Shown here one piece after another: positions 1 to 64,000 of a DNA stretch of 64,000 nt. Made by a program: the position numbers and the translations under genes. The notes beneath the pieces are model-generated. The model was given only the letters and a program-made list of their open reading frames with translations. It did no database searches and had not been told where the DNA came from. The first letter of the stretch is position 1. Each line of letters starts with the position of its first letter. Location of the stretch: NCBI GenBank assembly GCA_015066105.1, contig SVOY01000001.1:248001-312000 (forward strand), written 5' to 3'. Source of the DNA: Oscillospiraceae bacterium. GTDB lineage: Bacteria > Bacillota > Clostridia > Oscillospirales > Acutalibacteraceae.

Positions 1-1
1 A

Positions 2-172
2 AAGCTGCTTCGGACCTATTCCTTTGAAAAGCTGGTGCTTCTCAAAAAGGACAGCCTCGGTCAGGTTGAGGGGATTTACGACACAAAGGAGCTTCTTGAT
101 GAGATTATCGGGCGGGATATTGGTCTTGGCAAGTATGATATTTACGGGAGTGATGATGTCATCACGGCTTAA
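2..172 (+). CDS. spoIIIAA: Stage III sporulation protein AA, C-terminal fragment
   Basis: An open frame runs in from the left edge and stops at 170-172, giving the last 56 residues of a protein. The tail (FEKLVLLKKDSLGQVEGIYD) resembles the C-terminal strand region of SpoIIIAA, the cytoplasmic AAA-type ATPase of the SpoIIIA-SpoIIQ forespore channel. The assignment rests mainly on position directly before spoIIIAB. The ATPase motifs lie outside the window. It overlaps the spoIIIAB start by 74 bases, which suggests tight translational coupling. Confidence 0.8.
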   Translation, partial: KLLRTYSFEKLVLLKKDSLGQVEGIYDTKELLDEIIGRDIGLGKYDIYGSDDVITA

Positions 173-602
173 AAAAAGAAGTGTTTTTCTCGGTGAAGCG
201 GTGATGTTTATTTCGCAGGTGAGTATGGAGATTGAGTATATCAACCTGCCGTTGCTTGAAATACTTGAAAAGGTTGCCGCGGGGGATTGCTGCAAAAGCC
301 TTGATTTTATACCCCTTTGCCTTGAAAAATGGAAAAAGGGCGAGGATTTTTCGGTCTCCTGGGAAAATGCCGTTGAGCAGTCATCACTGCCGATGAAAAA
401 AGAAGAAAGGCAGAAGCTGAAAAGCCTGAGCATGCTTCTCGGCACAAGTGATGCGGCGGGGCAGAAAAATCTGCTTGGCCTTTACGCCAATTACTTTTCG
501 GCCTATTACGAAAAGGCTCAGAGGGAGTATGAAAAATACGCAAGGATGTGTGTTACGCTCGGTGCGGTTACGGGAACAGGGATATTTATTATGCTGATAT
601 AG
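99..602 (+). CDS. spoIIIAB: Stage III sporulation protein AB
   Basis: This is a 167-residue membrane-associated component of the SpoIIIA complex of the mother-cell/forespore channel. I chose ATG 99 because AAAGGAG lies at 86-91 and the protein then begins MRLSGGILVLASMIFTG, the N-terminal membrane segment the family starts with. An upstream in-frame ATG at 24 would add 25 polar residues with no family match. The middle is helical and charged, and a second hydrophobic segment ends the protein, as in known SpoIIIAB (about 170 residues). It is the second gene of the spoIIIA operon. Confidence 0.9.
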   Translation: MRLSGGILVLASMIFTGVMMSSRLKKRSVFLGEAVMFISQVSMEIEYINLPLLEILEKVAAGDCCKSLDFIPLCLEKWKKGEDFSVSWENAVEQSSLPMKKEERQKLKSLSMLLGTSDAAGQKNLLGLYANYFSAYYEKAQREYEKYARMCVTLGAVTGTGIFIMLI

Positions 603-633
603 GGTGAAGTCTGCAAGCAAAGGAGGCATTTCA

Positions 634-828
634 ATGGAGGTTGACCTGATTTTCAAGATAGCAGGAATAGGAATAGTTGTGGCGGTGCTTAATCAGATTT
701 TGAGCCGCACGGAAAAAAGCGAATATGCAATGCTCACAACCCTTGCCGGTGTGCTTATAGTGTTTTTTATGGTTATACCCGAAATCAAGGAGCTGTTTGA
801 AGAAATAAGAGAGCTGCTGGAGTTCTGA
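634..828 (+). CDS. spoIIIAC: Stage III sporulation protein AC
   Basis: This is a 64-residue protein with two membrane segments, matching the usual size of SpoIIIAC (about 65-68 residues). ATG 634 is chosen because AAAGGAGG lies at 619-626 and the product begins MEVDLIFKIAGIGIVV, a typical SpoIIIAC start; the ATG at 604 has no ribosome binding site. It is part of the SpoIIIA channel needed for late sigma-G activity. It lies one base before spoIIIAD. Confidence 0.92.
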   Translation: MEVDLIFKIAGIGIVVAVLNQILSRTEKSEYAMLTTLAGVLIVFFMVIPEIKELFEEIRELLEF

Positions 829-829
829 T

Positions 830-1210
830 ATGCTTGTTAAAATCATAGCTCTTGCCCTTACGGCCGCCCTTGTCACGGTTATACTAAGAAAGCATTGCCG
901 TGAGCTTGTGCCTTTTTTTGAAATTGCGGTGCTTATCGCTGCTCTTTTTATGCTCTCCGACCTTCAGACGCAGGGAGAAAGCTCAATCGGCAGGCTCTTT
1001 TCACTTTATTCTGAGGGCAGTGAGGTTTTTCCGGCAATTTTCAAGGCGGCAACGGTTACGGTGCTCAGCCGTCTTGCCTCAGATATGTGCAGAGAAAGCG
1101 GAAACGGGCTTATGGGCGACATTGTTGAGCTTGCGGGCAGAATGATGCTTGTTATGCTGGCCGTACCCTTTATTGAAAGGGTAACGGAAATAGCCCTGTC
1201 ATTTATATGA
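830..1210 (+). CDS. spoIIIAD: Stage III sporulation protein AD
   Basis: A 126-residue polytopic membrane protein of the SpoIIIA complex. Three to four hydrophobic segments are visible (about residues 1-18, 28-46, 60-80 and 100-125), in line with the family. It follows spoIIIAC by one base and overlaps spoIIIAE by four bases (ATGA), so the operon is translationally coupled here. Confidence 0.92.
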   Translation: MLVKIIALALTAALVTVILRKHCRELVPFFEIAVLIAALFMLSDLQTQGESSIGRLFSLYSEGSEVFPAIFKAATVTVLSRLASDMCRESGNGLMGDIVELAGRMMLVMLAVPFIERVTEIALSFI

Positions 1211-2328
1211 TGAAAAAAGCTGTACTTTTGTTGCTTATTGCGTCGCTTTTATTCCTTTTTCCTTTAACTGCCTTCTGCACCGACGGCACAGAAGCACTTG
1301 AGGGTGTTGAGCAGGACTTTTTTTCGGGCCTTGACGGTGAGGTGTACGGTCTGCTTTCGGATTTCGGCCTTGACAGCCTAGACGCGGAAAGCTTTTTTAC
1401 CGACGGTGCCGAAAACATCAGAGCCTACTTTACCGATACCCTTAAAGACAAGCTTCAGAATTCCGCCGCCTGGTTTTTTCTCGGCGTGGGGATAATAATG
1501 CTGCTCGCTATATTTTCAAGTGCCTTTGATTTTTCAAATTCGGGTGATGCCTTTACGCTTTTTGCCTGTGCGGTGATTTGCCTTATAACCGTGGGCAAAA
1601 TCAGCTCCTTTCTCAACTGTGTTCTTTCATGTATGGCACTCAACGGCAAGCTGATGCTATCCTTTATTCCTGTTTTTGCACTGCTGATTTCTCTTTCGGG
1701 CAACCCTGCAAGTGCCCTTACCTATAACAGCTTTCTTCTGTTTTTCTGCGAGTGTATGAGCTTTTTTCTCGATAATGCTTTTGTCAGCCTTGTGGGTGTT
1801 TATTTCAGCATGTCCGTCGGCTTCGCCTTTAACACAAGCATCAATCTCAACCGCTTTACAAACGGTGCAAACAGAATTTTCTCTCTTACTCTCAGCTCCT
1901 GCGGCACCCTGTTTACGGCAGTGCTTTCACTTAAAAACCTTCTTGCCGCGGCAACGGATTCCCTTTCCGTAAAGGGTGTGCGTTTTCTTCTCAGCAGTCT
2001 CGTTCCCGTTATAGGGCCTTCTTTGAGTGAGGCATATTCCTCGGTGCTCGGAAGTATAAATCTTATGAAAAGCTCCCTTGCCGTGCTTGGGATTTTCGCC
2101 CTTGTCATTATCAACATACCGGCGCTTACCGAGGGTGTGATTTACTTTTTTCTTATGACGGTGCTTTCCTGCTTTGCGGAAATCACGGGGCTTTACAGAG
2201 TGTCAGAGCTTTTCCGCGCCCTTGCAAGCTGTGTTAAGCTTCTGCTTCTTGTCTGCCTTTTTCAGGTGTTTGTTCTGATTATTTCAATCGGCGTAATGCT
2301 GACGTTGAGGGGTGGTTCCGGTGGATGA
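1207..2328 (+). CDS. spoIIIAE: Stage III sporulation protein AE
   Basis: A 373-residue multipass membrane protein. It starts with a signal-peptide-like stretch (MMKKAVLLLLIASLLFLFPL), followed by an acidic extracytoplasmic region (about residues 25-85) and then about seven hydrophobic segments. Length and layout fit SpoIIIAE, the largest membrane subunit of the channel. Two ATG codons in a row (1207 and 1210) could both serve; 1207 gives a 4-base overlap with spoIIIAD. The 3' end overlaps spoIIIAF. Confidence 0.93.
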   Translation: MMKKAVLLLLIASLLFLFPLTAFCTDGTEALEGVEQDFFSGLDGEVYGLLSDFGLDSLDAESFFTDGAENIRAYFTDTLKDKLQNSAAWFFLGVGIIMLLAIFSSAFDFSNSGDAFTLFACAVICLITVGKISSFLNCVLSCMALNGKLMLSFIPVFALLISLSGNPASALTYNSFLLFFCECMSFFLDNAFVSLVGVYFSMSVGFAFNTSINLNRFTNGANRIFSLTLSSCGTLFTAVLSLKNLLAAATDSLSVKGVRFLLSSLVPVIGPSLSEAYSSVLGSINLMKSSLAVLGIFALVIINIPALTEGVIYFFLMTVLSCFAEITGLYRVSELFRALASCVKLLLLVCLFQVFVLIISIGVMLTLRGGSGG

Positions 2329-2782
2329 AATAAAGCTTCAGCTTGAAACGGTGTGCCTTGTAAGCATATTTGCAGGTCTTGTCAGCGTGGCAATACCTCA
2401 GGGGAAAATGAAGGGTGCCTTTACGGCCTTTTGCTCCGCAGTCATTATTTTCAGCACCGTTGCCCCGGTTGCCGATATCAGAACACGGGGACTCGACATT
2501 TTTTCCTTTGCCGCAACCGAAAAGGATGAATTGCTTTTAAACAACGTCAGCACGGCAGAAACAGACCTTTATGCGGGTCTGCTTGAGGCGGCTGTTGAAA
2601 AGGAGCTTGAAAAGGCGGGGTATGCGGCTTTTGTCAAAGTCTTCTGCGAAAAGCAGGAGGATGAAATAAAAGTAATTTCTTTCACCGTAAGGGGGATTGC
2701 CGATGAAAATTCCGTTGATGCAATAAGGTCTTATCTTGAAGGTGGCTTTCCCGGTGCGGCGGTGAAATTTGAGGAGGATTGA
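2321..2782 (+). CDS. spoIIIAF: Stage III sporulation protein AF
   Basis: About 153 residues, with two N-terminal membrane segments (about 14-30 and 38-55) and a soluble C-terminal domain homologous in kind to ring-forming SpoIIIAF/AG/AH domains. I prefer GTG 2321 because GAGGGG lies about seven bases upstream; GTG 2312 would overlap that site. The start lies inside the spoIIIAE end and the stop lies one base before spoIIIAG. Confidence 0.88.
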   Translation: MDEIKLQLETVCLVSIFAGLVSVAIPQGKMKGAFTAFCSAVIIFSTVAPVADIRTRGLDIFSFAATEKDELLLNNVSTAETDLYAGLLEAAVEKELEKAGYAAFVKVFCEKQEDEIKVISFTVRGIADENSVDAIRSYLEGGFPGAAVKFEED

Positions 2783-2783
2783 A

Positions 2784-3320
2784 ATGGCAGTAGCTAAACA
2801 GTGGCTTGCCGATACCTTCGGTAAGCTGAAAAAGGATAAAAAAGCGTTTCTTACGGTGACAATCGGGATAGTGGGTATGCTGCTTGTGCTTTTATCTGAG
2901 CTGCCTTTGTTTTCCTCATACGGCAGTAAGAAAACGGAAGCGGAAGGCACGTCTTATTATAACCGCAGTATTGAAGAGGATACCGAAAGGCTTATTTCAG
3001 AAATAAGGGGCGTGGGCAAGGTCAGTGTAATGCTCACCTACGAAAGCTCCGAGGAGACGGTGTGGGCAAAGGACAGTGAGGAAAAAAACGGACAGGACGG
3101 TGACGGCACCTATAACGAAAAGCACATTATAGTGGACGACGGTGATGCGGAAACAGGACTTGCCGTCAGAGTTATGTATCCCAGAGTAAGGGGAGTGGCG
3201 GTGGTGTGCTCGGGAGGTGATGACCCGACGGTTAAAAGTGAAATAAAATCGCTGATTTCAGCACTTTTTGATATCGGCTCAAACAGAATAAGTATTGCCC
3301 CGAGGGCAGCAGAGGAGTAA
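2784..3320 (+). CDS. spoIIIAG: Stage III sporulation protein AG
   Basis: A 178-residue protein with a short basic cytoplasmic N-terminus, one membrane segment (about residues 22-42) and an extracytoplasmic ring-building domain, as in SpoIIIAG, which forms the large oligomeric ring in the intermembrane space. ATG 2784 follows GAGGAGG at 2771-2777. The C-terminal half (GVGKVSVMLTYESS, RGVAVVCSGGDDP) carries the conserved family pattern. Confidence 0.92.
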   Translation: MAVAKQWLADTFGKLKKDKKAFLTVTIGIVGMLLVLLSELPLFSSYGSKKTEAEGTSYYNRSIEEDTERLISEIRGVGKVSVMLTYESSEETVWAKDSEEKNGQDGDGTYNEKHIIVDDGDAETGLAVRVMYPRVRGVAVVCSGGDDPTVKSEIKSLISALFDIGSNRISIAPRAAEE

Positions 3321-3323
3321 TTT

Positions 3324-3884
3324 ATGCTTATGAAAAAGAAACAGCTTTTAATGGCTACACTTGTTATAGCCTTAGGTGCCGCAGTTGCGGTGAACTGGTA
3401 TTACACAAAAAATCCCATTGATATAACCGAACCTACGGGTAATTATGAGGTCAGCGGAAATCTGGGAGATGCACTTTCGGTTGACAGCTCATCGGTTGAG
3501 GGTGAAGAGGTTGAGGCTCAGAGCGTAATGGCCGACCCAGATTTTTTCACAAACGAGCGCCTTAAAAGGGACGAGGCCTACGACGAAATAATCGACGGCA
3601 TTGAGGAAATGGCGGAAAAGGAAAGCCTTACCGCCGAGCAGGCTGAAAAAATAACCTCTCTTCTTGACAGATATGCACGCAATATGAAAATTCAAAGCGA
3701 TGCCGAAAGTCTGATTTCCGCAAAAACGGGAAGCGACTGCATTGTGGTTATAAATGAAGAGGCCTGCCAGGTAATTATGGAAAAAAATACATTAAATGAT
3801 ACGGTTATACTGCAAATAACGGAAATTATTGAAAAAAATACGAATATCAGTGCAAAAAAATTGACAATAATTGAAGCAAAGTAG
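3324..3884 (+). CDS. spoIIIAH: Stage III sporulation protein AH
   Basis: A 186-residue protein with one membrane segment near the N-terminus (LLMATLVIALGAAVAVNWYY) and an extracytoplasmic domain that is predicted to bind SpoIIQ and form the EscJ-like ring. ATG 3324 follows AGAGGAG at 3311-3317; a second ATG at 3330 is possible. It is the last gene of the spoIIIA operon. Genes often found next (accB, accC, an Asp23-type gene) are absent here; nusB follows with its own promoter. Confidence 0.92.
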   Translation: MLMKKKQLLMATLVIALGAAVAVNWYYTKNPIDITEPTGNYEVSGNLGDALSVDSSSVEGEEVEAQSVMADPDFFTNERLKRDEAYDEIIDGIEEMAEKESLTAEQAEKITSLLDRYARNMKIQSDAESLISAKTGSDCIVVINEEACQVIMEKNTLNDTVILQITEIIEKNTNISAKKLTIIEAK

Positions 3885-3912
3885 TTGTGCGATTTAAAAT
3901 TTGTGGTATAAT
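3885..3912 (+). promoter_or_regulatory. Candidate sigma-A promoter of the nusB operon
   Basis: TTGTGC (3885-3890), a 16-base spacer and TATAAT (3907-3912) with an extended TGG just before the -10. The -35 overlaps the stop region of spoIIIAH, so vegetative expression of nusB-recN would be separate from the sporulation operon upstream. Confidence 0.65.
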
Positions 3913-3973
3913 GATAAGGAATATTTTAATATAATCCCGTATTATGCATAAAGGGAGAAGGAAGGAAAAATCT

Positions 3974-4375
3974 ATGACAAGACACGAAAGCAGAGAGCTC
4001 GCCTTTATTCTTATATTTGAAAAGAGCTTTCAGACTGATATTTCAGTTACGGAGCTTATCGACAGTGCCGCCGAGCTTGAGCTGTTTGAGCAAAACGAAT
4101 TTGCGGAAAATCTTGCAAAAAAGGTTTATCTCAAGCTTGACGAAATTGATGCGGTAATCAGCGAAAACCTTGTTGGCTGGAGTGCAAAAAGAATTTCAAG
4201 GGTAACCAGGGCCATTCTCCGCCTTGCCGTGTGCGAAATGCTTTATACTGAAAATATGCCCGTGGGCGTTGCCATCAACGAGGCAGTTGAAATTGCAAAA
4301 AAATACGCTTCTCAGGAGGATGCCTCATACATCAACGGCGTTCTCGGTTCGGTTGCGAAAAAGAACATTAAATAA
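3974..4375 (+). CDS. nusB: Transcription antitermination factor NusB
   Basis: A 133-residue all-helical RNA-binding protein that acts with NusE (S10) in rRNA antitermination. The start MTRHESRELAFILIFE matches the family opening (RxxAxxxLF). The C-terminal part (VGVAINEAVEIAKKYAS, YINGVLG) is the signature helix region. ATG 3974 is chosen over ATG 3944, whose extra ten basic residues match nothing and which has the GGGAGAAGGAAGG stretch downstream of it. It opens the housekeeping run ending in recN. Confidence 0.95.
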   Translation: MTRHESRELAFILIFEKSFQTDISVTELIDSAAELELFEQNEFAENLAKKVYLKLDEIDAVISENLVGWSAKRISRVTRAILRLAVCEMLYTENMPVGVAINEAVEIAKKYASQEDASYINGVLGSVAKKNIK

Positions 4376-4392
4376 AGGAAAAAAACAGCAAA

Positions 4393-5607
4393 ATGTCATC
4401 GGTATTATCAGTAAGTCAGATAAATACATATCTGAAGTCTCTTATCGACCAGGATTATAACCTTAAAAATATATATGTTTGCGGTGAAGTTTCAAATTTC
4501 ACCAACCATTACAGAACGGGACATTTTTATTTCACTCTCAAGGATGAAAAGGCCTCGGTAAAGGCGGTTATGTTCCGCTCCTCGGCTGAAAGGCTGCGCT
4601 TTATGCCCGAAAACGGTATGAAGGTGCTTGTCAGGTGCAGTGCTTCGCTTTACGAGCGTGACGGCGTTTATCAGCTTTACTGTGAGGATATGCAGCCCGA
4701 CGGTGTGGGTGAGCTTACAATAGCCTTTGAGCAGCTTAAGGAAAAGCTTTCAGAGGAAGGCCTTTTTGATGCTGAACACAAAAAGCCTTTGCCCGCCTTT
4801 CCCGAAAGAATAGGCGTAATAACCTCTCCCACGGGTGCGGCGATTGAGGATATTAAAAACGTGCTTTCAAGAAGATACCCCTATGCCGAAATTGTGCTTG
4901 AGGGTGTTCTCGTTCAGGGCGAGGGCGCACCTGCACAGATTGAAAAAGCCATAAGGCGCTTTAACCGCCTTAAATGCTGTGACGTTCTCATTGTGGGTCG
5001 CGGCGGCGGCTCGGTTGAGGATTTGTGGGCATTCAATGATGAGGGCGTTGCAAGGGCAATTTACGAAAGTGAAATTCCCGTAATTTCTGCCGTAGGTCAT
5101 GAGGTCGACTTTACAATCTCTGACTTTGTTGCAGATATGAGGGCACCGACCCCCTCAGCCGCGGCGGAGCTTGCCGCACCTGACTATAAGGAGGTGCTTT
5201 ATGCGGCTGACAAGGTGCTTGACGGTATGACGGATAAGGTTTTAAGCACCGTTGACAAATATCTTTTGTGCATTAGTGCCTGCGAAAAGGTGATTTACGA
5301 AAAAAGCCCCGTCAGAACGCTTGAGCTTTACACCCAGTGTGTTGACGCTCTCAGCGAAAAGGTTGATACCCTTATAAAAAGGCGTATTGAATTTTACGAA
5401 AACGCACTTTCGCATTATGCCCTTCAGCTTGAAGCAACAAGTCCGCTCAAGGTGCTCGGCAGAGGCTATGCAATGGTAAAAAACGAGGTGCTTGAGCCGG
5501 TTAAATCAGCCGCCAAAATCAAAGAGGGCGAAAGCATCAGCGTTATTATGCGTGACGGCACTCTTTCGTGCAAATGCGAAAAAGTAGCTCTCAACCCCGA
5601 AAATTGA
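4393..5607 (+). CDS. xseA: Exodeoxyribonuclease VII large subunit
   Basis: This is the 404-residue catalytic subunit of the single-strand-specific exonuclease VII. Residues 1-100 form the OB-fold DNA-binding domain (SVSQINTYLK, HFYFTLKDEKA). The catalytic core carries GRGGGSVEDLW (202-212) and AVGHEVDFTISD followed by ADMRAPTPSAAAEL (about 233-260), all family signatures. The rest is coiled coil and the short C-terminal domain. It is somewhat shorter than E. coli XseA (456). It pairs with xseB, whose start lies 17 bases downstream. Confidence 0.96.
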   Translation: MSSVLSVSQINTYLKSLIDQDYNLKNIYVCGEVSNFTNHYRTGHFYFTLKDEKASVKAVMFRSSAERLRFMPENGMKVLVRCSASLYERDGVYQLYCEDMQPDGVGELTIAFEQLKEKLSEEGLFDAEHKKPLPAFPERIGVITSPTGAAIEDIKNVLSRRYPYAEIVLEGVLVQGEGAPAQIEKAIRRFNRLKCCDVLIVGRGGGSVEDLWAFNDEGVARAIYESEIPVISAVGHEVDFTISDFVADMRAPTPSAAAELAAPDYKEVLYAADKVLDGMTDKVLSTVDKYLLCISACEKVIYEKSPVRTLELYTQCVDALSEKVDTLIKRRIEFYENALSHYALQLEATSPLKVLGRGYAMVKNEVLEPVKSAAKIKEGESISVIMRDGTLSCKCEKVALNPEN

Positions 5608-5624
5608 AAGGATTATTTAAAAAT

Positions 5625-5849
5625 ATGGAAATGTATACACTTGATACGGCAATGATAAGACTCAAGGAAATTGCCGAGGAGCTTGAAAGCGGAGAGCACG
5701 ACCTTGAAATGTCAATGAAGCTTTATGAGGAGGGTGTAAGAATAATCACCTTCTGCAACAAGGCACTTTCAAACGCAAAGCAAAAGGTTACGGAGCTTTC
5801 CCAATACGATGACGAGGAAGATGAAAATGAAGAAGGCGTACAGCTTTAA
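5625..5849 (+). CDS. xseB: Exodeoxyribonuclease VII small subunit
   Basis: A 74-residue helical-hairpin subunit that binds the coiled coil of XseA. The pattern ALxxLExIVxxLExGxxxLExSLxLYEEG is seen here as MIRLKEIAEELESGEHDLE then MSMKLYEEGVRI. ATG 5625 is chosen because the family begins just before this motif; an upstream in-frame ATG would extend back into xseA. The acidic tail (DDEEDENEEG) is coded by the DNA that also carries the ispA ribosome binding site. Confidence 0.92.
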   Translation: MEMYTLDTAMIRLKEIAEELESGEHDLEMSMKLYEEGVRIITFCNKALSNAKQKVTELSQYDDEEDENEEGVQL

Positions 5850-6714
5850 AGAATATATTTCAATAATCAACTCAAAGCTTGATTCTTTTATTCCCGGTTG
5901 CAGCTACGGTGAGCCCGTGGTCTGCGATGCCATGAAGTACAGTCTCGGCATAGGCGGAAAAAGAATCAGGCCTGTGTTGCTTCTTGAATTCTGCCGTGTG
6001 TGCGGCGGTGATGTTGAAAAGGCGTTGCCCTTTGCCGCGGCACTTGAAATGATTCACACCTATTCTCTCATTCACGATGACCTGCCTTGTATGGATAACG
6101 ATGATATGAGAAGAGGTATGCCCTCCTGCCACGTAAAATTCGGCGAGGAATACGCTCTTCTTGCAGGTGACGGACTTCTTACAAGAGCCTTCGGTGTAAT
6201 TGCCGAAAGTGAGCTTGCAAATGAAAATCCCCTTTGCGGTATAGAGGCTGTCAGACTTCTTTCAGAGCTTGCCGGAGTGAACGGAATGATTGGCGGACAG
6301 ACCGTTGACCTTAAAAATGAGGGCAGAAAGGCCTCGCTTGAAACCCTTGAAATAATGGACAGGCTCAAAACGGGTGCTCTTATCGTTTCGGCGGCCAGAC
6401 TCGGCTGCCTTGCCGCAGCTGCAGACGAAGAGAAAACAGCCGCCGCCGTTACCTTCTGTGAAAAAATAGGCCACGCCTTTCAGATTGTTGACGATATACT
6501 TGACGTTGTCGGCGATGAAAAGCAGCTTGGCAAGCCTATAGGCAGTGACGGCGAAAGTGAAAAATCCACCTACGTTTCTCTTCTCGGCCTTGAAAAATCC
6601 CGCGAGTATGCCGGCCGCCTTACAAATGAGGCAGTGGCGGCACTTGGTATTTTCGGTGAGGACGGGGCCTTTCTCAAGGAGCTTGCCCTGATGCTCATTG
6701 AACGTAAAAATTAA
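5827..6714 (+). CDS. ispA: Polyprenyl synthetase, probable farnesyl diphosphate synthase
   Basis: A 295-residue trans-prenyltransferase that condenses isopentenyl diphosphate with allylic diphosphates to make farnesyl (or geranylgeranyl) diphosphate for undecaprenyl and quinone lipids. The first aspartate-rich motif DDLPCMD is at 84-90 and the second, DDILD, at 222-226; GGKRIRP (43-49) binds diphosphate. ATG 5827 has GAGGAAG seven bases upstream; ATG 5821 is an alternative. It overlaps xseB and precedes dxs, the first step of the MEP pathway that supplies its substrate. Confidence 0.93.
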   Translation: MKKAYSFKEYISIINSKLDSFIPGCSYGEPVVCDAMKYSLGIGGKRIRPVLLLEFCRVCGGDVEKALPFAAALEMIHTYSLIHDDLPCMDNDDMRRGMPSCHVKFGEEYALLAGDGLLTRAFGVIAESELANENPLCGIEAVRLLSELAGVNGMIGGQTVDLKNEGRKASLETLEIMDRLKTGALIVSAARLGCLAAAADEEKTAAAVTFCEKIGHAFQIVDDILDVVGDEKQLGKPIGSDGESEKSTYVSLLGLEKSREYAGRLTNEAVAALGIFGEDGAFLKELALMLIERKN

Positions 6715-6728
6715 AAAGGAAGATATAA

Positions 6729-8582
6729 ATGGAATATAAACTCCTTTCAAAAATAAAAGCTCCCCGTGACATAAAAGCGATGAGCACCGAACAGCTTGAG
6801 GCTCTTGCAAAGGAGATACGCTATAAGCTTATTGATACGGTGTCCGTAAACGGCGGACATCTTGCCCCTAACCTCGGCACGGTTGAGCTTACCCTTGCAA
6901 TGCATAAGGTGTTCAACTCACCCGAGGACCAGTTTGTTTTTGACGTGGGCCATCAGTGCTATACCCACAAGCTTCTTACGGGACGCTTTGAAAGCTTTGA
7001 TACCTTAAGAAAAAAAGACGGCATATCAGGCTTCTGCCGCCCCGGTGAAAGCGAGCACGATATTTTTTATTCGGGCCACAGCGGAACCTCCGTTTCTGCA
7101 GGCCTCGGCCTTGCCGCCGCAAAAAGCATTTCCGGTGAAAAGAGCCACGTAATTTCCGTTATCGGTGACGGCTCCTTTACGGGCGGTATGGTTTACGAGG
7201 CACTTAACAACGGCGGCAGAACAAACGTGAGACACATCATCATTCTCAATGATAACAAAATGTCAATTTCCGAGAATGTGGGTGCCTTTGCAAAATACCT
7301 TGCCGTAATCCGCTCCAAGCCTCAGTATTATTCCTTTAAGGCGGGCACGGAAAAGGCTCTCAGCCACATACCTATGGGCAAGACCATTGCAAAAAGGCTT
7401 TACGATTTAAAAACGGATATTAAAAACAAGCTTTACGCTCAGAGCACCTTTTTTGAGGACTTGGGCTACAGATATATGGGACCTGTTGACGGCCACAATA
7501 TAGAAAATCTTTGCGACGCCCTTGAAGCTGCCAAAAGCGTCAATGTTCCCGTGGTGATTCACGTGCTCACCGTAAAGGGCAAGGGCTATGAATATGCGGA
7601 AAAGCACCCGAGCCTTTTTCACGGTATATCAAATTTTGATATTGAAACGGGTGAGCCCAAATCCTCGGGCGAAAGCTTTTCGGATAAGTTCGGTCAGTGC
7701 CTTTGCAAAAAGGCTGAGGCAGATGACAGTATATGTGCCATTACCGCCGCAATGGGCATAGGCACGGGCCTTAAGTGCTTCAGTGAAGAATATCCCGACC
7801 GCTTTTTTGATGTGGGCATTGCAGAGGAGCACGCGGTTACCTTTGCTTCGGGACTTTCCAAAAACGGTATGAAGCCGGTTTACGCAGTTTATTCAACCTT
7901 TTTTCAGCGCTGCTATGACCAGCTTATTCACGATATATCACTGCAGAAGCTCAAGGTGGTTTTTGCCGTTGACAGAGCAGGCCTTGTAGGCGAGGACGGA
8001 GAAACGCACCACGGCATTTTCGACGTATCCTTTCTCGGCACGGTGCCCGATATAAAGGTGTATTCTCCCTGCTGCTACCGCTCGCTTGAGGCAGACATAA
8101 ACAACGCGCTTTACGCTGATGAATACGCCTCGGTTGTAAGGTATCCGAGAGGAAAGCCCGGCGAAAACGTAAAAAAACTGCAGTATGATACCATTGAATA
8201 TTCACTTTACGGCAACCGCGAAAGCAAAAGGGTGCTTGTAACCTACGGCAGAATAACCTCTGAGGCGATTGATGCTGTGGACAGGCTTAAGCAAAAGGGT
8301 GAGGATATACTCCTTTTATCCCTTAATCAGATTAAGCCGATAGCTGACGGTGTGTTCGATATTCTTCTTGACAAAAAGAGCATATTCTTTTTTGAAGAGG
8401 GCATAAGAAGCGGCGGCATTGGTGAAAAGCTTGGCAGTGCACTTCTTGAAAGGGGCTACTGCGGAAAATACAGAATAAAGGCTATTGAAGATAAATTCGT
8501 ACAGCAGGCAAGTGTAAGCGAGCTGTTATCGGCTTACGGGCTTGACTGCGAGGCGATGATTAAAATTACGGGTGAAGGCTAA
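6729..8582 (+). CDS. dxs: 1-deoxy-D-xylulose-5-phosphate synthase
   Basis: A 617-residue thiamine diphosphate enzyme that joins pyruvate and glyceraldehyde 3-phosphate in the first step of the MEP isoprenoid pathway. The N-terminal domain has DVGHQCYTHKLLTGR (72-86) and the ThDP motif GDGSFTGGMVYEALNN through ND (146-175). The pyrimidine domain has DVGIAEEHAVTFASGLS with the catalytic Glu, and the C-terminal transketolase domain follows. Length equals the family norm (about 620). The stop overlaps the tlyA start by one base (TAATG). Confidence 0.96.
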   Translation: MEYKLLSKIKAPRDIKAMSTEQLEALAKEIRYKLIDTVSVNGGHLAPNLGTVELTLAMHKVFNSPEDQFVFDVGHQCYTHKLLTGRFESFDTLRKKDGISGFCRPGESEHDIFYSGHSGTSVSAGLGLAAAKSISGEKSHVISVIGDGSFTGGMVYEALNNGGRTNVRHIIILNDNKMSISENVGAFAKYLAVIRSKPQYYSFKAGTEKALSHIPMGKTIAKRLYDLKTDIKNKLYAQSTFFEDLGYRYMGPVDGHNIENLCDALEAAKSVNVPVVIHVLTVKGKGYEYAEKHPSLFHGISNFDIETGEPKSSGESFSDKFGQCLCKKAEADDSICAITAAMGIGTGLKCFSEEYPDRFFDVGIAEEHAVTFASGLSKNGMKPVYAVYSTFFQRCYDQLIHDISLQKLKVVFAVDRAGLVGEDGETHHGIFDVSFLGTVPDIKVYSPCCYRSLEADINNALYADEYASVVRYPRGKPGENVKKLQYDTIEYSLYGNRESKRVLVTYGRITSEAIDAVDRLKQKGEDILLLSLNQIKPIADGVFDILLDKKSIFFFEEGIRSGGIGEKLGSALLERGYCGKYRIKAIEDKFVQQASVSELLSAYGLDCEAMIKITGEG

Positions 8583-9403
8583 TGAAGGAAAAAATCAGAC
8601 TTGACGTTGCTCTTTTTGAAAGAGGCTTTGTTGACAGCCGTGAAAAGGGCAAGGCTCTTATTATGGCGGGCCTTGTTTATATCAACGGACAGAAGGAGAC
8701 GAAGGCGGGAGCATCGGTTAAAAGTGAAGACTGCATTGAGCTTCGCGGCGAAAAAATGCCCTTTGTCAGCCGCGGCGGCTATAAGCTTAAAAAGGCGGTT
8801 GATGAATTCGGCCTGAGGCTTGACGGTGCCGTGTGTATGGATATCGGTGCTTCAACGGGCGGCTTTACGGACTGCATGCTTCAGAACGGCGCAAAAAAGG
8901 TTTATTCCATTGATGTAGGCTACGGTCAGCTTGCGTGGAAGCTTCGTCAGGACAGCAGAGTTATCAATATGGAAAGGACAAACTTCCGCTATGTAACAAG
9001 GGAAGAAATCCCCGACGAAATTGACTTTGCAAGCGTTGATGTTTCCTTTATATCCCTTAAGCTGATTATTCCCGTAATGCGCAATCTGCTTAAAAACGGC
9101 GGCAGGGCAGTGTGCCTTATCAAGCCCCAGTTTGAGGCAGGCAGAGAAAAAATCGGCAAAAACGGCGTTGTGAGAGAGCTTTCGGTGCACCAAGAGGTTG
9201 TGGAAATGATTTACAGCTTTGTGCTTGAAAACGGCTTTTCCGTGCTCAACCTTGATTTTTCACCCATAAAGGGACCTCAGGGTAATATTGAATACCTGAT
9301 TTTCATTGAAAAATCCGATGAGCCTGAATCAAAGCTCAGCTTTACCCCCGGAGAGCTTGTTACCGCCTCTCACGAAGCATTGAACGGCGGTGATAAGCTA
9401 TGA
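8582..9403 (+). CDS. tlyA: TlyA family 16S/23S rRNA 2'-O-methyltransferase
   Basis: 273 residues: an S4 RNA-binding domain (about 1-65, with LDVALFERGFVDSREKGKAL) followed by an FtsJ/RrmJ-type methyltransferase whose SAM loop is DIGASTGGFTDC (87-98). TlyA proteins methylate ribose 2'-OH groups of rRNA and are often mislabelled hemolysin A. The order dxs-tlyA-nadK-argR-recN is classic for Firmicutes. It overlaps nadK by four bases. Confidence 0.92.
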   Translation: MKEKIRLDVALFERGFVDSREKGKALIMAGLVYINGQKETKAGASVKSEDCIELRGEKMPFVSRGGYKLKKAVDEFGLRLDGAVCMDIGASTGGFTDCMLQNGAKKVYSIDVGYGQLAWKLRQDSRVINMERTNFRYVTREEIPDEIDFASVDVSFISLKLIIPVMRNLLKNGGRAVCLIKPQFEAGREKIGKNGVVRELSVHQEVVEMIYSFVLENGFSVLNLDFSPIKGPQGNIEYLIFIEKSDEPESKLSFTPGELVTASHEALNGGDKL

Positions 9404-10263
9404 CCGTATCGCTTTATGTAAACCTTACGAGAAAAAATGCCTATAAGGTTGCACTTGACGTTATAGGTGAGCTTGAAAAGCTTAAGATTAAAATACTTAT
9501 GCCCGAGGAGTTTCGCACCAAGCTTTTCTCTGCGGCAATTGAGTTTCTTCCCTCGGCAGATTTTATCAGAAGGTCAGATTTGCTTATATCAATCGGCGGC
9601 GACGGCACGATAATTCATTCGGCACACCGTGCGGCGGCCTTTGACAAGCCCATTCTCGGCATAAATGCAGGCAATCTCGGCTTTCTTGCCGGCCTTGAAA
9701 AGGAAGAGCTTCATCTTCTCAGAGCTCTTATCGACGATAAATATACCGTTGACAGAAGAATGATGCTTTCCGTGAAATATTACGAGGCAGAGGCTTTTGT
9801 AAAGGAATATATCTGCCTTAACGATGTTGTAATTGCTCACGGCAACTCGCTCAAGATGTGTGACATTGAAGCAACAGGCGAGGGTAAGCGGATTTTTGAC
9901 TATCAGGCAGACGGACTTATAGTTGCAACGCCGACGGGCTCAACGGCCTATTCGCTTTCGGCGGGCGGCCCCGTTGTTGACACGGCTATTGAAAGCCTTA
10001 TACTTACCCCCATATGCAACCATTCACTGTTTTCGCGTTCTATGCTTTTCAAGGCAGACAGTGTTATTGAATTAAAGGTAAAAAATTCCGAAGCAAGCCG
10101 ACCGCTTTTCAGCTGTGACGGTGAAAGCACGGTGCCGATGGGCGAAAACAGCCGTCTGCTTGTTACCCGCAGTGAAAAATATGCAAAGATAATCAGAATA
10201 AAATCTGACAGCTTTGCAGACATTCTTTCGCACAAGCTAATTGAAAGGTACGCCCTCAGGTGA
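9400..10263 (+). CDS. nadK: NAD kinase
   Basis: A 287-residue ATP- (or polyphosphate-) dependent kinase that converts NAD to NADP in the cytosol. The GGDGT motif is at 66-70 and the second signature DGLIVATPTGSTAYSLSAGG at 171-190. The start ATG at 9400 overlaps the tlyA stop. nadE and a nadD fusion also lie in this window, so three NAD(P) biosynthesis steps are encoded here, though not in one operon. Confidence 0.95.
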   Translation: MTVSLYVNLTRKNAYKVALDVIGELEKLKIKILMPEEFRTKLFSAAIEFLPSADFIRRSDLLISIGGDGTIIHSAHRAAAFDKPILGINAGNLGFLAGLEKEELHLLRALIDDKYTVDRRMMLSVKYYEAEAFVKEYICLNDVVIAHGNSLKMCDIEATGEGKRIFDYQADGLIVATPTGSTAYSLSAGGPVVDTAIESLILTPICNHSLFSRSMLFKADSVIELKVKNSEASRPLFSCDGESTVPMGENSRLLVTRSEKYAKIIRIKSDSFADILSHKLIERYALR

Positions 10264-10281
10264 CCTTTAGGAGGAAAAAAT

Positions 10282-10740
10282 ATGAAAAAGAACAGACATG
10301 AGGCAATTTTATCCCTTATTTCCCGCGAGGACATAGGAACTCAGGAGGAGCTGATGCAAAAGCTCAACGAACTTGGCTACAAGGTTACCCAGGCAACGGT
10401 TTCAAGAGATATCAAGTCTCTCAAGCTTATAAAAACTCCCGTTTCCTCGGGTCAGTATAAGTATTCCTATGTAAACAGCGAAACAGAGGATTTTTCGGGC
10501 AAGTATTACTCAATACTTTCTCATTCCGTAACCTCGGTTGATTATGCAGGAAATATGGCGGTTGTAAAATGCTATGCAGGCATGGCCAATGCCGCCTGTG
10601 CCGCTATGGATAACCTTGAAATAGAAAACATTGTGGGCACCCTTGCAGGTGACGATACAATTTTTGTGCTTTGCCGCAACGAGGAAAGTGCACAGGAATT
10701 TAAAAATCATATTGAAAAGATTTCAAAAAACAGCAAATAA
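10282..10740 (+). CDS. argR: Arginine repressor ArgR
   Basis: A 152-residue transcription factor with an N-terminal winged helix (RHEAILSLISREDIGTQEEL, TQATVSRDIKSLKLIK; about 1-70) and a C-terminal arginine-binding hexamerization domain (GTLAGDDTIFVLC). The start follows AGGAGGAAAAAAT. It sits between nadK and recN as in Bacillus. Its likely targets, argCJBD, begin 17 kb downstream at 27857. Confidence 0.94.
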   Translation: MKKNRHEAILSLISREDIGTQEELMQKLNELGYKVTQATVSRDIKSLKLIKTPVSSGQYKYSYVNSETEDFSGKYYSILSHSVTSVDYAGNMAVVKCYAGMANAACAAMDNLEIENIVGTLAGDDTIFVLCRNEESAQEFKNHIEKISKNSK

Positions 10741-10761
10741 AATCAAAGGAATTTCAGCTTT

Positions 10762-12435
10762 ATGTTATCCGATTTAAAAATTGAAAACGTTGCTGTCATC
10801 GAAAAGGCCGGAATAGGCTTTGAAAAGGGCCTTAACATAATGACGGGTGAAACGGGCGCAGGTAAGTCAATAGTCATTGATGCCATCAATGCTGTGCTCG
10901 GTGAGCGCACGTCCAAGGATATTGTGAGAACGGGGACCTCTGCGGCTAAAATCACGGCCTATTTTGAGAACATATCCGATGCCGCCGTAAGGGTGCTCGG
11001 TGAGCTTGAAATAGAATGTGAGCCCGACAGAAGCCTGCTTATAAACCGTACGGTAACTGCCGACGGAAGAAGCACCTGCCGCGTTAACGGGCAGACCCTT
11101 ACGGTATCAATGCTTCGTAAGCTCGGCAGAGAGCTTATAACAATCTGTGGTCAGCACGACAGTCAGCATCTGCTTCAGAAAGAAACACATATTGAATATA
11201 TAGATTTCCTTGCGGATATCGGTCAGCTTCTTTCTCAGTACCGTGAGGCTTACCGCGAGGTTGTGAAAAAGAAAAAGGAGCTTAACGCCTTTATCAGAAG
11301 CCTTAACGATAAAGAGGAAAGGCGTGAATATCTTTCCTACCGCATTGGCGAAATTGAGGCCGCAAAAATCCAAATCGGCGAAAAGGCAAGGCTTACCGAA
11401 GAGAAAAAGAAGCTTCAGAACAGAGAGAAGCTTATGAAGGCCCTTTACGGGGCAAGGGTCGCCCTTGACGGTGAGGGTGAGGCCGCAGGCTGCACGCAGG
11501 GGCTTTACGCGCTCACGGGCTTTCTTTCTCAGCTTGGTGAATATAACGGTGAGTTTGACGGATACGCAAGGGACATTGAAAAGCTTTCTTATCTTCTCAG
11601 TGAGTGCTCAAGCCTTATCGGCAGTGAAATTTCCTCCCTTGAGGGGGAAGAGCTTGACGTCAATTTTATTGAAGAAAGGCTTGACGTGCTTTACCGTATT
11701 TCAAAAAAATACGGCGAAACGGAAGAGGAAATTCTTGAAAATCTTGAGAAATACAAGGCTGAACTTGAGCTTATAGAGACAAGCGACGATAAAAGGCTTG
11801 AGCTTGAAAATGAAATTTACGAGCTTTCCGAAAGGCTTTTTGACCTTGCCGAGGAGGTATCCGAAAGAAGAAAAAAGGCCGCAGAGGGATTTGAAAAGGA
11901 TGTTATGGCAGAGCTCAGTTATCTCGATATGCCTTCGGCTGTTTTTAAGGTGAGCTTTACTCAGACGGCGGCAACCTCAAAGGGAATTGACGATGTTGAG
12001 TTCCTTATAAGCGCCAACAGCGGCCAGGAGCCGAAGCCTCTTTCCAAAATTGCCTCGGGCGGTGAGCTTTCGAGAATTATGCTTGCAATAAAGTGTGTGC
12101 TTTCAGACCTTGAAACGGCAGACACAATGATATTTGACGAAATTGATACGGGTGTAAGCGGCAGGGCGGCACATAAAATTGCCTATAAGCTCAGGGCGTT
12201 GGGCAAAAAGCGGCAGACAATCTGCGTAACCCACCTTGCACAGATTGCCGCGGCGGCAGATAATCATCTGTTCATTGAAAAGCATAACGACGGCGAAAGC
12301 ACCTTTACAAAAATCAGAAAGCTCATTGATGACGAGCATATTTATGAAATTGCCCGTATAATCGGCGGTGAGGTCATCACAAGGGCAACGGTTATGTCGG
12401 CCTGTGAGCTTATTGATTTTGCAAATACACCTTGA
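10762..12435 (+). CDS. recN: DNA repair protein RecN
   Basis: A 557-residue SMC-like ATPase for double-strand break repair. Walker A GETGAGKSIVIDAINAVLG lies at about residues 31-49; the long coiled-coil middle follows; the C-terminal lobe has ASGGELSRIMLAIK and Walker B MIFDEIDTGVSG. Length is typical. The ribosome binding site AAAGGA is slightly distant (11 bases). It ends the nusB-recN run; its stop codon overlaps the -35 box of the tyrS promoter. Confidence 0.95.
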   Translation: MLSDLKIENVAVIEKAGIGFEKGLNIMTGETGAGKSIVIDAINAVLGERTSKDIVRTGTSAAKITAYFENISDAAVRVLGELEIECEPDRSLLINRTVTADGRSTCRVNGQTLTVSMLRKLGRELITICGQHDSQHLLQKETHIEYIDFLADIGQLLSQYREAYREVVKKKKELNAFIRSLNDKEERREYLSYRIGEIEAAKIQIGEKARLTEEKKKLQNREKLMKALYGARVALDGEGEAAGCTQGLYALTGFLSQLGEYNGEFDGYARDIEKLSYLLSECSSLIGSEISSLEGEELDVNFIEERLDVLYRISKKYGETEEEILENLEKYKAELELIETSDDKRLELENEIYELSERLFDLAEEVSERRKKAAEGFEKDVMAELSYLDMPSAVFKVSFTQTAATSKGIDDVEFLISANSGQEPKPLSKIASGGELSRIMLAIKCVLSDLETADTMIFDEIDTGVSGRAAHKIAYKLRALGKKRQTICVTHLAQIAAAADNHLFIEKHNDGESTFTKIRKLIDDEHIYEIARIIGGEVITRATVMSACELIDFANTP

Positions 12436-12460
12436 CATAAATTAAATAAAAATGTATTAT
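12432..12460 (+). promoter_or_regulatory. Sigma-A promoter of tyrS
   Basis: A perfect TTGACA (12432-12437), a 17-base spacer and TATTAT (12455-12460). The -35 overlaps the recN stop codon. Only about 35 bases separate the predicted start of transcription from tyrS, so there is no room for a T-box leader. Confidence 0.85.
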
Positions 12461-12500
12461 ATACAGAAATCAGCGAAAAAACGAAAGGATATGAAATATC

Positions 12501-13727
12501 ATGCAGATATATGAAGAGCTTGTTGCAAGAGGACTTATTGCTCAGGTAACAGACGAAGAAAGAATCAGAGACCTTATCAACAACGGTAAGGCAGTATTTT
12601 ACATCGGCTTTGACCCCACAGCCGATTCACTCCATGTAGGTCACTTTATGGCACTTTGCCTTATGAAGAGACTTCAGATGGCAGGCAACAAGCCCGTTGC
12701 ACTTATCGGCGGCGGTACGGCTATGATTGGTGACCCCTCGGGTAGAAGCGATATGCGTCAGATGATGACCGTTGAAACAATTCAGCACAACTGTGACTGC
12801 TTTAAAAAGCAGATGAGCAAGTTTATCGATTTTTCCGACGATAAGGCAATTATGGTGAATAACGCAGACTGGCTTCTTGACCTCAACTACATTGAGGTGC
12901 TTCGCGAGGTAGGTGCCTGCTTCAGCGTTAACCGTATGCTTTCGGCTGAATGCTACAAGCAGAGAATGGAAAAGGGTCTTTCCTTCCTTGAGTTCAACTA
13001 TATGATTATGCAAAGCTATGACTTCTACGTGCTTTATCAGAAGTATGGCTGTAACCTTCAGTTCGGCGGTGACGACCAGTGGAGCAATATGCTCGGCGGT
13101 ACAGAGCTTATCAGAAGAAAGCTCGGTGAGGATGCTGCCGCAATGACAATCACTCTTCTTCTCAACTCTGAGGGCAAGAAGATGGGTAAAACCCAGTCGG
13201 GTGCAGTATGGCTTGACCCCAACAAGACAAGCCCCTTCGATTTCTATCAGTATTGGAGAAACGTTGACGATGCCGACGTGCTCAAGTGTATCAGAATGCT
13301 CACCTTCCTTCCTCTTGAGGAGATTGAAAAAATGGATTCCTGGCAGGGCAGTGAGCTTAATAAGGCAAAGGAAATTCTTGCCTATGAGCTTACAAAGCTT
13401 GTTCACGGCGAGGAAGAGGCAGAAAAGGCACAGGAGGGTGCAAGGGCACTTTTCTCAGGTGCCGGCAACACAGACAATATGCCCACAACCGTGCTTTCTG
13501 ATGCTGATTTTACCGACGGCGCAATCGGTGTTATTGATATGATGCTCAAGGCTGAAATCATCAAGTCCCGCGGCGAGGGCAGACGCCTTATCGAGCAGGG
13601 CGGCGTAAGCGTTGATGACGAAAAGGCAAAGACCGCCTTTGATACGGTGAATAAGGATGCCTTCTCAAAGGGTCACGTTATTGTCAAAAAGGGTAAGAAG
13701 ATTTTCGTTAAGTTTGTAATTGAATAA
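12501..13727 (+). CDS. tyrS: Tyrosyl-tRNA synthetase
   Basis: A 408-residue class I aminoacyl-tRNA synthetase. HVGH (45-48) is the HIGH motif, KMGKTQSG is the KMSKS equivalent, and GFDPTADSLHVGH plus GGDDQWSNM bind tyrosyl-adenylate. The last 65 residues form an S4-like tRNA-binding domain (KSRGEGRRLIEQGGVSVD). It is a single-gene unit with its own promoter and a hairpin after it. Confidence 0.97.
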   Translation: MQIYEELVARGLIAQVTDEERIRDLINNGKAVFYIGFDPTADSLHVGHFMALCLMKRLQMAGNKPVALIGGGTAMIGDPSGRSDMRQMMTVETIQHNCDCFKKQMSKFIDFSDDKAIMVNNADWLLDLNYIEVLREVGACFSVNRMLSAECYKQRMEKGLSFLEFNYMIMQSYDFYVLYQKYGCNLQFGGDDQWSNMLGGTELIRRKLGEDAAAMTITLLLNSEGKKMGKTQSGAVWLDPNKTSPFDFYQYWRNVDDADVLKCIRMLTFLPLEEIEKMDSWQGSELNKAKEILAYELTKLVHGEEEAEKAQEGARALFSGAGNTDNMPTTVLSDADFTDGAIGVIDMMLKAEIIKSRGEGRRLIEQGGVSVDDEKAKTAFDTVNKDAFSKGHVIVKKGKKIFVKFVIE

Positions 13728-13730
13728 AAA

Positions 13731-13770
13731 ACAGCGGCCGACTGCGGGTTAATCCTCAGTCGGCTGTTTC
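13731..13770 (+). terminator. Hairpin terminator after tyrS
   Basis: CCGACTG (13738-13744) pairs with CAGTCGG (13757-13763), extended by ACAG/CTGT across a 3-base bulge. The U-tract is short (TTTC), so some read-through into the GH43 gene, which has no promoter of its own that I can see, is likely. Confidence 0.6.
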
Positions 13771-13784
13771 TGAAGGAGAATATT

Positions 13785-14756
13785 ATGAAAAATTATCCCA
13801 ATCCCTTTATTCCCGAAAGGGCTGACCCTTACGTCACAAGGGGCAGTGACGGATATTATTATTTTACCGCCTCGTATCCTGCCTCGCACGATGAATTTCA
13901 CGGCTATGACAGAATTGTTTTAAGAAGGAGCAAAACAGTTGAGGGCCTTGCTTCGGCTGAGGAAAAAGCAGTGTGGCTTGCCCATAAAGAGGGGATAATG
14001 TCAAAGCACATCTGGGCCCCCGAGCTTCACGAAATCAAGGGAAGGTGGTACATATTTTTTGCCGCGGGCAACAGTGAGGATAAGTGGCATATACGCCCCT
14101 ATGTGCTTTCCTGTGACGGCAATGACCCGATGAATGACAGCTGGAGCGAAAAAGGAAAGGTGCAGGCACTTTGTGAGGACAAAACCTCCTTCAACAGCTT
14201 TTCACTTGATATGACCTGTTTTGAGCACAAGGGCAAGCACTATCTTATCTGGGCGGAGATTATCGGTGCCTCCTCGCTCTTTATGGCTGAGACCGACCCC
14301 GACTGCCCGTGGAAGCTTAAGTCAATGCCCGTTCTTCTCAGCAAGCCCGAATACCCTTGGGAAAAGGTGCGCTTTCCCGTCAATGAGGGCGCAAGCGTGC
14401 TTAAGGGCGAGGACAAAATTTTCATTTTCTTTTCCGCCTCGGGTACGGGTGCGGAATACTGTATGGGCTACCTTTGGGCTGACAGCGATGCTGATTTAAT
14501 GAACCCCGCATCCTGGAGCAAAACAACCGCCCCCGTGCTTGAAACAAAGGATTTGCAGGGCGAAGCAGGCCCGGGGCACAACAGCTTTGTTTATGATGAA
14601 GAGGGGAGCTTGCTTCTCGTTTATCACGCAAGACCGCAGAGTCACTTTGAAAAAAACTGCGGCACCTATGATGATGAGCCCCTTTACGACCCCTGCCGCC
14701 ACGCAAGAATAAAGGAGGTCACCTTTGATAACGGGGGTTTTCCGGTAATATTATAA
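13785..14756 (+). CDS. Glycoside hydrolase family 43 enzyme, intracellular
   Basis: A 323-residue five-bladed beta-propeller hydrolase of the GH43 type (arabinofuranosidase/xylosidase group). The three expected carboxylates can be placed: D14 in ERADPYVT (base), D142 in FSLDMTCF (pKa modulator) and E201 in NEGAS (acid). WAPELHEIKGRWYIFFAAG and GPGHNSFVYDEEG are further family marks. There is no signal peptide, so it would act in the cytosol on imported arabinoxylan-type oligosaccharides; the exact substrate cannot be read from sequence. It is a lone catabolic gene between tyrS and nadE. Confidence 0.85.
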   Translation: MKNYPNPFIPERADPYVTRGSDGYYYFTASYPASHDEFHGYDRIVLRRSKTVEGLASAEEKAVWLAHKEGIMSKHIWAPELHEIKGRWYIFFAAGNSEDKWHIRPYVLSCDGNDPMNDSWSEKGKVQALCEDKTSFNSFSLDMTCFEHKGKHYLIWAEIIGASSLFMAETDPDCPWKLKSMPVLLSKPEYPWEKVRFPVNEGASVLKGEDKIFIFFSASGTGAEYCMGYLWADSDADLMNPASWSKTTAPVLETKDLQGEAGPGHNSFVYDEEGSLLLVYHARPQSHFEKNCGTYDDEPLYDPCRHARIKEVTFDNGGFPVIL

Positions 14757-14806
14757 AAAAACACCACTGAGGTGTTAACGCCGGCGGGCGATAAGCTTCA
14801 GTGGTT
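14756..14806 (-). terminator. Terminator between convergent GH43 and nadE genes
   Basis: ACCACTGA (14763-14770) pairs with TCAGTGGT (14798-14805) around a GC-rich loop. Read on the minus strand the stem is followed by a run of Ts (complement of A 14755-14761), so it terminates nadE. It also lies directly after the GH43 stop and may act in both directions. A competing small hairpin ACACC/GGTGT is present. Confidence 0.7.
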
Positions 14807-14812
14807 AATTAT

Positions 14813-15556
14813 TTATTCTGCCTTTGTTTCGCCGTAGGCAAAGCCGGGCATCATTTTAAGCTTGAACAGATTCATTTTGTGAAGTCTGTCAATCCTTTGC
14901 TTTGTTGCTTCGTCGTCAATTTCACCCGTTCTTATATATCTGTCAAGCACCGCATAGGTGAAACCGAGGTTATCCTCATCGGTTTTGCCGCAAAGCCCGT
15001 CGCTCGGCACCTTTTTCACAAGCTCCTCGGGCAGGCCGAGAGCGGTGCCGATTTCAAGGGTTTCCGCTACGGTGAGATTGCAAAGGGGGCTGAAGTCGCC
15101 GGCGGCATCGCCGTAGCGCGTTGAATAGCCCACCCAATCCTCCGAAAGGTTGCAGGTGTTGGCAACTCTGCCGTTGCAGCACTGCGAAACGGCATAAACA
15201 ACGGCCATTCTTATTCTCGGTGAAAGGTTTATTTTTGCCTGGGCAGAAAGCTCAAGCTTATCCTCAAACTGACCGAGCACACCGTCAACGGCATCCTTTA
15301 TGTTGATTTCGTAGCTTCTGATTCCAAGGTGCTCAACAAGCAGCCTTGAATATGAAATATCACTCTGCTCACCGCAGGGCATAAGCACGCCTATAACTCT
15401 GTCCTTGCCAAGGGCTTCAACACAAAGTGCGGCAACAACGGAGCTGTCCTTTCCGCCTGAGATGCCGAGCACGGCATTGCAGCCCTTGCCGTTTTCTTCA
15501 AAAAAATCTCTTATCCAGCGCACACAGTCATTTTTTACCTTAATTGCGTCAAACAT
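14813..15556 (-). CDS. nadE: NAD+ synthase, ammonia-dependent
   Basis: A 247-residue N-type ATP pyrophosphatase that amidates nicotinate adenine dinucleotide to NAD. The PP-loop SGGKDSS is at 33-39, and TCNLSEDWVGYSTRYGDAAGD carries the substrate-binding region. There is no N-terminal glutaminase domain, so ammonia is the expected nitrogen donor. It is transcribed alone, divergently from upp. Confidence 0.94.
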   Translation of the reverse strand: MFDAIKVKNDCVRWIRDFFEENGKGCNAVLGISGGKDSSVVAALCVEALGKDRVIGVLMPCGEQSDISYSRLLVEHLGIRSYEINIKDAVDGVLGQFEDKLELSAQAKINLSPRIRMAVVYAVSQCCNGRVANTCNLSEDWVGYSTRYGDAAGDFSPLCNLTVAETLEIGTALGLPEELVKKVPSDGLCGKTDEDNLGFTYAVLDRYIRTGEIDDEATKQRIDRLHKMNLFKLKMMPGFAYGETKAE

Positions 15557-15621
15557 AGCTTTTCTCCTTTATATTACATTGATAAGTCAGGATATCATAA
15601 CGGTAAATAAGCTTTGACTTA

Positions 15622-15650
15622 ATTTTATCTCACAAAATATTATGTGTCAA
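15622..15650 (-). promoter_or_regulatory. Sigma-A promoter of nadE (minus strand)
   Basis: On the minus strand: TTGACA (15650-15645), a 17-base spacer and TAAAAT (15627-15622), about 65 bases ahead of the nadE ATG. It is divergent from the upp promoter. Confidence 0.75.
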
Positions 15651-15698
15651 TATTTTGATAAAACATTGTTGCAAATTGAATAAAATTATTCTACACGG

Positions 15699-15727
15699 TT
15701 GATTTTTAACCGCTTTATCCTTATAAT
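15699..15727 (+). promoter_or_regulatory. Sigma-A promoter of upp
   Basis: TTGATT (15699-15704), a 17-base spacer and TATAAT (15722-15727), with a leader of about 27 bases before upp. No room for a PyrR-type attenuator. Confidence 0.75.
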
Positions 15728-15760
15728 ATAATAGAAGACAAAAGCAAAGGAGAAATAACA

Positions 15761-16393
15761 ATGAAAGAAAACGTAACAATTTATGACCATCCTCTTATTC
15801 AGCACAAGCTTTCAATCCTTCGCGATAAGAATACACCCTCAAAGGATTTCAGAGCTCTTATTCACGAAATAGCAATGCTTATGTGCTATGAAGCAACCCG
15901 TGACCTTCCCTTGGAGGAAATTGAAATTGAAACCCCCATCTGCAAAACAAAGGCAAAGCACATTTCCGGCAAAAAGCTTGCCGTTGTGCCTATTCTGCGT
16001 GCAGGTCTCGGTATGGTAGACGCAATAAGCGAGCTTATCCCCTCGGTAAGAATCGGCCACATCGGTCTTTACCGTGATGAGGAAACCCTCAAGCCCGTTG
16101 AGTATTACTGCAAGCTTCCCAAGGATATCGGTGAAAGAGATGTTATTGTTGTTGACCCTATGCTTGCAACAGGCGGCTCAGCCATTGATGCCGTTTCGCA
16201 GATTAAGCTTCGCAACCCCCGTTCAATCCGTTTTATGGGCATTATTGCCGCTCCCGAGGGAATTGAGGCATTTACAAAGGCTCACCCCGATGTGCACATT
16301 TACTGCGCCGCCCTTGATGAAAAGCTTAACAAGGTAGGCTACATTGTGCCCGGCCTCGGTGATGCAGGCGACAGAATCTTCGGCACAAAATAA
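15761..16393 (+). CDS. upp: Uracil phosphoribosyltransferase
   Basis: A 210-residue salvage enzyme making UMP from uracil and PRPP. The PRPP-binding loop is [11 protein letters not shown] (131-141) and the uracil-binding C-terminus is [17 protein letters not shown], both hallmarks. It starts after AAAGGAG. It is monocistronic; the next promoter (for the Leu T-box) begins 17 bases after its stop and no terminator lies between. Confidence 0.97.
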
Positions 16394-16409
16394 AAGTTGA
16401 AAAAAACTA

Positions 16410-16438
16410 TTGACAAAAATCCCTTTTAGTGATAAAAT
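16410..16438 (+). promoter_or_regulatory. Sigma-A promoter of the first T-box operon
   Basis: TTGACA (16410-16415), a 17-base spacer and TAAAAT (16433-16438). It directly precedes the T-box leader. Confidence 0.85.
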
Positions 16439-16720
16439 GCTTTTCAATATTACTAAATGCGTTGACGAAATTAAGGTTTATCCGTCGTGCTTACAGAGAG
16501 TCGGTGCTTGGTGCAAACCGATACACAAGGTTAAATCAGTCTCATTTCTGAGCAGGGTCATTGAAGGCAGTTGCTGTGTAGGTGACCACGGACGCCCCGT
16601 TATCATGGCTAAAGGCTTGTCAGAGTCTTGAAGGTGACTGCAGATGCAGTAAACAAGGTGGTACCGCGGATTATATTCGTCCTTGAAATTACTTTAGTAG
16701 TTTCAAGGGCGTTTTTTTGA
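16439..16720 (+). ncRNA. T-box leader, leucine-type (specifier CTC)
   Basis: Stem I is closed by TGAC near 16463-16466 and GTCA at 16557-16560. The AGAGAG motif (16495-16500) precedes the apical arm TCGGTGCTTGGTGCAAACCGA. The specifier region reads CTC (16541-16543) followed by ATTTCTGAG, the usual layout of codon, short linker and (C)TGAG. The T-box proper AAGGTGGTACCGCGG is at 16655-16669. The terminator CGTCCTTGAAA (16678-16688)/TTTCAAGGGCG (16701-16711) ends in seven Ts. Known function: uncharged tRNA with the matching anticodon stabilises the antiterminator. The Leu call is by eye; ATC at 16534-16536 is a less likely alternative. Confidence 0.88.
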
Positions 16721-16749
16721 TAAAAATTTTTTAAAAGGAGCAGAACGAT

Positions 16750-18138
16750 ATGAAAACAATATCCATTGCAGACATTACACTCAAAAAGCTTTCCGAGGAC
16801 AGAGCTGTATCCTTGCTATTCCGTGAAAAATCGGCAATCGCAGGCTGTGCAGATGAAATCGGCGCAGAGGTAATTGAATTGCCTGCAGTAAAATCTGCAC
16901 GTGAAGATAAAATTATTTATAAGACCATAGCACAGAATATCCGCAACGCTGTTCTTGCAATTCCCGTAGGCTTCACCGCCGAAACGGTTGCAACAGCCTG
17001 GGATTGCATTAAAGAGGCAAAAAAGCCCCGCCTTCAGATTGAGCTTCCCGTATCCACAATTCAGATGGAATACACATATCACGTAAAGCAGGAAAAAATG
17101 CTTGTAAAAATTGCAGAGCTTGTAAAGCAGGCAAAGGCCTGCTGTGAGGACGTTGAATTTTCAGCACTTGATGCTACAAGGGCAGACGCTGATTTCCTCG
17201 TTTCGGCAATAGGCGAGGCCGTTGCAAACGGTGCAACCTCTGTTACAATCTGTGACGATGCGGGTGCTTCAACCCCCGATGAAATTGCCGCACTTACCGC
17301 AAGGGTAAAAGCGAGTGTTTGCGTTCCCGTTTATGTGCAGGTATCAGACCGCATCAATATGGCGGTTGCCTCTGCCTTTGCCGCAATTGCACAGGGTGCA
17401 GACGGACTCAAGTGCGCAATGGCGGGCAAGGATGCTCTTCTTGTGGGAGAGCTTTCTGATGCAATCAATGCCTGCTCGGCACAGACCGGTGCGGTAATCA
17501 ATGTAAACAGAACGAAAATTCACGCAAGCATTGACGATATTACAACCAACATCAACCGCAGTTTGTATGAAAACGAAGCTGCAATAAGCGAGGAAAACAA
17601 GCTTCTGCTTGATTCTGATTCAACGGCAGCCCAGGTAGCTCAGGCTGCAGCCGTGCTCGGCTATGAGCTTTCAGATTCTGACATCGGAAACGTATATAAG
17701 GCTCTTAAGCACGTCTGCGAGAAAAAGGGCGCCGTAGGCTCAAAGGAGTTTGAAGCTCTTATCGCTTCTTCTGCAATGCAGGCTCCCTCAACCTATCATT
17801 TTGAAACCTATACAACAACAAGCAGTAACGTTTCAAAGTCAATGTCACAGGTTACTCTTAAGTGTAACGGCGAAATTATCTGCGGCGTAAGCAACGGTGA
17901 CGGTCCTATTGACTCTGCTTTCCGTGCAATTGAGCAGTGTATCGGACATCACTATGAGCTTGATGACTTCCAGGTTCAGGCTGTGACAGAGGGTAAGGGT
18001 GCTTTGGGCTCTGCTCTTGTAAAACTTCGTAACAACGGTAAGCTTTATTCCGGTAACGGTACCTCTACCGACATTGTTTCAGCAAGCATCAGAGCTTATA
18101 TAAATGCCTTGAACAAGATTGTATTTGAGGAGGCATAA
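16750..18138 (+). CDS. LeuA-like pseudoenzyme (2-isopropylmalate synthase fold, catalytic motifs lost)
   Basis: 462 residues aligning over their length with 2-isopropylmalate synthase: a TIM barrel (about 1-280) and a C-terminal LeuA regulatory/dimerization domain (about 350-460; GDGPIDSAFRAI, GKGALG, STDIVSASIRAY). The barrel lacks what the enzyme needs. The RDGEQ motif is replaced around residues 12-18 (KKLSEDR); the metal-binding HxHDD becomes V196-QVSDR with Gln197 and Ser199 in place of the two His; and NGIGERAGN becomes AGKDALLVG. It is therefore unlikely to make isopropylmalate. It is first behind a Leu T-box and two bases before an acyl-CoA ligase gene, so a leucine-responsive regulator or scaffold is a fair inference. 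Confidence 0.8.
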   Translation: MKTISIADITLKKLSEDRAVSLLFREKSAIAGCADEIGAEVIELPAVKSAREDKIIYKTIAQNIRNAVLAIPVGFTAETVATAWDCIKEAKKPRLQIELPVSTIQMEYTYHVKQEKMLVKIAELVKQAKACCEDVEFSALDATRADADFLVSAIGEAVANGATSVTICDDAGASTPDEIAALTARVKASVCVPVYVQVSDRINMAVASAFAAIAQGADGLKCAMAGKDALLVGELSDAINACSAQTGAVINVNRTKIHASIDDITTNINRSLYENEAAISEENKLLLDSDSTAAQVAQAAAVLGYELSDSDIGNVYKALKHVCEKKGAVGSKEFEALIASSAMQAPSTYHFETYTTTSSNVSKSMSQVTLKCNGEIICGVSNGDGPIDSAFRAIEQCIGHHYELDDFQVQAVTEGKGALGSALVKLRNNGKLYSGNGTSTDIVSASIRAYINALNKIVFEEA

Positions 18139-18139
18139 A

Positions 18140-20599
18140 ATGAAAATTGTTTTTTCAACAAAAAATGTCAGCCGTGCATCCTTCCTTGATATTTGCCGTT
18201 ATGCCTATGATTACGGCTTTGAAGGCTTCGAAATTTATGACGCTATCAAAGAAAGAAACGGACATCACGACAGCATTTTAAGACAGGACCGCGTTGCGGA
18301 TGCAAAAAGAAAGCTTGTGAACAGAAATCTCGCAGTTTCTGCTCTTCGTATGCCTTATCCCGTTGAAAGCGAGGAAACAACAGCCGAGCTTGTTTATAAA
18401 TATGTATCAATGGCGGCTGCTTCAGGTGTTGACAATGTTATTGTCCGCGTTGAAGATAAGGTGTCCTTTGATGTGCTTGATGAAAAGCTCGTTGATGCAA
18501 TCGGATATGCAGAGGCTACCGATGTAAATATTTTATTTGAAACCGTAGGCTATCTTGCAGAAACCGAAAATGTAATCGGCATTATCAATCACTTTGCTTC
18601 ATCTGCAATAGGTGCTTCATGGAATGTAAGAGGCACATATTTCAGCGCAGGTGAAACCGCCGAAACAACAATCAAGAGTCTCGGTGCTTATATCAAATAT
18701 GTGCGCTTGGGCGATATGAAGGACGGTAAGACCGTTCTTATCGGTGAGGGCGACCTTGATGTTGAAAAGCTTATCGGTGCGCTTTCTTCACTTAACTATG
18801 AGGGCTTTATCTGTGCGGCATGGAATGAGGAAATCAGCGATGCTGATATTGTTCTTACTCATTTCACTAACTATATTTCAGCTCTCAACCGTGATAAAAA
18901 GACCTTCGACCACGCTTATTACAACCGAGACAAGTCGGGTACATTTGTATGGAAAAAGTACGATGTCATAGAGGCTACCTTCTCTGACGTTCTTGACACA
19001 ATGGCAGAAACCTATCCCGACCAGTACGCTTTTAAATATCCTACCCTTGATTATACAAGAACTTATGAGCAGTTCCGCCGTGATGTTGATGAGTGTGCCG
19101 CAGCGCTCATTTCACTTGGTGTAAAAGCAGGCGATCATGTTGCAGTCTGGGCAACTAATGTTCCTCAGTGGTTCATTACCTTCTGGGCAACAACAAAAAT
19201 CGGTGCGGTTCTTGTTACTGTCAACACTGCTTATAAGGTTCATGAAATTGAATATCTTTTAAGACAGTCTGATACTCATACTCTTGTTATGATTGAAAAC
19301 TGTAAGGATATTAACTATAAGGAGATTATTGAAGAGCTTTGTCCCGAGCTTAAAACTCTTATTCCCGGTACACCTCTTTATTCAAAAAATCTTCCCTTCC
19401 TTCGTAATGTTGTAACTGTAGGCTTTTCTATGGACGGATGTCTCACTTGGGAGCAGATGCTTTCACGCTCATCTCTCATTCCCCGTGAGGAGGTGCGAAG
19501 ACGCGCCAGCCTTGTAAAGCCCGACGATGTATGCAATATGCAGTATACATCAGGTACAACAGGCTTCCCCAAGGGCGTTATGCTTACTCACCGCAATATC
19601 GTAAATAACGGTAAGTGCATCGGCGACAGAATGGATCTTTCCACTGCTGACCGTATGATGATTCAGGTTCCGATGTTCCATTGCTTCGGCATGGTGCTTT
19701 CAATGACCTCAACGATGACTCACGGCGGCACACTCTGTCCTATTCCGTATTTCTCACCCAAGTCATCACTTGCATGCGTAAACGATGAAAGAATCACTTG
19801 CTTCAACGGTGTTCCCACAATGTTTATCGCGATGTTCAATCATCCCGACTTTGCAAAAACCGACTTCTCATATATGAGAACGGGCATTATGGCAGGTGCC
19901 AACTGTCCCGCTGACCTTATGCGCCGTGCTTCTGTTGAAATGAATATGCGTGAGATTATTTCCGTTTACGGTCAGACAGAGGCTTCACCCGGCTGTACAA
20001 TGGGTGAGGTAAATGAGGACCTTGACCACCGTGTGGAAACTGTAGGCAGTGCCTTCCCCGGTGTTGAATGTAAGATTATTGACCCCGAAACAGGTGATGA
20101 GCTTCCCGACGGTGAAAGCGGCGAATTTGTTGCAAGAGGCTTCAATATTATGAAGGGCTACTACAAAATGCCTGAGGCAACTGCACAGGCTATTGATGCT
20201 GAAGGCTGGCTTCATTCAGGCGATATTTGTATGAGAACACCCGACGGATACTATAAGGTTACGGGTCGACTCAAGGATATGATTATCCGCGGCGGTGAAA
20301 ACCTTTATCCCCGTGAAATTGAGGAATTCTACCTTACCAATCCCAAGGTGCGCGATGTTCAGGTCGTCGGTGTTCCCGATGAAAGATACGGTGAGGAATG
20401 CTGTGCATGGGTTATCCTTCATAAGGGTGAAACCGCTGATGAAAATGAGATGAAGGAATACGGTAACGCTTCAATCGCAAGACATAAGGTTCCCAGATAC
20501 TTCATTTTTGTTGAGGAATTCCCCATGAACGCTGCCGGTAAGATTCTTAAGTATAAAATGCGCGATGAATCCGTTGAAAAGTTAGGTCTGAAAAAGTAA
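18140..20599 (+). CDS. TIM-barrel/acyl-CoA ligase fusion (AMP-forming)
   Basis: 819 residues. Residues 1-250 resemble the sugar phosphate isomerase/AP-endonuclease-2 TIM barrel (LFETVGYLAET, GEGDLDVEKLIGAL), but the usual metal ligands look incomplete: GASWNVRGTYF sits where the family has a D-x-x-H segment. Residues about 275-819 are a complete AMP-forming acyl-CoA synthetase: YTSGTTGFPKGV (469-480), YGQTEASPG, LHSGDI, GRLKDMIIRGGENLYP, and AAGKILKYKMR with the catalytic Lys. ATG 18140 follows GAGGAGG (18126-18132). Second gene of the Leu-type T-box operon; a branched short-chain acid such as isovalerate is the inferred substrate. Confidence 0.85.
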   Translation: MKIVFSTKNVSRASFLDICRYAYDYGFEGFEIYDAIKERNGHHDSILRQDRVADAKRKLVNRNLAVSALRMPYPVESEETTAELVYKYVSMAAASGVDNVIVRVEDKVSFDVLDEKLVDAIGYAEATDVNILFETVGYLAETENVIGIINHFASSAIGASWNVRGTYFSAGETAETTIKSLGAYIKYVRLGDMKDGKTVLIGEGDLDVEKLIGALSSLNYEGFICAAWNEEISDADIVLTHFTNYISALNRDKKTFDHAYYNRDKSGTFVWKKYDVIEATFSDVLDTMAETYPDQYAFKYPTLDYTRTYEQFRRDVDECAAALISLGVKAGDHVAVWATNVPQWFITFWATTKIGAVLVTVNTAYKVHEIEYLLRQSDTHTLVMIENCKDINYKEIIEELCPELKTLIPGTPLYSKNLPFLRNVVTVGFSMDGCLTWEQMLSRSSLIPREEVRRRASLVKPDDVCNMQYTSGTTGFPKGVMLTHRNIVNNGKCIGDRMDLSTADRMMIQVPMFHCFGMVLSMTSTMTHGGTLCPIPYFSPKSSLACVNDERITCFNGVPTMFIAMFNHPDFAKTDFSYMRTGIMAGANCPADLMRRASVEMNMREIISVYGQTEASPGCTMGEVNEDLDHRVETVGSAFPGVECKIIDPETGDELPDGESGEFVARGFNIMKGYYKMPEATAQAIDAEGWLHSGDICMRTPDGYYKVTGRLKDMIIRGGENLYPREIEEFYLTNPKVRDVQVVGVPDERYGEECCAWVILHKGETADENEMKEYGNASIARHKVPRYFIFVEEFPMNAAGKILKYKMRDESVEKLGLKK

Positions 20600-20619
20600 T
20601 ATTTTTTTCTGAAAACATA

Positions 20620-20648
20620 TTGACTTTAGCTGTTCAGAGTGGTATAAT
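20620..20648 (+). promoter_or_regulatory. Sigma-A promoter of the second T-box gene
   Basis: TTGACT (20620-20625), a 17-base spacer and TATAAT (20643-20648), placed just after the stop of the preceding ligase gene. Confidence 0.85.
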
Positions 20649-20937
20649 TTTGTCCAAATTGAATACTAAAAGCTGTGACGAAGACGGACGAAACAGTGTT
20701 TTTACAGAGAGCCGACGGTGCTGCGAGTCGGTAAGCCGAGTTTCATTTTCCCATCACTTCCGAGCTGAAAGCCCGAACATTTTTAATAAGTAGACGCTTT
20801 CCGTGATTGCTGCGTTAATGCATAGAGCTTGTTGGAGCTTGAGGTGGCGATAAATTATCGCAATTTGAGTGGTACCGCGGGTTACTTGAAAGTATCTCGT
20901 CTCAAAGTCAGTCTTTGAGACGAGTTTTGTTTTTTTA
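20649..20937 (+). ncRNA. T-box leader, isoleucine-type (specifier ATC)
   Basis: AGAGAG (about 20706-20711) precedes the apical arm CCGACGGTGCTGCGAGTCGG. The specifier region reads ATC (20753-20755) followed by ACTTCCGAG. The T-box TGAGTGGTACCGCGG is at 20866-20880; its first bases differ slightly from the common AAGGTGG form. The terminator CTCGTCTCAAAG (20896-20907)/CTTTGAGACGAG (20913-20924) ends in a T-rich tract. A perfect small palindrome GCGATAAATTATCGC (20847-20861) lies in the antiterminator region. Known role: read-through when the cognate tRNA is uncharged. The Ile reading is by eye. Confidence 0.88.
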
Positions 20938-20984
20938 TAAACTCCTCAAGGCTTAATCCTATAATAAAGAAAGGTTGGAAAAAC

Positions 20985-23249
20985 ATGGAAAACTTGAACA
21001 AACGACTTAAGGAAGTAGCCGCCAGAATTAAGGAAATGCGTGAAATTGCCGGTTATTCCGAAGCTGAAATGGCTGAAAAGACCGACATCACCGTTGAAGA
21101 GTATCTTCAGTATGAAAAGGGTGAGGCTGATTTCCCTTTTACCTTTATTCATAAGTGTGCAAAGGTCTTTTCAATAGAAATGACCGACTTGCTTGAGGGT
21201 AAAAGCGCACGCCTTTCCTCTTATGCCGTTACACGAAAGGGCGCAGGTAAAATAACCTCTAAGGAGGAGGGCATTGAAATCAACAACCTTGCTCCTCTTT
21301 TCCGCCACAAGCTTGCAGAGCCCTACCTTGCAAAATACGAATATAAGCCCGAGCTTCAGGATAAGCCTATTGAAACAACAACCCATAAGGGTAACGAGTT
21401 TGACTATGTGCTTTCCGGCAAGCTCAAGGTGAGAATAGGTGACAACACCGAAATTCTTTCAGAGGGCGACAGCATCTATTACAGAAGCTCAACTCCTCAC
21501 GGTATGATAGCCGTTGACGGTGAGGACTGCACCTTCCTTGCAGTTGTTGTTGCAGGTGACGACACGGGCGATGAAGCCATTGAAAAGGCATTCCACGGTG
21601 CCGTTAAGTCAGAGCATAAGCTTGTTGTCAAGGAGTTCATTGATACCGTTGAGGATGAAAACGGCGTGCTTCAGAGCATCAGCTTCAAAAACGAGGACAG
21701 ATTCAACTTTGCCTTTGACGTTGTTGATGCCGTTGCCGATAAGTATCCCGATAAGCTTGCAATGCTTCACATTTCCCGTGATAAGACGGAGAGAAGATTC
21801 ACTTATAACGATATCAAGAAGGAGTCTGCCCGTGCGGCAAACTATTTCAGAAGCCTCGGTATAACAAAGGGCGACAGAGTTATGCTTGTGCTCAAGCGTC
21901 ATTATCAGTTCTGGATTTGTGCCCTTGCACTTCACAAGCTCGGTGCAATCATTATTCCCGCAACAAATCAGCTTGTTGAGCACGATTTTGATTACCGCTT
22001 CAAGGCCGCCGGAGTAAAGGCAATCCTCTGCACCGCAGACGGCAGCACCTCAGACCACGTTGATAAGGCCGCTGAAACCTACGGCGAGCTTGAGCTCAAG
22101 ATTATGGTTAACGGCGAAAAGGAAGGCTGGCACTGCTTTGACAGCGAGTATAAGCTTTTCAGAAGCATTTTTGACAGAGAGGCTGATACAGCCTGCGGCA
22201 ACGATGTAATGCTTATGTTCTTCACCTCAGGCACAACCGGCTATCCCAAAATTGCCGCTCACTCATACAAATATGCACTCGGTCACTTCATCACCGCAAA
22301 ATACTGGCACGCAATTGAGCCTACAGACCTTCACCTTACAATTTCAGATACGGGCTGGGGCAAGGCTCTGTGGGGTAAGTTCTACGGACAGTGGATGTGC
22401 GAGGCAGCAGTCTTCGCCTATGACTTTGACCGCTTTGATGCCTCCGATATTCTTCCTATGTTCAGCAAGTACAACATCACAACCTTCTGTGCACCTCCCA
22501 CAATGTACAGAATGCTTATAAAGGAAGACCTTTCAAAGTTTGACCTTTCCTCAATCAGATATGCAACCACTGCAGGTGAGGCACTTAATCCCGAGGTTTA
22601 TTTCCAGTTCGAAAAGGCAACGGGCCTTTCAATTATGGAAGGCTTCGGTCAGACGGAAACAACACTTACCGTTGCAAACCTTGTTGGCACAAAGAACAAG
22701 GTTGGCGCAATGGGTAAGCCCGTGCCCGGCTACGATATTGTTATCGTTGACCCCGACGGAAATCCCTGCCCTGTTGGTGAAACGGGCGAAATCTGTATCA
22801 GAACCGACAGCAAGGTTCCCTGCGGCCTCTTTATGGGCTATTACAGAGATGCCGAAAAGACCGACGAGGTATGGCACGACGGTATGTATCACACCGGTGA
22901 TACCGCCTGGCAGGATGAGGAAGGCTACCTGTGGTATGTCAGCCGTATTGATGACGTCATAAAATCCTCGGGCTACCGTATAGGACCCTTTGAAATTGAA
23001 AACGTTATTATGGAGCTTCCCTATGTTCTCGAGTGCGGCGTTTCCGCTGCCCCCGATGAAATCAGAGGCCAGGTTGTAAAGGCAAGCATTGTGCTCACAA
23101 AGGGCACCGAGCCTACGGAAGAGCTTAAAAAGGAAATTCAGAAATACGTTAAGGAAAACACCGCACCCTATAAGTATCCCAGAATCGTTGTGTTCAGAGA
23201 TGAGCTTCCCAAAACAATCAGCGGTAAAATTCAGAGAAATAAGCTTTAA
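20985..23249 (+). CDS. HTH-cupin-acyl-CoA ligase fusion (AMP-forming)
   Basis: 754 residues with three parts. Residues about 5-70 form an XRE-type helix-turn-helix (IKEMREIAGYSEAEMAEKTD). Residues about 105-190 form a cupin (HKGNEFDYVLSGKLKVRIGD, EGDSIYYRSSTPHG). Residues about 240-754 are an acyl-CoA synthetase of the medium-chain type: FTSGTTGYPK (413-422), GFGQTETTL, YHTGDTAW, SRIDDVIKSSGYRIGP, PKTISGKIQRNKL. Known HTH-cupin proteins sense small ligands; here the sensor part is fused to the enzyme. It is a single gene behind an Ile-type T-box, suggesting 2-methylbutyrate activation for isoleucine synthesis (inference). Confidence 0.87.
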   Translation: MENLNKRLKEVAARIKEMREIAGYSEAEMAEKTDITVEEYLQYEKGEADFPFTFIHKCAKVFSIEMTDLLEGKSARLSSYAVTRKGAGKITSKEEGIEINNLAPLFRHKLAEPYLAKYEYKPELQDKPIETTTHKGNEFDYVLSGKLKVRIGDNTEILSEGDSIYYRSSTPHGMIAVDGEDCTFLAVVVAGDDTGDEAIEKAFHGAVKSEHKLVVKEFIDTVEDENGVLQSISFKNEDRFNFAFDVVDAVADKYPDKLAMLHISRDKTERRFTYNDIKKESARAANYFRSLGITKGDRVMLVLKRHYQFWICALALHKLGAIIIPATNQLVEHDFDYRFKAAGVKAILCTADGSTSDHVDKAAETYGELELKIMVNGEKEGWHCFDSEYKLFRSIFDREADTACGNDVMLMFFTSGTTGYPKIAAHSYKYALGHFITAKYWHAIEPTDLHLTISDTGWGKALWGKFYGQWMCEAAVFAYDFDRFDASDILPMFSKYNITTFCAPPTMYRMLIKEDLSKFDLSSIRYATTAGEALNPEVYFQFEKATGLSIMEGFGQTETTLTVANLVGTKNKVGAMGKPVPGYDIVIVDPDGNPCPVGETGEICIRTDSKVPCGLFMGYYRDAEKTDEVWHDGMYHTGDTAWQDEEGYLWYVSRIDDVIKSSGYRIGPFEIENVIMELPYVLECGVSAAPDEIRGQVVKASIVLTKGTEPTEELKKEIQKYVKENTAPYKYPRIVVFRDELPKTISGKIQRNKL

Positions 23250-23274
23250 TTTATAAAAAATATACTTTTTGATG

Positions 23275-23303
23275 TTGAAAAACATTGCAAGTTGTTTTAT
23301 AAT
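23275..23303 (+). promoter_or_regulatory. Sigma-A promoter of the ATPase-kor-ilvE operon
   Basis: TTGAAA (23275-23280), a 17-base spacer and TATAAT (23298-23303). There is no T-box between it and the first gene, so the oxidoreductase is expressed independently of the two T-box units. Confidence 0.8.
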
Positions 23304-23340
23304 ACTCTAATAGCGTTTAATCGGAAGGGAGTTGTATCGG

Positions 23341-23997
23341 GTGAAGCGTCTTACTCTTTTTGCGGGCCATTACGGCAGCGGAAAAACAAACATAGCCGTA
23401 AACTATGCAATGATGCTCAAAAGGCAGGGCTATGACGTAATTATTGCCGACCTCGATATTGTCAACCCATATTTCCGCACAAAGGACAGTGAAAGGGAGC
23501 TTAATGAAATGGGCATTGAGCTCATAAGCTCAAGGTTTGCAAATTCAAACCTTGATATTCCCTCACTGCCGCAGGAAATGTACCGTACGGTGCAGGATAA
23601 AAGCAAATACGCCGTTATGGATATAGGCGGCGACGATGCGGGTGCCGTTGCACTCGGCAGATTTGCTCCCTTTATCAAAGAGGAGAACAATTACGATATG
23701 GTTTTCGTCGTTAATTTTTACCGTCCTCTTTCCCGCACGGCCGAGGAGGCCCTTGAGATTATGCGTGAGATTGAGGCTGCTTCAAAGCTGAAGTTTACCT
23801 CAATTATCAACAACTCAAACCTCGGTGAGCTTACCGCTGCACAGGATGTTCTCGCAACCGTAGCGGAGGCTGAAAGGCTTTCAGCGCTCAGCGGCTTACC
23901 GATAAAAATGACAAGCGTAAAACAAAGCTTGTTCAACGAGCTGAATGACAAGACAAATAGTTTGTTTTGCCTTGCTTTGCAAAATAAAATCTTTTAA
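23341..23997 (+). CDS. ParA/MinD-like P-loop ATPase of the oxidoreductase operon
   Basis: A 218-residue soluble ATPase with deviant Walker A GHYGSGKT (9-16), DLDIVNPYFRTKDSE, and Walker B-like VMDIGGDDAGAVALG. GTG 23341 is chosen because GGAAGGGA lies ten bases upstream; TTG 23332 is too close to it. It leads the operon with the ferredoxin and 2-oxoacid oxidoreductase subunits, 14 bases before korD. Its precise role is not known to me; iron-sulfur or complex assembly is a guess from fold and position. Confidence 0.75.
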   Translation: MKRLTLFAGHYGSGKTNIAVNYAMMLKRQGYDVIIADLDIVNPYFRTKDSERELNEMGIELISSRFANSNLDIPSLPQEMYRTVQDKSKYAVMDIGGDDAGAVALGRFAPFIKEENNYDMVFVVNFYRPLSRTAEEALEIMREIEAASKLKFTSIINNSNLGELTAAQDVLATVAEAERLSALSGLPIKMTSVKQSLFNELNDKTNSLFCLALQNKIF

Positions 23998-24011
23998 AAC
24001 GGAGGAGCTTT

Positions 24012-24218
24012 ATGGCAAAGGTAACATTTAAAACAGATTCATGCAAGGGCTGCGGACTTTGTGTCGAAGCCTGTCCCAAAAAGATTCTTGTAATCGCAAA
24101 GGACAAAATCAATGCCAAGGGACATTCGCCCGCCGAAATGACTGACGAAAGCAAATGCATCGGTTGTGCCTTCTGTGCAACCATGTGTCCGGACTGTATA
24201 ATCAAGGTTGAAAAGTGA
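24012..24218 (+). CDS. korD: 2-oxoacid:ferredoxin oxidoreductase, delta (ferredoxin) subunit
   Basis: A 68-residue double [4Fe-4S] ferredoxin-like subunit. Cysteines C11/C14/C17/C21 and C49/C52/C55/C59 form two CxxCxxCxxxC sets. It passes electrons between the ThDP centre and free ferredoxin. It starts after GGAGGAG and is followed 12 bases later by the alpha subunit gene. In VOR-type enzymes the same subunit is called VorD. Confidence 0.92.
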   Translation: MAKVTFKTDSCKGCGLCVEACPKKILVIAKDKINAKGHSPAEMTDESKCIGCAFCATMCPDCIIKVEK

Positions 24219-24230
24219 GGTTAGAAAAAA

Positions 24231-25295
24231 ATGGCTGAAAAAGTTCTTATGAAGGGTAACGAGGCTATTGCGGAGGCCGCTATTCTTGCAGGCTGCCGTC
24301 ATTACTTCGGCTATCCCATCACACCGCAGACAGAAATTGCGGCTTATATGGCAAAGAAAATGCCCAAAATCGGCGGCTGCTTCCTTCAGGCTGAAAGCGA
24401 GGTTGCGGCAATCAATATGGTTTACGGCGTTGCAGGTACAGGTAAAAGAGTTATGACATCCTCATCAAGCCCCGGAATTTCTCTTAAGGCAGAGGGTCTG
24501 TCATATATGGCAGGCAGTGATTTGCCCTGTCTTGTAGTTAATGTTCAGCGCGGCGGCCCCGGTCTCGGCGGCATCCAGCCCTCACAGTCTGACTATTTCC
24601 AGGCAACAAAGGGCGGCGGACACGGTGACTACAGAATGATTGTTCTTGCACCCTCCTCAGTTCAGGAGATGGCAAGCCTTACCGTCAAGGGCTTTGACCT
24701 TGCAGATAAGTACAGAATGACCTCAATGATTCTTGCCGACGGTACACTCGGCCAGATGATGGAGCCCGTTTCTCTTGAAGAGGCTGTTGTTGAAAACTAT
24801 GATAAGTCCTGGGCAGTTACGGGCACTGAAATGAAGAGAAAGAAGAACCTTATCAATTCTCTTTCACTTGACCCCGAGGAGCTTGAAAGACTTAACTTTG
24901 CAAGATATGAGAAATATAAGCTTATTGAAGAAACCGAGGCAATGTATGAGGAATATATGATGGACGATGCTGAAATCTGCATCTGTGCCTTCGGTATCAC
25001 TGCAAGAATTGCCAAGAATGCTATTGCAATGGCACGTGCCAAGGGCATCAAGGCAGGTCTTATCCGTCCCATCACACTCTGGCCCTTCCCCACAAAGGTG
25101 TTTGAGGCTGCCGCAGATAAGGTAAAGGCTTTTGTCTGTGTTGAAATGTCAATGGGACAGATGATTGAAGACGTTAAGCTTGCAACAAAATGTAAAAAGC
25201 CCGTTTCGCTCTGCAACAGAGTAGGCGGTATGATTCCTTCACCCGAGCAGGTGCTCGAAAAGATTATTGAAGCTTCAGAAGGAGGTAATGAATAA
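24231..25295 (+). CDS. korA: 2-oxoacid:ferredoxin oxidoreductase, alpha subunit (VorB/KorA type)
   Basis: A 354-residue subunit with the PYR-type domain (ILAGCRHYFGYPITPQTEIA, LQAESEVAAINMVYGVAGTG, TSSSSPGISLKAEGLSYM) and domain II near the C-terminus (FGITARIAKNAIAMARAKG). Such enzymes interconvert a 2-oxoacid plus CoA plus oxidised ferredoxin with acyl-CoA, CO2 and reduced ferredoxin. Whether the substrate is 2-oxoisovalerate-like or 2-oxoglutarate cannot be settled from sequence; the ilvE gene in the operon favours branched-chain oxoacids. It overlaps korB by one base. Confidence 0.9.
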   Translation: MAEKVLMKGNEAIAEAAILAGCRHYFGYPITPQTEIAAYMAKKMPKIGGCFLQAESEVAAINMVYGVAGTGKRVMTSSSSPGISLKAEGLSYMAGSDLPCLVVNVQRGGPGLGGIQPSQSDYFQATKGGGHGDYRMIVLAPSSVQEMASLTVKGFDLADKYRMTSMILADGTLGQMMEPVSLEEAVVENYDKSWAVTGTEMKRKKNLINSLSLDPEELERLNFARYEKYKLIEETEAMYEEYMMDDAEICICAFGITARIAKNAIAMARAKGIKAGLIRPITLWPFPTKVFEAAADKVKAFVCVEMSMGQMIEDVKLATKCKKPVSLCNRVGGMIPSPEQVLEKIIEASEGGNE

Positions 25296-26053
25296 TGGTA
25301 GTTTTTGATAAACCCAAGTCACTTGCAGATGTACCCTTACATTACTGTCCCGGCTGTACTCACGGTATTATTCACCGCCTTGTTGCCGAGGCTATTGACG
25401 AGCTCGGCATTGAGGGCAGAACAATCGGTGTTGCTCCCGTAGGCTGCAGCGTGCTTGCTTACAATTATTTCAACTGCGATATGGTAGAGGCCGCACACGG
25501 CAGAGCTCCCGCAGTTGCAACCGGCCTCAAGCGCTCAGACCCCGATAAGCACATTGTTTTCACTTATCAGGGTGACGGAGACCTTGCTTCAATCGGTATG
25601 GCTGAAACAGTACATTCCGCCGCAAGAAATGAAAACATCACAATTATCTTCGTAAACAATGCAATTTACGGTATGACAGGCGGCCAGATGGCTCCCACCT
25701 CACTGCCCGGTCAGGTTACACAGACCTCTCCCTACGGCAGAGACACAAGCCATTGCGGCTTCCCCGTAAAGGTTTCCGAAATGCTTTCACAGCTTGACGG
25801 TGCAGGCTATATTGAAAGAGTTGCCGTCAATAATGTAAAGAACGTAAGAAACGCAAAGAAGGCTATCAAAAAGGCATTTCAGAATCAGCTTGAGGGCAAG
25901 GGCTTCTCACTTGTTGAGGTTATTTCAACCTGCCCCACAAACTGGGGTATGACTCCCGTTGATGCACTCAAGTGGGTTGATGAAAAAATGATTCCTTATT
26001 ATCCTCTCGGTGTATATAAGGACAGAGATGCCGAAAGCAAGGAGGAAGCATAA
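25295..26053 (+). CDS. korB: 2-oxoacid:ferredoxin oxidoreductase, beta (ThDP) subunit
   Basis: A 252-residue subunit with the thiamine diphosphate motif starting GDGDLASIG (93-101) and ending in NN (121-122), and the cluster-binding CPGC (18-21) near the N-terminus. TGGQMAPTS follows, as in VOR/KOR beta subunits. It forms the active site with the alpha subunit. Confidence 0.92.
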   Translation: MVVFDKPKSLADVPLHYCPGCTHGIIHRLVAEAIDELGIEGRTIGVAPVGCSVLAYNYFNCDMVEAAHGRAPAVATGLKRSDPDKHIVFTYQGDGDLASIGMAETVHSAARNENITIIFVNNAIYGMTGGQMAPTSLPGQVTQTSPYGRDTSHCGFPVKVSEMLSQLDGAGYIERVAVNNVKNVRNAKKAIKKAFQNQLEGKGFSLVEVISTCPTNWGMTPVDALKWVDEKMIPYYPLGVYKDRDAESKEEA

Positions 26054-26054
26054 A

Positions 26055-26591
26055 ATGAGCACAAAACAGATTTTAATTGCAGGCTTCGGCGGACAGGGCG
26101 TTCTTTTTGCGGGCAAGCTTCTTGCTTACAAGGGCCTTATCGCTGATAAGCAGGTTTCCTGGCTTCCCTCATACGGCCCCGAAATGCGCGGCGGCACAGC
26201 CAACTGCAGTGTTATCATCAGCGATACACCCGTAGGCTCACCCATCATTTCAAATCCCGACGTGCTTGTTGCAATGAACCTTCCCTCACTCAGAAAGTAT
26301 GAGAACGAGGTTGTCAGGGACGGTATTATTATCGTTGACTCAAGCCTTATCGCAGAAAAGGTTGAGCGTGACGATGTTACGGTTTATTATGTGCCCGCAA
26401 CAAAAATGGCAAAGGACGAGGGCTTTGCAACCCTTGCAAATATGATTCTTATGGGCAAGCTTATGAAGGCTTGCGTGGAAATCGGCTTTGACGGCGTTGA
26501 AGCCGCCGTTGCAAAGGTTGTTCCTCCCCGTAAGGCAAACCTTATCGATGTTAACCTTAAGGCTATCAAGGCCGGCTACGATTTTGAATAA
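26055..26591 (+). CDS. korC: 2-oxoacid:ferredoxin oxidoreductase, gamma subunit
   Basis: A 178-residue subunit with the family opening ILIAGFGGQGVLFAGKLLAY, followed by SWLPSYGPEMRGGTANC and a PPRKANLIDVNLKAI tail. ATG 26055 is one base after the korB stop with GGAGGAAG upstream. It completes a four-subunit D-A-B-C enzyme. Confidence 0.92.
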   Translation: MSTKQILIAGFGGQGVLFAGKLLAYKGLIADKQVSWLPSYGPEMRGGTANCSVIISDTPVGSPIISNPDVLVAMNLPSLRKYENEVVRDGIIIVDSSLIAEKVERDDVTVYYVPATKMAKDEGFATLANMILMGKLMKACVEIGFDGVEAAVAKVVPPRKANLIDVNLKAIKAGYDFE

Positions 26592-26607
26592 TTGAGAGGT
26601 GCTTAAA

Positions 26608-27675
26608 ATGGATATTAAAATTACAAAAACAACCGCTCCCAAGGCAAAGCCTCAGAAGGGTGACAAGCTTGGATTCGGTCACATTTTTACAGACCATATG
26701 TTCATTATGAACTACACAGAAGGCAAGGGCTGGCACGATGCAAGAATTGAGCCCTATGCAAACATTTCACTTGCTCCCTCGGCAATGGTTTTCCATTACG
26801 GTCAGGAGATGTTTGAGGGCCTTAAGGCATACCGCGGTGCAGACGATTCAATTTATCTCTTCCGCCCCGATATGAACGCAAAAAGAGCAAACGCTTCAAA
26901 CGAAAGACTCTGCATCCCAGAAATTCCCGAGGATATGTTTGTAGATGCCGTAAAGGCTCTTGTTGATATCGACAGAGACTGGGTACCCTCAGATGAAGGC
27001 ACCTCACTTTACATCCGTCCCTTTGTAATTGCAACCGACGAGTTCCTCGGCGTTGCTCCCTCAAAGACGTATCTCTTCATTGTTATCCTTTCACCCTCGG
27101 GTGCTTACTATGAAAGCGGTCTTGCTCCCGTAGGCATCTGGATTGAGGATGACTATGTAAGAGCCGTAAAGGGCGGTATGGGCTTTGCAAAAACAGGCGG
27201 TAACTATGCTGCTTCACTTATTGCACAGGTTAAGGCTCACGATGCAGGCTATTCACAGGTGCTCTGGCTTGACGGTGTTGAAAGAAAGTACATCGAAGAG
27301 GTCGGCGCAATGAACATTATGTTCAAGATAAACGGCAAGGTTGTTACACCTGCTCTCAACGGCAGTATTCTTCCCGGTATCACACGTAACTCCATCATCA
27401 ACGTTTGCAAGGCATGGGGCTATGAGGTTGAGGAAAGACGCGTAAGCGTTGACGAGCTTGTTGAGGCCGCAAAGAACGGCACCCTTGAAGAGGTATGGGG
27501 AACGGGCACCGCCGCAGTTGTTTCACCCGTAGGCAAGCTTCGTTATATGGACGACGTTATGACAATCGGTGACGGCGGAATCGGTGAGCTCACTCAGAAG
27601 CTCTATGACGAGCTTACCGGTATCCAGTGGGGCAAAAGAGAAGATCCCTACGGCTGGAGAGTTCTTGTAAAATAA
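26608..27675 (+). CDS. ilvE: Branched-chain amino acid aminotransferase
   Basis: A 355-residue fold-type IV PLP enzyme that interconverts Leu, Ile and Val with their 2-oxoacids. The PLP lysine is K195 in FAKTGGNYAAS; RKYIEEVGAMNIMF and the GTGTAAVVSPV cofactor-phosphate loop are typical of the longer (eukaryote-like) BCAT group. ATG 26608 follows GAGAGGTG. Sitting directly after korC, it links the oxoacids made or used by the oxidoreductase to amino acids. Confidence 0.94.
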   Translation: MDIKITKTTAPKAKPQKGDKLGFGHIFTDHMFIMNYTEGKGWHDARIEPYANISLAPSAMVFHYGQEMFEGLKAYRGADDSIYLFRPDMNAKRANASNERLCIPEIPEDMFVDAVKALVDIDRDWVPSDEGTSLYIRPFVIATDEFLGVAPSKTYLFIVILSPSGAYYESGLAPVGIWIEDDYVRAVKGGMGFAKTGGNYAASLIAQVKAHDAGYSQVLWLDGVERKYIEEVGAMNIMFKINGKVVTPALNGSILPGITRNSIINVCKAWGYEVEERRVSVDELVEAAKNGTLEEVWGTGTAAVVSPVGKLRYMDDVMTIGDGGIGELTQKLYDELTGIQWGKREDPYGWRVLVK

Positions 27676-27691
27676 GCTTTTTGAATTTTGT

Positions 27692-27730
27692 CGGTGTATC
27701 TGCATATTTTGTGCGGATACACCGCTTTTT
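27692..27730 (+). terminator. Terminator after ilvE
   Basis: CGGTGTATC (27692-27700) pairs with GATACACCG (27716-27724), extended by GCA/TGC inside, followed by CTTTTT. It closes the ATPase-kor-ilvE operon. Confidence 0.85.
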
Positions 27731-27777
27731 CTGTATATTTATCCATTTTGTACCTAAAAAACTTAAAAATATATGCA

Positions 27778-27791
27778 AAAATTCGAATTTT
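27778..27791 (+). promoter_or_regulatory. Palindrome upstream of the arg promoter, possible ArgR site
   Basis: A perfect 14-base palindrome (AAAATTCGAATTTT) lies four bases before the -35 box of argC. ArgR sites are AT-rich imperfect palindromes with an ATTCA half; this is similar only in part. It could also be unrelated. Confidence 0.3.
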
Positions 27792-27794
27792 CTC

Positions 27795-27822
27795 TTGACT
27801 TTTATACAATATAATGTATAAT
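27795..27822 (+). promoter_or_regulatory. Sigma-A promoter of argCJBD
   Basis: TTGACT (27795-27800), a 16-base spacer and TATAAT (27817-27822), about 28 bases before the argC ATG. Confidence 0.75.
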
Positions 27823-27856
27823 TTACTCTATTGAATTATTTTGTTAAGAGGTATTT

Positions 27857-28783
27857 ATGGTTAAAGCATTTATTGACGGACAGGCGGGTACAACGGGCTT
27901 ACAGCTCAAAGCCAAGCTCGAAAAGCATCCCCTTGTTGAAATTATTGAAATAGAAGAAGCAAAGCGTAAGGATACCGCCGAAAGACAGAAGCTTATGAAC
28001 GAAGCAGACGTTGTTTTTCTTTGCCTTCCCGATGCGGCGGCAAAGGAGGCGGTAAAGCTTGTAACAAATCCCGATACGGTGGTGATTGATGCAAGCACCG
28101 CACACAGAACTTCCGAGGGCTGGACCTACGGCTTTCCCGAGCTCTCGGAAAAGCACAGAGCGGAAATCAGCCGCTCAAAAAAAATTGCAAACCCCGGTTG
28201 TCACGCAACGGGCTTTATTTCCTTGGTTTATCCCTTGATTGCTTCGGGCGTTATGCCTGCTTCTTATCCCGTTACCGCCCACAGCATAACGGGCTACAGC
28301 GGCGGCGGAAACAAAATGATAGGGGAATACGAAAGCGCAGACAGACCTGACGAATATGCTTCTCCCAGGCAGTACGGCCTTTCTCAGCTTCATAAGCATC
28401 TGCCGGAAATGAAAAAAATAACGGGTCTTGCGGCAGAGCCCGTATTCAACCCGATAGTAAGCGATTATTATTGCGGTATGGCAGTGAGCGTGCCCGTTCA
28501 TACTGCCTTGCTTGATAAAAAGCTTTCTGCCGAAAAAATTGCAGAGCTTTATAAAAACCATTATAAGGACTCGCCCTTTATTACGGTGAAGGAATTGCCC
28601 GAAAGCGGCTTCCTTTCACCAATGGGTCTTGAGGGTACAAATGAGCTTAATATTTATGTGGGCGGCAATGATGAAAGAATTACCCTCACCGCCGTGTTTG
28701 ACAATCTCGGCAAGGGAGCATCCTCGGCGGCGGTACAGAATATGAACATAGCCATGGGCTTTGACGAAAAAACAGCACTATAA
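27857..28783 (+). CDS. argC: N-acetyl-gamma-glutamyl-phosphate reductase
   Basis: A 308-residue NADPH-dependent reductase, third step of arginine synthesis. The short form starts with KAFIDGQAGTTGLQL and has catalytic C115 in ANPGCHATGF, fitting the type-2 (about 310 residue) ArgC group. HSITGYSGGG follows. It is the first gene of the argCJBD operon. Confidence 0.95.
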   Translation: MVKAFIDGQAGTTGLQLKAKLEKHPLVEIIEIEEAKRKDTAERQKLMNEADVVFLCLPDAAAKEAVKLVTNPDTVVIDASTAHRTSEGWTYGFPELSEKHRAEISRSKKIANPGCHATGFISLVYPLIASGVMPASYPVTAHSITGYSGGGNKMIGEYESADRPDEYASPRQYGLSQLHKHLPEMKKITGLAAEPVFNPIVSDYYCGMAVSVPVHTALLDKKLSAEKIAELYKNHYKDSPFITVKELPESGFLSPMGLEGTNELNIYVGGNDERITLTAVFDNLGKGASSAAVQNMNIAMGFDEKTAL

Positions 28784-28798
28784 TCCGGAGGTAGTATT

Positions 28799-30013
28799 AT
28801 GAAATATATTGACGGCGGCGTAACTGCCGCAAAGGGCTTTACCGCATCGGGCATACATTGCGGCATAAGGAAAAATCAGACAAAAAAGGACCTTGCAATG
28901 ATTAAAAGCGAGGTTAAGGCTGCCGCGGCGGCGGTTTACACACAAAACAAGGTTTACGGTGCACCTATCACCGTAACAAGAAACAACCTTGCCGACGGCT
29001 ATGCTCAGGCGGTAATTGTAAACAGCGGCAACGCAAACACCTGCAACAGCGACGGTGTTTTAAAGGCTGAAATGATGTGCGATATAGCTTCAAAGGCCCT
29101 TTCGGTTGATAAAGGGGATGTTATTGTTGCCTCAACGGGCGTTATCGGTATGACACTTGACGTTACACCTATTGCAAATCACGCTGAAAAGCTTGCTTCG
29201 CAGATGTCGGCCGAGGGCGGCAACGATGCGGCACACGCCATTATGACAACGGATACAATCCCCAAGGAGTGCGCCGTTGAAATTGAGCTCGGCGGCAAAG
29301 CCGTGACTCTCGGTGCCTGCTGTAAGGGCTCGGGTATGATTCATCCCAATATGGCAACAATGCTCTGCTTTATGACAACTGACTGCAAAATCAGTCCCGC
29401 CATGCTTCAGAAGGCACTGAGCGATACAGTGAAGGATACCTTCAATATGATTTCCGTTGACGGTGATACCTCAACAAACGATATGGTCTGCATTATGGCA
29501 AACGGTTATGCCGATAATGCTGAAATCACTGAGGAAAATGCAGATTTTGAAGCCTTTAAAAAGGCACTTAAGGAGGTTTCCGTAAAGCTGTCACGTCTTA
29601 TAGCGGGCGACGGTGAGGGCGCACAGAGGCTTCTTGAATGTACCGTAACGGGTGCACCCGAGGAAATAACCGCAAAAAAAATTGCAAAATCAATCATCTG
29701 CTCTTCACTTGTTAAAACCGCAATGTTCGGTGCTGATGCCAACTGGGGCAGAGTACTCTGCGCCATCGGCTATACCGAGGGTGACTTCAGCGTTGATAAA
29801 ATTGACGTTTATCTTTCATCCTGCAAGGGTGAAATCAAGGTTTGCGCAAATGGCTTCGGCATTGAATTTTCTGAAGAAAAGGCAAAGGAAATCCTTCTTG
29901 AAAATGAAATTATCCTTACGGTAAATATGAATCAGGGCAGCTGTGAAGCCACGGCCTGGGGCTGTGACCTTACCTATGATTATGTTAAAATCAACGGCGA
30001 TTACCGCACATAA
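28799..30013 (+). CDS. argJ: Glutamate N-acetyltransferase / amino-acid N-acetyltransferase
   Basis: A 404-residue self-cleaving enzyme that moves acetyl from N-acetylornithine to glutamate, so the pathway is cyclic. The autoproteolysis site is A186-T187 in HPNMATMLCF, preceded by KGSGM. Also VNSGNANTCNS (oxyanion region). The presence of ArgJ removes the need for a separate ArgE. It starts after GGAGGT, 15 bases downstream of argC. Confidence 0.95.
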   Translation: MKYIDGGVTAAKGFTASGIHCGIRKNQTKKDLAMIKSEVKAAAAAVYTQNKVYGAPITVTRNNLADGYAQAVIVNSGNANTCNSDGVLKAEMMCDIASKALSVDKGDVIVASTGVIGMTLDVTPIANHAEKLASQMSAEGGNDAAHAIMTTDTIPKECAVEIELGGKAVTLGACCKGSGMIHPNMATMLCFMTTDCKISPAMLQKALSDTVKDTFNMISVDGDTSTNDMVCIMANGYADNAEITEENADFEAFKKALKEVSVKLSRLIAGDGEGAQRLLECTVTGAPEEITAKKIAKSIICSSLVKTAMFGADANWGRVLCAIGYTEGDFSVDKIDVYLSSCKGEIKVCANGFGIEFSEEKAKEILLENEIILTVNMNQGSCEATAWGCDLTYDYVKINGDYRT

Positions 30014-30025
30014 GAGGTGTACATA

Positions 30026-30898
30026 ATGGATGAAAAGCTTGTAATTACAGACAGTATGAAGGCACAGGTGCTTACGGCGGCCTTGCCTTATATACAAAAA
30101 TACTACGGAAAAACCGTTGTTGTAAAATACGGCGGAAATGCAATGATAAACCCCGAGCTTAAGCAGGCTGTTATGAGTGATATTATTCTGCTTACCCTTG
30201 TCGGCATCAGGGTTGTGCTTATTCACGGCGGCGGCCCCGAAATCAGCGGTATGCTCAAAAAGCTGGGCATAGAGTCAAAATTCGTAAACGGCCTCAGGTA
30301 TACCGATAAGGAAACGGCAGAGGTTGTGCAGATGGTGCTTGCAGGAAAAACCAACAAGGACCTTGTTTCCCTTGTTGAGCGCAGCGGCGGCAAGGCCGTA
30401 GGCCTTTGCGGAATTGACGGTGCAATGATTAAGGCAAAGCCTATGGAGGATGAGTTCGACTACGGCTTTGTGGGCGATATAACGGGAATTGACCCTAAGC
30501 CTATTGAAAAGGTGCTTGAGGAGGGCTATATCCCCGTTATAGCAACCGTCGGCATTGATGACGGCGGCCAGGTCTACAACATCAACGCGGATACTGCGGC
30601 GGCAGAAATTGCGGCGGCACTTCACGCAGAAAACATTATCACCCTTTCCGATATTCCCGGACTTTTAAGGGATGTCAGTGACCCCGAAACGCTTATTTCG
30701 GAAATTCACGTTGACCAGGTGCCGGAGCTTATTGAAAGCGGCATAATTTCGGGCGGTATGATACCTAAAATGAAAAGCTGTGTAAAGGCTGTGAACAGCG
30801 GTGTTAAAAAGGCCGTTATGATTGACGGAAGAATACCTCATTCAATCCTCATTGAAATGTTTTCTGATGAGGGTATAGGTACACTTATGACAAAGTGA
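30026..30898 (+). CDS. argB: Acetylglutamate kinase
   Basis: A 290-residue amino acid kinase. KYGGNAMIN binds ATP phosphate, HGGGPEIS binds substrate, and the C-terminal GGMIPKMKSCVKAV region is typical. The N-terminal helix (about residues 1-25) is the kind found in arginine-inhibited hexameric forms. ATG 30026 follows AAGAGGTG. It phosphorylates N-acetylglutamate, the second step. Confidence 0.95.
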   Translation: MDEKLVITDSMKAQVLTAALPYIQKYYGKTVVVKYGGNAMINPELKQAVMSDIILLTLVGIRVVLIHGGGPEISGMLKKLGIESKFVNGLRYTDKETAEVVQMVLAGKTNKDLVSLVERSGGKAVGLCGIDGAMIKAKPMEDEFDYGFVGDITGIDPKPIEKVLEEGYIPVIATVGIDDGGQVYNINADTAAAEIAAALHAENIITLSDIPGLLRDVSDPETLISEIHVDQVPELIESGIISGGMIPKMKSCVKAVNSGVKKAVMIDGRIPHSILIEMFSDEGIGTLMTK

Positions 30899-30909
30899 GG
30901 CAAGAAAAA

Positions 30910-32094
30910 ATGAGCAATTTTGAAAAAATACAGCAGACCGATAAACAGTATGTTGCAAACACCTACGGCCGCTTTCCCGTTGCAATAGAAAAGGGCAAGG
31001 GTGCAACCTGCTATGATTTTGACGGAAAAAAGTATATAGATTTTTCAAGCGGTATCGGCGTAAACTCCCTGGGCTTTTGTGATGAGGGCTGGGTAGAGGC
31101 CGTTACAAAGCAGCTGACAACCCTTCAGCATATATCAAATCTTTATTACACCTCTCCCTGCGCCGAAGCGGCAAAATTACTTTGCGAAAGAACGGGTATG
31201 AAAAAAGTTTTCTTTTCAAACAGCGGTGCAGAAAGCAATGAGGGTGCAATAAAGTGTGCCCGTAAATACAGCCTGATGAAATACGGCGAGGGCAGAAGCA
31301 AAATTCTCACCCTCAACAACTCCTTCCACGGCAGAACGGTAACAACCCTTGCGGCAACGGGTCAGGATGTTTTTCACAATTTCTTCTTCCCCTTTACCGA
31401 GGGCTTTGAGTTCACGCCCGCAAATGACCCTGACGCACTTAAAAAGGCTCTTGAGGATAGCTCTGTGTGCGCACTTATGATGGAGGTGATTCAGGGCGAG
31501 GGCGGTGTAATGCCCCTTGACGAAGCCTTTGTAAAGGAAGCCGAAAGGCTTTGCAGAGAAAAGGACATCCTGCTTATAATCGATGAGGTGCAGACCGGTG
31601 TGGGCAGAACGGGCAAGCTTTTCGCCTTTGAGCATTACGGCATTTCTCCCGATATTGTCACTACCGCAAAGGGCCTGGGCGGCGGTCTTCCTCTCGGCTG
31701 TGTTATGTTCGGTGAAAGAACGGAAAATGTGCTTGTTGCAGGTGACCACGCCACAACCTTCGGCGGAAATCCCGTGGCAACTGCCGGTGCAAAATACATC
31801 CTTGAAAAAATGGATGCCGCCTTCCTTGACGGTGTTGCCGAAAAAGGGGAGTATATCAGAAGCCGCCTTGAAAAAATGCCGCACGTGCTCGGCTGTGACG
31901 GCAAGGGTATGATGATTGGTGTACGCCTTGACAGCGAGGTCAAGGCCGCAGATATTGTAAAAAAGGGTATAGAAAACGGCGTTCTTGCGCTTACCGCAAA
32001 GGTGAAGCTTCGTCTGCTTCCGCCGCTTACAATAACCTTTGCCGAAATTGACGAGGGCCTTGACGCCATAGAAAAGGCTCTTGAGGAAATTTAA
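30910..32094 (+). CDS. argD: Acetylornithine aminotransferase
   Basis: A 394-residue class III PLP aminotransferase. NSGAESNEGAIKCARKY, IDEVQTGVGRTG and the PLP lysine K254 in TAKGLGGGLPLG are plain. It makes N-acetylornithine in the fourth step of arginine synthesis. ATG 30910 follows GAGGCAAG, just after argB. argF, argG and argH are not in this window. Confidence 0.95.
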   Translation: MSNFEKIQQTDKQYVANTYGRFPVAIEKGKGATCYDFDGKKYIDFSSGIGVNSLGFCDEGWVEAVTKQLTTLQHISNLYYTSPCAEAAKLLCERTGMKKVFFSNSGAESNEGAIKCARKYSLMKYGEGRSKILTLNNSFHGRTVTTLAATGQDVFHNFFFPFTEGFEFTPANDPDALKKALEDSSVCALMMEVIQGEGGVMPLDEAFVKEAERLCREKDILLIIDEVQTGVGRTGKLFAFEHYGISPDIVTTAKGLGGGLPLGCVMFGERTENVLVAGDHATTFGGNPVATAGAKYILEKMDAAFLDGVAEKGEYIRSRLEKMPHVLGCDGKGMMIGVRLDSEVKAADIVKKGIENGVLALTAKVKLRLLPPLTITFAEIDEGLDAIEKALEEI

Positions 32095-32101
32095 AAAGCA
32101 T

Positions 32102-32141
32102 TGACGGACAGAAACTAACATTCTGTCCGTCAGTTTTTTTT
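32102..32141 (+). terminator. Terminator of argCJBD
   Basis: A perfect 12-bp stem, TGACGGACAGAA (32102-32113) with TTCTGTCCGTCA (32121-32132), followed by eight Ts. Confidence 0.93.
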
Positions 32142-32144
32142 ACA

Positions 32145-32174
32145 GTCATACTCACGGACTTTGCCGCATAGAAA
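32145..32174 (+). promoter_or_regulatory. Probable sigma-E promoter of spoIVA
   Basis: GTCATACT (32145-32152), a 14-base spacer and CATAGAAA (32167-32174) match the known sigma-E pattern (about GTCATATT, 13-15 bases, CATACAAT). spoIVA is a classic mother-cell sigma-E target, so sequence and biology agree. Confidence 0.75.
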
Positions 32175-32203
32175 TGTAACAAAATAAAAAGAGGACGGAT
32201 GAT

Positions 32204-33676
32204 ATGACAAGCATTTACAATTCTATTGCACAGCGGACTCAGGGTGATATTTACATAGGCGTGGTAGGCCCCGTCAGAACAGGTAAATCAACCCTTATAA
32301 AGAAATTTATGGATAACCTTGTTTTACCTAATATTGAAAATCCCGCACAAAGAGAAAGAGCAACCGACGAGCTGCCTCAATCGGCATCGGGAAAAACAAT
32401 AATGACCACAGAGCCTAAATTTGTGCCCGAAAACGCCGTTGAAATCACCGTTGACGATTCGGCACGCTTCAGGGTGAGGCTTATTGACTGCGTAGGCTAC
32501 GTAGTACCCGGAAGCCTCGGCTACATAGAAAACGGCAAGGCACGTATGGTGAAAACTCCCTGGATAGAAAAGGAAATACCCTTTAACCTTGCGGCGGAAA
32601 TAGGCACTAAAAAGGTCATTGAGGAGCACTCTACGGTAGGTCTTGTTGTAACAACCGACGGAAGCATAGCGGGCCTTGAAAGAGAGGAATATGAGCAGGC
32701 CGAGCAGAGAGTTGTAAATGAGCTCAGGCAGATTAACAAACCCTTTATCGTGCTTCTCAACAGTAAAAATCCCGAATCGGCCGCCTGCAGAAGCCTTGCA
32801 AAACAGCTTTGTGAAAAATACGGCGTTAAGGTTTTGCCCGTAAACTGTATGGAGCTTGACCGCGATGAGATAAACGAAATAATAAAGCAGATGCTTTACG
32901 AGTTCCCCGTTAAGGAGCTGAAGATAGATTTTCCGAAATGGATAACGGGTCTTGAAAAGGAAAACGGCATAAAAAAGAGCATTTACGAGTCAATCAGGGC
33001 CGCTGCAAAGGATGTTGAAAAAATGCGTGACGGCAAAAATTTTGCCTGCTGTGTAAGCAAGGGGGAAAAGGTGAGCTCCTGCAATGTGTCTGATATTGAC
33101 CTGTCAAAGGGCAGAATAACGGTAAAGCTTGAAATTTTGCCCGAGCTGTTTTACGGTGTGCTCAGCGAAAAAACCGGTGTGGACATTGCCGATGAGCAGG
33201 CGCTTATGTCGGCACTTATCAGCCTCACCGCCGCAAAAAAGGAATACGACCGCTTCAAGGCCGCACTTGATGAGGTTGAAAGCACGGGCTACGGCATAGT
33301 TATGCCTACAATGGAGCAGCTGAGCCTTGAAGAGCCGGAAATTATGCGCCAGGGCGGAAGATACGGAGTGAGGCTCAAGGCCTCCGCGCCGTCAATTCAT
33401 ATGCTAAAGGCGGATATAACCACCGAGGTTGCACCCATAGTAGGCTCTGAAAGTCAGTCAGAGGAGCTTATTATGTATCTTCTCAAGGAATTTGAGCAGG
33501 ACCCGGCAAAAATCTGGGAGTCCAACATTTTCGGCAAAAGCCTTAACAGCCTTGTAAACGAGGGGCTTCACAACAAGCTTTACAAAATGCCTGCGGATGC
33601 GAGAATGAAAATTCAGGAGACTCTTGAGCGGGTGATAAACGAGGGCTGCAGCGGACTTATCTGTATAATATTGTAA
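32204..33676 (+). CDS. spoIVA: Stage IV sporulation protein A (spore coat basement ATPase)
   Basis: A 490-residue mother-cell ATPase that polymerises on the forespore surface as the base layer of the coat. Walker A GPVRTGKST is at 22-30, in the characteristic start TSIYNSIAQRTQGDIYIGVVG. DELPQSASGKTIMTTEPKF and DCVGYVVPGSLGY are strictly family-like. Length matches B. subtilis SpoIVA (492). Confidence 0.97.
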   Translation: MTSIYNSIAQRTQGDIYIGVVGPVRTGKSTLIKKFMDNLVLPNIENPAQRERATDELPQSASGKTIMTTEPKFVPENAVEITVDDSARFRVRLIDCVGYVVPGSLGYIENGKARMVKTPWIEKEIPFNLAAEIGTKKVIEEHSTVGLVVTTDGSIAGLEREEYEQAEQRVVNELRQINKPFIVLLNSKNPESAACRSLAKQLCEKYGVKVLPVNCMELDRDEINEIIKQMLYEFPVKELKIDFPKWITGLEKENGIKKSIYESIRAAAKDVEKMRDGKNFACCVSKGEKVSSCNVSDIDLSKGRITVKLEILPELFYGVLSEKTGVDIADEQALMSALISLTAAKKEYDRFKAALDEVESTGYGIVMPTMEQLSLEEPEIMRQGGRYGVRLKASAPSIHMLKADITTEVAPIVGSESQSEELIMYLLKEFEQDPAKIWESNIFGKSLNSLVNEGLHNKLYKMPADARMKIQETLERVINEGCSGLICIIL

Positions 33677-33691
33677 ACATAATTCTATTTT

Positions 33692-33730
33692 AGCAACTTC
33701 TTGACTTGAATTAGTCGGGAAGTTGCTTTT
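33692..33730 (+). terminator. Terminator after spoIVA
   Basis: AGCAACTTC (33692-33700) pairs with GAAGTTGCT (33719-33727), with an inner GACT/AGTC pair, followed by TTTT. No convincing promoter was found in 33731-33847 ahead of the next gene; a TATATT at 33824-33829 lacks a good -35. Confidence 0.8.
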
Positions 33731-33847
33731 GCGTTACGATGTTGCAAAAGTTACAATCTGTTAACAAATCCATAAAAATTAAAGAATATTGTGAATATAT
33801 AATGACTAAGAAATTTGTGGCATTATATTTTGATAAGGGGCGCAAAA

Positions 33848-35383
33848 ATGGAAAACGGAATTTCAACGGTAAGAGAATTGGTAAGCTACGCTGCGGAAAA
33901 ATACGGTGATAAGGATTTCTGCCGTTTTTTTCGCGGCGATACAATGATAACAAAAAAGTATAACGAGTTTTACAGTGACTGTCTGGCTGTGTGCAGATAT
34001 ATCCGCAGTGTAAGCGATAAGAGAATACATATCGGCTTTATCGGAAAAACCGGCTATGAGTACATAGCCTGCCTTACGGGTATGATTTTCAGCGGTAACG
34101 TTGTTGTACCCTTTGACCCCCACGTCACCGTTGAAGAGGCCTGCGAGCTTTTTGAAGACGCTGACATTGAAATGCTTTTCTGTGAAGAGGAGTTCAGCTC
34201 TAAAGCCGAGGAAATAAAAAACCGCTACAAGGGTCTCAGACAAATTGTTTCTCTCGGCGATTGGCGATGGTTTGAGCGTATTTTTGAGGTTTATTCGCAA
34301 AACCCGGAATACTTGTATTTTTCTCAGCTTACGGAAAAGCCCGATGAATGTGTGCTTATTATATATACCTCGGGCACAACGGGGGAGCGAAAGGGTGTAA
34401 TGCTCTCCAACCGCAATCTTGCGGTCAATTCCTGCTATGAGGCCTACAGTATGGAGGACGATGATATAAGCTTTTCCATTCTGCCTATGCACCACGTTTT
34501 CTGTTATGCCTGCGATGTGCTTAAAACCCTTTATGACGGCGGCGTGCTCTGCTTTAACGGTGAGCTTGTCAACTTATATGCCAATTTTCTTCGCTTTGAG
34601 CCTACCATAATGCGTATTGTGCCTTCAATATGCAAGTCTGTCCTTACAAGGATAAAGATAGCGGAGCGTAAGCATCCCGGGCTTTCAAAAAGAGAAGCGG
34701 CAGAGCTTGTTGTTGGCAGAAATTTCCGCAGAATGATTGCAGGAAGTGCTTTTTTGAGCGGTGCTCTGATTGATGAGCTTGAAAAGTACGGCATTACGGC
34801 AAGGCAGGGCTACGGAATGAGTGAGTGCAGTCCCCGTATTTCAACCTCTGATTTTTCTGATAAATGCAAATATTCCAACGGTAAGCTTCTCGGCACCGAT
34901 GAGGTGAGAATTCTTGACGGTGAAATTCAGGTGAAGGGCCCCTCCGTAATGCTCGGCTACTACAAAAAGCCGGAAAAAACCAAGGAGGCCTTTACCGAGG
35001 ACGGCTTTCTTCACACGGGTGACCTCGGATATATTGACGGGGAGCATATTTATCTTGTGGGCAGAAAAAAGAATCTCATTATTCTTTCAAACGGCGAAAA
35101 CATATCTCCCGAAGAAATTGAAAACTGCTTTGTTGATGACGGCATAGTAAAAGAGGTTGTTGTTTTTGCAGAGGGTGACAGTATTATTGCAGAGATTTAT
35201 CCCGATGACGCCCTTGCCTCTTCAATGGGTATAAGTGACATTGAAGGCGAAATAGCCGGTGTTGTTGACAGGGTGAATATGAGCCTCGGCTCCGACAGAC
35301 AGATATATTCCTTCAGAATAAGAAAGGAGCCCTTCAAGCGCACATCTACGGGAAAAATAAAGCGTACGGAATTTTATTACTGA
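33848..35383 (+). CDS. Stand-alone adenylation / acyl-acid ligase
   Basis: A 511-residue AMP-forming enzyme. Motifs: IYTSGTTGERKG (172-183), YGMSECSP, HTGDLGYID, GRKKNLIILSNGENISPEE and RTSTGKIKRTEF with the catalytic Lys. The stretch LPMHHVFCYACD resembles acyl-acid ligases more than amino-acid adenylation domains, which suggests a fatty or aryl acid substrate (inference). It has no signal peptide. ATG 33848 follows AAGGGG. It is first of three genes with a condensation protein and a carrier protein, so it probably loads the carrier. Confidence 0.82.
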   Translation: MENGISTVRELVSYAAEKYGDKDFCRFFRGDTMITKKYNEFYSDCLAVCRYIRSVSDKRIHIGFIGKTGYEYIACLTGMIFSGNVVVPFDPHVTVEEACELFEDADIEMLFCEEEFSSKAEEIKNRYKGLRQIVSLGDWRWFERIFEVYSQNPEYLYFSQLTEKPDECVLIIYTSGTTGERKGVMLSNRNLAVNSCYEAYSMEDDDISFSILPMHHVFCYACDVLKTLYDGGVLCFNGELVNLYANFLRFEPTIMRIVPSICKSVLTRIKIAERKHPGLSKREAAELVVGRNFRRMIAGSAFLSGALIDELEKYGITARQGYGMSECSPRISTSDFSDKCKYSNGKLLGTDEVRILDGEIQVKGPSVMLGYYKKPEKTKEAFTEDGFLHTGDLGYIDGEHIYLVGRKKNLIILSNGENISPEEIENCFVDDGIVKEVVVFAEGDSIIAEIYPDDALASSMGISDIEGEIAGVVDRVNMSLGSDRQIYSFRIRKEPFKRTSTGKIKRTEFYY

Positions 35384-35396
35384 GGAGGTAATTTGA

Positions 35397-36857
35397 ATGA
35401 TTGAAAAAACACTTGCAAACGGCAAAAAGGTAACAGCTTATCCCTTATCAATTCCGCAGCAGCTGATGTTTTATATGGCCATTCAGTACGGCTCGGGCTA
35501 TCCTATCAATAATATCGGCTCGGGATATTATTGGAAGGGCGATTTTGACGAAGCTGTTATGCGGGACAGCATCATTGAGGCGGTTATGCGCTGTGACACA
35601 ATGCGCCTTCGCTTTCTTCCCGACGATACATACAAGGTTGTTCAGTATGTATCTGAAGAAAGCGAGCTTACGGTGGAAAGCCTGGACCTCAGCGAACTTA
35701 CGTGGGAAGAAGCCGAGGCAAGGCTCACCGAAATTTCACGCGGTGAAATTCCCATGTTCGCCTGCGAGCTTCACAAGCTTGCCCTTGTAAAGCTCCCCGA
35801 TGGCTATAAGGGAATATTTATGAAGCTTCAGCATCTTGCAATGGATGTATATGCTCTCAAGGTTTTTCTCAAGGATATTCTTGAGCTTTACCTTCACAAA
35901 ACAAAGGGGACGCCCTATCCCAAGCCGATGAAGCCCTATATTCCCGTGCTTTTAAAGGAGCTTCAGTATACGGATTCAGAGCAGCATAAAACTGACAGAC
36001 AGTTCTGGTTCGATTCCCTTGCAAAAACAAGCGAGCCCGTATTTACCGATTTTATGCTTGATAGCCGTCTGAAAAAACAGCAGCTTGAGCACCCGGAGCA
36101 CCGCTTTGCCGATATACATTCGGGCTCGCCCGAGGCAGGCATAATCAAATTCAGTATGACCTCTGAAGAAACAAAAAGGGTGCTGAAGGCCTGTGAGGAT
36201 AAGGGGCTTTCCGTTGCCGCAACGGTTTCCTTTGCAATGAGAACGGCACTTTCCGCCTTCAACGATAATCAGCAGGATGTTTCCTTTAAGATGATTGTTA
36301 ACAGAAGAGGAAGCATAGCCGAAAAGAAATCCGGCGGTCTGAGGCTCAATTATCTGCCGCTGAGAACCGTAATTTCACCCGAAAAAACCTTTTCTCAGGC
36401 CGTTACGGCTGTTTCTGAGGCTCAGAATGAAATGTATCTGCACTGCTCACTGAGCTTTATGGAAATGCTGCTTTTAAGGCATGAGTCAATGCCTGCCGAT
36501 GCAAAGGCAGACTCAACCTATGACAGCCTGGGCTTATCCTATCAGCCGTTAATGCCCTTGCCTTCAATTAACGGTGATGATTATAAAAACGTTAAAAGCG
36601 TCTGGTATAACAACGGGGCGTGTATGCTGCCGCTTTATGTTACGGTTATGCACCGTGCAGAGGATAACGGTTTTGACTTTGTCTTTGAGCACAGAAAGGA
36701 CCCGGACCCTGTATATGACCTTAATATTTTTTATAAAAAGGTGCACGATACACTCGTTCTTTGTGCAGATAATCCTCAGATAACCGTTGGTGAAATTCTT
36801 GAAAAAATTGCAGTTACAGAAAAAGAAAGGAAGGGAAAAAATGGAAAAGCTGATTGA
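35397..36857 (+). CDS. Stand-alone NRPS condensation-domain protein
   Basis: 486 residues with the fold marks of a condensation domain: RCDTMRLRF (65-73, like RHExLRtxF) and a degenerate HHxxxDG at QHLAMDV (145-151). The second, catalytic His (H146) and the structural Asp (D150) are kept while the first His is Gln and the Gly is Val. Such proteins form amide or ester bonds using carrier-bound acyl groups. Starts 13 bases after the ligase and overlaps the carrier gene by 17 bases. The product cannot be predicted. Confidence 0.8.
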   Translation: MIEKTLANGKKVTAYPLSIPQQLMFYMAIQYGSGYPINNIGSGYYWKGDFDEAVMRDSIIEAVMRCDTMRLRFLPDDTYKVVQYVSEESELTVESLDLSELTWEEAEARLTEISRGEIPMFACELHKLALVKLPDGYKGIFMKLQHLAMDVYALKVFLKDILELYLHKTKGTPYPKPMKPYIPVLLKELQYTDSEQHKTDRQFWFDSLAKTSEPVFTDFMLDSRLKKQQLEHPEHRFADIHSGSPEAGIIKFSMTSEETKRVLKACEDKGLSVAATVSFAMRTALSAFNDNQQDVSFKMIVNRRGSIAEKKSGGLRLNYLPLRTVISPEKTFSQAVTAVSEAQNEMYLHCSLSFMEMLLLRHESMPADAKADSTYDSLGLSYQPLMPLPSINGDDYKNVKSVWYNNGACMLPLYVTVMHRAEDNGFDFVFEHRKDPDPVYDLNIFYKKVHDTLVLCADNPQITVGEILEKIAVTEKERKGKNGKAD

Positions 36858-37065
36858 GCTTGTTGAAAATTATGTGGAAGCGGAGGATATTTCTGCTTCA
36901 AGCAGCTTTAAGGGAGACCTTGGTATGAGCTCCTTTGACACAATGTGCCTCATTACAGATATCGGGGTGGAAATGGGCGTAAAGCTTAAGCCTACGGATT
37001 TTGTAGCACACAAGACAGTGGGTGAAATGGCCGATTATATCGCATCCCTGGCCGCCGTGAAATAA
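36841..37065 (+). CDS. Acyl/peptidyl carrier protein
   Basis: A 74-residue four-helix carrier. LGMSSFDTMCLI matches the LGxDSL phosphopantetheine site, with Ser31 the likely attachment residue (Ser30 stands in for the usual Asp). The start follows AAGGAAGGG inside the 3' end of the condensation gene. It completes an A/C/T trio on separate polypeptides. No phosphopantetheinyl transferase gene is in this window. Confidence 0.85.
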   Translation: MEKLIELVENYVEAEDISASSSFKGDLGMSSFDTMCLITDIGVEMGVKLKPTDFVAHKTVGEMADYIASLAAVK

Positions 37066-37089
37066 GATTTATCGGGACAGGCAAAAAAT

Positions 37090-37141
37090 GCACTCCGACG
37101 GAATAAGTATTTAAAGCAATACTTACCGACGGGGTGCTTTT
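37090..37141 (+). promoter_or_regulatory. Long hairpin abutting the sigK start
   Basis: GCACTCCG with CGG (37090-37101) pairs with CCGACGGGGTGC (37126-37137) with one A-A mismatch and an AA bulge. It continues as TAAGTATT (37104-37111)/AATACTTA (37118-37125) around a 6-base loop. TTTT follows and then ATG (37142). It may end the NRPS-like operon, but its 3' arm also contains GGGGTG, the only ribosome binding site for sigK, so it could mask translation. Confidence 0.75.
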
Positions 37142-37819
37142 ATGTTTGAATTATTAAGCTTTGTTTTTCAGAATCTTACCTTTTTTGCTCTGCATCTGAA
37201 AAATATGAATTCCTTTCCCAAGCCGCTTTCCTCAAAAAAGGAAAGGGAGCTGCTTGAAAAAATGCACAAGGGTGATAAGGCGGCAAGAAACAGTCTGATT
37301 GAGCACAATCTGCGGCTTGTTTCTCACATTGTAAAAAAATATTATTCAGAATACGACGAGCAGGAGGATTTGATTTCCCTCGGCACGGTGGGCCTTATAA
37401 AGGGCATAGACAGCTTTGATATTGAAAAGGGCGCACGTCTTGTCACCTATGCCGCACGGTGCATTGAAAACGAAATTCTTATGTATTTCCGTGCAAAAAA
37501 GAAGGATGCAAACCTTGTTTCCGTAAATGAGCCTATCGACTCAGACAGCGAGGGTAATCCGCTGACGCTTATTGACGTTATTTATACCGAGGACACCATA
37601 AGCGACGACATTGACCTTAAAAACAAGGTCAGACGGCTTTATGAGCTGGTTGAAGCTATAAGCGATGAAAGAGAAAGAGAAATAATCATTCAGCGTTACG
37701 GCCTTTATAACACAAAGGCATATACTCAGCGTGAAATTGCGGATAAAATGAATATATCCCGCTCCTACGTTTCACGCATTGAAAAGAGGGTGATAGAAGA
37801 TTTAAAGAATAAATTTTAA
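37142..37819 (+). CDS. sigK: Sporulation sigma factor SigK (pro-sigma-K)
   Basis: A 225-residue late mother-cell sigma factor. The first about 20 residues (MFELLSFVFQNLTFFALHLK) are a hydrophobic pro-sequence in front of SFPKPLS, as in Bacillus pro-sigma-K, which is removed by a membrane protease. Region 2 (NLRLVSHIVKKYY, EDLISLGTVGLIKGIDSF, YAARCIENEILMYFRA) and region 4 (QREIADKMNISRSYVSRIEKR) are complete. The gene is whole, with no skin-type insertion. The ribosome binding site lies in a strong hairpin. Confidence 0.95.
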   Translation: MFELLSFVFQNLTFFALHLKNMNSFPKPLSSKKERELLEKMHKGDKAARNSLIEHNLRLVSHIVKKYYSEYDEQEDLISLGTVGLIKGIDSFDIEKGARLVTYAARCIENEILMYFRAKKKDANLVSVNEPIDSDSEGNPLTLIDVIYTEDTISDDIDLKNKVRRLYELVEAISDEREREIIIQRYGLYNTKAYTQREIADKMNISRSYVSRIEKRVIEDLKNKF

Positions 37820-37827
37820 CAAAAGGT

Positions 37828-37856
37828 TTTACAATTCCTTTTTGTTGGTGTATAAT
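37828..37856 (+). promoter_or_regulatory. Sigma-A promoter of the chromate transporter pair
   Basis: TTTACA (37828-37833), a 17-base spacer and TATAAT (37851-37856). The leader to the TTG start at 37881 is only about 18 bases. Confidence 0.75.
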
Positions 37857-37880
37857 AGATACCTTGAAGAGGTGATATCT

Positions 37881-38468
37881 TTGAAAAATAAAAGACTGTT
37901 GCTCACTTTGTTTGTAACGTTGTTCAAAATAGGGCTTTTCACCTTCGGCGGCGGTTATGCTATGATAGCTCTGCTTGAGGATGAATTTATCGAGAAGAAG
38001 AAATGGATTGACAGAGAAGAATTTCTTGATATGGCGGCTATTGCCGAGTCTACTCCCGGCCCCATTGCCATAAATGCGGCAACCTACATAGGCTACAAAA
38101 CGGCAGGTATAGCAGGCGCGCTTGTTTCAACCGTTGCCGTGTGTATTCCGTCCTTCAGCATTATTTATATCATTTCTCTGTTCTTTGATGCCTTTCTTGA
38201 ATTCAGGCTTGTTGCAAATGCCTTCAGAGGTATACAGGTCTGTGTGCTGTATCTTATTCTTTCTGCAGGCCTGAGGCTTTTCAAGGGTATGAGGAAGAAT
38301 GTCTTCAACGTGATTTCAGCTGTTACCGTCGGTACGGTTATGATTTGCTTTTCTCTTTTTGCCGTAAGGTTTTCCACCGTGTTTTACATTATAATCTGCG
38401 GTGTTATCGGCGTTGCGGTTTCTTTGTTGTCTGAAATCGTTGCAAAAAGCAAGGAGGGTGAAAAATGA
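37881..38468 (+). CDS. Chromate transporter family protein, first half
   Basis: A 195-residue membrane protein of the short CHR type. It has the family signatures FKIGLFTFGGGYAMIALLE and ESTPGPIAINAATYIGY, and about five to six hydrophobic segments. TTG 37881 is chosen because GAGGTG lies seven bases upstream, inside a short leader. It overlaps the second half by four bases. Short CHR proteins come in pairs and act together; chromate or another oxyanion as real substrate is unproven. Confidence 0.88.
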   Translation: MKNKRLLLTLFVTLFKIGLFTFGGGYAMIALLEDEFIEKKKWIDREEFLDMAAIAESTPGPIAINAATYIGYKTAGIAGALVSTVAVCIPSFSIIYIISLFFDAFLEFRLVANAFRGIQVCVLYLILSAGLRLFKGMRKNVFNVISAVTVGTVMICFSLFAVRFSTVFYIIICGVIGVAVSLLSEIVAKSKEGEK

Positions 38469-39037
38469 TTTATCTCAAACTGTTTCTTACCTTTCTTGAA
38501 ATAGGTGCGGTTTCCTTCGGCGGCGGCTACGGAATGATTTCTCTTATGAGAGAAAAGGCACTTGAAAATATGTGGCTTACGGAAGAAGAGCTGCTTAACT
38601 TTATCGGTGTTGCCGAGTCAACGCCGGGCCCCATTGCAGTTAATATGGCAACCTTCATCGGCTCAGAGCAGGGCGGCTTCTTCGGCAGCCTCTGTGCAAC
38701 GCTCGGCATTGTTCTGCCGTCGTTTATAATTATACTTGTGATTGCGGCTCTTTTCAGAAATCTGCTTAAGTATAAGTCGGTAAGAGCCTTCCTTTCGGGC
38801 GTAAGACCCTGCGTGATCGGTCTGATTTTTGCAACGGGCGTTACAATGCTTTTGTCAAAGCTTACGGGTATTTCAACCGTTTATGATGAATTCTCCGTCG
38901 ATTTTATCGGCGCGGCAATTTTTGCGGCCACAGTGCTTTTTGCGGTCTTGTACAAAAAGCTTTCAAGGAAAAAGCCGTCACCGCTTTTACTTGTCGGCAT
39001 TTCGGCGGTTTTGGGCGCTGTGCTTTACTCAATATGA
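38465..39037 (+). CDS. Chromate transporter family protein, second half
   Basis: A 190-residue partner of the preceding gene with FLEIGAVSFGGGYGMISLM and ESTPGPIAVNMATFIG, and similar membrane segments. The two genes look like an ancient tandem duplication with opposite membrane orientation, as known for paired short CHR proteins. The start follows GGAGGGTG. Confidence 0.88.
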   Translation: MIYLKLFLTFLEIGAVSFGGGYGMISLMREKALENMWLTEEELLNFIGVAESTPGPIAVNMATFIGSEQGGFFGSLCATLGIVLPSFIIILVIAALFRNLLKYKSVRAFLSGVRPCVIGLIFATGVTMLLSKLTGISTVYDEFSVDFIGAAIFAATVLFAVLYKKLSRKKPSPLLLVGISAVLGAVLYSI

Positions 39038-39046
39038 TTTCTGCAG

Positions 39047-39075
39047 TTGAAATTTTACCTTTTAAGGTATATAAT
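39047..39075 (+). promoter_or_regulatory. Sigma-A promoter of the FAD oxidoreductase
   Basis: TTGAAA (39047-39052), a 17-base spacer and TATAAT (39070-39075). Confidence 0.75.
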
Positions 39076-39100
39076 TATAAAAACATAAGGAGAGATAAAT

Positions 39101-40432
39101 ATGGGCAAGAAAATTATTGTTGCAGGCGGCGGACACGGCGGTATAGGCTGTGCGGCCCTTCTTGCAAAAAAAGGCTTTGATGTAACCGTTTACGAAAAGT
39201 GCGAAAGAAATGAAATCGGTTACGACTGGACGGATATTTTTGATAAAAAGGCCTTTGCGGCTATCGGTATGGATATTCCGTCAGAGGATAAGTGGTGCCT
39301 TAAAAACGATATGACCTTTTACGGTCCCAATATGACAATGGCACTTGTGCAGAATACACCCGTGGACCAGCTTGAAATTCAGATGGAAAGAAAGGTAATC
39401 TACGATTGCATAATTGAATATGCCGAAGACTGCGGCGTTAAGTTTGAGTTCGGCAATGCCGTTGAAGCTCCCATTATGCTCGGCAACCGTGTGGTTGGTA
39501 TCAGAACAGAAAAGGGCGAAGCCTACGGCGACCTTGTTATTGACTCCTGCGGTATGAATTCTCCCGTGAGAAGCAAGCTGCCCGAGTACCTCGGTATTCA
39601 GCACGAGGCTCAGCCCTTTGAACGCTTTTACGTTTGGAGAGGCTTTTACGAAAAGCTTGAATGTGACAATATTCCCGATAAATTCCGTCTTATGCTTTTC
39701 CACAAGGGCAAGCTCGGCATTTCCTGGGTGGCAGAGGAAGAGGATTATACAGACGTGCTTATCGGCAGATTTGTTGAGCCCGATATGCAGGAGGTTGAAA
39801 AGACCCTCGCTGTTCTGCGTGAGGAAAACGGACATCTCGGTGAAAAGCTTGTAAGAGGCGGTGCCTTTGCACAGATTCCCGTAAGACAGCCCCTTGCCGT
39901 GCTTGTTGCCGACGGCTATGCCGCAATAGGTGACTGTGCGTTTATGACGGTGCCCATTATCGGCTCGGGCATTGCAAACAGTATGAAGGCGGCAAAAATT
40001 CTTGCCGAGGTAATCTGCGATGATAAAACCGAAAGCTACAGTGCCGCCGCCCTCTGGAAATATCAGAAGGAATACTGGAAGCAGATTGGTAATTCAATGG
40101 CACCGATGGCGGCTGTCAAGCTTCTTCTCACCCGTCTTCAGCCCGAGGAGATTGATTACATATTTGAAAAGGGTATTCTCAACGCCGAGGATATGACAAT
40201 CAGCGCCGACACAAACAGCCTTTTTGATATGGTCAAGGATATGCTTGAGCCCGAGGCTCTTAAGGCAAAAATCACCGGCCTTGCAGGCAATCCCGCCGTG
40301 CTTAAAAAGATTTTGCGTATGGTAAAGGATATTGCCGCCGTAACCGTAGCAACAACCCTTATGCCTCAGAGCTATGAGGTCAACAAGGTGCGCAAGTGGG
40401 CAGAGATGTATAACAAATGCTTTAAAAGATAA
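39101..40432 (+). CDS. FAD-dependent oxidoreductase, geranylgeranyl-reductase-like
   Basis: 443 residues with an N-terminal dinucleotide fold (IIVAGGGHGGIGCAALLAKK, then E at the end of strand 2) and the second FAD signature AAIGDCAFMTVPIIGSGIANS (about 285-305). The group includes digeranylgeranyl-lipid reductases and other flavin monooxygenase-like enzymes; the substrate here is not readable. The C-terminal about 120 residues are helical and lack a known motif. It is a single gene with its own promoter and a strong terminator. Confidence 0.75.
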   Translation: MGKKIIVAGGGHGGIGCAALLAKKGFDVTVYEKCERNEIGYDWTDIFDKKAFAAIGMDIPSEDKWCLKNDMTFYGPNMTMALVQNTPVDQLEIQMERKVIYDCIIEYAEDCGVKFEFGNAVEAPIMLGNRVVGIRTEKGEAYGDLVIDSCGMNSPVRSKLPEYLGIQHEAQPFERFYVWRGFYEKLECDNIPDKFRLMLFHKGKLGISWVAEEEDYTDVLIGRFVEPDMQEVEKTLAVLREENGHLGEKLVRGGAFAQIPVRQPLAVLVADGYAAIGDCAFMTVPIIGSGIANSMKAAKILAEVICDDKTESYSAAALWKYQKEYWKQIGNSMAPMAAVKLLLTRLQPEEIDYIFEKGILNAEDMTISADTNSLFDMVKDMLEPEALKAKITGLAGNPAVLKKILRMVKDIAAVTVATTLMPQSYEVNKVRKWAEMYNKCFKR

Positions 40433-40470
40433 AAAGTCCGGAGCGCGCCATTAAGCGAAGACCAAAAATA

Positions 40471-40516
40471 AAAGCAGATTTTCAGTAGTTTTTTACCGGA
40501 AAATCTGCTTTTTTTA
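40471..40516 (+). terminator. Bidirectional terminator between the FAD oxidoreductase and tatD
   Basis: A perfect 13-bp stem, AAAGCAGATTTTC (40471-40483) with GAAAATCTGCTTT (40499-40511), followed by Ts on the plus strand. On the minus strand it is followed by TTTTATTTTT, so it can also stop metG-tatD transcripts. Confidence 0.9.
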
Positions 40517-40623
40517 TCGGAATTAAGTATTGCACAAGAAGAAGCTTGCTTTTTCCTGTGCTTTTCACCTGCTCGGAGTACCCTCGTACGCCTTCTGCAT
40601 CTTAATGCAACAGCCCTATAATC
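40517..40623. other. Intergenic stretch with a second hairpin, no gene assigned
   Basis: GCACAAGAA and TTTTCCTGTGC (about 40533-40563) can form an imperfect hairpin without a T-tract. The rest is GC-richer than other gaps and includes GGAGTACCCTCGTACGCC. On the minus strand it could code an 11-residue peptide (40600-40565), which is too short to support. Confidence 0.4.
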
Positions 40624-41388
40624 TTATACCTTAAAAAGCCTTTTTGCATTTTCGTTGCAGATGTCAATAAGTTGCTGCACATCAATGCCCTTGATTGCGG
40701 CAATTTTTTCCGCTGTGTATGCAATGTGTGACGAGTCGCAACGCTGACCCCTGAAGGGAACGGGGGTCATATAGGGTGCATCGGTTTCAAGCAGAAGTCT
40801 GTCAAGGGGAAGATTTTCGACCACCTCGACGGGCTTTTTTGCATTTTTAAAGGTTACCGCACCGCCTATGCCTATATACATACCGAGCTTAAGGACCTCT
40901 TTTGCCATTTCCGCAGAGCCGGAAAAGCAGTGCACAACACCCTCGGGTCTGTGCTTTTTGAGAAGCCTCATTGTGTCCTCATGAGCCTCGCGGTCGTGCA
41001 CAATTACGGGAAGCCCGAGTCTGTTTGCAAGAACAAGCTGTTTTTCAAAAACCTCAAGCTGTATTTCCCTCGGTGAAAAGTCATAGTGATAATCAAGGCC
41101 GATTTCACCTACGGCAACAACTCTTTCGTTGCCGTAAAGCCTTTCAATTTCCTCAAGGTCGCTTTCCGTGGCCTCCTGTGCCTCGTGGGCGTGAACGCCT
41201 GCGGCGGCATAAATAAAGCTGTACCTTTCTGCAAGGGCAACGGTTGTGAGGCTTGATTTAAGGTCACAGCCGCAGTTAACAATGCTACTTACCCCTTTTT
41301 CAGAAAGTGAAGAAAGAAGCTCGTCTCTGTCCCCGTCAAAACGGGAATCGTCATAATGGGCGTGGGTGTCAAAAATATTTTTATACAT
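40624..41388 (-). CDS. tatD: TatD family metal-dependent hydrolase
   Basis: A 254-residue TIM-barrel DNase/phosphohydrolase. Metal ligands are seen in FDTHAHYDD, GEIGLDYHYD, PVIVHDREAH, VVHCFSG and LETDAPYM. The family acts as 3'-5' exonuclease on DNA and on D-aminoacyl-tRNA-like substrates in some cases. The ATG abuts the metG stop, a pairing seen across Firmicutes. Confidence 0.94.
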   Translation of the reverse strand: MYKNIFDTHAHYDDSRFDGDRDELLSSLSEKGVSSIVNCGCDLKSSLTTVALAERYSFIYAAAGVHAHEAQEATESDLEEIERLYGNERVVAVGEIGLDYHYDFSPREIQLEVFEKQLVLANRLGLPVIVHDREAHEDTMRLLKKHRPEGVVHCFSGSAEMAKEVLKLGMYIGIGGAVTFKNAKKPVEVVENLPLDRLLLETDAPYMTPVPFRGQRCDSSHIAYTAEKIAAIKGIDVQQLIDICNENAKRLFKV

Positions 41389-43356
41389 TTATCTTACCTT
41401 TGAGCCTGCGGGAATACCGTCAACGAAGATAACCTTAACATCGTCCTCACTGCAATCGGCGGCAAGAATCATACCCTGACTTTCAACGCCGCAAAGCACT
41501 GCGGGCTTGAGGTTTGAAACAACGATAACACTCTTTCCTATAAGGTCCTCGGGCTTGTACCATTTTGCAATGCCCGAAGCAACGGTTCTGGGTGTGCCCG
41601 TGCCGTCATCAAGGGTGAGCTTAAGCAGCTTCTTTGCGCGCTTAACGCCCTCACAGTCAGTGATTTTTGCAACACGGAGGTCAACCTTCATAAAGTCCTC
41701 AATGCCGATTTTTGCAATGCCTTCAATTTCAGCCTTTCTGTCGTCCTTCACGGTTTCCTCATAGCTCTTTTCGTTTTCCTGTGCGGCCTTCTGCTGAGCT
41801 TCAATGTCAGCCATAAACTTTTCTGCATCAATGCGTGCGAAAAGGGGAGTGGCGGCACCTACCTTGTTGCCGCTTTCAAGGGCACCGAAGGCGGCAAGGC
41901 TGTCATAATCGGCAATGCCGCAGTTAATCTGCTCAAGAATTGCCTTTGAGGTGTCGGGCATAAAGGGAGAAACGAGAACGGCAATATATCTGATGCCTTC
42001 AAGAAGGTTGTAAAGCACGGTGCCGAGTCTTGCCTTGTTTGCCTCGTCCTTTGCAAGCACCCAGGGAGCGGTTTCGTCAATATATTTGTTGCAACGCTTT
42101 GCAAGGTTGATTACGGCTTCAACGGCATCTGCCATGTGGTAGGTGCTGATTTTGCTGTCAACGGTCTTTACGGTTTCAAGTGCAAAGGCCTTGAGCTCAT
42201 CGTCAAGAGCCTCGGGACAGTCGGGAGACATAATGACGCCGTCAAAATATTTGTTGGTCATTGCAACGGTTCTGTTTACAAGGTTGCCGAGGGTGTTGGC
42301 AAGGTCTGAGTTAAAGCGTTCAATGATTGTGCTGTAGGAGATTGAGCCGTCATTTGCGTGGGGCATCTCTGAAAGAAGATAGTATCTGGTGGCGTCAACG
42401 CCGATAAGCTTTGAAAGCTCGTCAGCATAAATAACGTTGCCCTTTGATTTACTCATCTTATCCTCGCCGAAAAGAAGCCAGGGATGACCGTAAACCTGCT
42501 TGGGAAGCTCCTCACCAAGAGCCATAAGCATAATGGGCCAGTAGATTGTGTGGAAGCGTACGATATCCTTACCGATGATGTGAACGTCGGCAGGCCAGTA
42601 TTTTTTGTAAAGCTCACCTGAGCCGTCGGGGTCATAGCCGAGGGCGGTGATGTAGTTTGAAAGCGCGTCAATCCAGACGTAAACCACGTGCTTTTCATCA
42701 AAGGAGACGGGAATACCCCACTTGAAGGAGGTTCTTGAAACGCAGAGGTCCTGAAGACCGGGCTTGATGAAGTTGTTAAGCATTTCTTTTTTGCGGCTTT
42801 CGGGATAGATAAAGTTTTCGTTGGCTTCAATATATTCCTCAAGCTGCTTCTGATACTTTGAAAGGCGAAGGAAGTAGGCCTCCTCCTTTGCTTTTTTTAC
42901 CTCTCTGCCGCAATCGGGGCACTTGCCGTCAACAAGCTGAGCCTCTGTCCAGAAGGATTCGCAGGGTGTGCAGTAAAGACCCTCGTATTCACTCTTGTAA
43001 ATATCGCCCTTATCATAGAGCTTTTTGAAGATTTTCTGAACACAGGCCTCGTGGTAGTCATCGGTTGTGCGGATGAACTTATCGTAGGTTGTGTTGAGCG
43101 TGTCGCAGATTGCCTGAATTTCGCCCGCAACCCTGTCAACATATTCCTTGGGTGTTACGCCCGCGCTTTTTGCGTATTCCTCAATCTTCTGACCGTGCTC
43201 GTCGGTGCCGGTGAGGAAGAAAACATCATAGCCGACAAGCCTCTTGTAACGGGCAATGGCGTCGGTGAGAACAATTTCATAGCTGTTGCCTATGTGGGGC
43301 TTTCTGGACGTATAGGCAATAGCGGTAGTAATATAAAATTTACCTTTATTCATCAT
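41389..43356 (-). CDS. metG: Methionyl-tRNA synthetase with fused tRNA-binding domain
   Basis: A 655-residue class I synthetase. The HIGH motif is in TSRKPHIGNSYE; one zinc knuckle (CTPC...CPDCG) follows; KMSKS is in DKMSKSKGNVIY. The C-terminal about 110 residues (FMKVDLRVAKITDCEGVKRA, LKPAVLCGVESQGMILAA) are the EMAP/Arc1p-like tRNA-binding domain that makes the enzyme a dimer. ATG 43356 is chosen because AAAGGAAAA lies upstream; ATG 43353 is equally possible. It is cotranscribed with tatD on the minus strand. Confidence 0.96.
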   Translation of the reverse strand: MMNKGKFYITTAIAYTSRKPHIGNSYEIVLTDAIARYKRLVGYDVFFLTGTDEHGQKIEEYAKSAGVTPKEYVDRVAGEIQAICDTLNTTYDKFIRTTDDYHEACVQKIFKKLYDKGDIYKSEYEGLYCTPCESFWTEAQLVDGKCPDCGREVKKAKEEAYFLRLSKYQKQLEEYIEANENFIYPESRKKEMLNNFIKPGLQDLCVSRTSFKWGIPVSFDEKHVVYVWIDALSNYITALGYDPDGSGELYKKYWPADVHIIGKDIVRFHTIYWPIMLMALGEELPKQVYGHPWLLFGEDKMSKSKGNVIYADELSKLIGVDATRYYLLSEMPHANDGSISYSTIIERFNSDLANTLGNLVNRTVAMTNKYFDGVIMSPDCPEALDDELKAFALETVKTVDSKISTYHMADAVEAVINLAKRCNKYIDETAPWVLAKDEANKARLGTVLYNLLEGIRYIAVLVSPFMPDTSKAILEQINCGIADYDSLAAFGALESGNKVGAATPLFARIDAEKFMADIEAQQKAAQENEKSYEETVKDDRKAEIEGIAKIGIEDFMKVDLRVAKITDCEGVKRAKKLLKLTLDDGTGTPRTVASGIAKWYKPEDLIGKSVIVVSNLKPAVLCGVESQGMILAADCSEDDVKVIFVDGIPAGSKVR

Positions 43357-43386
43357 AATTTTCCTTTCAATATAAATATTCAATAT

Positions 43387-43416
43387 ATTCTACCAATTCA
43401 CGGTGTTGTTTGTCAA
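43387..43416 (-). promoter_or_regulatory. Sigma-A promoter of metG-tatD (minus strand)
   Basis: On the minus strand: TTGACA (43416-43411), an 18-base spacer and TAGAAT (43392-43387). The leader is only about 25 bases, so no methionine riboswitch or T-box fits. Confidence 0.7.
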
Positions 43417-43547
43417 GTATTTATAATGTAATAAGCTTTAATTAAAGCCGCTTGTGCCGAACATACGGGTGCTCTGAACGTATTTTTTTTATATTAGTCT
43501 GAATTGCTTTTAATTTTTGAATAATTATTTAACATTCTCAAAAAAAC

Positions 43548-43576
43548 TCGACTATTCAAAATGTTTATGGTAGAAT
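43548..43576 (+). promoter_or_regulatory. Candidate promoter of the M28 peptidase gene
   Basis: TCGACT (43548-43553), a 17-base spacer and TAGAAT (43571-43576). The -35 is weak. The remaining intergenic DNA between the two divergent promoters is AT-rich without clear structure. Confidence 0.5.
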
Positions 43577-43647
43577 ATGTACAATTTAGTGGTGATTGTT
43601 GCTTTTCTGCGGCAATTATCCTATAAATCAAAAAAGGAGAGATGGTT

Positions 43648-44907
43648 TTGAAAGCCAATGAAAGCGTAAAGAATTACGCATCATCTGTCAGAATGTATGC
43701 AAACTACACTGTCAGAGAAATCAAAAAAATATGTAAAAACATCGGTCCGCGTATTGCGGGCAGTGAGCAGGAGCACGAGGCTCACAAGTACATAGCAGAG
43801 GAAATGAAGACCTGCTGTGACAAGGTAGACATCGAAGATTTTAAGCTTGCCCCCGAAGCCTTTATGAGCTGGGTAAGAATTGACGGTGTTCTTATTCTTT
43901 TTTCGGTTATTTTCGCCTGGATTAACAAGTTTGTTGACACCTCATTCAATTTTGCTTGGGTTTCCGTTGCACTTACGGTTGTTGCTCTTGTTTTCCTTTT
44001 CTGTGAATTCCTTATGTATTGGGAATTTTACGACTGCCTTTTCCCCAAGGCAACCTCTCACAACACAATCGGTGTAAGAAAAGCAAGCGGCGAAGCAAAG
44101 CAGAGAATTATTTTCTCCGGCCACGTTGACTCCTCACACGAATGGACCTACACCCGTCTCGGCGGTGCACCCCTTCTTTTTGCAGTCGGCGGCTACGGCG
44201 TTGTAAGTATGCTCTACGTTCTTGTTTCTTCAATTCTTATTGTTGCAAACGCTTTTTCACCCGAGGTTACCGATATACTCAGATATATCCAGATTGCCTG
44301 CATCCCCGGTGCAATTGCCGTTATGTTCTTTGTTAACTTCAACATTACGGTTGAAGGCGCAAACGACAACCTTACCGGCACAATGGCTTCTGTTGCAATT
44401 ATGAAGTATCTTGAGGATAACGGCATCCGCTTTGAGAATACAGAGGTTGTTGCAATGGCAGCAGGCTCAGAGGAATCGGGTCTTCGCGGCTCAAGAGCCT
44501 ATGTAAAGCGTCACCTTGACGAGCTCAAGGAAATCCCCACAGTATTTATCGGCCTTGAAACCTTCAGAGATTACGACAGCATGGCAATCTATGCCCGTGA
44601 TATGACAGGTACTGTAAAGATGGACCCCAGAGTTTGCTCACTTGTTAAAAAAGCAGGTGAATATGCAGGCGTTGACCTTCCCTACAGCTCAGTTTACGTC
44701 GGTGCTTCAGACGGTGCCGCCGTTCAGAAGCTCGGTGTTCCCGCAGTTACCCTCGCTTCAATGGACCCCGGTCCTCCGAGATATTACCACACAAGAGGCG
44801 ACACAGCTGACAATATGGACCTTAAGACCGTTGAAAAGTGCCTTGACATTGCTCTGAACACTCTTTTCATCTATGATGAACAGGGCTTGCAGGAAAGCTA
44901 CAAGTAA
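43648..44907 (+). CDS. Membrane-embedded M28 family metallopeptidase
   Basis: 419 residues. Zinc-ligand pattern of M28 aminopeptidases: H159 and D161 in FSGHVDSSHE, D240 in GANDNLTG, E275/E276 in GSEESGLRGS and a late His in PPRYYHTRGDT. Unusually, four hydrophobic segments are present (about 79-94, 103-121, 172-201, 212-234), the last two between the first and second ligands. TTG 43648 is preferred because AGGAG (43635-43639) is only two bases from ATG 43642 but eight from the TTG. Substrate and membrane orientation are unknown. It is a single gene. Confidence 0.82.
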   Translation: MKANESVKNYASSVRMYANYTVREIKKICKNIGPRIAGSEQEHEAHKYIAEEMKTCCDKVDIEDFKLAPEAFMSWVRIDGVLILFSVIFAWINKFVDTSFNFAWVSVALTVVALVFLFCEFLMYWEFYDCLFPKATSHNTIGVRKASGEAKQRIIFSGHVDSSHEWTYTRLGGAPLLFAVGGYGVVSMLYVLVSSILIVANAFSPEVTDILRYIQIACIPGAIAVMFFVNFNITVEGANDNLTGTMASVAIMKYLEDNGIRFENTEVVAMAAGSEESGLRGSRAYVKRHLDELKEIPTVFIGLETFRDYDSMAIYARDMTGTVKMDPRVCSLVKKAGEYAGVDLPYSSVYVGASDGAAVQKLGVPAVTLASMDPGPPRYYHTRGDTADNMDLKTVEKCLDIALNTLFIYDEQGLQESYK

Positions 44908-44942
44908 TTCAACCCTTTAAAAGGTACTGTCCCGTTAATATG

Positions 44943-44999
44943 AAACAGATGTAATTCAAGGTGTTGTATACCCTTAAGTTACATCTGTTTTTGAGTTTT
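44943..44999 (+). terminator. Terminator after the M28 peptidase
   Basis: A perfect 12-bp stem, AAACAGATGTAA (44943-44954) with TTACATCTGTTT (44979-44990), with a further GGTGTTGTATACCC inner fold, followed by a T-rich stretch. Confidence 0.8.
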
Positions 45000-45069
45000 A
45001 TGTAAACAGTCTGTCTCATTTTTTGTAATAAAAAGTCGATGAAAAAATAAAATAAGAAATAAAATATTC

Positions 45070-45098
45070 TTGAAAAATTATCCAATCTGTTTTATAAT
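45070..45098 (+). promoter_or_regulatory. Sigma-A promoter of the VanY-type carboxypeptidase
   Basis: TTGAAA (45070-45075), a 17-base spacer and TATAAT (45093-45098). Confidence 0.75.
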
Positions 45099-45138
45099 AG
45101 AAAAAAGACCACAGATAATGAAAGTGAGGAAAACACAA

Positions 45139-46233
45139 GTGAGTAAGAAATCCGAAGGGGCCGCAGAGCCTAAGGTTAAGAAGAATAAAAAATCCCCGGG
45201 AGAAAGGCTGTCAAAGCTTTTATCCGCAGTGTGTGTGCTGGCCGCAGTTGTGCTTATCGGTGTAACTGCCCTTGCATTTATAACTTCCGGTAAGGATAAG
45301 GCTCCCGATACGGGCAGTGCCGCACCTGAAATCATCACAACCGAGCCTGCAACAGAGCCGACAACCCTTGCTTCAGCCGATACGGTGAAGGTTAAGGGCA
45401 CGGTATATGTTACCGGAACAGCTGACTATTATGCCGAGCCTGAGGAGCTTTCTTCGGCTTCGGGTACTCTTCAGGCAGGTGAGGCGGTCGGCCTTGTTTC
45501 CGCCAACAAAACCTGGTGCAGAATTACCTACGGCGGAAAGGTCTGCTACATTCAGCGTAAATACCTTTCAACCAAAAAGCCGGAAATAACAACAACACAG
45601 ACAGCACAGGCCGACATTACAGCCGTTGCGGCAAGTGCCGCGGAGCGAAAAACGGTAAACCTTGAGCAGAAGCACTGGTCCGTTGTGGTTGTTGACAAAA
45701 ACAGACAGCTGCCCGAAGGCTATGAGCCCGAGCTTGAATACATAGCAGGCAGTGAGTACAGCCTTGATGCCCGCGTTGCCGATTATTACAACAAAATGTA
45801 CGATGCCGCCTACGCTGACGGTGTTGTGCTTACCCCTTATTCCGCCTACAGAAAATACAGCACCCAGGAAAGCAACTATAACAGCCTTGTAAGTCAGTAC
45901 ACAGGTCAGGGCTATACCCGGTCCGAGGCTGAGGATTTGGCGGCTGCGGAAATTCTTCCCGCGGGCTGCAGCGAGCATAATCTCGGCTTCGCCGTTGATA
46001 TCTGCAGTACCGATGAAAGCTTTAAGGATACACCGGAATATGAATGGCTTTGCGAAAACGCATACAAATACGGCTTTATCGAGCGTTATCCCGAGGGCAC
46101 AAAGGAAATTACGGGCGTAATTGCAGAGCCCTGGCACTGGAGATTTATCGGTCCCTCCTATGCCAAGGATATGAAGCAGAAGGGCTTTGCAACTCTTGAG
46201 GAATATCTTCAGAGCTACGGCAAAAATTATTGA
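45139..46233 (+). CDS. D,D-carboxypeptidase, VanY/M15B type, with SH3-like domain
   Basis: A 364-residue cell-wall enzyme. A basic N-terminus and one membrane anchor (about 27-48), a Thr/Pro/Glu-rich linker (55-80), an SH3-like domain (about 85-145) and an M15B peptidase domain whose zinc ligands are H280 and D287 in SEHNLGFAVDIC and H333 in EPWHWRF. It should trim D-Ala from peptidoglycan stem peptides outside the membrane. GTG 45139 is chosen because GTGAGGA lies nine bases upstream; ATG 45118 would leave a leader of about 13 bases with no binding site. Confidence 0.88.
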   Translation: MSKKSEGAAEPKVKKNKKSPGERLSKLLSAVCVLAAVVLIGVTALAFITSGKDKAPDTGSAAPEIITTEPATEPTTLASADTVKVKGTVYVTGTADYYAEPEELSSASGTLQAGEAVGLVSANKTWCRITYGGKVCYIQRKYLSTKKPEITTTQTAQADITAVAASAAERKTVNLEQKHWSVVVVDKNRQLPEGYEPELEYIAGSEYSLDARVADYYNKMYDAAYADGVVLTPYSAYRKYSTQESNYNSLVSQYTGQGYTRSEAEDLAAAEILPAGCSEHNLGFAVDICSTDESFKDTPEYEWLCENAYKYGFIERYPEGTKEITGVIAEPWHWRFIGPSYAKDMKQKGFATLEEYLQSYGKNY

Positions 46234-46253
46234 TAAAAATTTTAAAAAAACAC

Positions 46254-46282
46254 TTGACAAAAATCAGCTCCTGTGGTAATAT
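46254..46282 (+). promoter_or_regulatory. Sigma-A promoter of infC-rpmI-rplT
   Basis: TTGACA (46254-46259), a 17-base spacer and TAATAT (46277-46282). Confidence 0.82.
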
Positions 46283-46410
46283 ACTCGGGCAAACAAAGCA
46301 GAGCAGTATGCGTTCTCACCTGCGGAATTCCGTTTCCTGTAGGTCAATAGACTGATTTTTTGGTGTATTGATGCGTGAACAGCTCTCTGTTCACGCTTTG
46401 ATTTTTTCTG
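46283..46410 (+). promoter_or_regulatory. infC operon leader with attenuator (L20-type)
   Basis: A leader of about 150 bases precedes infC. It ends in a perfect terminator: GCGTGAACAG (46373-46382), CTCT loop, CTGTTCACGC (46387-46396), then TTTGATTTTTT. In Bacillus and other Firmicutes the same operon is attenuated by ribosomal protein L20 bound to such a leader. Position and terminator fit; I did not derive the L20-binding fold in detail. Confidence 0.75.
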
Positions 46411-46441
46411 GCAGAAGTCAGATGATTATTTTTGGAGGTGT

Positions 46442-46966
46442 ATGAACATCGCTATCAAAGAATTGCAAATCAACGAAGAAATCCGTGACAAGGAAGTAAG
46501 AGTTATCACCGGTGACGGTGAGGCACTCGGAATTATGTCATCACAGGATGCACTCAGAATTGCTGAAGAGAAGAATCTTGATTTGGTAAAAATTGCTCCT
46601 CAGGCTGTTCCTCCCGTGTGCAAAATCATGGACTACGGCAAATACCGTTTTGAACAGGCCAAGAAAGAAAAGGAAGCAAAGAAAAATCAACACGTTGTTG
46701 AAGTTAAGGAAATCAGACTCTCACTCAACATTGACACTCACGATTTTGAAACAAAGGTTAACCACGCCAGACGTTTCCTTACATCGGGCAACAAGGTTAA
46801 GGTTTCAATCCGTTTCAGAGGCCGTGAGCTTGCACACACCGAAAACGGTCTTGTAACAATGAAGCAGTTTGCCGAAGCCTGTGCGGAATTCAGTAATGTT
46901 GAAAAGGCTGCAAAGCTTGAAGGCAAATCAATGATGATGTTCCTGGCACCTAAGCCGAAAAAGTAA
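46442..46966 (+). CDS. infC: Translation initiation factor IF-3
   Basis: A 174-residue two-domain factor. The N-terminal domain has LQINEEIRDKEVRVI and VPPVCKIMDYGKYRFEQ; the basic linker follows; the C-terminal domain has VKVSIRFRGRELAHTENG and MMMFLAPKPKK. ATG 46442 is annotated, but it stands only one base after GGAGGTG; ATC 46448 has better spacing (see findings). First gene of infC-rpmI-rplT. Confidence 0.95.
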   Translation: MNIAIKELQINEEIRDKEVRVITGDGEALGIMSSQDALRIAEEKNLDLVKIAPQAVPPVCKIMDYGKYRFEQAKKEKEAKKNQHVVEVKEIRLSLNIDTHDFETKVNHARRFLTSGNKVKVSIRFRGRELAHTENGLVTMKQFAEACAEFSNVEKAAKLEGKSMMMFLAPKPKK

Positions 46967-46984
46967 TAACAGGAGGAATTAACA

Positions 46985-47182
46985 ATGCCTAAAATTAAAA
47001 CACACAGCGGTGCAAAAAAGCGTTTTAAGCTTTCAAAGAACGGTAAGCCCATCCGCTACCACGCAAACAAGTCACACATCCTTACAAAGAAGAACACAAA
47101 GCGTAAGAGAGGTCTTCGCACAACAGTTGTTGCTGATAAGACAAACGAGAAGCAGATTAAGCGTCTTATTCCTTACAAATAA
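46985..47182 (+). CDS. rpmI: 50S ribosomal protein L35
   Basis: A 65-residue basic protein with the family opening [17 protein letters not shown] and a C-terminal KRLIPYK. AGGAGG precedes the start. It lies between infC and rplT as expected. Confidence 0.98.
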
Positions 47183-47234
47183 TTCAGACAACATCAATTT
47201 AAAAACAGTATAATAACAACGGAGGTACTTAATC

Positions 47235-47588
47235 ATGGCTCGTATTAAAGGCGCAATGATGACTCGTAAGAGAAGAAATAAAGTATTAAAGCTTGCAAAG
47301 GGCTACTACGGCTCAAAGCACAGCCTCTTCAAAACAGCTAAGCAGGCTGTTATGAAGTCAGGCAACTACGCATACATCGGCAGAAAGCAGAAGAAGAGAG
47401 ACTTCCGCCGTCTCTGGATTACAAGAATTTCAGCAGCTTGCAAGGCAAACGGCATGAACTACTCAACCTTCATGAACGGCCTCAAGAAGGCAGACATCAC
47501 TCTCAACAGAAAGATGCTTTCAGAAATTGCAATCGCTGACCCCGCAGCTTTCACAGCACTTGTTGAAAAGGCAAAGGCTGCTCTTTAA
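47235..47588 (+). CDS. rplT: 50S ribosomal protein L20
   Basis: A 117-residue helical rRNA-binding protein: [34 protein letters not shown] and [17 protein letters not shown] [19 protein letters not shown]. It is also the expected repressor of its own operon through the leader at 46283-46410. It has codon use typical of highly expressed genes. Confidence 0.98.
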
Positions 47589-47601
47589 TCACAATAAACT
47601 G

Positions 47602-47638
47602 CGTCCGAGATTTTTCTCTCGGGCGTATTTGTGTTTTT
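47602..47638 (+). terminator. Terminator after rplT
   Basis: CGTCCGAGA (47602-47610) pairs with TCTCGGGCG (47617-47625), followed by TATTTGTGTTTTTT. Confidence 0.82.
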
Positions 47639-47672
47639 TATGATTTATTTTTTATAACAAAGGAAGAGCCTG

Positions 47673-48452
47673 ATGGATAGAATTGACAGCGTATCAAACG
47701 ACAGAATTAAGCTTGCCGTTAAAGTGGCAACATCATCAAAGCACCGCAGACAGACGGGACTTTTTTTCCTTGAGGGACTGCGTCTTTGCCGTGATGCCGC
47801 CCTTACGGGTTATGAAATTGAGTGCAGCTTTGTAACGGAAAATGCACTTGAAAAAGCCTTGGAGGATATAGAAGTAATTCTGTCCGCGAGCAACCGAAGC
47901 TTTATTGTCAGCACGGCCGTCGCCGAAAAAATCACTCAGGCTCAGACTCCGCAGGGCGTTTTCTGCCTTTGCAAAAAGCGCGAAATCAAACACGAATTTG
48001 ACTTTTCGGGCAAATACATAGCTCTTGAAAACATACAGGACCCCTCAAACTTCGGCGCAATATGCCGTACTGCCGAGGCTCTCGGCATTAAGGGCGCAAT
48101 CACCTGCGGCTGCTGTGATATTTACAACCCTAAAACTCAGCGTGCCGCAATGGGCTCAGCCCTGCGCCTGCCCGTTATTGAAACGGCTGACCTCAAAAGC
48201 ACCTTGCTTGAGCTTTCCGAAAGGGGGATGGAGCTTTATGCCACCACACCCCGCAGTGATGCCGATAAAATTACGGGCATCTGCTTTGACGGCGGTGCCG
48301 TTGCCGTTATCGGCAACGAGGGAAACGGTGTGAGCGATGAAATTTTTTCTCTTTGCAGAAAAATCACAATACCTATGGGCGGCAGGGCGGAATCGCTTAA
48401 CGCCTCAATGGCCGCGGCTATAACAATGTGGGAGATGATGCGAAATGGCTGA
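47673..48452 (+). CDS. SpoU/TrmH family rRNA 2'-O-methyltransferase
   Basis: 259 residues: an N-terminal substrate-binding domain (SKHRRQTGLFFLEGLRLCRD) and a knotted SPOUT domain with the three motifs ENIQDPSNFGAICRTAEALG, IGNEGNGVSDE and IPMGGRAESLNASMAAAI. Enzymes of this group methylate ribose in 23S rRNA or tRNA; the position is not readable, so no symbol is given. It follows rplT and overlaps dprA by eight bases. Confidence 0.92.
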   Translation: MDRIDSVSNDRIKLAVKVATSSKHRRQTGLFFLEGLRLCRDAALTGYEIECSFVTENALEKALEDIEVILSASNRSFIVSTAVAEKITQAQTPQGVFCLCKKREIKHEFDFSGKYIALENIQDPSNFGAICRTAEALGIKGAITCGCCDIYNPKTQRAAMGSALRLPVIETADLKSTLLELSERGMELYATTPRSDADKITGICFDGGAVAVIGNEGNGVSDEIFSLCRKITIPMGGRAESLNASMAAAITMWEMMRNG

Positions 48453-49683
48453 TAATCTCATTTACTGGCTCTGGCTTCAGGATTGTGTGGGTGCGGGTGC
48501 AAGGGTAAAGGCTCTGCTTGAGGGCTACAAGGATGCCCGTGAGCTTTATCTTGCGGGAGAAAATGCCTGGAAGGCTCAGAAGCCATCGCACAAGGCTTAC
48601 GGAAATATGCGTTTGAAATCTCCCGAGGATTATGCTAAAACGGTTGAATTCTGCTCGGAGAATAAAATTTACATTCTTTGTCCCGACGATGAATATTATC
48701 CTCAGAGATTACTTGAAACAGAGAATTATCCTCTTGCGCTTTATGTAAGAGGTGATTATAAAATTTTGAACAAAGAAAAAACCGTTGCCGTCATCGGCAG
48801 CCGTACACCCTGCGTTTACGGTCAGCGCTCGGCTGAAAAAATCGTTTCACGTCTTGTTGAAAGCGATTATCTTATCGTGAGCGGAGGTGCCCTCGGTATG
48901 GACAGTGTTGCTCACAAATCGGCAATTACTGCCGGCGGAAAAACCGTGCTTGTAATGGGCTGCGGTCACGGAAACGGCTATCTTCCCGAAAATTCCGCTT
49001 TAAGGAAGCTTGTTGCAAATAACGGCGCTCTTATTACGGAGTATCCGCCGCGCCATCCCGTAACACAGAACTCCTTCCCTATGAGAAACAGAATAATTTC
49101 CGCTCTCAGTAAGGGCGTTGCAATTATCGAAGCGGCCGACCCGAGCGGTACCTTCAACACCGCAAATCACGCCCTTGAACAAAGCAGGGATATTTTTGTT
49201 CTGCCCGGTGATATTGAAAGCGGCAACTTTGCAGGCTCAAACAGACTGATAACCGAGGGTGCAATTCCTGTTTTCTCGGGCGACGACATTCTTCTTTATT
49301 ACGGTGAAGCAGAAGCAGTAAGCAAAAGCGGTCAGCACAAAACCGGCGATGCCTTCAGAGAGATTAACGTTGATTCTGAATTTTCCAAAAAGAACAGCAA
49401 GCATTACAAAAAGAAGACAAAAAAGGCTTGCGCTGATATCGATGAAAATGAAACTGAGAAAAAAGAAAAGGAAAATAATGAAAAAACAGTAAAAAATTGC
49501 CCCGAAGGTATTTCTAAAAACGCGGCAATAGTGTATAATATAATGTCAGCGGATATTACGGCCGTTGACGATATTGCAAGAAAAAGCGGACTCGACGTGC
49601 GAAAAGTTCTTGCGGCTCTAACGGAGCTTGAAATGTTTGGTGCCGCCGAAATTGACGGCCCGGGCAAATATCGGCTTAAATAA
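48445..49683 (+). CDS. dprA: DNA processing protein DprA
   Basis: A 412-residue single-strand DNA-binding protein that loads RecA during transformation. The Rossmann core has VAVIGSRTPCVYGQRSA, VSGGALGMDSVAHKSAI, GCGHGNGYLPENSALRKLV, and FPMRNRIISALSKGVAIIEA. A Lys/Glu-rich linker (about 310-345) leads to a C-terminal winged helix (KSGLDVRKVLAALTELEM). It directly precedes topA, the usual order in Firmicutes. Confidence 0.94.
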   Translation: MADNLIYWLWLQDCVGAGARVKALLEGYKDARELYLAGENAWKAQKPSHKAYGNMRLKSPEDYAKTVEFCSENKIYILCPDDEYYPQRLLETENYPLALYVRGDYKILNKEKTVAVIGSRTPCVYGQRSAEKIVSRLVESDYLIVSGGALGMDSVAHKSAITAGGKTVLVMGCGHGNGYLPENSALRKLVANNGALITEYPPRHPVTQNSFPMRNRIISALSKGVAIIEAADPSGTFNTANHALEQSRDIFVLPGDIESGNFAGSNRLITEGAIPVFSGDDILLYYGEAEAVSKSGQHKTGDAFREINVDSEFSKKNSKHYKKKTKKACADIDENETEKKEKENNEKTVKNCPEGISKNAAIVYNIMSADITAVDDIARKSGLDVRKVLAALTELEMFGAAEIDGPGKYRLK

Positions 49684-49703
49684 ATTTGAAAAGGTGAACA
49701 TAT

Positions 49704-51815
49704 ATGGCAGATTTAATTATTGTAGAGTCTCCTTCAAAGGCTAAAACGCTTAAGAATTATCTCGGAAGCGGCTATAATATTGTTGCTTCAAAGGGTCACA
49801 TCAGAGACCTGCCCGCAGCAAGGCTCAGCGTTGACGTGAAGAATGACTTTGCACCTAAATACAGCATAGTAAAAGGAAAGGAAAAGCTTGTCAGGGAGCT
49901 GAAAGAAGCAGTAAGCGAAAGCGACAGAGTTTATCTCGCAACCGACCCCGACCGTGAGGGAGAGGCAATTTCCTGGCATCTTGCCGAAATTTTAGGCCTT
50001 GACCTTGAAAGTGCAAACAGAGTTACCTTTAACGAGATTACCAAAACCGGTGTTAAAAACGGTATGGCTAATCCCCGTAAGGTTGACCTTGACCTTGTAA
50101 ATGCTCAGCAGGCACGAAGAATCCTTGACAGACTTGTTGGCTATAAATTAAGCCCCTTTGTGTCGCAGAAGATAAGAAGAGGCCTTTCCGCCGGCAGAGT
50201 GCAGAGCGTTGCGCTGAGAATCATTACAGACAGAGAAAACGAAATCAGAGCCTTTGTGCCTGAGGAATACTGGACCCTTGAGGGCAAATTCAGCTGCTCA
50301 AAAAAGACAATCACGGCAGATTTTTACGGTGACGAAAACGGAAAGGCTGAGCTTAAAACCGAGGCAGATGCTGATAAATACATCAGCCGCCTTGAGGGCG
50401 CATCATATTACATCAGCTCGCTTAAAAACGGCACAAGAAAAAAGAGCCCCGCGCCTCCCTTTATTACCTCAACCCTTCAGCAGGAGGCTTCAAAGCGTCT
50501 CGGCTTCAGAGCGGAGCGTACAATGAAAATTGCTCAGGAGCTTTACGAGGGTCTTAACATTCCCGGCTACGGCTCAATCGGTCTTATCACCTATATGAGA
50601 ACGGATTCACTTCGTGTTTCAGAGGAGGCAAGAGCCGCCGCCCGTGACTTCATTGCAGCTAACTACGGCGAAAAGTACAACCCCGATAAGCCCAATTACT
50701 ATAAATCAAGAAGCAATGCACAGGACGGCCATGAGGCAATAAGACCCTCAACCGTTTCAATTACACCCGACAGCATAAAGGAAAGCCTTACCTCAGAGCA
50801 GTACAAGCTCTATTCCCTTATCTGGAAGCGCTTTCTTGCAAGTATGATGTCACAGTGCATACAGAATACGTCAAAGCTTGAAATCAGAAGCACAAAAAGC
50901 GGTCAGCCCGAACCTGAATACTGCGTATTCACCGCAAGCGGCTACAGTGTAAAATTTGACGGCTATACCGTGCTTTACAACGCTAACGATGAAGAGGAAA
51001 AGTCAAAGCTTCCCGAGGGTCTTAAGGCTAACGACGGCGTTAAAATCAAGGAGCTTTCAAAGCATCAGCACTTCACTCAGCCTCCCGCACGCTATACCGA
51101 AGAGTCACTTATCAAAACCCTTGAGGAAAACGGTGTGGGCAGACCGAGTACCTACGCAACAATTATTTCAACCATTGTAAAAAGAGAATACGTTTCAAGA
51201 AAATCAAAGCAGCTTATTCCCACTGAGCTCGGCGAGGCTATCGTAGGCCTTCTCAAGGATAAGTTTAAAAATATCGTCAACGTAAAATTCACCGCTCAGA
51301 TGGAGCTCGGTCTTGACAGAGTCGGTGAGGGTGAAGAGGATTATATCAGAATGCTCCACTCCTTCTATGATGATTTTGACAAGAACCTTCAGAAGGTAAA
51401 GGCTGAGATGGACGGTGTCAAGATTCAGCTTAAGGAAGACGAAACGGACATTCCCTGCGAAAAATGCGGCAGAATGATGGTTATCAAAACCGGTCGCTTC
51501 GGCAAATTCCTTGCCTGCCCCGGCTATCCCGAGTGCAAAACCACAAAGCCTTATGTTGTTGAAACCGATGCAACCTGCCCCGTGTGCGGCGGCAAGGTCA
51601 TCTCCAAAAAATCCAAGAGGGGATATACCTTCTTCGGCTGCGACAGATGGCCCGAATGTAATTTTATGACCTGGGATAAGCCCACAAACGATAAGTGCCC
51701 TGATTGCGGAAAATCACTTTTCAAGGGCAAGGGCGGTATTCTTTCCTGCCTTGACGAAAAGTGCGGCTACAAGGCAAAGGAAACAAGAAAAAAGAAAAGT
51801 AAAACCGAAGAATAA
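49704..51815 (+). CDS. topA: DNA topoisomerase I
   Basis: A 703-residue type IA topoisomerase that relaxes negative supercoils. The Toprim domain has LIIVESPSKAKTLKNYLG and LATDPDREGEAISWHL; the active-site Tyr is in GLITYMRTDSLRVS. Three C-terminal zinc-ribbon repeats follow (CEKCG...CPGYPEC, CPVCGG...CDRWPEC, CPDCGK...CLDEKCG). Length and layout are standard. Confidence 0.97.
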   Translation: MADLIIVESPSKAKTLKNYLGSGYNIVASKGHIRDLPAARLSVDVKNDFAPKYSIVKGKEKLVRELKEAVSESDRVYLATDPDREGEAISWHLAEILGLDLESANRVTFNEITKTGVKNGMANPRKVDLDLVNAQQARRILDRLVGYKLSPFVSQKIRRGLSAGRVQSVALRIITDRENEIRAFVPEEYWTLEGKFSCSKKTITADFYGDENGKAELKTEADADKYISRLEGASYYISSLKNGTRKKSPAPPFITSTLQQEASKRLGFRAERTMKIAQELYEGLNIPGYGSIGLITYMRTDSLRVSEEARAAARDFIAANYGEKYNPDKPNYYKSRSNAQDGHEAIRPSTVSITPDSIKESLTSEQYKLYSLIWKRFLASMMSQCIQNTSKLEIRSTKSGQPEPEYCVFTASGYSVKFDGYTVLYNANDEEEKSKLPEGLKANDGVKIKELSKHQHFTQPPARYTEESLIKTLEENGVGRPSTYATIISTIVKREYVSRKSKQLIPTELGEAIVGLLKDKFKNIVNVKFTAQMELGLDRVGEGEEDYIRMLHSFYDDFDKNLQKVKAEMDGVKIQLKEDETDIPCEKCGRMMVIKTGRFGKFLACPGYPECKTTKPYVVETDATCPVCGGKVISKKSKRGYTFFGCDRWPECNFMTWDKPTNDKCPDCGKSLFKGKGGILSCLDEKCGYKAKETRKKKSKTEE

Positions 51816-51833
51816 TAAAGGAGGGTGAAGGCT

Positions 51834-53147
51834 TTGGCTGAAAAGGTTAAAATCATAGGCGGCGGTCTTGCGGGTGTAGAGGCCGCGTGGCAGCTTGCAA
51901 ACAGAGGCTTTGAGGTTGAGCTTTTTGAAATGAAGCCCGTAAAGTTTTCACCTGCACATAAATCAGAGCTTTTAGGTGAGCTTGTATGCTCCAACTCCTT
52001 AAAGGCAAAGCGTTTTGAGTCTGCGGCAGGTCTTCTTAAAACAGAAATGCGCTTTTTCGGTTCACTTTGCATGGAATGTGCCGATTTAAGCCAGGTGCCT
52101 GCAGGCGGTGCTCTTGCCGTTGACAGAGATAAGTTTTCACAGCTTATCACCGAGAAAATCAAGGCCCACAAAAACATCACTCTCATTCACAAAGAGGTTA
52201 CGGAAATTCCCGACGGCAATGTAATCATTGCGGCAGGGCCCCTTGCCTCGGATGCTCTGAGTGAAAAAATCAGCGAGCTTTGCGGTGACGGACTTCACTT
52301 TTTTGATGCGGCGGCACCCATAGTTTCACGGGAAAGCATTGATATGGAAAGTGCCTTTACCGCTTCACGCTATGAGCGCGGCGGCGAGGATGACTACATC
52401 AACTGCCCGATGAACAAGGCTGAATACGAGGCCTTTTATGAGGCACTTGTTACCGCTGAAGGCGCCGAGGTACATTCCTTTGATAAGCGTAAGGATGTTT
52501 ATGAGGGCTGTATGCCCATTGAGGTTATGGCCTCACGCGGCAAGGACACAATGCGCTTCGGGCCTATGAAGCCCGTCGGACTTGTTGACCCGAGAACGGG
52601 GCACCGCCCCTGGGCAGTGCTTCAGCTTCGCAAGGAAAACAGCAAGGGTACAATGCTCAACCTTGTCGGGTTTCAGACCAATCTGAAATTCGGTGAGCAG
52701 AAAAGGGTGTTTTCAATGATACCCGCCCTTAAAAATGCAGAGTTTTACCGCTACGGAGTAATGCACAGAAACACCTTTATAGACTCACCGAGGCTTCTCA
52801 ACCCCACCTTCTCCTTGCGCAAAAGAGAAAACCTTTTCTTTGCAGGTCAGATTACGGGTGTTGAAGGCTATATGGAGTCCGCCTCGTCGGGTATACTTGC
52901 GGGTATAAATATGGCAAGGCTTCTTCAGAAAAAGCAGCAGCTTGTTTTGCCCGAGACGACAATGATGGGAGCTCTGAGCAGATACATCAGCGATGAAACC
53001 GTAAAGAATTTTCAGCCCATGGGTGCAAACTTCGGCGTTCTGCCGCCCATTGAGCCGAAAATCAGAGATAAATCGGAACGGTATATGGCGTTAAGTCAGC
53101 GTGCGGCTGAGGACTTGAAAAAATATACGGAAGGGATGGGCATATAA
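51834..53147 (+). CDS. trmFO: Methylenetetrahydrofolate-tRNA-(uracil-5-)-methyltransferase TrmFO
   Basis: A 437-residue folate- and FAD-dependent enzyme that makes ribothymidine-54 in tRNA. It has the dinucleotide fold VKIIGGGLAGVEAAWQLANR, then SELLGELVCSNSLKA and the C-terminal GQITGVEGYMESASSGILAG. TTG 51834 is chosen because AAAGGAGGG (51817-51825) is eight bases away; GTG 51825 lies within that site. topA-trmFO is a common pair. The stop overlaps rnc by one base. Confidence 0.95.
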   Translation: MAEKVKIIGGGLAGVEAAWQLANRGFEVELFEMKPVKFSPAHKSELLGELVCSNSLKAKRFESAAGLLKTEMRFFGSLCMECADLSQVPAGGALAVDRDKFSQLITEKIKAHKNITLIHKEVTEIPDGNVIIAAGPLASDALSEKISELCGDGLHFFDAAAPIVSRESIDMESAFTASRYERGGEDDYINCPMNKAEYEAFYEALVTAEGAEVHSFDKRKDVYEGCMPIEVMASRGKDTMRFGPMKPVGLVDPRTGHRPWAVLQLRKENSKGTMLNLVGFQTNLKFGEQKRVFSMIPALKNAEFYRYGVMHRNTFIDSPRLLNPTFSLRKRENLFFAGQITGVEGYMESASSGILAGINMARLLQKKQQLVLPETTMMGALSRYISDETVKNFQPMGANFGVLPPIEPKIRDKSERYMALSQRAAEDLKKYTEGMGI

Positions 53148-53827
53148 TGGATTTTTCACTTTTGGAAGAAAAAATAGGATATAAATTCAAAGACATTTCG
53201 CTTCTTGAAAATGCAATGACACATTCCTCTTATGCCAATGAGAGGCACACCTCGGGCGAGTGTAACGAGCGCCTTGAATTTCTCGGTGACTCGGTGCTCG
53301 GTGTAATCACCGCAGAATATTTTTATCACAACCTCAATCATCTTCCCGAGGGCGAAATGACAAAGAAAAGGGCGGCCTGCGCCTGCGAAAAATCGCTTTT
53401 CGGCTTTGCGAAGGAGATTAATCTCGGTGAATATCTTCTTCTCGGCAAGGGTGAGGAAAGAACGGGCGGCAGAAAAAGAGCCTCCGTGCTTGCCGATGCC
53501 TTTGAGGCTCTTATTGCGGCAATTTATCTTGACGGCGGCCTTGACGAGGCAAGAAAATTCGTGCTTGACTTTGTTAAAAAAGCCGCTGACCAGCAGATGA
53601 AATTCAGAGACTATAAAACAGAGCTTCAGGAGATTATTCAGAAGAATCCTCACGAGCATCTTTCCTATGTGCTTGTTGGCGAAAGCGGCCCCGACCACGA
53701 TAAACGCTTTGAGGTTGAAGTAAATCTCAACAGCAACGTTGTCGGCTACGGTGTGGGCAGAAGCAAAAAGCTTGCGGAGCAGCAGGCGGCAAAGCAGGCT
53801 CTTGAGCTTATGGGTATAAAAAGTTGA
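53147..53827 (+). CDS. rnc: Ribonuclease III
   Basis: A 226-residue double-strand-specific endoribonuclease for rRNA processing. The catalytic signature is NERLEFLGDSVLG, with DAFEALIAAIYLDGG as the second acidic site. The C-terminal dsRNA-binding domain (YKTELQEIIQKN, GVGRSKKLAEQQAAKQALE) is complete. It overlaps the next gene by four bases; rnc-smc-ftsY is a conserved Firmicutes order. Confidence 0.97.
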   Translation: MDFSLLEEKIGYKFKDISLLENAMTHSSYANERHTSGECNERLEFLGDSVLGVITAEYFYHNLNHLPEGEMTKKRAACACEKSLFGFAKEINLGEYLLLGKGEERTGGRKRASVLADAFEALIAAIYLDGGLDEARKFVLDFVKKAADQQMKFRDYKTELQEIIQKNPHEHLSYVLVGESGPDHDKRFEVEVNLNSNVVGYGVGRSKKLAEQQAAKQALELMGIKS

Positions 53828-54819
53828 AGCATTTTAACGTAGCTCTTTTTGTGCCCGATGAGGGCTGTCCCCACCGTTGCAGCTTCTGTAATCAGAAGAC
53901 AATTTCGGGTAAGGTAACGCCCCTTAAGGTTGAGGAGATTGATAAGGCCGTTGAAATTGCCTTGGGCAATATCGGTTGCAATGAAGGTGAAATCGCGTTT
54001 TTCGGTGGCAGCTTCACTGCAATTGACAGGGCTTATATGACAGCATTGCTTGAAAGGGCATATAAATATGTTACAAAAGGCCTTTTCAAGGGAATACGCA
54101 TTTCAACAAGACCCGACTGTATAAGCCGTGAGATACTTGATATTCTCAGGTCCTACGGCGTAACGGCCGTTGAGCTCGGCTGTCAGAGCATGGACGACAG
54201 AGTGCTTGCCCTTAATACAAGAGGCCACACCCAAAAGGATGTCTGTGCCTCTGCGGCGCTTATAAAAGAATACGGCTTTGAGCTTGGCGTGCAGATGATG
54301 ACGGGACTTTACGGTGACAGCGACGAGGGCGCACTTGAAACAGCCGAAAGGCTTATTGCACTTTCTCCCGATACGGTGAGAATTTATCCCACAATAGTCC
54401 TTGAGGGCACAAGGCTCTGCGAGCTTTACAGAAAAGGGGAGTACACTCCTCAGAGCGTTGAGAGTGCCGCTGAGCTTTGTAAAAAGCTCATTGTAATGTT
54501 CGAAGAAAAGAACATAAGGGTTATAAGGACGGGCCTTCATTCCGGCGGCAATGTGGAAGACGGCTTTGTTGCAGGGCCTTATCATCCCGCCTTCAGAGAA
54601 ATCTGCGAAAGCATGATTTATTTTGACAGGGTGCTTGCAGAGCTTGAAAAAAACAAAATCAAGCAAGGCAGAATTGAAATTACCGTCGGCACCCCCTTTG
54701 TATCCATGCTGACGGGACAGAAAAAGTCAAATATTCTCAAGCTCAATGAAATGGGCTTTGAGGTGAAGATAGTACAGAACAAAGAATACGAAAAATATAT
54801 GGTTAGTGTGCGAGGTTAA
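53824..54819 (+). CDS. Radical SAM protein, Elp3-like, between rnc and smc
   Basis: A 331-residue radical SAM enzyme with the cluster motif CX3CX2C (C15, C19, C22 in EGCPHRCSFCNQ), FFGGSFTAID, and ISTRPDCIS, as in Elp3/HemN-like members. There is no acetyltransferase domain, so it is not a full Elp3. TTG 53824 overlaps the rnc stop (TTGA). The substrate is unknown; a tRNA or protein modification is possible. This gene is often found at this position in Clostridia. Confidence 0.87.
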   Translation: MKHFNVALFVPDEGCPHRCSFCNQKTISGKVTPLKVEEIDKAVEIALGNIGCNEGEIAFFGGSFTAIDRAYMTALLERAYKYVTKGLFKGIRISTRPDCISREILDILRSYGVTAVELGCQSMDDRVLALNTRGHTQKDVCASAALIKEYGFELGVQMMTGLYGDSDEGALETAERLIALSPDTVRIYPTIVLEGTRLCELYRKGEYTPQSVESAAELCKKLIVMFEEKNIRVIRTGLHSGGNVEDGFVAGPYHPAFREICESMIYFDRVLAELEKNKIKQGRIEITVGTPFVSMLTGQKKSNILKLNEMGFEVKIVQNKEYEKYMVSVRG

Positions 54820-54823
54820 CATT

Positions 54824-57800
54824 ATGATTTTAACAGCACTTGAAATGCAGGGCTTCAAATCCTTTCCCGAAAAGACAACACTTAATTTCGGCAAAGGCAT
54901 AACTGCCGTAGTCGGCCCCAACGGCAGCGGTAAAAGTAACATTTCCGATGCCGTGCGCTGGGTTTTAGGCGAGCAGTCGAGCAAATCCCTGCGAGGCTCA
55001 AAAATGGAGGACGTTATTTTTGACGGTACCAAGGTGAGAAAGGCTTACGGCTATGCTCAGGTAACTTTGCGCCTTGACAATAAGGACAGAAGCCTTAAAA
55101 CCTATGATACCGACGAGGTTAGCGTTACAAGAAGATACTACCGCTCGGGCGAAAGTGAATACAAAATCAACGGTGCCGCCGTACGTCTTCGTGACGTGCA
55201 TGAGCTTTTTATGGATACGGGTCTCGGCAGAGACGGCTATTCCATGGTCAGCCAGGGAAAAATTGCCGATATGGTAAGCGGCAAGGGCAAGGAATGCCGT
55301 GAAATGCTTGAAGAGGCGGCAGGTATTTCCTCCTACCGCTACAGAAGAAACGATTCACTCAAAAAGCTTTCTCAGGCTGAGGAAAACCTTATACGTCTTC
55401 GTGATATTCTGTCTGAGCTTGAGGGCAGAATAGGTCCCTTGAAGCACCAGAGCGAAAAGGCAGAAAAGTTTCTCGTCTACGCCGAGGAAAAGAAAAACCT
55501 CGAAATCGGTCTGTGGCTTTATAATATTGACAGACTCCGTGACAGTCTTCGCAAGCAGGAGGACAACATAGCCGTTGCTTCGGGTCATTACAGTGAGGTG
55601 GAAAAGGAGCTTTCCGAAATTGAAGAGATGATTGAGGAAAGCGTCAGAAGCACACAGAATATAAACATTGAAATTGACGAGATAAGAAATCATATTTCAG
55701 AGCTTGAGGAGCAGGCAGCAAACGCAGGCAGTCAGCAGGCAGTGCTTAAAAGCTCAATTGAGCATAACAGAGATACGATAGACCGCATTGAAAAAAGCCG
55801 TTTTGACAGCGAAAGCGACAAAAAGGAGCTTCTTAAGGAAATTGAAACAGAAGAAAAGCTGATTTCACAGATTGCAAAAATCAAGGCCGAAAAGGCTGAA
55901 AAGCTTGCTTCCGTTAACGCAGAGCTTGAAAAAATGAAGCTTTCCGGCGGTGAGCTTCAGCAGGAAAAGGACAAGATTTCCGGGGAAATCTCAGCTCTTA
56001 CGGCTCTTCTTGCCGATTACAGAGTTAAGGTTTCAACCGCACTTTCCTCTAAAAATGAAATTCTTTCAAGAAAAGAAACCGTTGACGGCCTGATTGAGCA
56101 GAAAAGGCTTGCCGTTGACTCCTTCCTTATAAGAAAAAATGATGCCGAAAAGGCCGTTACTGCAAGTGAAAAGGAAATTACGGAAATTTCAAATTCATTA
56201 AGCGGCTATAATCTGCGCTTTACTCAGAAGGATGAAAAGGCAGATAAGCTGAAAAAAGAGCTTGACGAAAAAAGCTTTGACTGTCAGCGCGTTTCCTCAA
56301 AGGCTAAAATGCTTATTGAGCTTGAAAAGAATATGGAAGGCTATTCGGGCGCAGTAAGAAAAATAATCAGAGAAGGCGAAAAGGGTGCCCTTAAGGGTAT
56401 TCACGGCACCGTTTCGCAGCTTATCTCGGTAAAGGGTGAGTATGCCGTTGCCATTGAAACCGCCTTCGGTAATGCGATACAGAACATTGTCACCGATACC
56501 GAAAACGATGCAAAGGCGGCAATCAACTTCCTTAAAAATGCAAATCTCGGCCGTGCAACCTTCCAGCCGATTTCCGCAATCAAGGGTAAAACCCTTGAGG
56601 AAAAGGGCCTTGACGACTGCTACGGCTATGTGGATATGGCGGTTAACCTTGTTACCTATGACGGAATTTATCACGAAATTATCACCTCGCTTATAGGCAA
56701 AACCGTTGTGGCGGAGGACCTTACAAGTGCCATTGCCATTGCTAAAAGGTATAACCATAAATTTAAAATTGTAACCCTTGACGGACAGGTTATAAACCCG
56801 GGCGGCTCAATGACGGGCGGCTCTCAGGATAAGAGTGCGGGTATTCTTTCAAGAGGCACTGAAATTGAAGAGCTTAAAAAGAAGCACGCCGACCTTGAGG
56901 CAAGTGTGAAATCACTCAACGATGACTATGACAGAATTGTTGAGGAGCTTAACGCCATTGAGCGTGAAAGCGAGTGCCTTAAGCAAAGCCTTTCTGCCGC
57001 TCAGGAGGAAAAAATCCGCCTTGAGGGTGAATATAACCTTGCTTTCCAGCAGTACACCTCAGCAAGGCTTGACCTTGAGGAGCTTGAAAAGGAGAAAAAC
57101 GATGCTGACGAAAGGCTTAAGGAAATTGAGCAGGCCTACACCGCATCGGAAAAGGCAATCGCTGACTTCAACAATAAAATCGGCTTGTCTGAGCAGAGCC
57201 TCAGGGCGCTGAGTGAAAAAAGCGTTGAAATAAGCGAAAAGAGCGAGGAGTTTGCCTCGGTTATCTCAAAGCTCAGCCTTGAAATTCACGGCGCCGATAA
57301 GGACCTGCAGGCGCGTAATCAGGCCCTCAACCTTCTTAAGGCAAGGCTTCTCAGCCACGAAAACAAGGAAGTTGAGCTTGACAGCGAAATTGAAGCAATA
57401 AAGCAGAAAAACGCTGAAATCGAAAAGCAGATTTCAGAGCTCAGTCAGCTTTCACTTTCACTTGACGGCAAGCGCAAGCAGGCAAACGACGATATTGCCG
57501 CACTGCAGAAAAAGCGCAGCGGTGAGGAAGAAAAATCCTCGGCACTTCGTGTTTCCGAGAGAAACAAAACCTCTGAGCGTGAAAAAATCAGCGGTGAGCT
57601 TGCCCGCCTTGAAGAAAGAAAAGAGGCAATGCAGCAGGATTATCTCAACACTGAAAACAAGCTCTTTGACGAATATCAGCTCACACGCCGCGAGGCGGAG
57701 GCGAGCGTTGAAAAGCCCGACGAGCCAAGGCTTGCACAAAGGAGCCTTAACGAAATCAAGGGCAAAATCCGTGCTCTCGGCTCAGTAAACGTGGGTGCTA

Positions 57801-58399
57801 TTGAAGAGTATAAAGAGGTTAAGGAACGCTACGAATTTATGAATGAGCAGGTGGGCGATGTTGAAAAATCCAAAAAGGAGCTTACCCGTCTTATTACAGA
57901 GCTTACGGACAAAATGTCCTGTCAGTTCCGCGAGCAGTTCAACAAAATCAATCTTAACTTCAACGATACCTTCCGTGAGCTTTTTGGCGGCGGTAAGGCA
58001 GAGCTTATAATTGAAGACCCGACTGACATACTTGAAAGCAACATTGACATCAAGCTTCAGCCCCCGGGTAAAAACGTCAAGCGTCTTGACTCGCTTTCAG
58101 GCGGTGAAAAGGGACTTTCAGCCATTGCACTTCTCTTTGCAATTATGAAGGTAAATCCCGCGCCCTTCTGCATTTTTGACGAGGTTGAGGCCGCACTTGA
58201 CGATGTAAACGTAACAAGATATGCCCAGTATGTGAGAAAAATGACGGATAACACTCAGTTTATTCTCATCACTCACAGACGAGGCACAATGGAGGAGGCA
58301 GATATGCTCTACGGCATTACAATGCAGGAGCAGGGCGTATCAAAGCTTCTTGAGCTTAAAACAGCAGAGCTTGCAAAGCAGCTTGGTATAACCGGCTGA
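54824..58399 (+). CDS. smc: Chromosome segregation protein SMC
   Basis: A 1191-residue condensin ATPase. The N-terminal Walker A is GPNGSGKSNISDAVRWVLGE; coiled coil 1, a hinge (about 500-680, with GTVSQLISVKGEYAVAIETA) and coiled coil 2 follow. The C-terminal head has LSGGEKGLSAIALLFAI and CIFDEVEAALDD. ATG 54824 is chosen because the family starts with LxxLExxGFKSF and GAGG is upstream. Its partners scpA and scpB are not in the window. Confidence 0.97.
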   Translation: MILTALEMQGFKSFPEKTTLNFGKGITAVVGPNGSGKSNISDAVRWVLGEQSSKSLRGSKMEDVIFDGTKVRKAYGYAQVTLRLDNKDRSLKTYDTDEVSVTRRYYRSGESEYKINGAAVRLRDVHELFMDTGLGRDGYSMVSQGKIADMVSGKGKECREMLEEAAGISSYRYRRNDSLKKLSQAEENLIRLRDILSELEGRIGPLKHQSEKAEKFLVYAEEKKNLEIGLWLYNIDRLRDSLRKQEDNIAVASGHYSEVEKELSEIEEMIEESVRSTQNINIEIDEIRNHISELEEQAANAGSQQAVLKSSIEHNRDTIDRIEKSRFDSESDKKELLKEIETEEKLISQIAKIKAEKAEKLASVNAELEKMKLSGGELQQEKDKISGEISALTALLADYRVKVSTALSSKNEILSRKETVDGLIEQKRLAVDSFLIRKNDAEKAVTASEKEITEISNSLSGYNLRFTQKDEKADKLKKELDEKSFDCQRVSSKAKMLIELEKNMEGYSGAVRKIIREGEKGALKGIHGTVSQLISVKGEYAVAIETAFGNAIQNIVTDTENDAKAAINFLKNANLGRATFQPISAIKGKTLEEKGLDDCYGYVDMAVNLVTYDGIYHEIITSLIGKTVVAEDLTSAIAIAKRYNHKFKIVTLDGQVINPGGSMTGGSQDKSAGILSRGTEIEELKKKHADLEASVKSLNDDYDRIVEELNAIERESECLKQSLSAAQEEKIRLEGEYNLAFQQYTSARLDLEELEKEKNDADERLKEIEQAYTASEKAIADFNNKIGLSEQSLRALSEKSVEISEKSEEFASVISKLSLEIHGADKDLQARNQALNLLKARLLSHENKEVELDSEIEAIKQKNAEIEKQISELSQLSLSLDGKRKQANDDIAALQKKRSGEEEKSSALRVSERNKTSEREKISGELARLEERKEAMQQDYLNTENKLFDEYQLTRREAEASVEKPDEPRLAQRSLNEIKGKIRALGSVNVGAIEEYKEVKERYEFMNEQVGDVEKSKKELTRLITELTDKMSCQFREQFNKINLNFNDTFRELFGGGKAELIIEDPTDILESNIDIKLQPPGKNVKRLDSLSGGEKGLSAIALLFAIMKVNPAPFCIFDEVEAALDDVNVTRYAQYVRKMTDNTQFILITHRRGTMEEADMLYGITMQEQGVSKLLELKTAELAKQLGITG

Positions 58400-58440
58400 T
58401 TGCTTAGCTGATAAGTATATAACTGCCATGGAGGTAAATT

Positions 58441-59376
58441 ATGGGAATTTTCAGTAAATTCGGCTTCGGTCTTAAAAAGACCCGTGAGGGAATGACGGAA
58501 AGAATCGAAGACGTTCTCGGTGCATATGAGGAAATCACCGACGATTTTTACGATGACCTTGAGGAAGCACTTATTATGGGTGATATCGGTATGAAAACCG
58601 CCACCGATATAGTTGAAGAGCTTCGCAAAAGGGTAAATCATAACGAGGTGCGTAATCCCAAGCACGCAAAAATGATTATTTCTGATATCATCGCCGATAT
58701 GATTGACGGCGGTGAGGATATGGGCCTTATCACGGTGCCCTCAATTATCCTTGTTATCGGTGTAAACGGCGTGGGCAAAACCACAACAATCGGCAAGCTT
58801 GCCGCTATGTATAAAAAAGAGGGCAAGCGTGTAATCCTCGGTGCCGCAGACACCTTCAGAGCCGCCGCTATTGAGCAGCTTGAGGTGTGGGCAGACAGAG
58901 CGGGCGTTGACATTATCAAGCACAAGGAGGGTGCAGACCCCGCCGCCGTTGTTTACGATACAATAGAGGCAGGTCTTTCCCGTGACTGTGATATTATTAT
59001 CTGCGATACCGCGGGCAGACTCCACAACAAGAAGAATCTTATGGACGAGCTTGCAAAAATTTACAGAGTTGTTGAAAAAAAGCTTCCCTATGCCGACCGC
59101 GAAATTCTGCTTGTTCTTGATGCAACAACGGGTCAGAACGCCGTTAACCAGGCAAAGGAATTTATGAATGTTGCCGAGCTTACGGGCATTGCCCTTACAA
59201 AGCTTGACGGAACTGCAAGGGGCGGTGTTGTGCTCACAATCAAAAATGAGCTTAAGCTTCCCGTAAAGTTCATCGGTGTGGGCGAGCAGATTGACGACCT
59301 TCAGCCCTTCAAGCCCAAGGTTTTTGCAAAGGCTCTTTTTGAGGATACATCAACAACCTTTGCCGATGAGGACTGA
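58441..59376 (+). CDS. ftsY: Signal recognition particle receptor FtsY
   Basis: A 311-residue SRP GTPase that docks ribosome-SRP complexes at the membrane. The N domain is about 1-80; G1 is GVNGVGKTTTIGKLA, then ADTFRAAAIEQLEVW, DTAGRLHNKKNLM, and TKLDGTARGGVVL. It lacks the long acidic A domain of E. coli FtsY, as usual in Firmicutes. GGAGGT precedes the start. Confidence 0.97.
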   Translation: MGIFSKFGFGLKKTREGMTERIEDVLGAYEEITDDFYDDLEEALIMGDIGMKTATDIVEELRKRVNHNEVRNPKHAKMIISDIIADMIDGGEDMGLITVPSIILVIGVNGVGKTTTIGKLAAMYKKEGKRVILGAADTFRAAAIEQLEVWADRAGVDIIKHKEGADPAAVVYDTIEAGLSRDCDIIICDTAGRLHNKKNLMDELAKIYRVVEKKLPYADREILLVLDATTGQNAVNQAKEFMNVAELTGIALTKLDGTARGGVVLTIKNELKLPVKFIGVGEQIDDLQPFKPKVFAKALFEDTSTTFADED

Positions 59377-59380
59377 TAAA

Positions 59381-59965
59381 ATGAAAATAATAATTGCAAC
59401 TCACAATAAGCATAAATTAGCCGAAATGGCTCGTATTCTGGAGCCTATGGGCTATGAGGTTGTTACCGACAGAGACCTCGGCATTGAGCTTACGGATGTT
59501 GAGGAAAACGGAAAAACCTTCCTTGAAAACGCAAGAATAAAGGCAGAGTCCGGCTGCCGCGAAAGCGGACTTGCCTGCATTGCAGATGACAGCGGACTTT
59601 GCGTTGATGCTCTCGGCGGTGAGCCGGGCGTGTACTCGGCAAGATATTCGGGCGAGCACGGCAACGATGCGGCAAATAACGAAAAGCTTCTTTCAAGGCT
59701 TGCAGAGGTTCCCGACGAAAAAAGAACGGCTCGCTTTGTTTGCGCAATCTGCGTTTCCTTCCCCGACGGAAGTGAAATTACTGCAGAGGGTGCTTGCGAG
59801 GGAAAAATCGGCTATGAGTACAGGGGAAATAACGGCTTCGGCTACGACCCTCTTTTTATGGTAGGGTACAGAAGCTTTGCCGAATTTTCCGCCGAGGAAA
59901 AGGACGCAGTAAGCCATAGAGGCAATGCACTAAAAAAATTACAAAAACTATTACCGAGCGTATAA
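59381..59965 (+). CDS. rdgB: XTP/dITP pyrophosphatase (RdgB/HAM1)
   Basis: A 194-residue house-cleaning enzyme that hydrolyses dITP and XTP. Signatures: IIIATHNKHKLAEM, EENGKTFLENARIKAES, DDSGLCVDALGGEPGVYSAR, NGFGYDPLF and SHRGNAL. ATG 59381 lies four bases after ftsY. An upstream in-frame start would lie inside ftsY and is not needed. Confidence 0.95.
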   Translation: MKIIIATHNKHKLAEMARILEPMGYEVVTDRDLGIELTDVEENGKTFLENARIKAESGCRESGLACIADDSGLCVDALGGEPGVYSARYSGEHGNDAANNEKLLSRLAEVPDEKRTARFVCAICVSFPDGSEITAEGACEGKIGYEYRGNNGFGYDPLFMVGYRSFAEFSAEEKDAVSHRGNALKKLQKLLPSV

Positions 59966-59979
59966 TAAGGAGAGTCATA

Positions 59980-60387
59980 ATGACAGGTAAAGAAAGAGCA
60001 CAGTTCAGAGCACAGGCTAACCACCTTGAACCACTTTTTCAAGTGGGTAAGGGCGGTATGTCCGATGCACTTATCAAACAGACAGACGATGCCTTAAGAG
60101 CAAGAGAGCTCATAAAGGTCAAGGTTCTTCTTGAATCCTCACCCATTACCCCGAGAGAAACTGCAGATGCCCTTGCAGCCGCAACGGGTGCAGAGGTTAT
60201 TCAGGTAATCGGCGGTGTAATTGTTCTTTACAGAGAAAGCCCCGAGCTCAAGGAAAAGGCCCTGCAGAAGGAAAAGAACAAGAAAAAGGCCGCTAAGCTC
60301 CAGAGAGAAAAGGCGGCGGCTGAAAGACGCGAAAGCAACAAAAAATTCCGCTTTACAGGTAAAGTAAGCGCAAAGGGAAAGAGATAA
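59980..60387 (+). CDS. yhbY: Ribosome assembly RNA-binding protein YhbY
   Basis: A 135-residue protein with a CRM domain (about 1-97; FQVGKGGMSDALIKQTDDAL, and the GxxG-like IGGVIVLYRES) that binds the pre-50S subunit. It carries a Lys/Arg-rich C-terminal tail (about 98-135) longer than the usual family size of about 97, probably for RNA contact. It is followed one base later by the nadD fusion. Confidence 0.92.
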   Translation: MTGKERAQFRAQANHLEPLFQVGKGGMSDALIKQTDDALRARELIKVKVLLESSPITPRETADALAAATGAEVIQVIGGVIVLYRESPELKEKALQKEKNKKKAAKLQREKAAAERRESNKKFRFTGKVSAKGKR

Positions 60388-60388
60388 A

Positions 60389-61579
60389 ATGCGAATAGGT
60401 ATTTTCGGCGGTACCTTTAATCCGCCTCATCTCGGTCATAAGCACCTTGCCCGTGAGATAAAGGAAAGGGCAGGGCTTGACAAAATTATAATAATCCCTG
60501 CAAACACTCCGCCCCATAAGGTCAGCAAGGACCTTGCCGACGGAGACCACCGCGTAAAAATGTGTGAGCTTCTTTTCAGTGACGATTTTTACGAAATCAG
60601 CAGCATTGAGCTTAAAAGGCAGGGCAAAAGCTACACCGTTGACACAGTGCAGGAGCTTAAAAAGCTTTATCCCGATGACGAGCTGTTTCTTATTATCGGT
60701 GCCGATATGCTTATGAGCTTTGATAAGTGGTACCGTTATGAGGATATTTTATCTGACGTGAAGCTTTGCGTTACCGTAAGGGATGATGAGGTTAAAACGG
60801 CAGACCTTTGTGCATTTGCAAAAAATGTGCTTAAGCTTGACAGCGAAAAAAAAGAAATTATAATCGCTGATGTTGAACCGTGGATTTGCAGCTCAACCGA
60901 TGTAAGGCTCAGGCTTTCACTCGGCCTTGATGCGGCTGAAATGATTTCAACTGAGGTTTTTAACTATGCGAGGCTTAACCTTCTTTACGAAAGTCCGCAT
61001 ACGGATTATAAAAGGCTTTTAAGAGAAAAGCTTGACGATTACCGCTTTCTTCATTCACTCAATGTTGCCGAAAGCGCAAAAAAGCTCGCTGCTGTTTACG
61101 GCGGCGATGAGGAAAAAGCCTATTTTGCAGGACTTGTCCACGACATAATGAAAAACGCTGCTGAAGAAGAACAGTTGCAAATTATGGAAAAAGGTGGTAT
61201 AATTTTAAGCCGTACGGAAAAAAATAACTCAAAGCTGTGGCACGCTATGGCAGGGGAGGCTTATCTTCGTACCGAAATGGGTATAGAGGATAAGGAAATC
61301 CTTTCCGCTGTGAGATACCACACAACGGGCAAGGCAGGTATGAGTCTGCTTGATAAGATAATTTATATAGCAGATTATATTTCCGCTGAAAGAAATTATC
61401 CCGATGTTGATGTGATGCGTCAGCTGGCTTTGACAAGGGGACTTGATGAAGCTGCTTTATATGCACTCAAATTTTCCTTTACATCGCTTTCGAAAAAAGA
61501 AAAGCTTATTCATCCCGACAGTGTTGAATACTATAATGAGCTTATTATAAACAAAACAGAAAAGGAGAAGGCACAATGA
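60389..61579 (+). CDS. nadD: Nicotinate mononucleotide adenylyltransferase fused to YqeK HD phosphohydrolase
   Basis: 396 residues joining two normally adjacent genes. Residues 1-195 are NadD: GIFGGTFNPPHLGHKHLA, IIPANTPPHK, and the C-terminal SSTDVRLRLS. Residues about 205-396 are an HD-domain protein of the YqeK type: FLHSLNVAESAKKLA, AGLVHDIMKN, WHAMAGEAYL and IIYIADYISAERNYP. NadD makes deamido-NAD; YqeK-type proteins hydrolyse Ap4A to ADP. No stop or start lies between the parts. It precedes rsfS as in Bacillus (nadD-yqeK-rsfS). Confidence 0.93.
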   Translation: MRIGIFGGTFNPPHLGHKHLAREIKERAGLDKIIIIPANTPPHKVSKDLADGDHRVKMCELLFSDDFYEISSIELKRQGKSYTVDTVQELKKLYPDDELFLIIGADMLMSFDKWYRYEDILSDVKLCVTVRDDEVKTADLCAFAKNVLKLDSEKKEIIIADVEPWICSSTDVRLRLSLGLDAAEMISTEVFNYARLNLLYESPHTDYKRLLREKLDDYRFLHSLNVAESAKKLAAVYGGDEEKAYFAGLVHDIMKNAAEEEQLQIMEKGGIILSRTEKNNSKLWHAMAGEAYLRTEMGIEDKEILSAVRYHTTGKAGMSLLDKIIYIADYISAERNYPDVDVMRQLALTRGLDEAALYALKFSFTSLSKKEKLIHPDSVEYYNELIINKTEKEKAQ

Positions 61580-61932
61580 CAGATATGGAGCTTTTAAAAG
61601 AAATTGTCAGGGTCCTCGATAAAAAGAAGGCCCGTGATATAAAGGCTATTGAAATAACCGAGCACTCAATAGTTGCCGATTATTTTATCATTTGCTCAGG
61701 CACGTCAAATACTCACGTAAAGTCACTTGCCGATGAGGTTGAGTATGAATTAAAGGAGCAGGGCGTTGCACCCTACAACATTGAAGGAAAGGCAACGGGC
61801 TGGATTCTTCTTGATTATAACGGTGTGCTTGTTCACGTTTTCACAGAAGAAACAAGAGAATACTATAATCTTGAAAGACTCTGGCAGGATGCAAGAGCTA
61901 TTGATATTTCAGAGGTAATTACAGAAGACTGA
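61576..61932 (+). CDS. rsfS: Ribosome silencing factor RsfS
   Basis: A 118-residue factor that binds L14 and blocks subunit joining when nutrients are low. Signatures: DIKAIEITEHSIVADYFIIC, SGTSNTHVKSLADEVEYELK and GWILLDYNGVLVHVFTEE. It overlaps the nadD-yqeK gene by four bases (ATGA) and precedes leuS. Confidence 0.95.
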   Translation: MTDMELLKEIVRVLDKKKARDIKAIEITEHSIVADYFIICSGTSNTHVKSLADEVEYELKEQGVAPYNIEGKATGWILLDYNGVLVHVFTEETREYYNLERLWQDARAIDISEVITED

Positions 61933-61988
61933 TAAAACAGTTTTGTGCTAATAAAACAAACAGAAACTAATTTAACGGAGTGATAAAT

Positions 61989-64000
61989 TTGTATTACGAT
62001 TTTAAAAACACAGAAAAAAAGTGGCAGGACAAATGGGAGGACGCAGGCGTTTTCCACGCAGAGGATAACTGCGACAAGAAAAAGTTCTACGCTCTTGTAG
62101 AATTCCCTTACCCCAGCGGTGCAGGTATGCACGTTGGTCACATCAAGGCTTATTCGGGTCTTGAGGTTGTTTCACGTAAGAGGAGAATGGAAGGCTATAA
62201 TGTGCTTTTCCCCATCGGCTTTGACGCATACGGTCTTCCCACCGAAAACTATGCTATCAAAACAGGTATCCACCCCAGAAAGGTAACCGACGACAACATT
62301 GCAAAGTTTACCTCTCAGCTTAAAAGGGTAGGCTTCTCCTTTGACTGGAACAGAGTTGTTGACACCACTGAGGAAGGCTATTACAAATGGACACAGTGGA
62401 TTTTCCTTAAGATGTTTGAAAACGGTCTTGCTTTCAGAGATAAGACCCTTGTTAACTATTGCCCCTCCTGCAAGGTTGTTCTTTCAAATGAGGACTCGCA
62501 GGGCGGTAAGTGCGACATCTGCCACAGCGACATTGTACAGAAGTCAAAGGATGTATGGTACCTTCGCATTACCGAATATGCCGATAAGCTCCTTGAGGGT
62601 CTTAAGGAGGTTGACTATCTTCCCAACGTAAAGCTTCAGCAGGAAAACTGGATAGGTAAGTCAACGGGTGCATTCGTTAACTTTGACGTTAAGAATACAG
62701 ATGAAACACTCCGTATCTATACAACCCGTCCCGATACACTTTTCGGTGTAACCTTTATGGTTATGGCTCCCGAGCATCCTATGCTTGATAAGTATAAGGA
62801 TATGATTACAAACTTTGATGCCGTTGAAAACTACAGAGCCGAATGTGCCAAGAAAACTGAGTTTGAGCGTACTCAGCTTGTAAAGGACAAGACCGGCGTT
62901 AAGCTTGACGGCTTTGTTGCAATCAATCCCGTTAACGGCAAGGAAATTCCCATTTTCATTTCAGACTACGTTATGATGGGCTACGGTACCGGCGCAATTA
63001 TGGCCGTTCCCGCTCACGACCAGCGTGACTATGATTTTGCAAAGGAATTCGGCATTGATATTATCGAGGTTATCAAGGGCGGTGACATTTCGGTAGAGGC
63101 CTACACCGGCGACGGCGAAATGGTTAACTCCGATTACCTCAACGGCTATAAGGATAAAAAGTCCTCAATCGCAAGAGTTCTTGAGGAGCTTGAAAAGAAG
63201 GGCATCGGTGAGCGCGGTGTTCAGTACAAAATGAAGGACTGGGCATTCAACCGTCAGCGTTACTGGGGCGAGCCTATCCCCATCGTTCACTGTGAAAAGT
63301 GCGGTATGGTGGCTGTTCCCTATGAAGAGCTTCCCCTTAAGCTTCCCGCAGTTGAAAACTTTGAGCCCGGTCAGGACGGCGAAAGCCCCCTTGCAAAAAT
63401 TGACGATTTCGTAAACTGCACCTGCCCCAAGTGCGGCGGCAAGGCAAAAAGAGAGACCGATACAATGCCTCAGTGGGCAGGCTCATCCTGGTATTTCCTT
63501 CGCTACATTGACCCCCACAACGACAGCGAGCTTGCCAATATGGAAAAGCTTAAGTACTGGATGCCCGTTGACTGGTATAACGGCGGTATGGAGCACGTAA
63601 CCCGCCACCTTATCTACTCACGCTTCTGGCACAAGTTCCTTTACGATATCGGCGCAGTACCCTGCGAGGAGCCCTATGCAAAGAGAACAGCCCAGGGTCT
63701 CATCCTCGGCCCCGACGGCGTTAAGATGAGTAAATCACGCGGTAATGTTATTGACCCCAACGAGGTTGTTGATGCCTACGGCGCAGACGTTCTTCGTACC
63801 TATGTACTGTTTATGGGTGACTATGAGCAGGCAGCTCCCTGGTCAGAAAGCTCAGTAAAGGGCTGTAAGAGATTTGTTGACAGAATCTGGAATCTGCAGG
63901 AAATCGTAACCGACGGCGACGATTTCAGTAAGGAGCTTTCATCCTCATTCCATAAGACAATCAAAAAGGTAACAGAGGATATCGAGGCTCTTAAGTATAA
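61989..64000 (+). CDS. leuS: Leucyl-tRNA synthetase, N-terminal part (runs off the window)
   Basis: The first 670 codons of a bacterial-type LeuRS; the frame is open to the right edge. The HIGH motif region is EFPYPSGAGMHVGHIKAYSG; a zinc knuckle (CPSC...CDIC) follows; the editing domain carries TTRPDTLFGVTFMV; LILGPDGVKMSKSRGNV includes KMSKS. The start is TTG 61989, eight bases after CGGAG. The leader is only 56 bases from rsfS, with no T-box. Confidence 0.95.
   Translation, partial: MYYDFKNTEKKWQDKWEDAGVFHAEDNCDKKKFYALVEFPYPSGAGMHVGHIKAYSGLEVVSRKRRMEGYNVLFPIGFDAYGLPTENYAIKTGIHPRKVTDDNIAKFTSQLKRVGFSFDWNRVVDTTEEGYYKWTQWIFLKMFENGLAFRDKTLVNYCPSCKVVLSNEDSQGGKCDICHSDIVQKSKDVWYLRITEYADKLLEGLKEVDYLPNVKLQQENWIGKSTGAFVNFDVKNTDETLRIYTTRPDTLFGVTFMVMAPEHPMLDKYKDMITNFDAVENYRAECAKKTEFERTQLVKDKTGVKLDGFVAINPVNGKEIPIFISDYVMMGYGTGAIMAVPAHDQRDYDFAKEFGIDIIEVIKGGDISVEAYTGDGEMVNSDYLNGYKDKKSSIARVLEELEKKGIGERGVQYKMKDWAFNRQRYWGEPIPIVHCEKCGMVAVPYEELPLKLPAVENFEPGQDGESPLAKIDDFVNCTCPKCGGKAKRETDTMPQWAGSSWYFLRYIDPHNDSELANMEKLKYWMPVDWYNGGMEHVTRHLIYSRFWHKFLYDIGAVPCEEPYAKRTAQGLILGPDGVKMSKSRGNVIDPNEVVDAYGADVLRTYVLFMGDYEQAAPWSESSVKGCKRFVDRIWNLQEIVTDGDDFSKELSSSFHKTIKKVTEDIEALKY

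Follow-up and report, generated by a model that had tools for sequence, protein, structure and literature searches.

The DNA analysed here (the window) is a stretch of 64,000 nt from Oscillospiraceae bacterium (assembly GCA_015066105.1, contig SVOY01000001.1, positions 248,001 to 312,000, forward strand). The studied locus lies at window positions 16,410 to 27,675, in a genome labelled G000 whose completeness is 85%. The following features were identified.

16410..16438 (+): promoter-like site 5' of T-box 1, TTGACA-17-TAAAAT, 11/12, consensus match only
16453..16687 (+): T-box 1, RF00230, specifier CUC (Leu) at 16541-16543
16678..16711 (+): terminator hairpin of T-box 1
16750..18138 (+): LeuA-like protein, 462 aa, HMGL-like half without RDG and HxH, LeuA_dimer half conserved
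18140..20599 (+): ligase 1 (LIG1), AP_endonuc_2 TIM barrel fused to an AMP-forming acyl-CoA ligase
20620..20648 (+): promoter-like site 5' of T-box 2, TTGACT-17-TATAAT, 11/12, consensus match
20666..20907 (+): T-box 2, RF00230, specifier AUC (Ile) at 20753-20755
20896..20924 (+): terminator hairpin of T-box 2
20985..23249 (+): ligase 2 (LIG2), XRE, cupin and AMP-forming acyl-CoA ligase, Gly459 codon at 22359-22361
23275..23303 (+): promoter-like site 5' of the VOR-IlvE unit, TTGAAA-17-TATAAT, 11/12
23332..23997 (+): CbiA/ParA-type NTPase
24012..24218 (+): ferredoxin-like protein of the delta subunit type, two 4Fe-4S motifs
24231..25295 (+): VorB, 2-oxoacid:ferredoxin oxidoreductase alpha subunit, NF005507 554.6 bits, above the cut-off of 399
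25295..26053 (+): VOR beta subunit, TPP-binding, from Pfam/NCBIfam, below every NCBIfam cut-off
26055..26591 (+): VOR gamma subunit, from Pfam/NCBIfam, below every NCBIfam cut-off
26608..27675 (+): branched-chain aminotransferase IlvE, class II, TIGR01123 417.5 bits, above the cut-off of 250.05
27692..27724 (+): terminator-like hairpin 3' of ilvE

The families of the ligases, VorBAC, the ferredoxin and the class II IlvE were confirmed by Pfam and NCBIfam. The LeuA-like gene, the N-terminal TIM barrel of ligase 1 and the N-terminal XRE-cupin part of ligase 2 had been overlooked in the preliminary description of this DNA.

T-box leaders and gene order

T-box 1 scores 110.6 bits, above the Rfam gathering score of 93 for RF00230. 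T-box 2 remains below this score (86.3 bits, E 1.5e-19) while covering the full length of the model (1-219); a specifier, a terminator and the GGUACCGCG stretch are all present in it, and its Ile codon recurs in relatives. Both leaders were recovered by a search of their own genome, both combine a specifier codon with a terminator hairpin, and their CUC and AUC triplets occupy identical columns of the RF00230 model. The hairpins have folding energies of -15 kcal/mol (T-box 1) and -19.1 kcal/mol (T-box 2), and none of 200 shuffles was as low in either case. Such leaders are predicted to allow expression when the matching amino acid is scarce. The ilv-leu operon of Bacillus subtilis, reportedly described by Marta et al. 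in 1996, is likewise controlled by leucine through a T-box with a CUC triplet. This T-box governs a pyruvate-based pathway, whereas T-box 1 of the window precedes genes of acid activation.

The preliminary description placed each ligase gene behind its own T-box and had an oxidoreductase and an aminotransferase follow. Both T-boxes proved real and the Leu and Ile readings of their specifiers held, but the first gene downstream of T-box 1 is the LeuA-like gene, ligase 1 coming after it, and ligase 2 alone has the oxidoreductase and aminotransferase genes downstream. A strong promoter-like site at 23275 separates ligase 2 from the VOR-IlvE unit, so that VOR-IlvE may be outside the control of either T-box. 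It should be kept in mind that 27 promoter-like patterns of 11/12 were found across the region, versus 16.6 expected by chance. The first gene of the unit, the CbiA/ParA-type NTPase, adjoins the ferredoxin and VorB in all 14 VorB-holding loci of a set of 80; it is possibly, as a guess, a maturation factor for Fe-S clusters or for VOR.

The two ligases and the LeuA-like protein

Ligase 2 is predicted from its sequence to be a 2-methylbutyryl-CoA ligase. Its best match among PDB sequences, 3etc (627 bits; the next reaches 352.8), is MacsMa of Methanosarcina acetivorans, which prefers 2-methylbutyrate (PMC10455477). The alignment covers the catalytic domain of ligase 2 (residues 233-752), and the two proteins have in common the KYW and GFGQTE stretches and the Gly at position 459, whereas the archaeal enzyme, a chain of 580 residues, is devoid of the XRE-cupin part of ligase 2. 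To our knowledge, T-box control is not to be expected for the archaeal MacsMa. Among NCBIfam families, ligase 2 scores best with MbcS (NF047394), at 438 bits where the cut-off is 850; although it is not filed as MbcS, ligase 2 may, judging from this resemblance, work like it. MbcS activates 2-methylbutyrate and isobutyrate and hardly isovalerate (PMC10026030), a substrate range in keeping with Ile and Val being served by the same ligase family and Leu by a different one.

Residue 459 is Gly in all 44 copies of ligase 2 that go with an Ile codon and Ala in all 11 that go with a Val codon. Under the filter used, it is the sole fixed difference between the two groups past residue 200. Ala is also the residue found most often at this position in related ligases that lack a readable T-box, others having Met or Leu, so the match of Gly and Ala with the codons could partly be due to descent. 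Considering these Ala, Met and Leu residues of relatives, the idea that position 459 proves the substrate was dropped, and the position is kept as a hint. The ligase 2 tree is a quick one, in which one sequence (L093) forms a very long branch.

For ligase 1, no characterised close relative was found, the best PDB match reaching 267 bits. Its Leu T-box and its position lead us to predict an isovaleryl-CoA ligase. The E/D/H/E set of its TIM barrel, which we take to be of isomerase type, is retained in some relatives and mostly lost in the clade of the window. The proposal that this domain is dead everywhere was dropped, as metal-type residues look intact in proteins of the G005, G049 and G034 types.

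The LeuA-like protein has the fold and domain order of bacterial LeuA, the 2-isopropylmalate synthase (e.g., M. tuberculosis LeuA, 3fig), but its RDG and HxH motifs are gone. Its score against TIGR00973 is 219.6 bits, far from the cut-off of 598.7, while LeuA_dimer (PF08502) is matched at 110.5 bits against a Pfam cut-off of 24.9, over positions 4-130 of the 131 of the profile. Within this allosteric half, residues 404-438 of the structure model have a pLDDT <50. Because RDG and HxH are lost and the leucine-sensing domain is kept, the protein is predicted to be a leucine-sensing pseudo-synthase.

Alternatively, both the LeuA-like protein and the TIM barrel of ligase 1 could be active enzymes of another leucine route, the substrate of the ligase then not being isovalerate. 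In favour of such a route, the two genes adjoin in 80 of 80 loci of the relatives set, the E/D/H/E set is kept by some relatives, and the isovalerate role of ligase 1 is itself a prediction from context. This reading nevertheless appears unlikely, since none of 19 aligned LeuA-like proteins has a full RDG or a full HxH (the Arg is kept in two, the second His in one), the TIM set is mostly lost in the window's own clade, and ligase 1 follows a Leu T-box but lacks a neighbouring LeuA-like gene in G034, G038 and G045.

Codons and canonical pathways among relatives

Relatives were surveyed over 80 loci, all from MAG records. A LeuA-like gene with its start in reach was present 76 times; a T-box motif precedes 71 of these genes and is absent before five. 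One of the 71 leaders was unread, and the 70 readable ones all offer a Leu codon (67 CUC, 3 CUG), unrivalled in 48 leaders and accompanied by one or two further candidates in 22. The LeuA-like genes of G037 and G057 likewise showed no T-box motif in front of them. In the same way, the specifier is CU[CG] in the 24 Leu leaders that were aligned. The 40 entries of ligase 2 comprise 30 with AUC, eight with GUA, one unassignable and one without a motif. Relatives have an additional third branch with a Val codon, and across them the codon of the T-box (Leu, Ile or Val) goes with the type of ligase. The Leu and Ile readings proposed beforehand are constant across dozens of species.

A Val-codon ligase and a missing ilvC agree in G025, G029, G038 and G057. 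Among 28 further genomes (from 28 of the 80 loci), ilvC is missing in 7/8 with a Val-codon ligase at the locus and also in 20/20 without one in sight, and one Val ligase genome, G063, has ilvC; this set, whose completeness is not given, cannot reveal such a link, and the view that the Val-codon ligase simply tracks the loss of ilvC was dropped. A Val ligase proposed for G019, in which ilvC was not detected, was likewise dropped: what this genome shows is ilvBN with a Val T-box in front.

Of the genes suggested for checking, ilvC and ilvD are present in G000 and leuC was not found in this 85% complete genome. Since ilvBNCD are all there, de novo synthesis of valine is probable, and a valine supply from isobutyrate was abandoned for the window's genome. 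As regards Leu and Ile, searches of the same incomplete genome detected no leuA (the LeuA-like query matched only itself), no gene of leuC size (the sole Aconitase-family frame has 791 aa) and no ilvA above the cut-off, nor was a citramalate synthase found with queries that would detect it only weakly. Leu and Ile are thus probably derived from branched acids, although a leuA-leuC-ilvA cluster could lie in a gap of the assembly: G003 and G031 have this cluster on one contig, where it coexists in the genome with the salvage genes.

Comparison of 59 genomes revealed that the ligase 1 fusion and a leuC-size gene seldom occur together (the two in 4, the fusion alone in 31, leuC alone in 17 and neither in 7; Fisher p 4e-6), these counts, like those below, being taken over related species that are not independent. 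In the same order, the numbers are 2/9/11/3 (p 0.005) for the 25 genomes outside the genus and 4/17/14/3 (p 2e-4) for the 38 that are at least 90% complete. An Aconitase-family piece of 286 aa in G021 was excluded from the leuC counts. Besides the two genomes with the cluster, G034 and G056 hold both genes. Ligase 2 and ilvA are distributed similarly (both 3, ligase 2 only 36, ilvA only 11, neither 9; p 1e-4) and are found together in G003, G009 and G031.

These distributions also bear on a reading in which the ligases make acyl-CoA primers for branched-chain membrane lipids and VOR makes more primers from 2-oxoacids. It draws on the fact that MbcS, the best NCBIfam family of ligase 2, feeds lipid synthesis in Staphylococcus aureus (PMC10026030). 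This seems improbable to us: T-box codons that follow the ligase type suit an amino-acid supply, IlvE and VOR lie beside ligase 2, and the fusion is rarely accompanied by leuC.

A predicted salvage scheme and its meaning

The window likely holds two amino-acid salvage branches, one with a Leu codon and one with an Ile codon. In the first, T-box 1 would switch on the LeuA-like gene and ligase 1 when Leu is short, and isovalerate would be converted to its CoA thioester; in the second, T-box 2 would do the same for ligase 2 and 2-methylbutyrate when Ile is short. A common ferredoxin-dependent VOR would carboxylate both thioesters reductively to oxoacids, which IlvE would aminate to Leu and Ile. 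Ligation would be the control point, as the VOR-IlvE unit owns a separate promoter-like site. The LeuA-like protein would bind leucine and damp ligase 1, in which case the Leu branch would be tuned by both uncharged tRNA and free leucine. The sequence itself shows the T-boxes with their codons and terminators, the order of the genes, the enzyme families and, in this incomplete genome, searches for leuA, leuC and ilvA that found none. We infer the ligase substrates, the direction of VOR, the function of the T-boxes and the place of control, and consider the whole scheme, with both branches, the shared VOR and IlvE and the LeuA-like sensor, to be quite probable.

AMP-forming ligases consume ATP, which suits acid activation. 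The reverse scheme, an oxidative breakdown in which branched 2-oxoacids are oxidised by VOR and reversed ligase reactions release the free acids for energy, has in its favour that VOR-type enzymes, which are reversible, serve such breakdown in other anaerobes, and is nonetheless very improbable, given T-boxes and terminators that predict expression at amino-acid scarcity, ligases that are established to conserve no energy in reverse, and leuC and ilvA not found in G000. The case for synthesis made in the preliminary description is supported by the constant Leu and Ile codons, the ATP-spending ligases, the failure to detect leuA, leuC and ilvA in the incomplete G000, the rarity of genomes with both fusion and leuC, and the substrate preference of 3etc. 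Its observation is confirmed and its interpretation supported, with amendments for the presence of ilvC and ilvD, the Val branch and the degenerate LeuA.

The chemistry of salvage through reductive carboxylation is old knowledge; Robinson and Allison are said to have described it in 1969 for branched acids in rumen anaerobes. The precursors are 2-methylbutyrate for Ile, isovalerate for Leu and isobutyrate for Val (PMC7356843). M. ruminantium was proposed to form Ile in this way (PMC2812497), and a 2020 paper on Prevotella states that the reverse reaction "was not proven yet" (PMC7709123). As far as the available passages of these accounts go, their overall chemistry is the same as that of the route proposed here, but they name no dedicated ligase, tRNA-sensing control or LeuA-like partner. 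The claim that the system had not been described agrees with literature searches, in which listings, abstract starts and passages gave no description of this gene system with tRNA-sensing control and no paper assigning the ligases and controls of branched volatile fatty acid use in bacteria.

Ruminant-gut Oscillospiraceae and related Clostridia could form a guild whose interchangeable modules make Leu, Ile and Val, each from its own branched volatile fatty acid, with a further module for Phe from phenylacetate in some relatives. Each module would consist of a ligase and a codon-matched T-box, would be served by one common VOR and would have been inserted where the canonical pathway was lost; Gly or Ala at position 459 would set the choice between 2-methylbutyrate and isobutyrate, and the dead LeuA would have become the protein that senses leucine for the isovalerate ligase. 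For this wider proposal, we judge the chances to be evenly balanced. Rumen fibre digesters use branched volatile fatty acids as growth factors, and cattle receive these acids in feed as isoacids. If the salvage reading is right, it would provide testable genes and a genome marker of gut bacteria that need branched acids from others, the T-box codons would predict the substrate of each ligase, and a biosynthetic enzyme would have been converted to a sensor of the pathway that replaced it.

Leaders, gene order and control

The features of the locus for which T-box-controlled synthesis of Leu and Ile from isovalerate and 2-methylbutyrate is proposed are the following (window positions):

16410: promoter-like site ahead of T-box 1 (11/12 match)
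16453-16687: T-box 1 (Rfam, 110.6 bits), the sole T-box above the gathering score in the whole-window scan
16750-18138: LeuA-like gene, directly after T-box 1
18140-20599: ligase 1 (LIG1, predicted isovaleryl-CoA ligase), an AMP-forming ligase with a fused N-terminal TIM barrel (AP_endonuc_2), after the LeuA-like gene
20620: promoter-like site ahead of T-box 2 (11/12 match)
20666-20907: T-box 2 (Rfam search of that leader alone: 86.3 bits, E 1.5e-19, full length; gathering score of 93 not reached)
20985-23249: ligase 2 (LIG2, predicted 2-methylbutyryl-CoA ligase), XRE and cupin domains fused to an AMP-forming ligase, after T-box 2
23275: third promoter-like site, 5' of the VOR-IlvE unit (11/12 match)
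27692: terminator-like hairpin, 3' of the VOR-IlvE unit

The own genome carries nine T-boxes, these two included, and a terminator hairpin lies 3' of each of the two. Their specifiers, found in identical model columns, are CUC (16541-16543) and AUC (20753-20755), which agrees with the Leu and Ile T-boxes of the preliminary description. Among 24 aligned Leu leaders, 23 have a specifier ending in C and one reads CUG; positions one and two of the codon do not vary, unlike the single bases directly before and after it. Both ligases had also been placed behind T-boxes: LIG2 does directly follow T-box 2, whereas the LeuA-like gene intervenes between T-box 1 and LIG1.

LIG2 is followed by genes for an NTPase, a ferredoxin, VorB and the beta and gamma subunits of the 2-oxoacid oxidoreductase (VOR), and the class-II branched-chain aminotransferase IlvE; VorB and IlvE both score above their NCBIfam cut-offs. 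Its position suggests that LIG2 is controlled by T-box 2. This control may not extend to VOR, since the VOR-IlvE unit lies between a promoter-like site (23275) and a terminator-like hairpin (27692). On this reading, the step under T-box control would be acid activation, and the carboxylation and amination steps, common to both branches, would probably be expressed independently.

Among the best 80 of 509 loci from relatives, the NTPase and ferredoxin (23332-24218 here) precede VorB in all 14 that hold VorB. Directly after the locus lie argC, argJ, argB and argD (27857-32094, named by eye); argC and argJ also lie near the locus in L071 and L072, and in most other loci no copy was found. The region 33815-36857 encodes a further AMP-forming ligase (522 aa), then a 486-aa protein resembling by eye a peptide-synthetase condensation domain.

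Canonical genes and specifier codons in relatives

Of the canonical genes to which the preliminary description had pointed, ilvC and ilvD are present in the own genome, an 85% complete assembly of 2.48 Mb in 27 contigs, where ilvB, ilvN, ilvC and ilvD are consecutive from about 22 kb past the window's end (ilvB and ilvN named by eye); for leuC, the Aconitase family had a 791-aa frame as its sole match. The LeuA-like protein, used as query, matched only itself in this genome, and the threonine deaminase family TIGR01127 (ilvA) had no match above its cut-off of 378.75 bits, the highest score being 81.9; citramalate synthase, which the queries used would detect weakly, may be present. Pyruvate is the probable starting point for Val, and the known entry genes of Leu and Ile seem to be absent from this 85% complete genome, in agreement with the two codons (Leu, Ile) and the lack of a Val branch at the locus.

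Exchange with canonical genes was followed in 59 genomes (34 of one genus, two more of the same family and one from each of 23 other families), which are related, so that the counts are of non-independent events: the LIG1 TIM fusion and a leuC-size gene occur together in four (G003, G031, G034 and G056), while 31 have just the fusion, 17 just leuC and seven neither (Fisher p 4e-6). The corresponding counts are 2, 9, 11 and 3 outside the genus (p 0.005), and 4, 17, 14 and 3 in the 38 genomes at least 90% complete (p 2e-4). LIG2 and ilvA are both present in three genomes, LIG2 only in 36, ilvA only in 11 and neither in nine (p 1e-4). G020 and G023 hold leuC and LIG2, with no LeuA-like gene and no ilvA above cut-off, which would fit the old route for Leu and the new one for Ile.

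The loci of relatives come from a TIM-domain search of genome contigs. The best 80 of the 509 confirmed loci all come from MAGs whose record titles name Oscillospiraceae, Clostridia or Clostridiales; 56 of these titles give a ruminant gut site, and 24 no source. In these 80 loci, a LeuA-like gene always adjoins LIG1; of the 76 LeuA-like genes with their start in reach, 70 contain a candidate Leu codon (CUC in 67, CUG in three; the only candidate codon in 48), five have no T-box motif and one is unread. The 40 LIG2 entries of the same 80 loci have AUC (30) or GUA (8) as candidate codon, one being unassignable and one lacking a motif. Wherever both leaders of a tandem LIG2 pair are readable (L198, L200, L202, L204, L211, L222, and L082 of G057), the leader of the first gene carries AUC and that of the second GUA. 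Other Val codons are a GUA T-box downstream of the Ile ligase where a contig ends (G025), a separate ligase copy with GUC (G029) and a stand-alone ligase behind GUA (G038). In G037 and G057, no T-box motif was seen upstream of the LeuA-like gene.

A T-box with UUC (Phe; read by eye) lies ahead of a phenylacetate-CoA-ligase-like gene (named by eye) in four loci:

L143 (G033)
L073 (G011), near 8762, minus strand
L083 (G046), 2062-3491
L089 (G045), near 15003, minus strand

In L143 and L073, an ACT-domain-like gene follows. A fourth branch, from phenylacetate to Phe, is possible; no Phe-type T-box is among the nine of the own genome. A Val-codon T-box precedes ilvB in L152 and L180 (both G019) and in L173 (G001), in whose genomes the ilvC search gave no match; other genes follow ilvBN in G019, and the contig ends within the operon in G001.

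Ligase 2 and the LeuA-like protein

The solved sequence closest to LIG2 is 3etc (627 bits; next best 352.8). PMC10455477 describes this enzyme as preferring 2-methylbutyrate, with Trp259 critical for substrate binding and a Gly where Acs has Trp416. The KYW and GFGQTE stretches, which we take to hold the Trp259 site and that of the Trp416-replacing Gly, are retained in LIG2. Its top NCBIfam family is MbcS (438 bits, below the cut-off of 850). According to PMC10026030, MbcS of S. aureus accepts 2-methylbutyrate and isobutyrate and hardly isovalerate, a range that would explain one ligase family for Ile and Val and another for Leu.

Comparison of 44 Ile-codon with 11 Val-codon LIG2 copies (53 of 55 rows distinct; the Val label of L091 derives from gene order spanning two contigs) gave residue 459 as the sole fixed difference, Gly in 44/44 and Ala in 11/11, under a filter requiring no shared residue and a top residue above 70% in the Ile set and above 60% in the Val set, beyond residue 200. 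The agreement extends to L283 (Val, Ala) and to L077, L079, L088 and L104 (Ile, Gly). Residue 459 aligns with a Gly in 3etc and presumably corresponds to the acetate-pocket Val310 of Salmonella Acs. A quick tree of LIG2 requires two codon-label changes. A point against tying this residue to the codon is that Ala is also the most frequent residue at 459 among related ligases with no readable T-box, a few of which have Met or Leu. The XRE-cupin part is a gene of its own directly 5' of a stand-alone ligase in L104, L099 and L109; LIG2 of the window is therefore probably a fusion of formerly neighbouring genes.

The LeuA-like protein matches LeuA_dimer over almost its full length (110.5 bits) and the LeuA family far below its cut-off (219.6 bits, against 598.7). 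Compared with solved LeuA sequences, RDG of DTTLRDG and both His of HCHDD are replaced; none of 19 aligned relatives has a complete RDG or HxH, the Arg being kept in two and the second His in one. This alignment is invariant at 28 columns between residues 1 and 230 and at 46 between residues 300 and 462. The structural model, with a mean pLDDT of 77.9 and values below 50 over residues 269-283 and 404-438, has matches among LeuA structures, including the leucine-bound 3fig. We predict a leucine sensor that would act on LIG1. It looks accessory, because LIG1 lies behind a Leu T-box with no adjoining LeuA-like gene in G034, G038 and G045 (codons read by eye).

In an alignment of LIG1 TIM domains, the E/D/H/E residues, which we take to be an isomerase-like set, are kept in G005-, G049- and G034-type proteins, and the window's clade has lost most of them.

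Known chemistry and apparently undescribed parts

PMC7356843 presents isovalerate, 2-methylbutyrate and isobutyrate as rumen precursors of Leu, Ile and Val, respectively, and Ile synthesis via 2-methylbutyrate is proposed for a methanogen in PMC2812497. The word acyl-CoA is absent from the main text of a T-box survey (PMC2494555) and of a riboswitch-regulon survey (PMC3766115). Judged by title and abstract start, and with few subscription journals covered, no paper from the literature searches links T-boxes to branched-acid ligases, which to this extent agrees with the view of the preliminary description that the system is undescribed. The pathway from branched acids to Leu and Ile, predicted from sequence, is likely and well supported, and its chemistry is already known. 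The dedicated ligases read by T-boxes, their modular exchange with canonical genes and the LeuA-derived candidate sensor appear to be undescribed.
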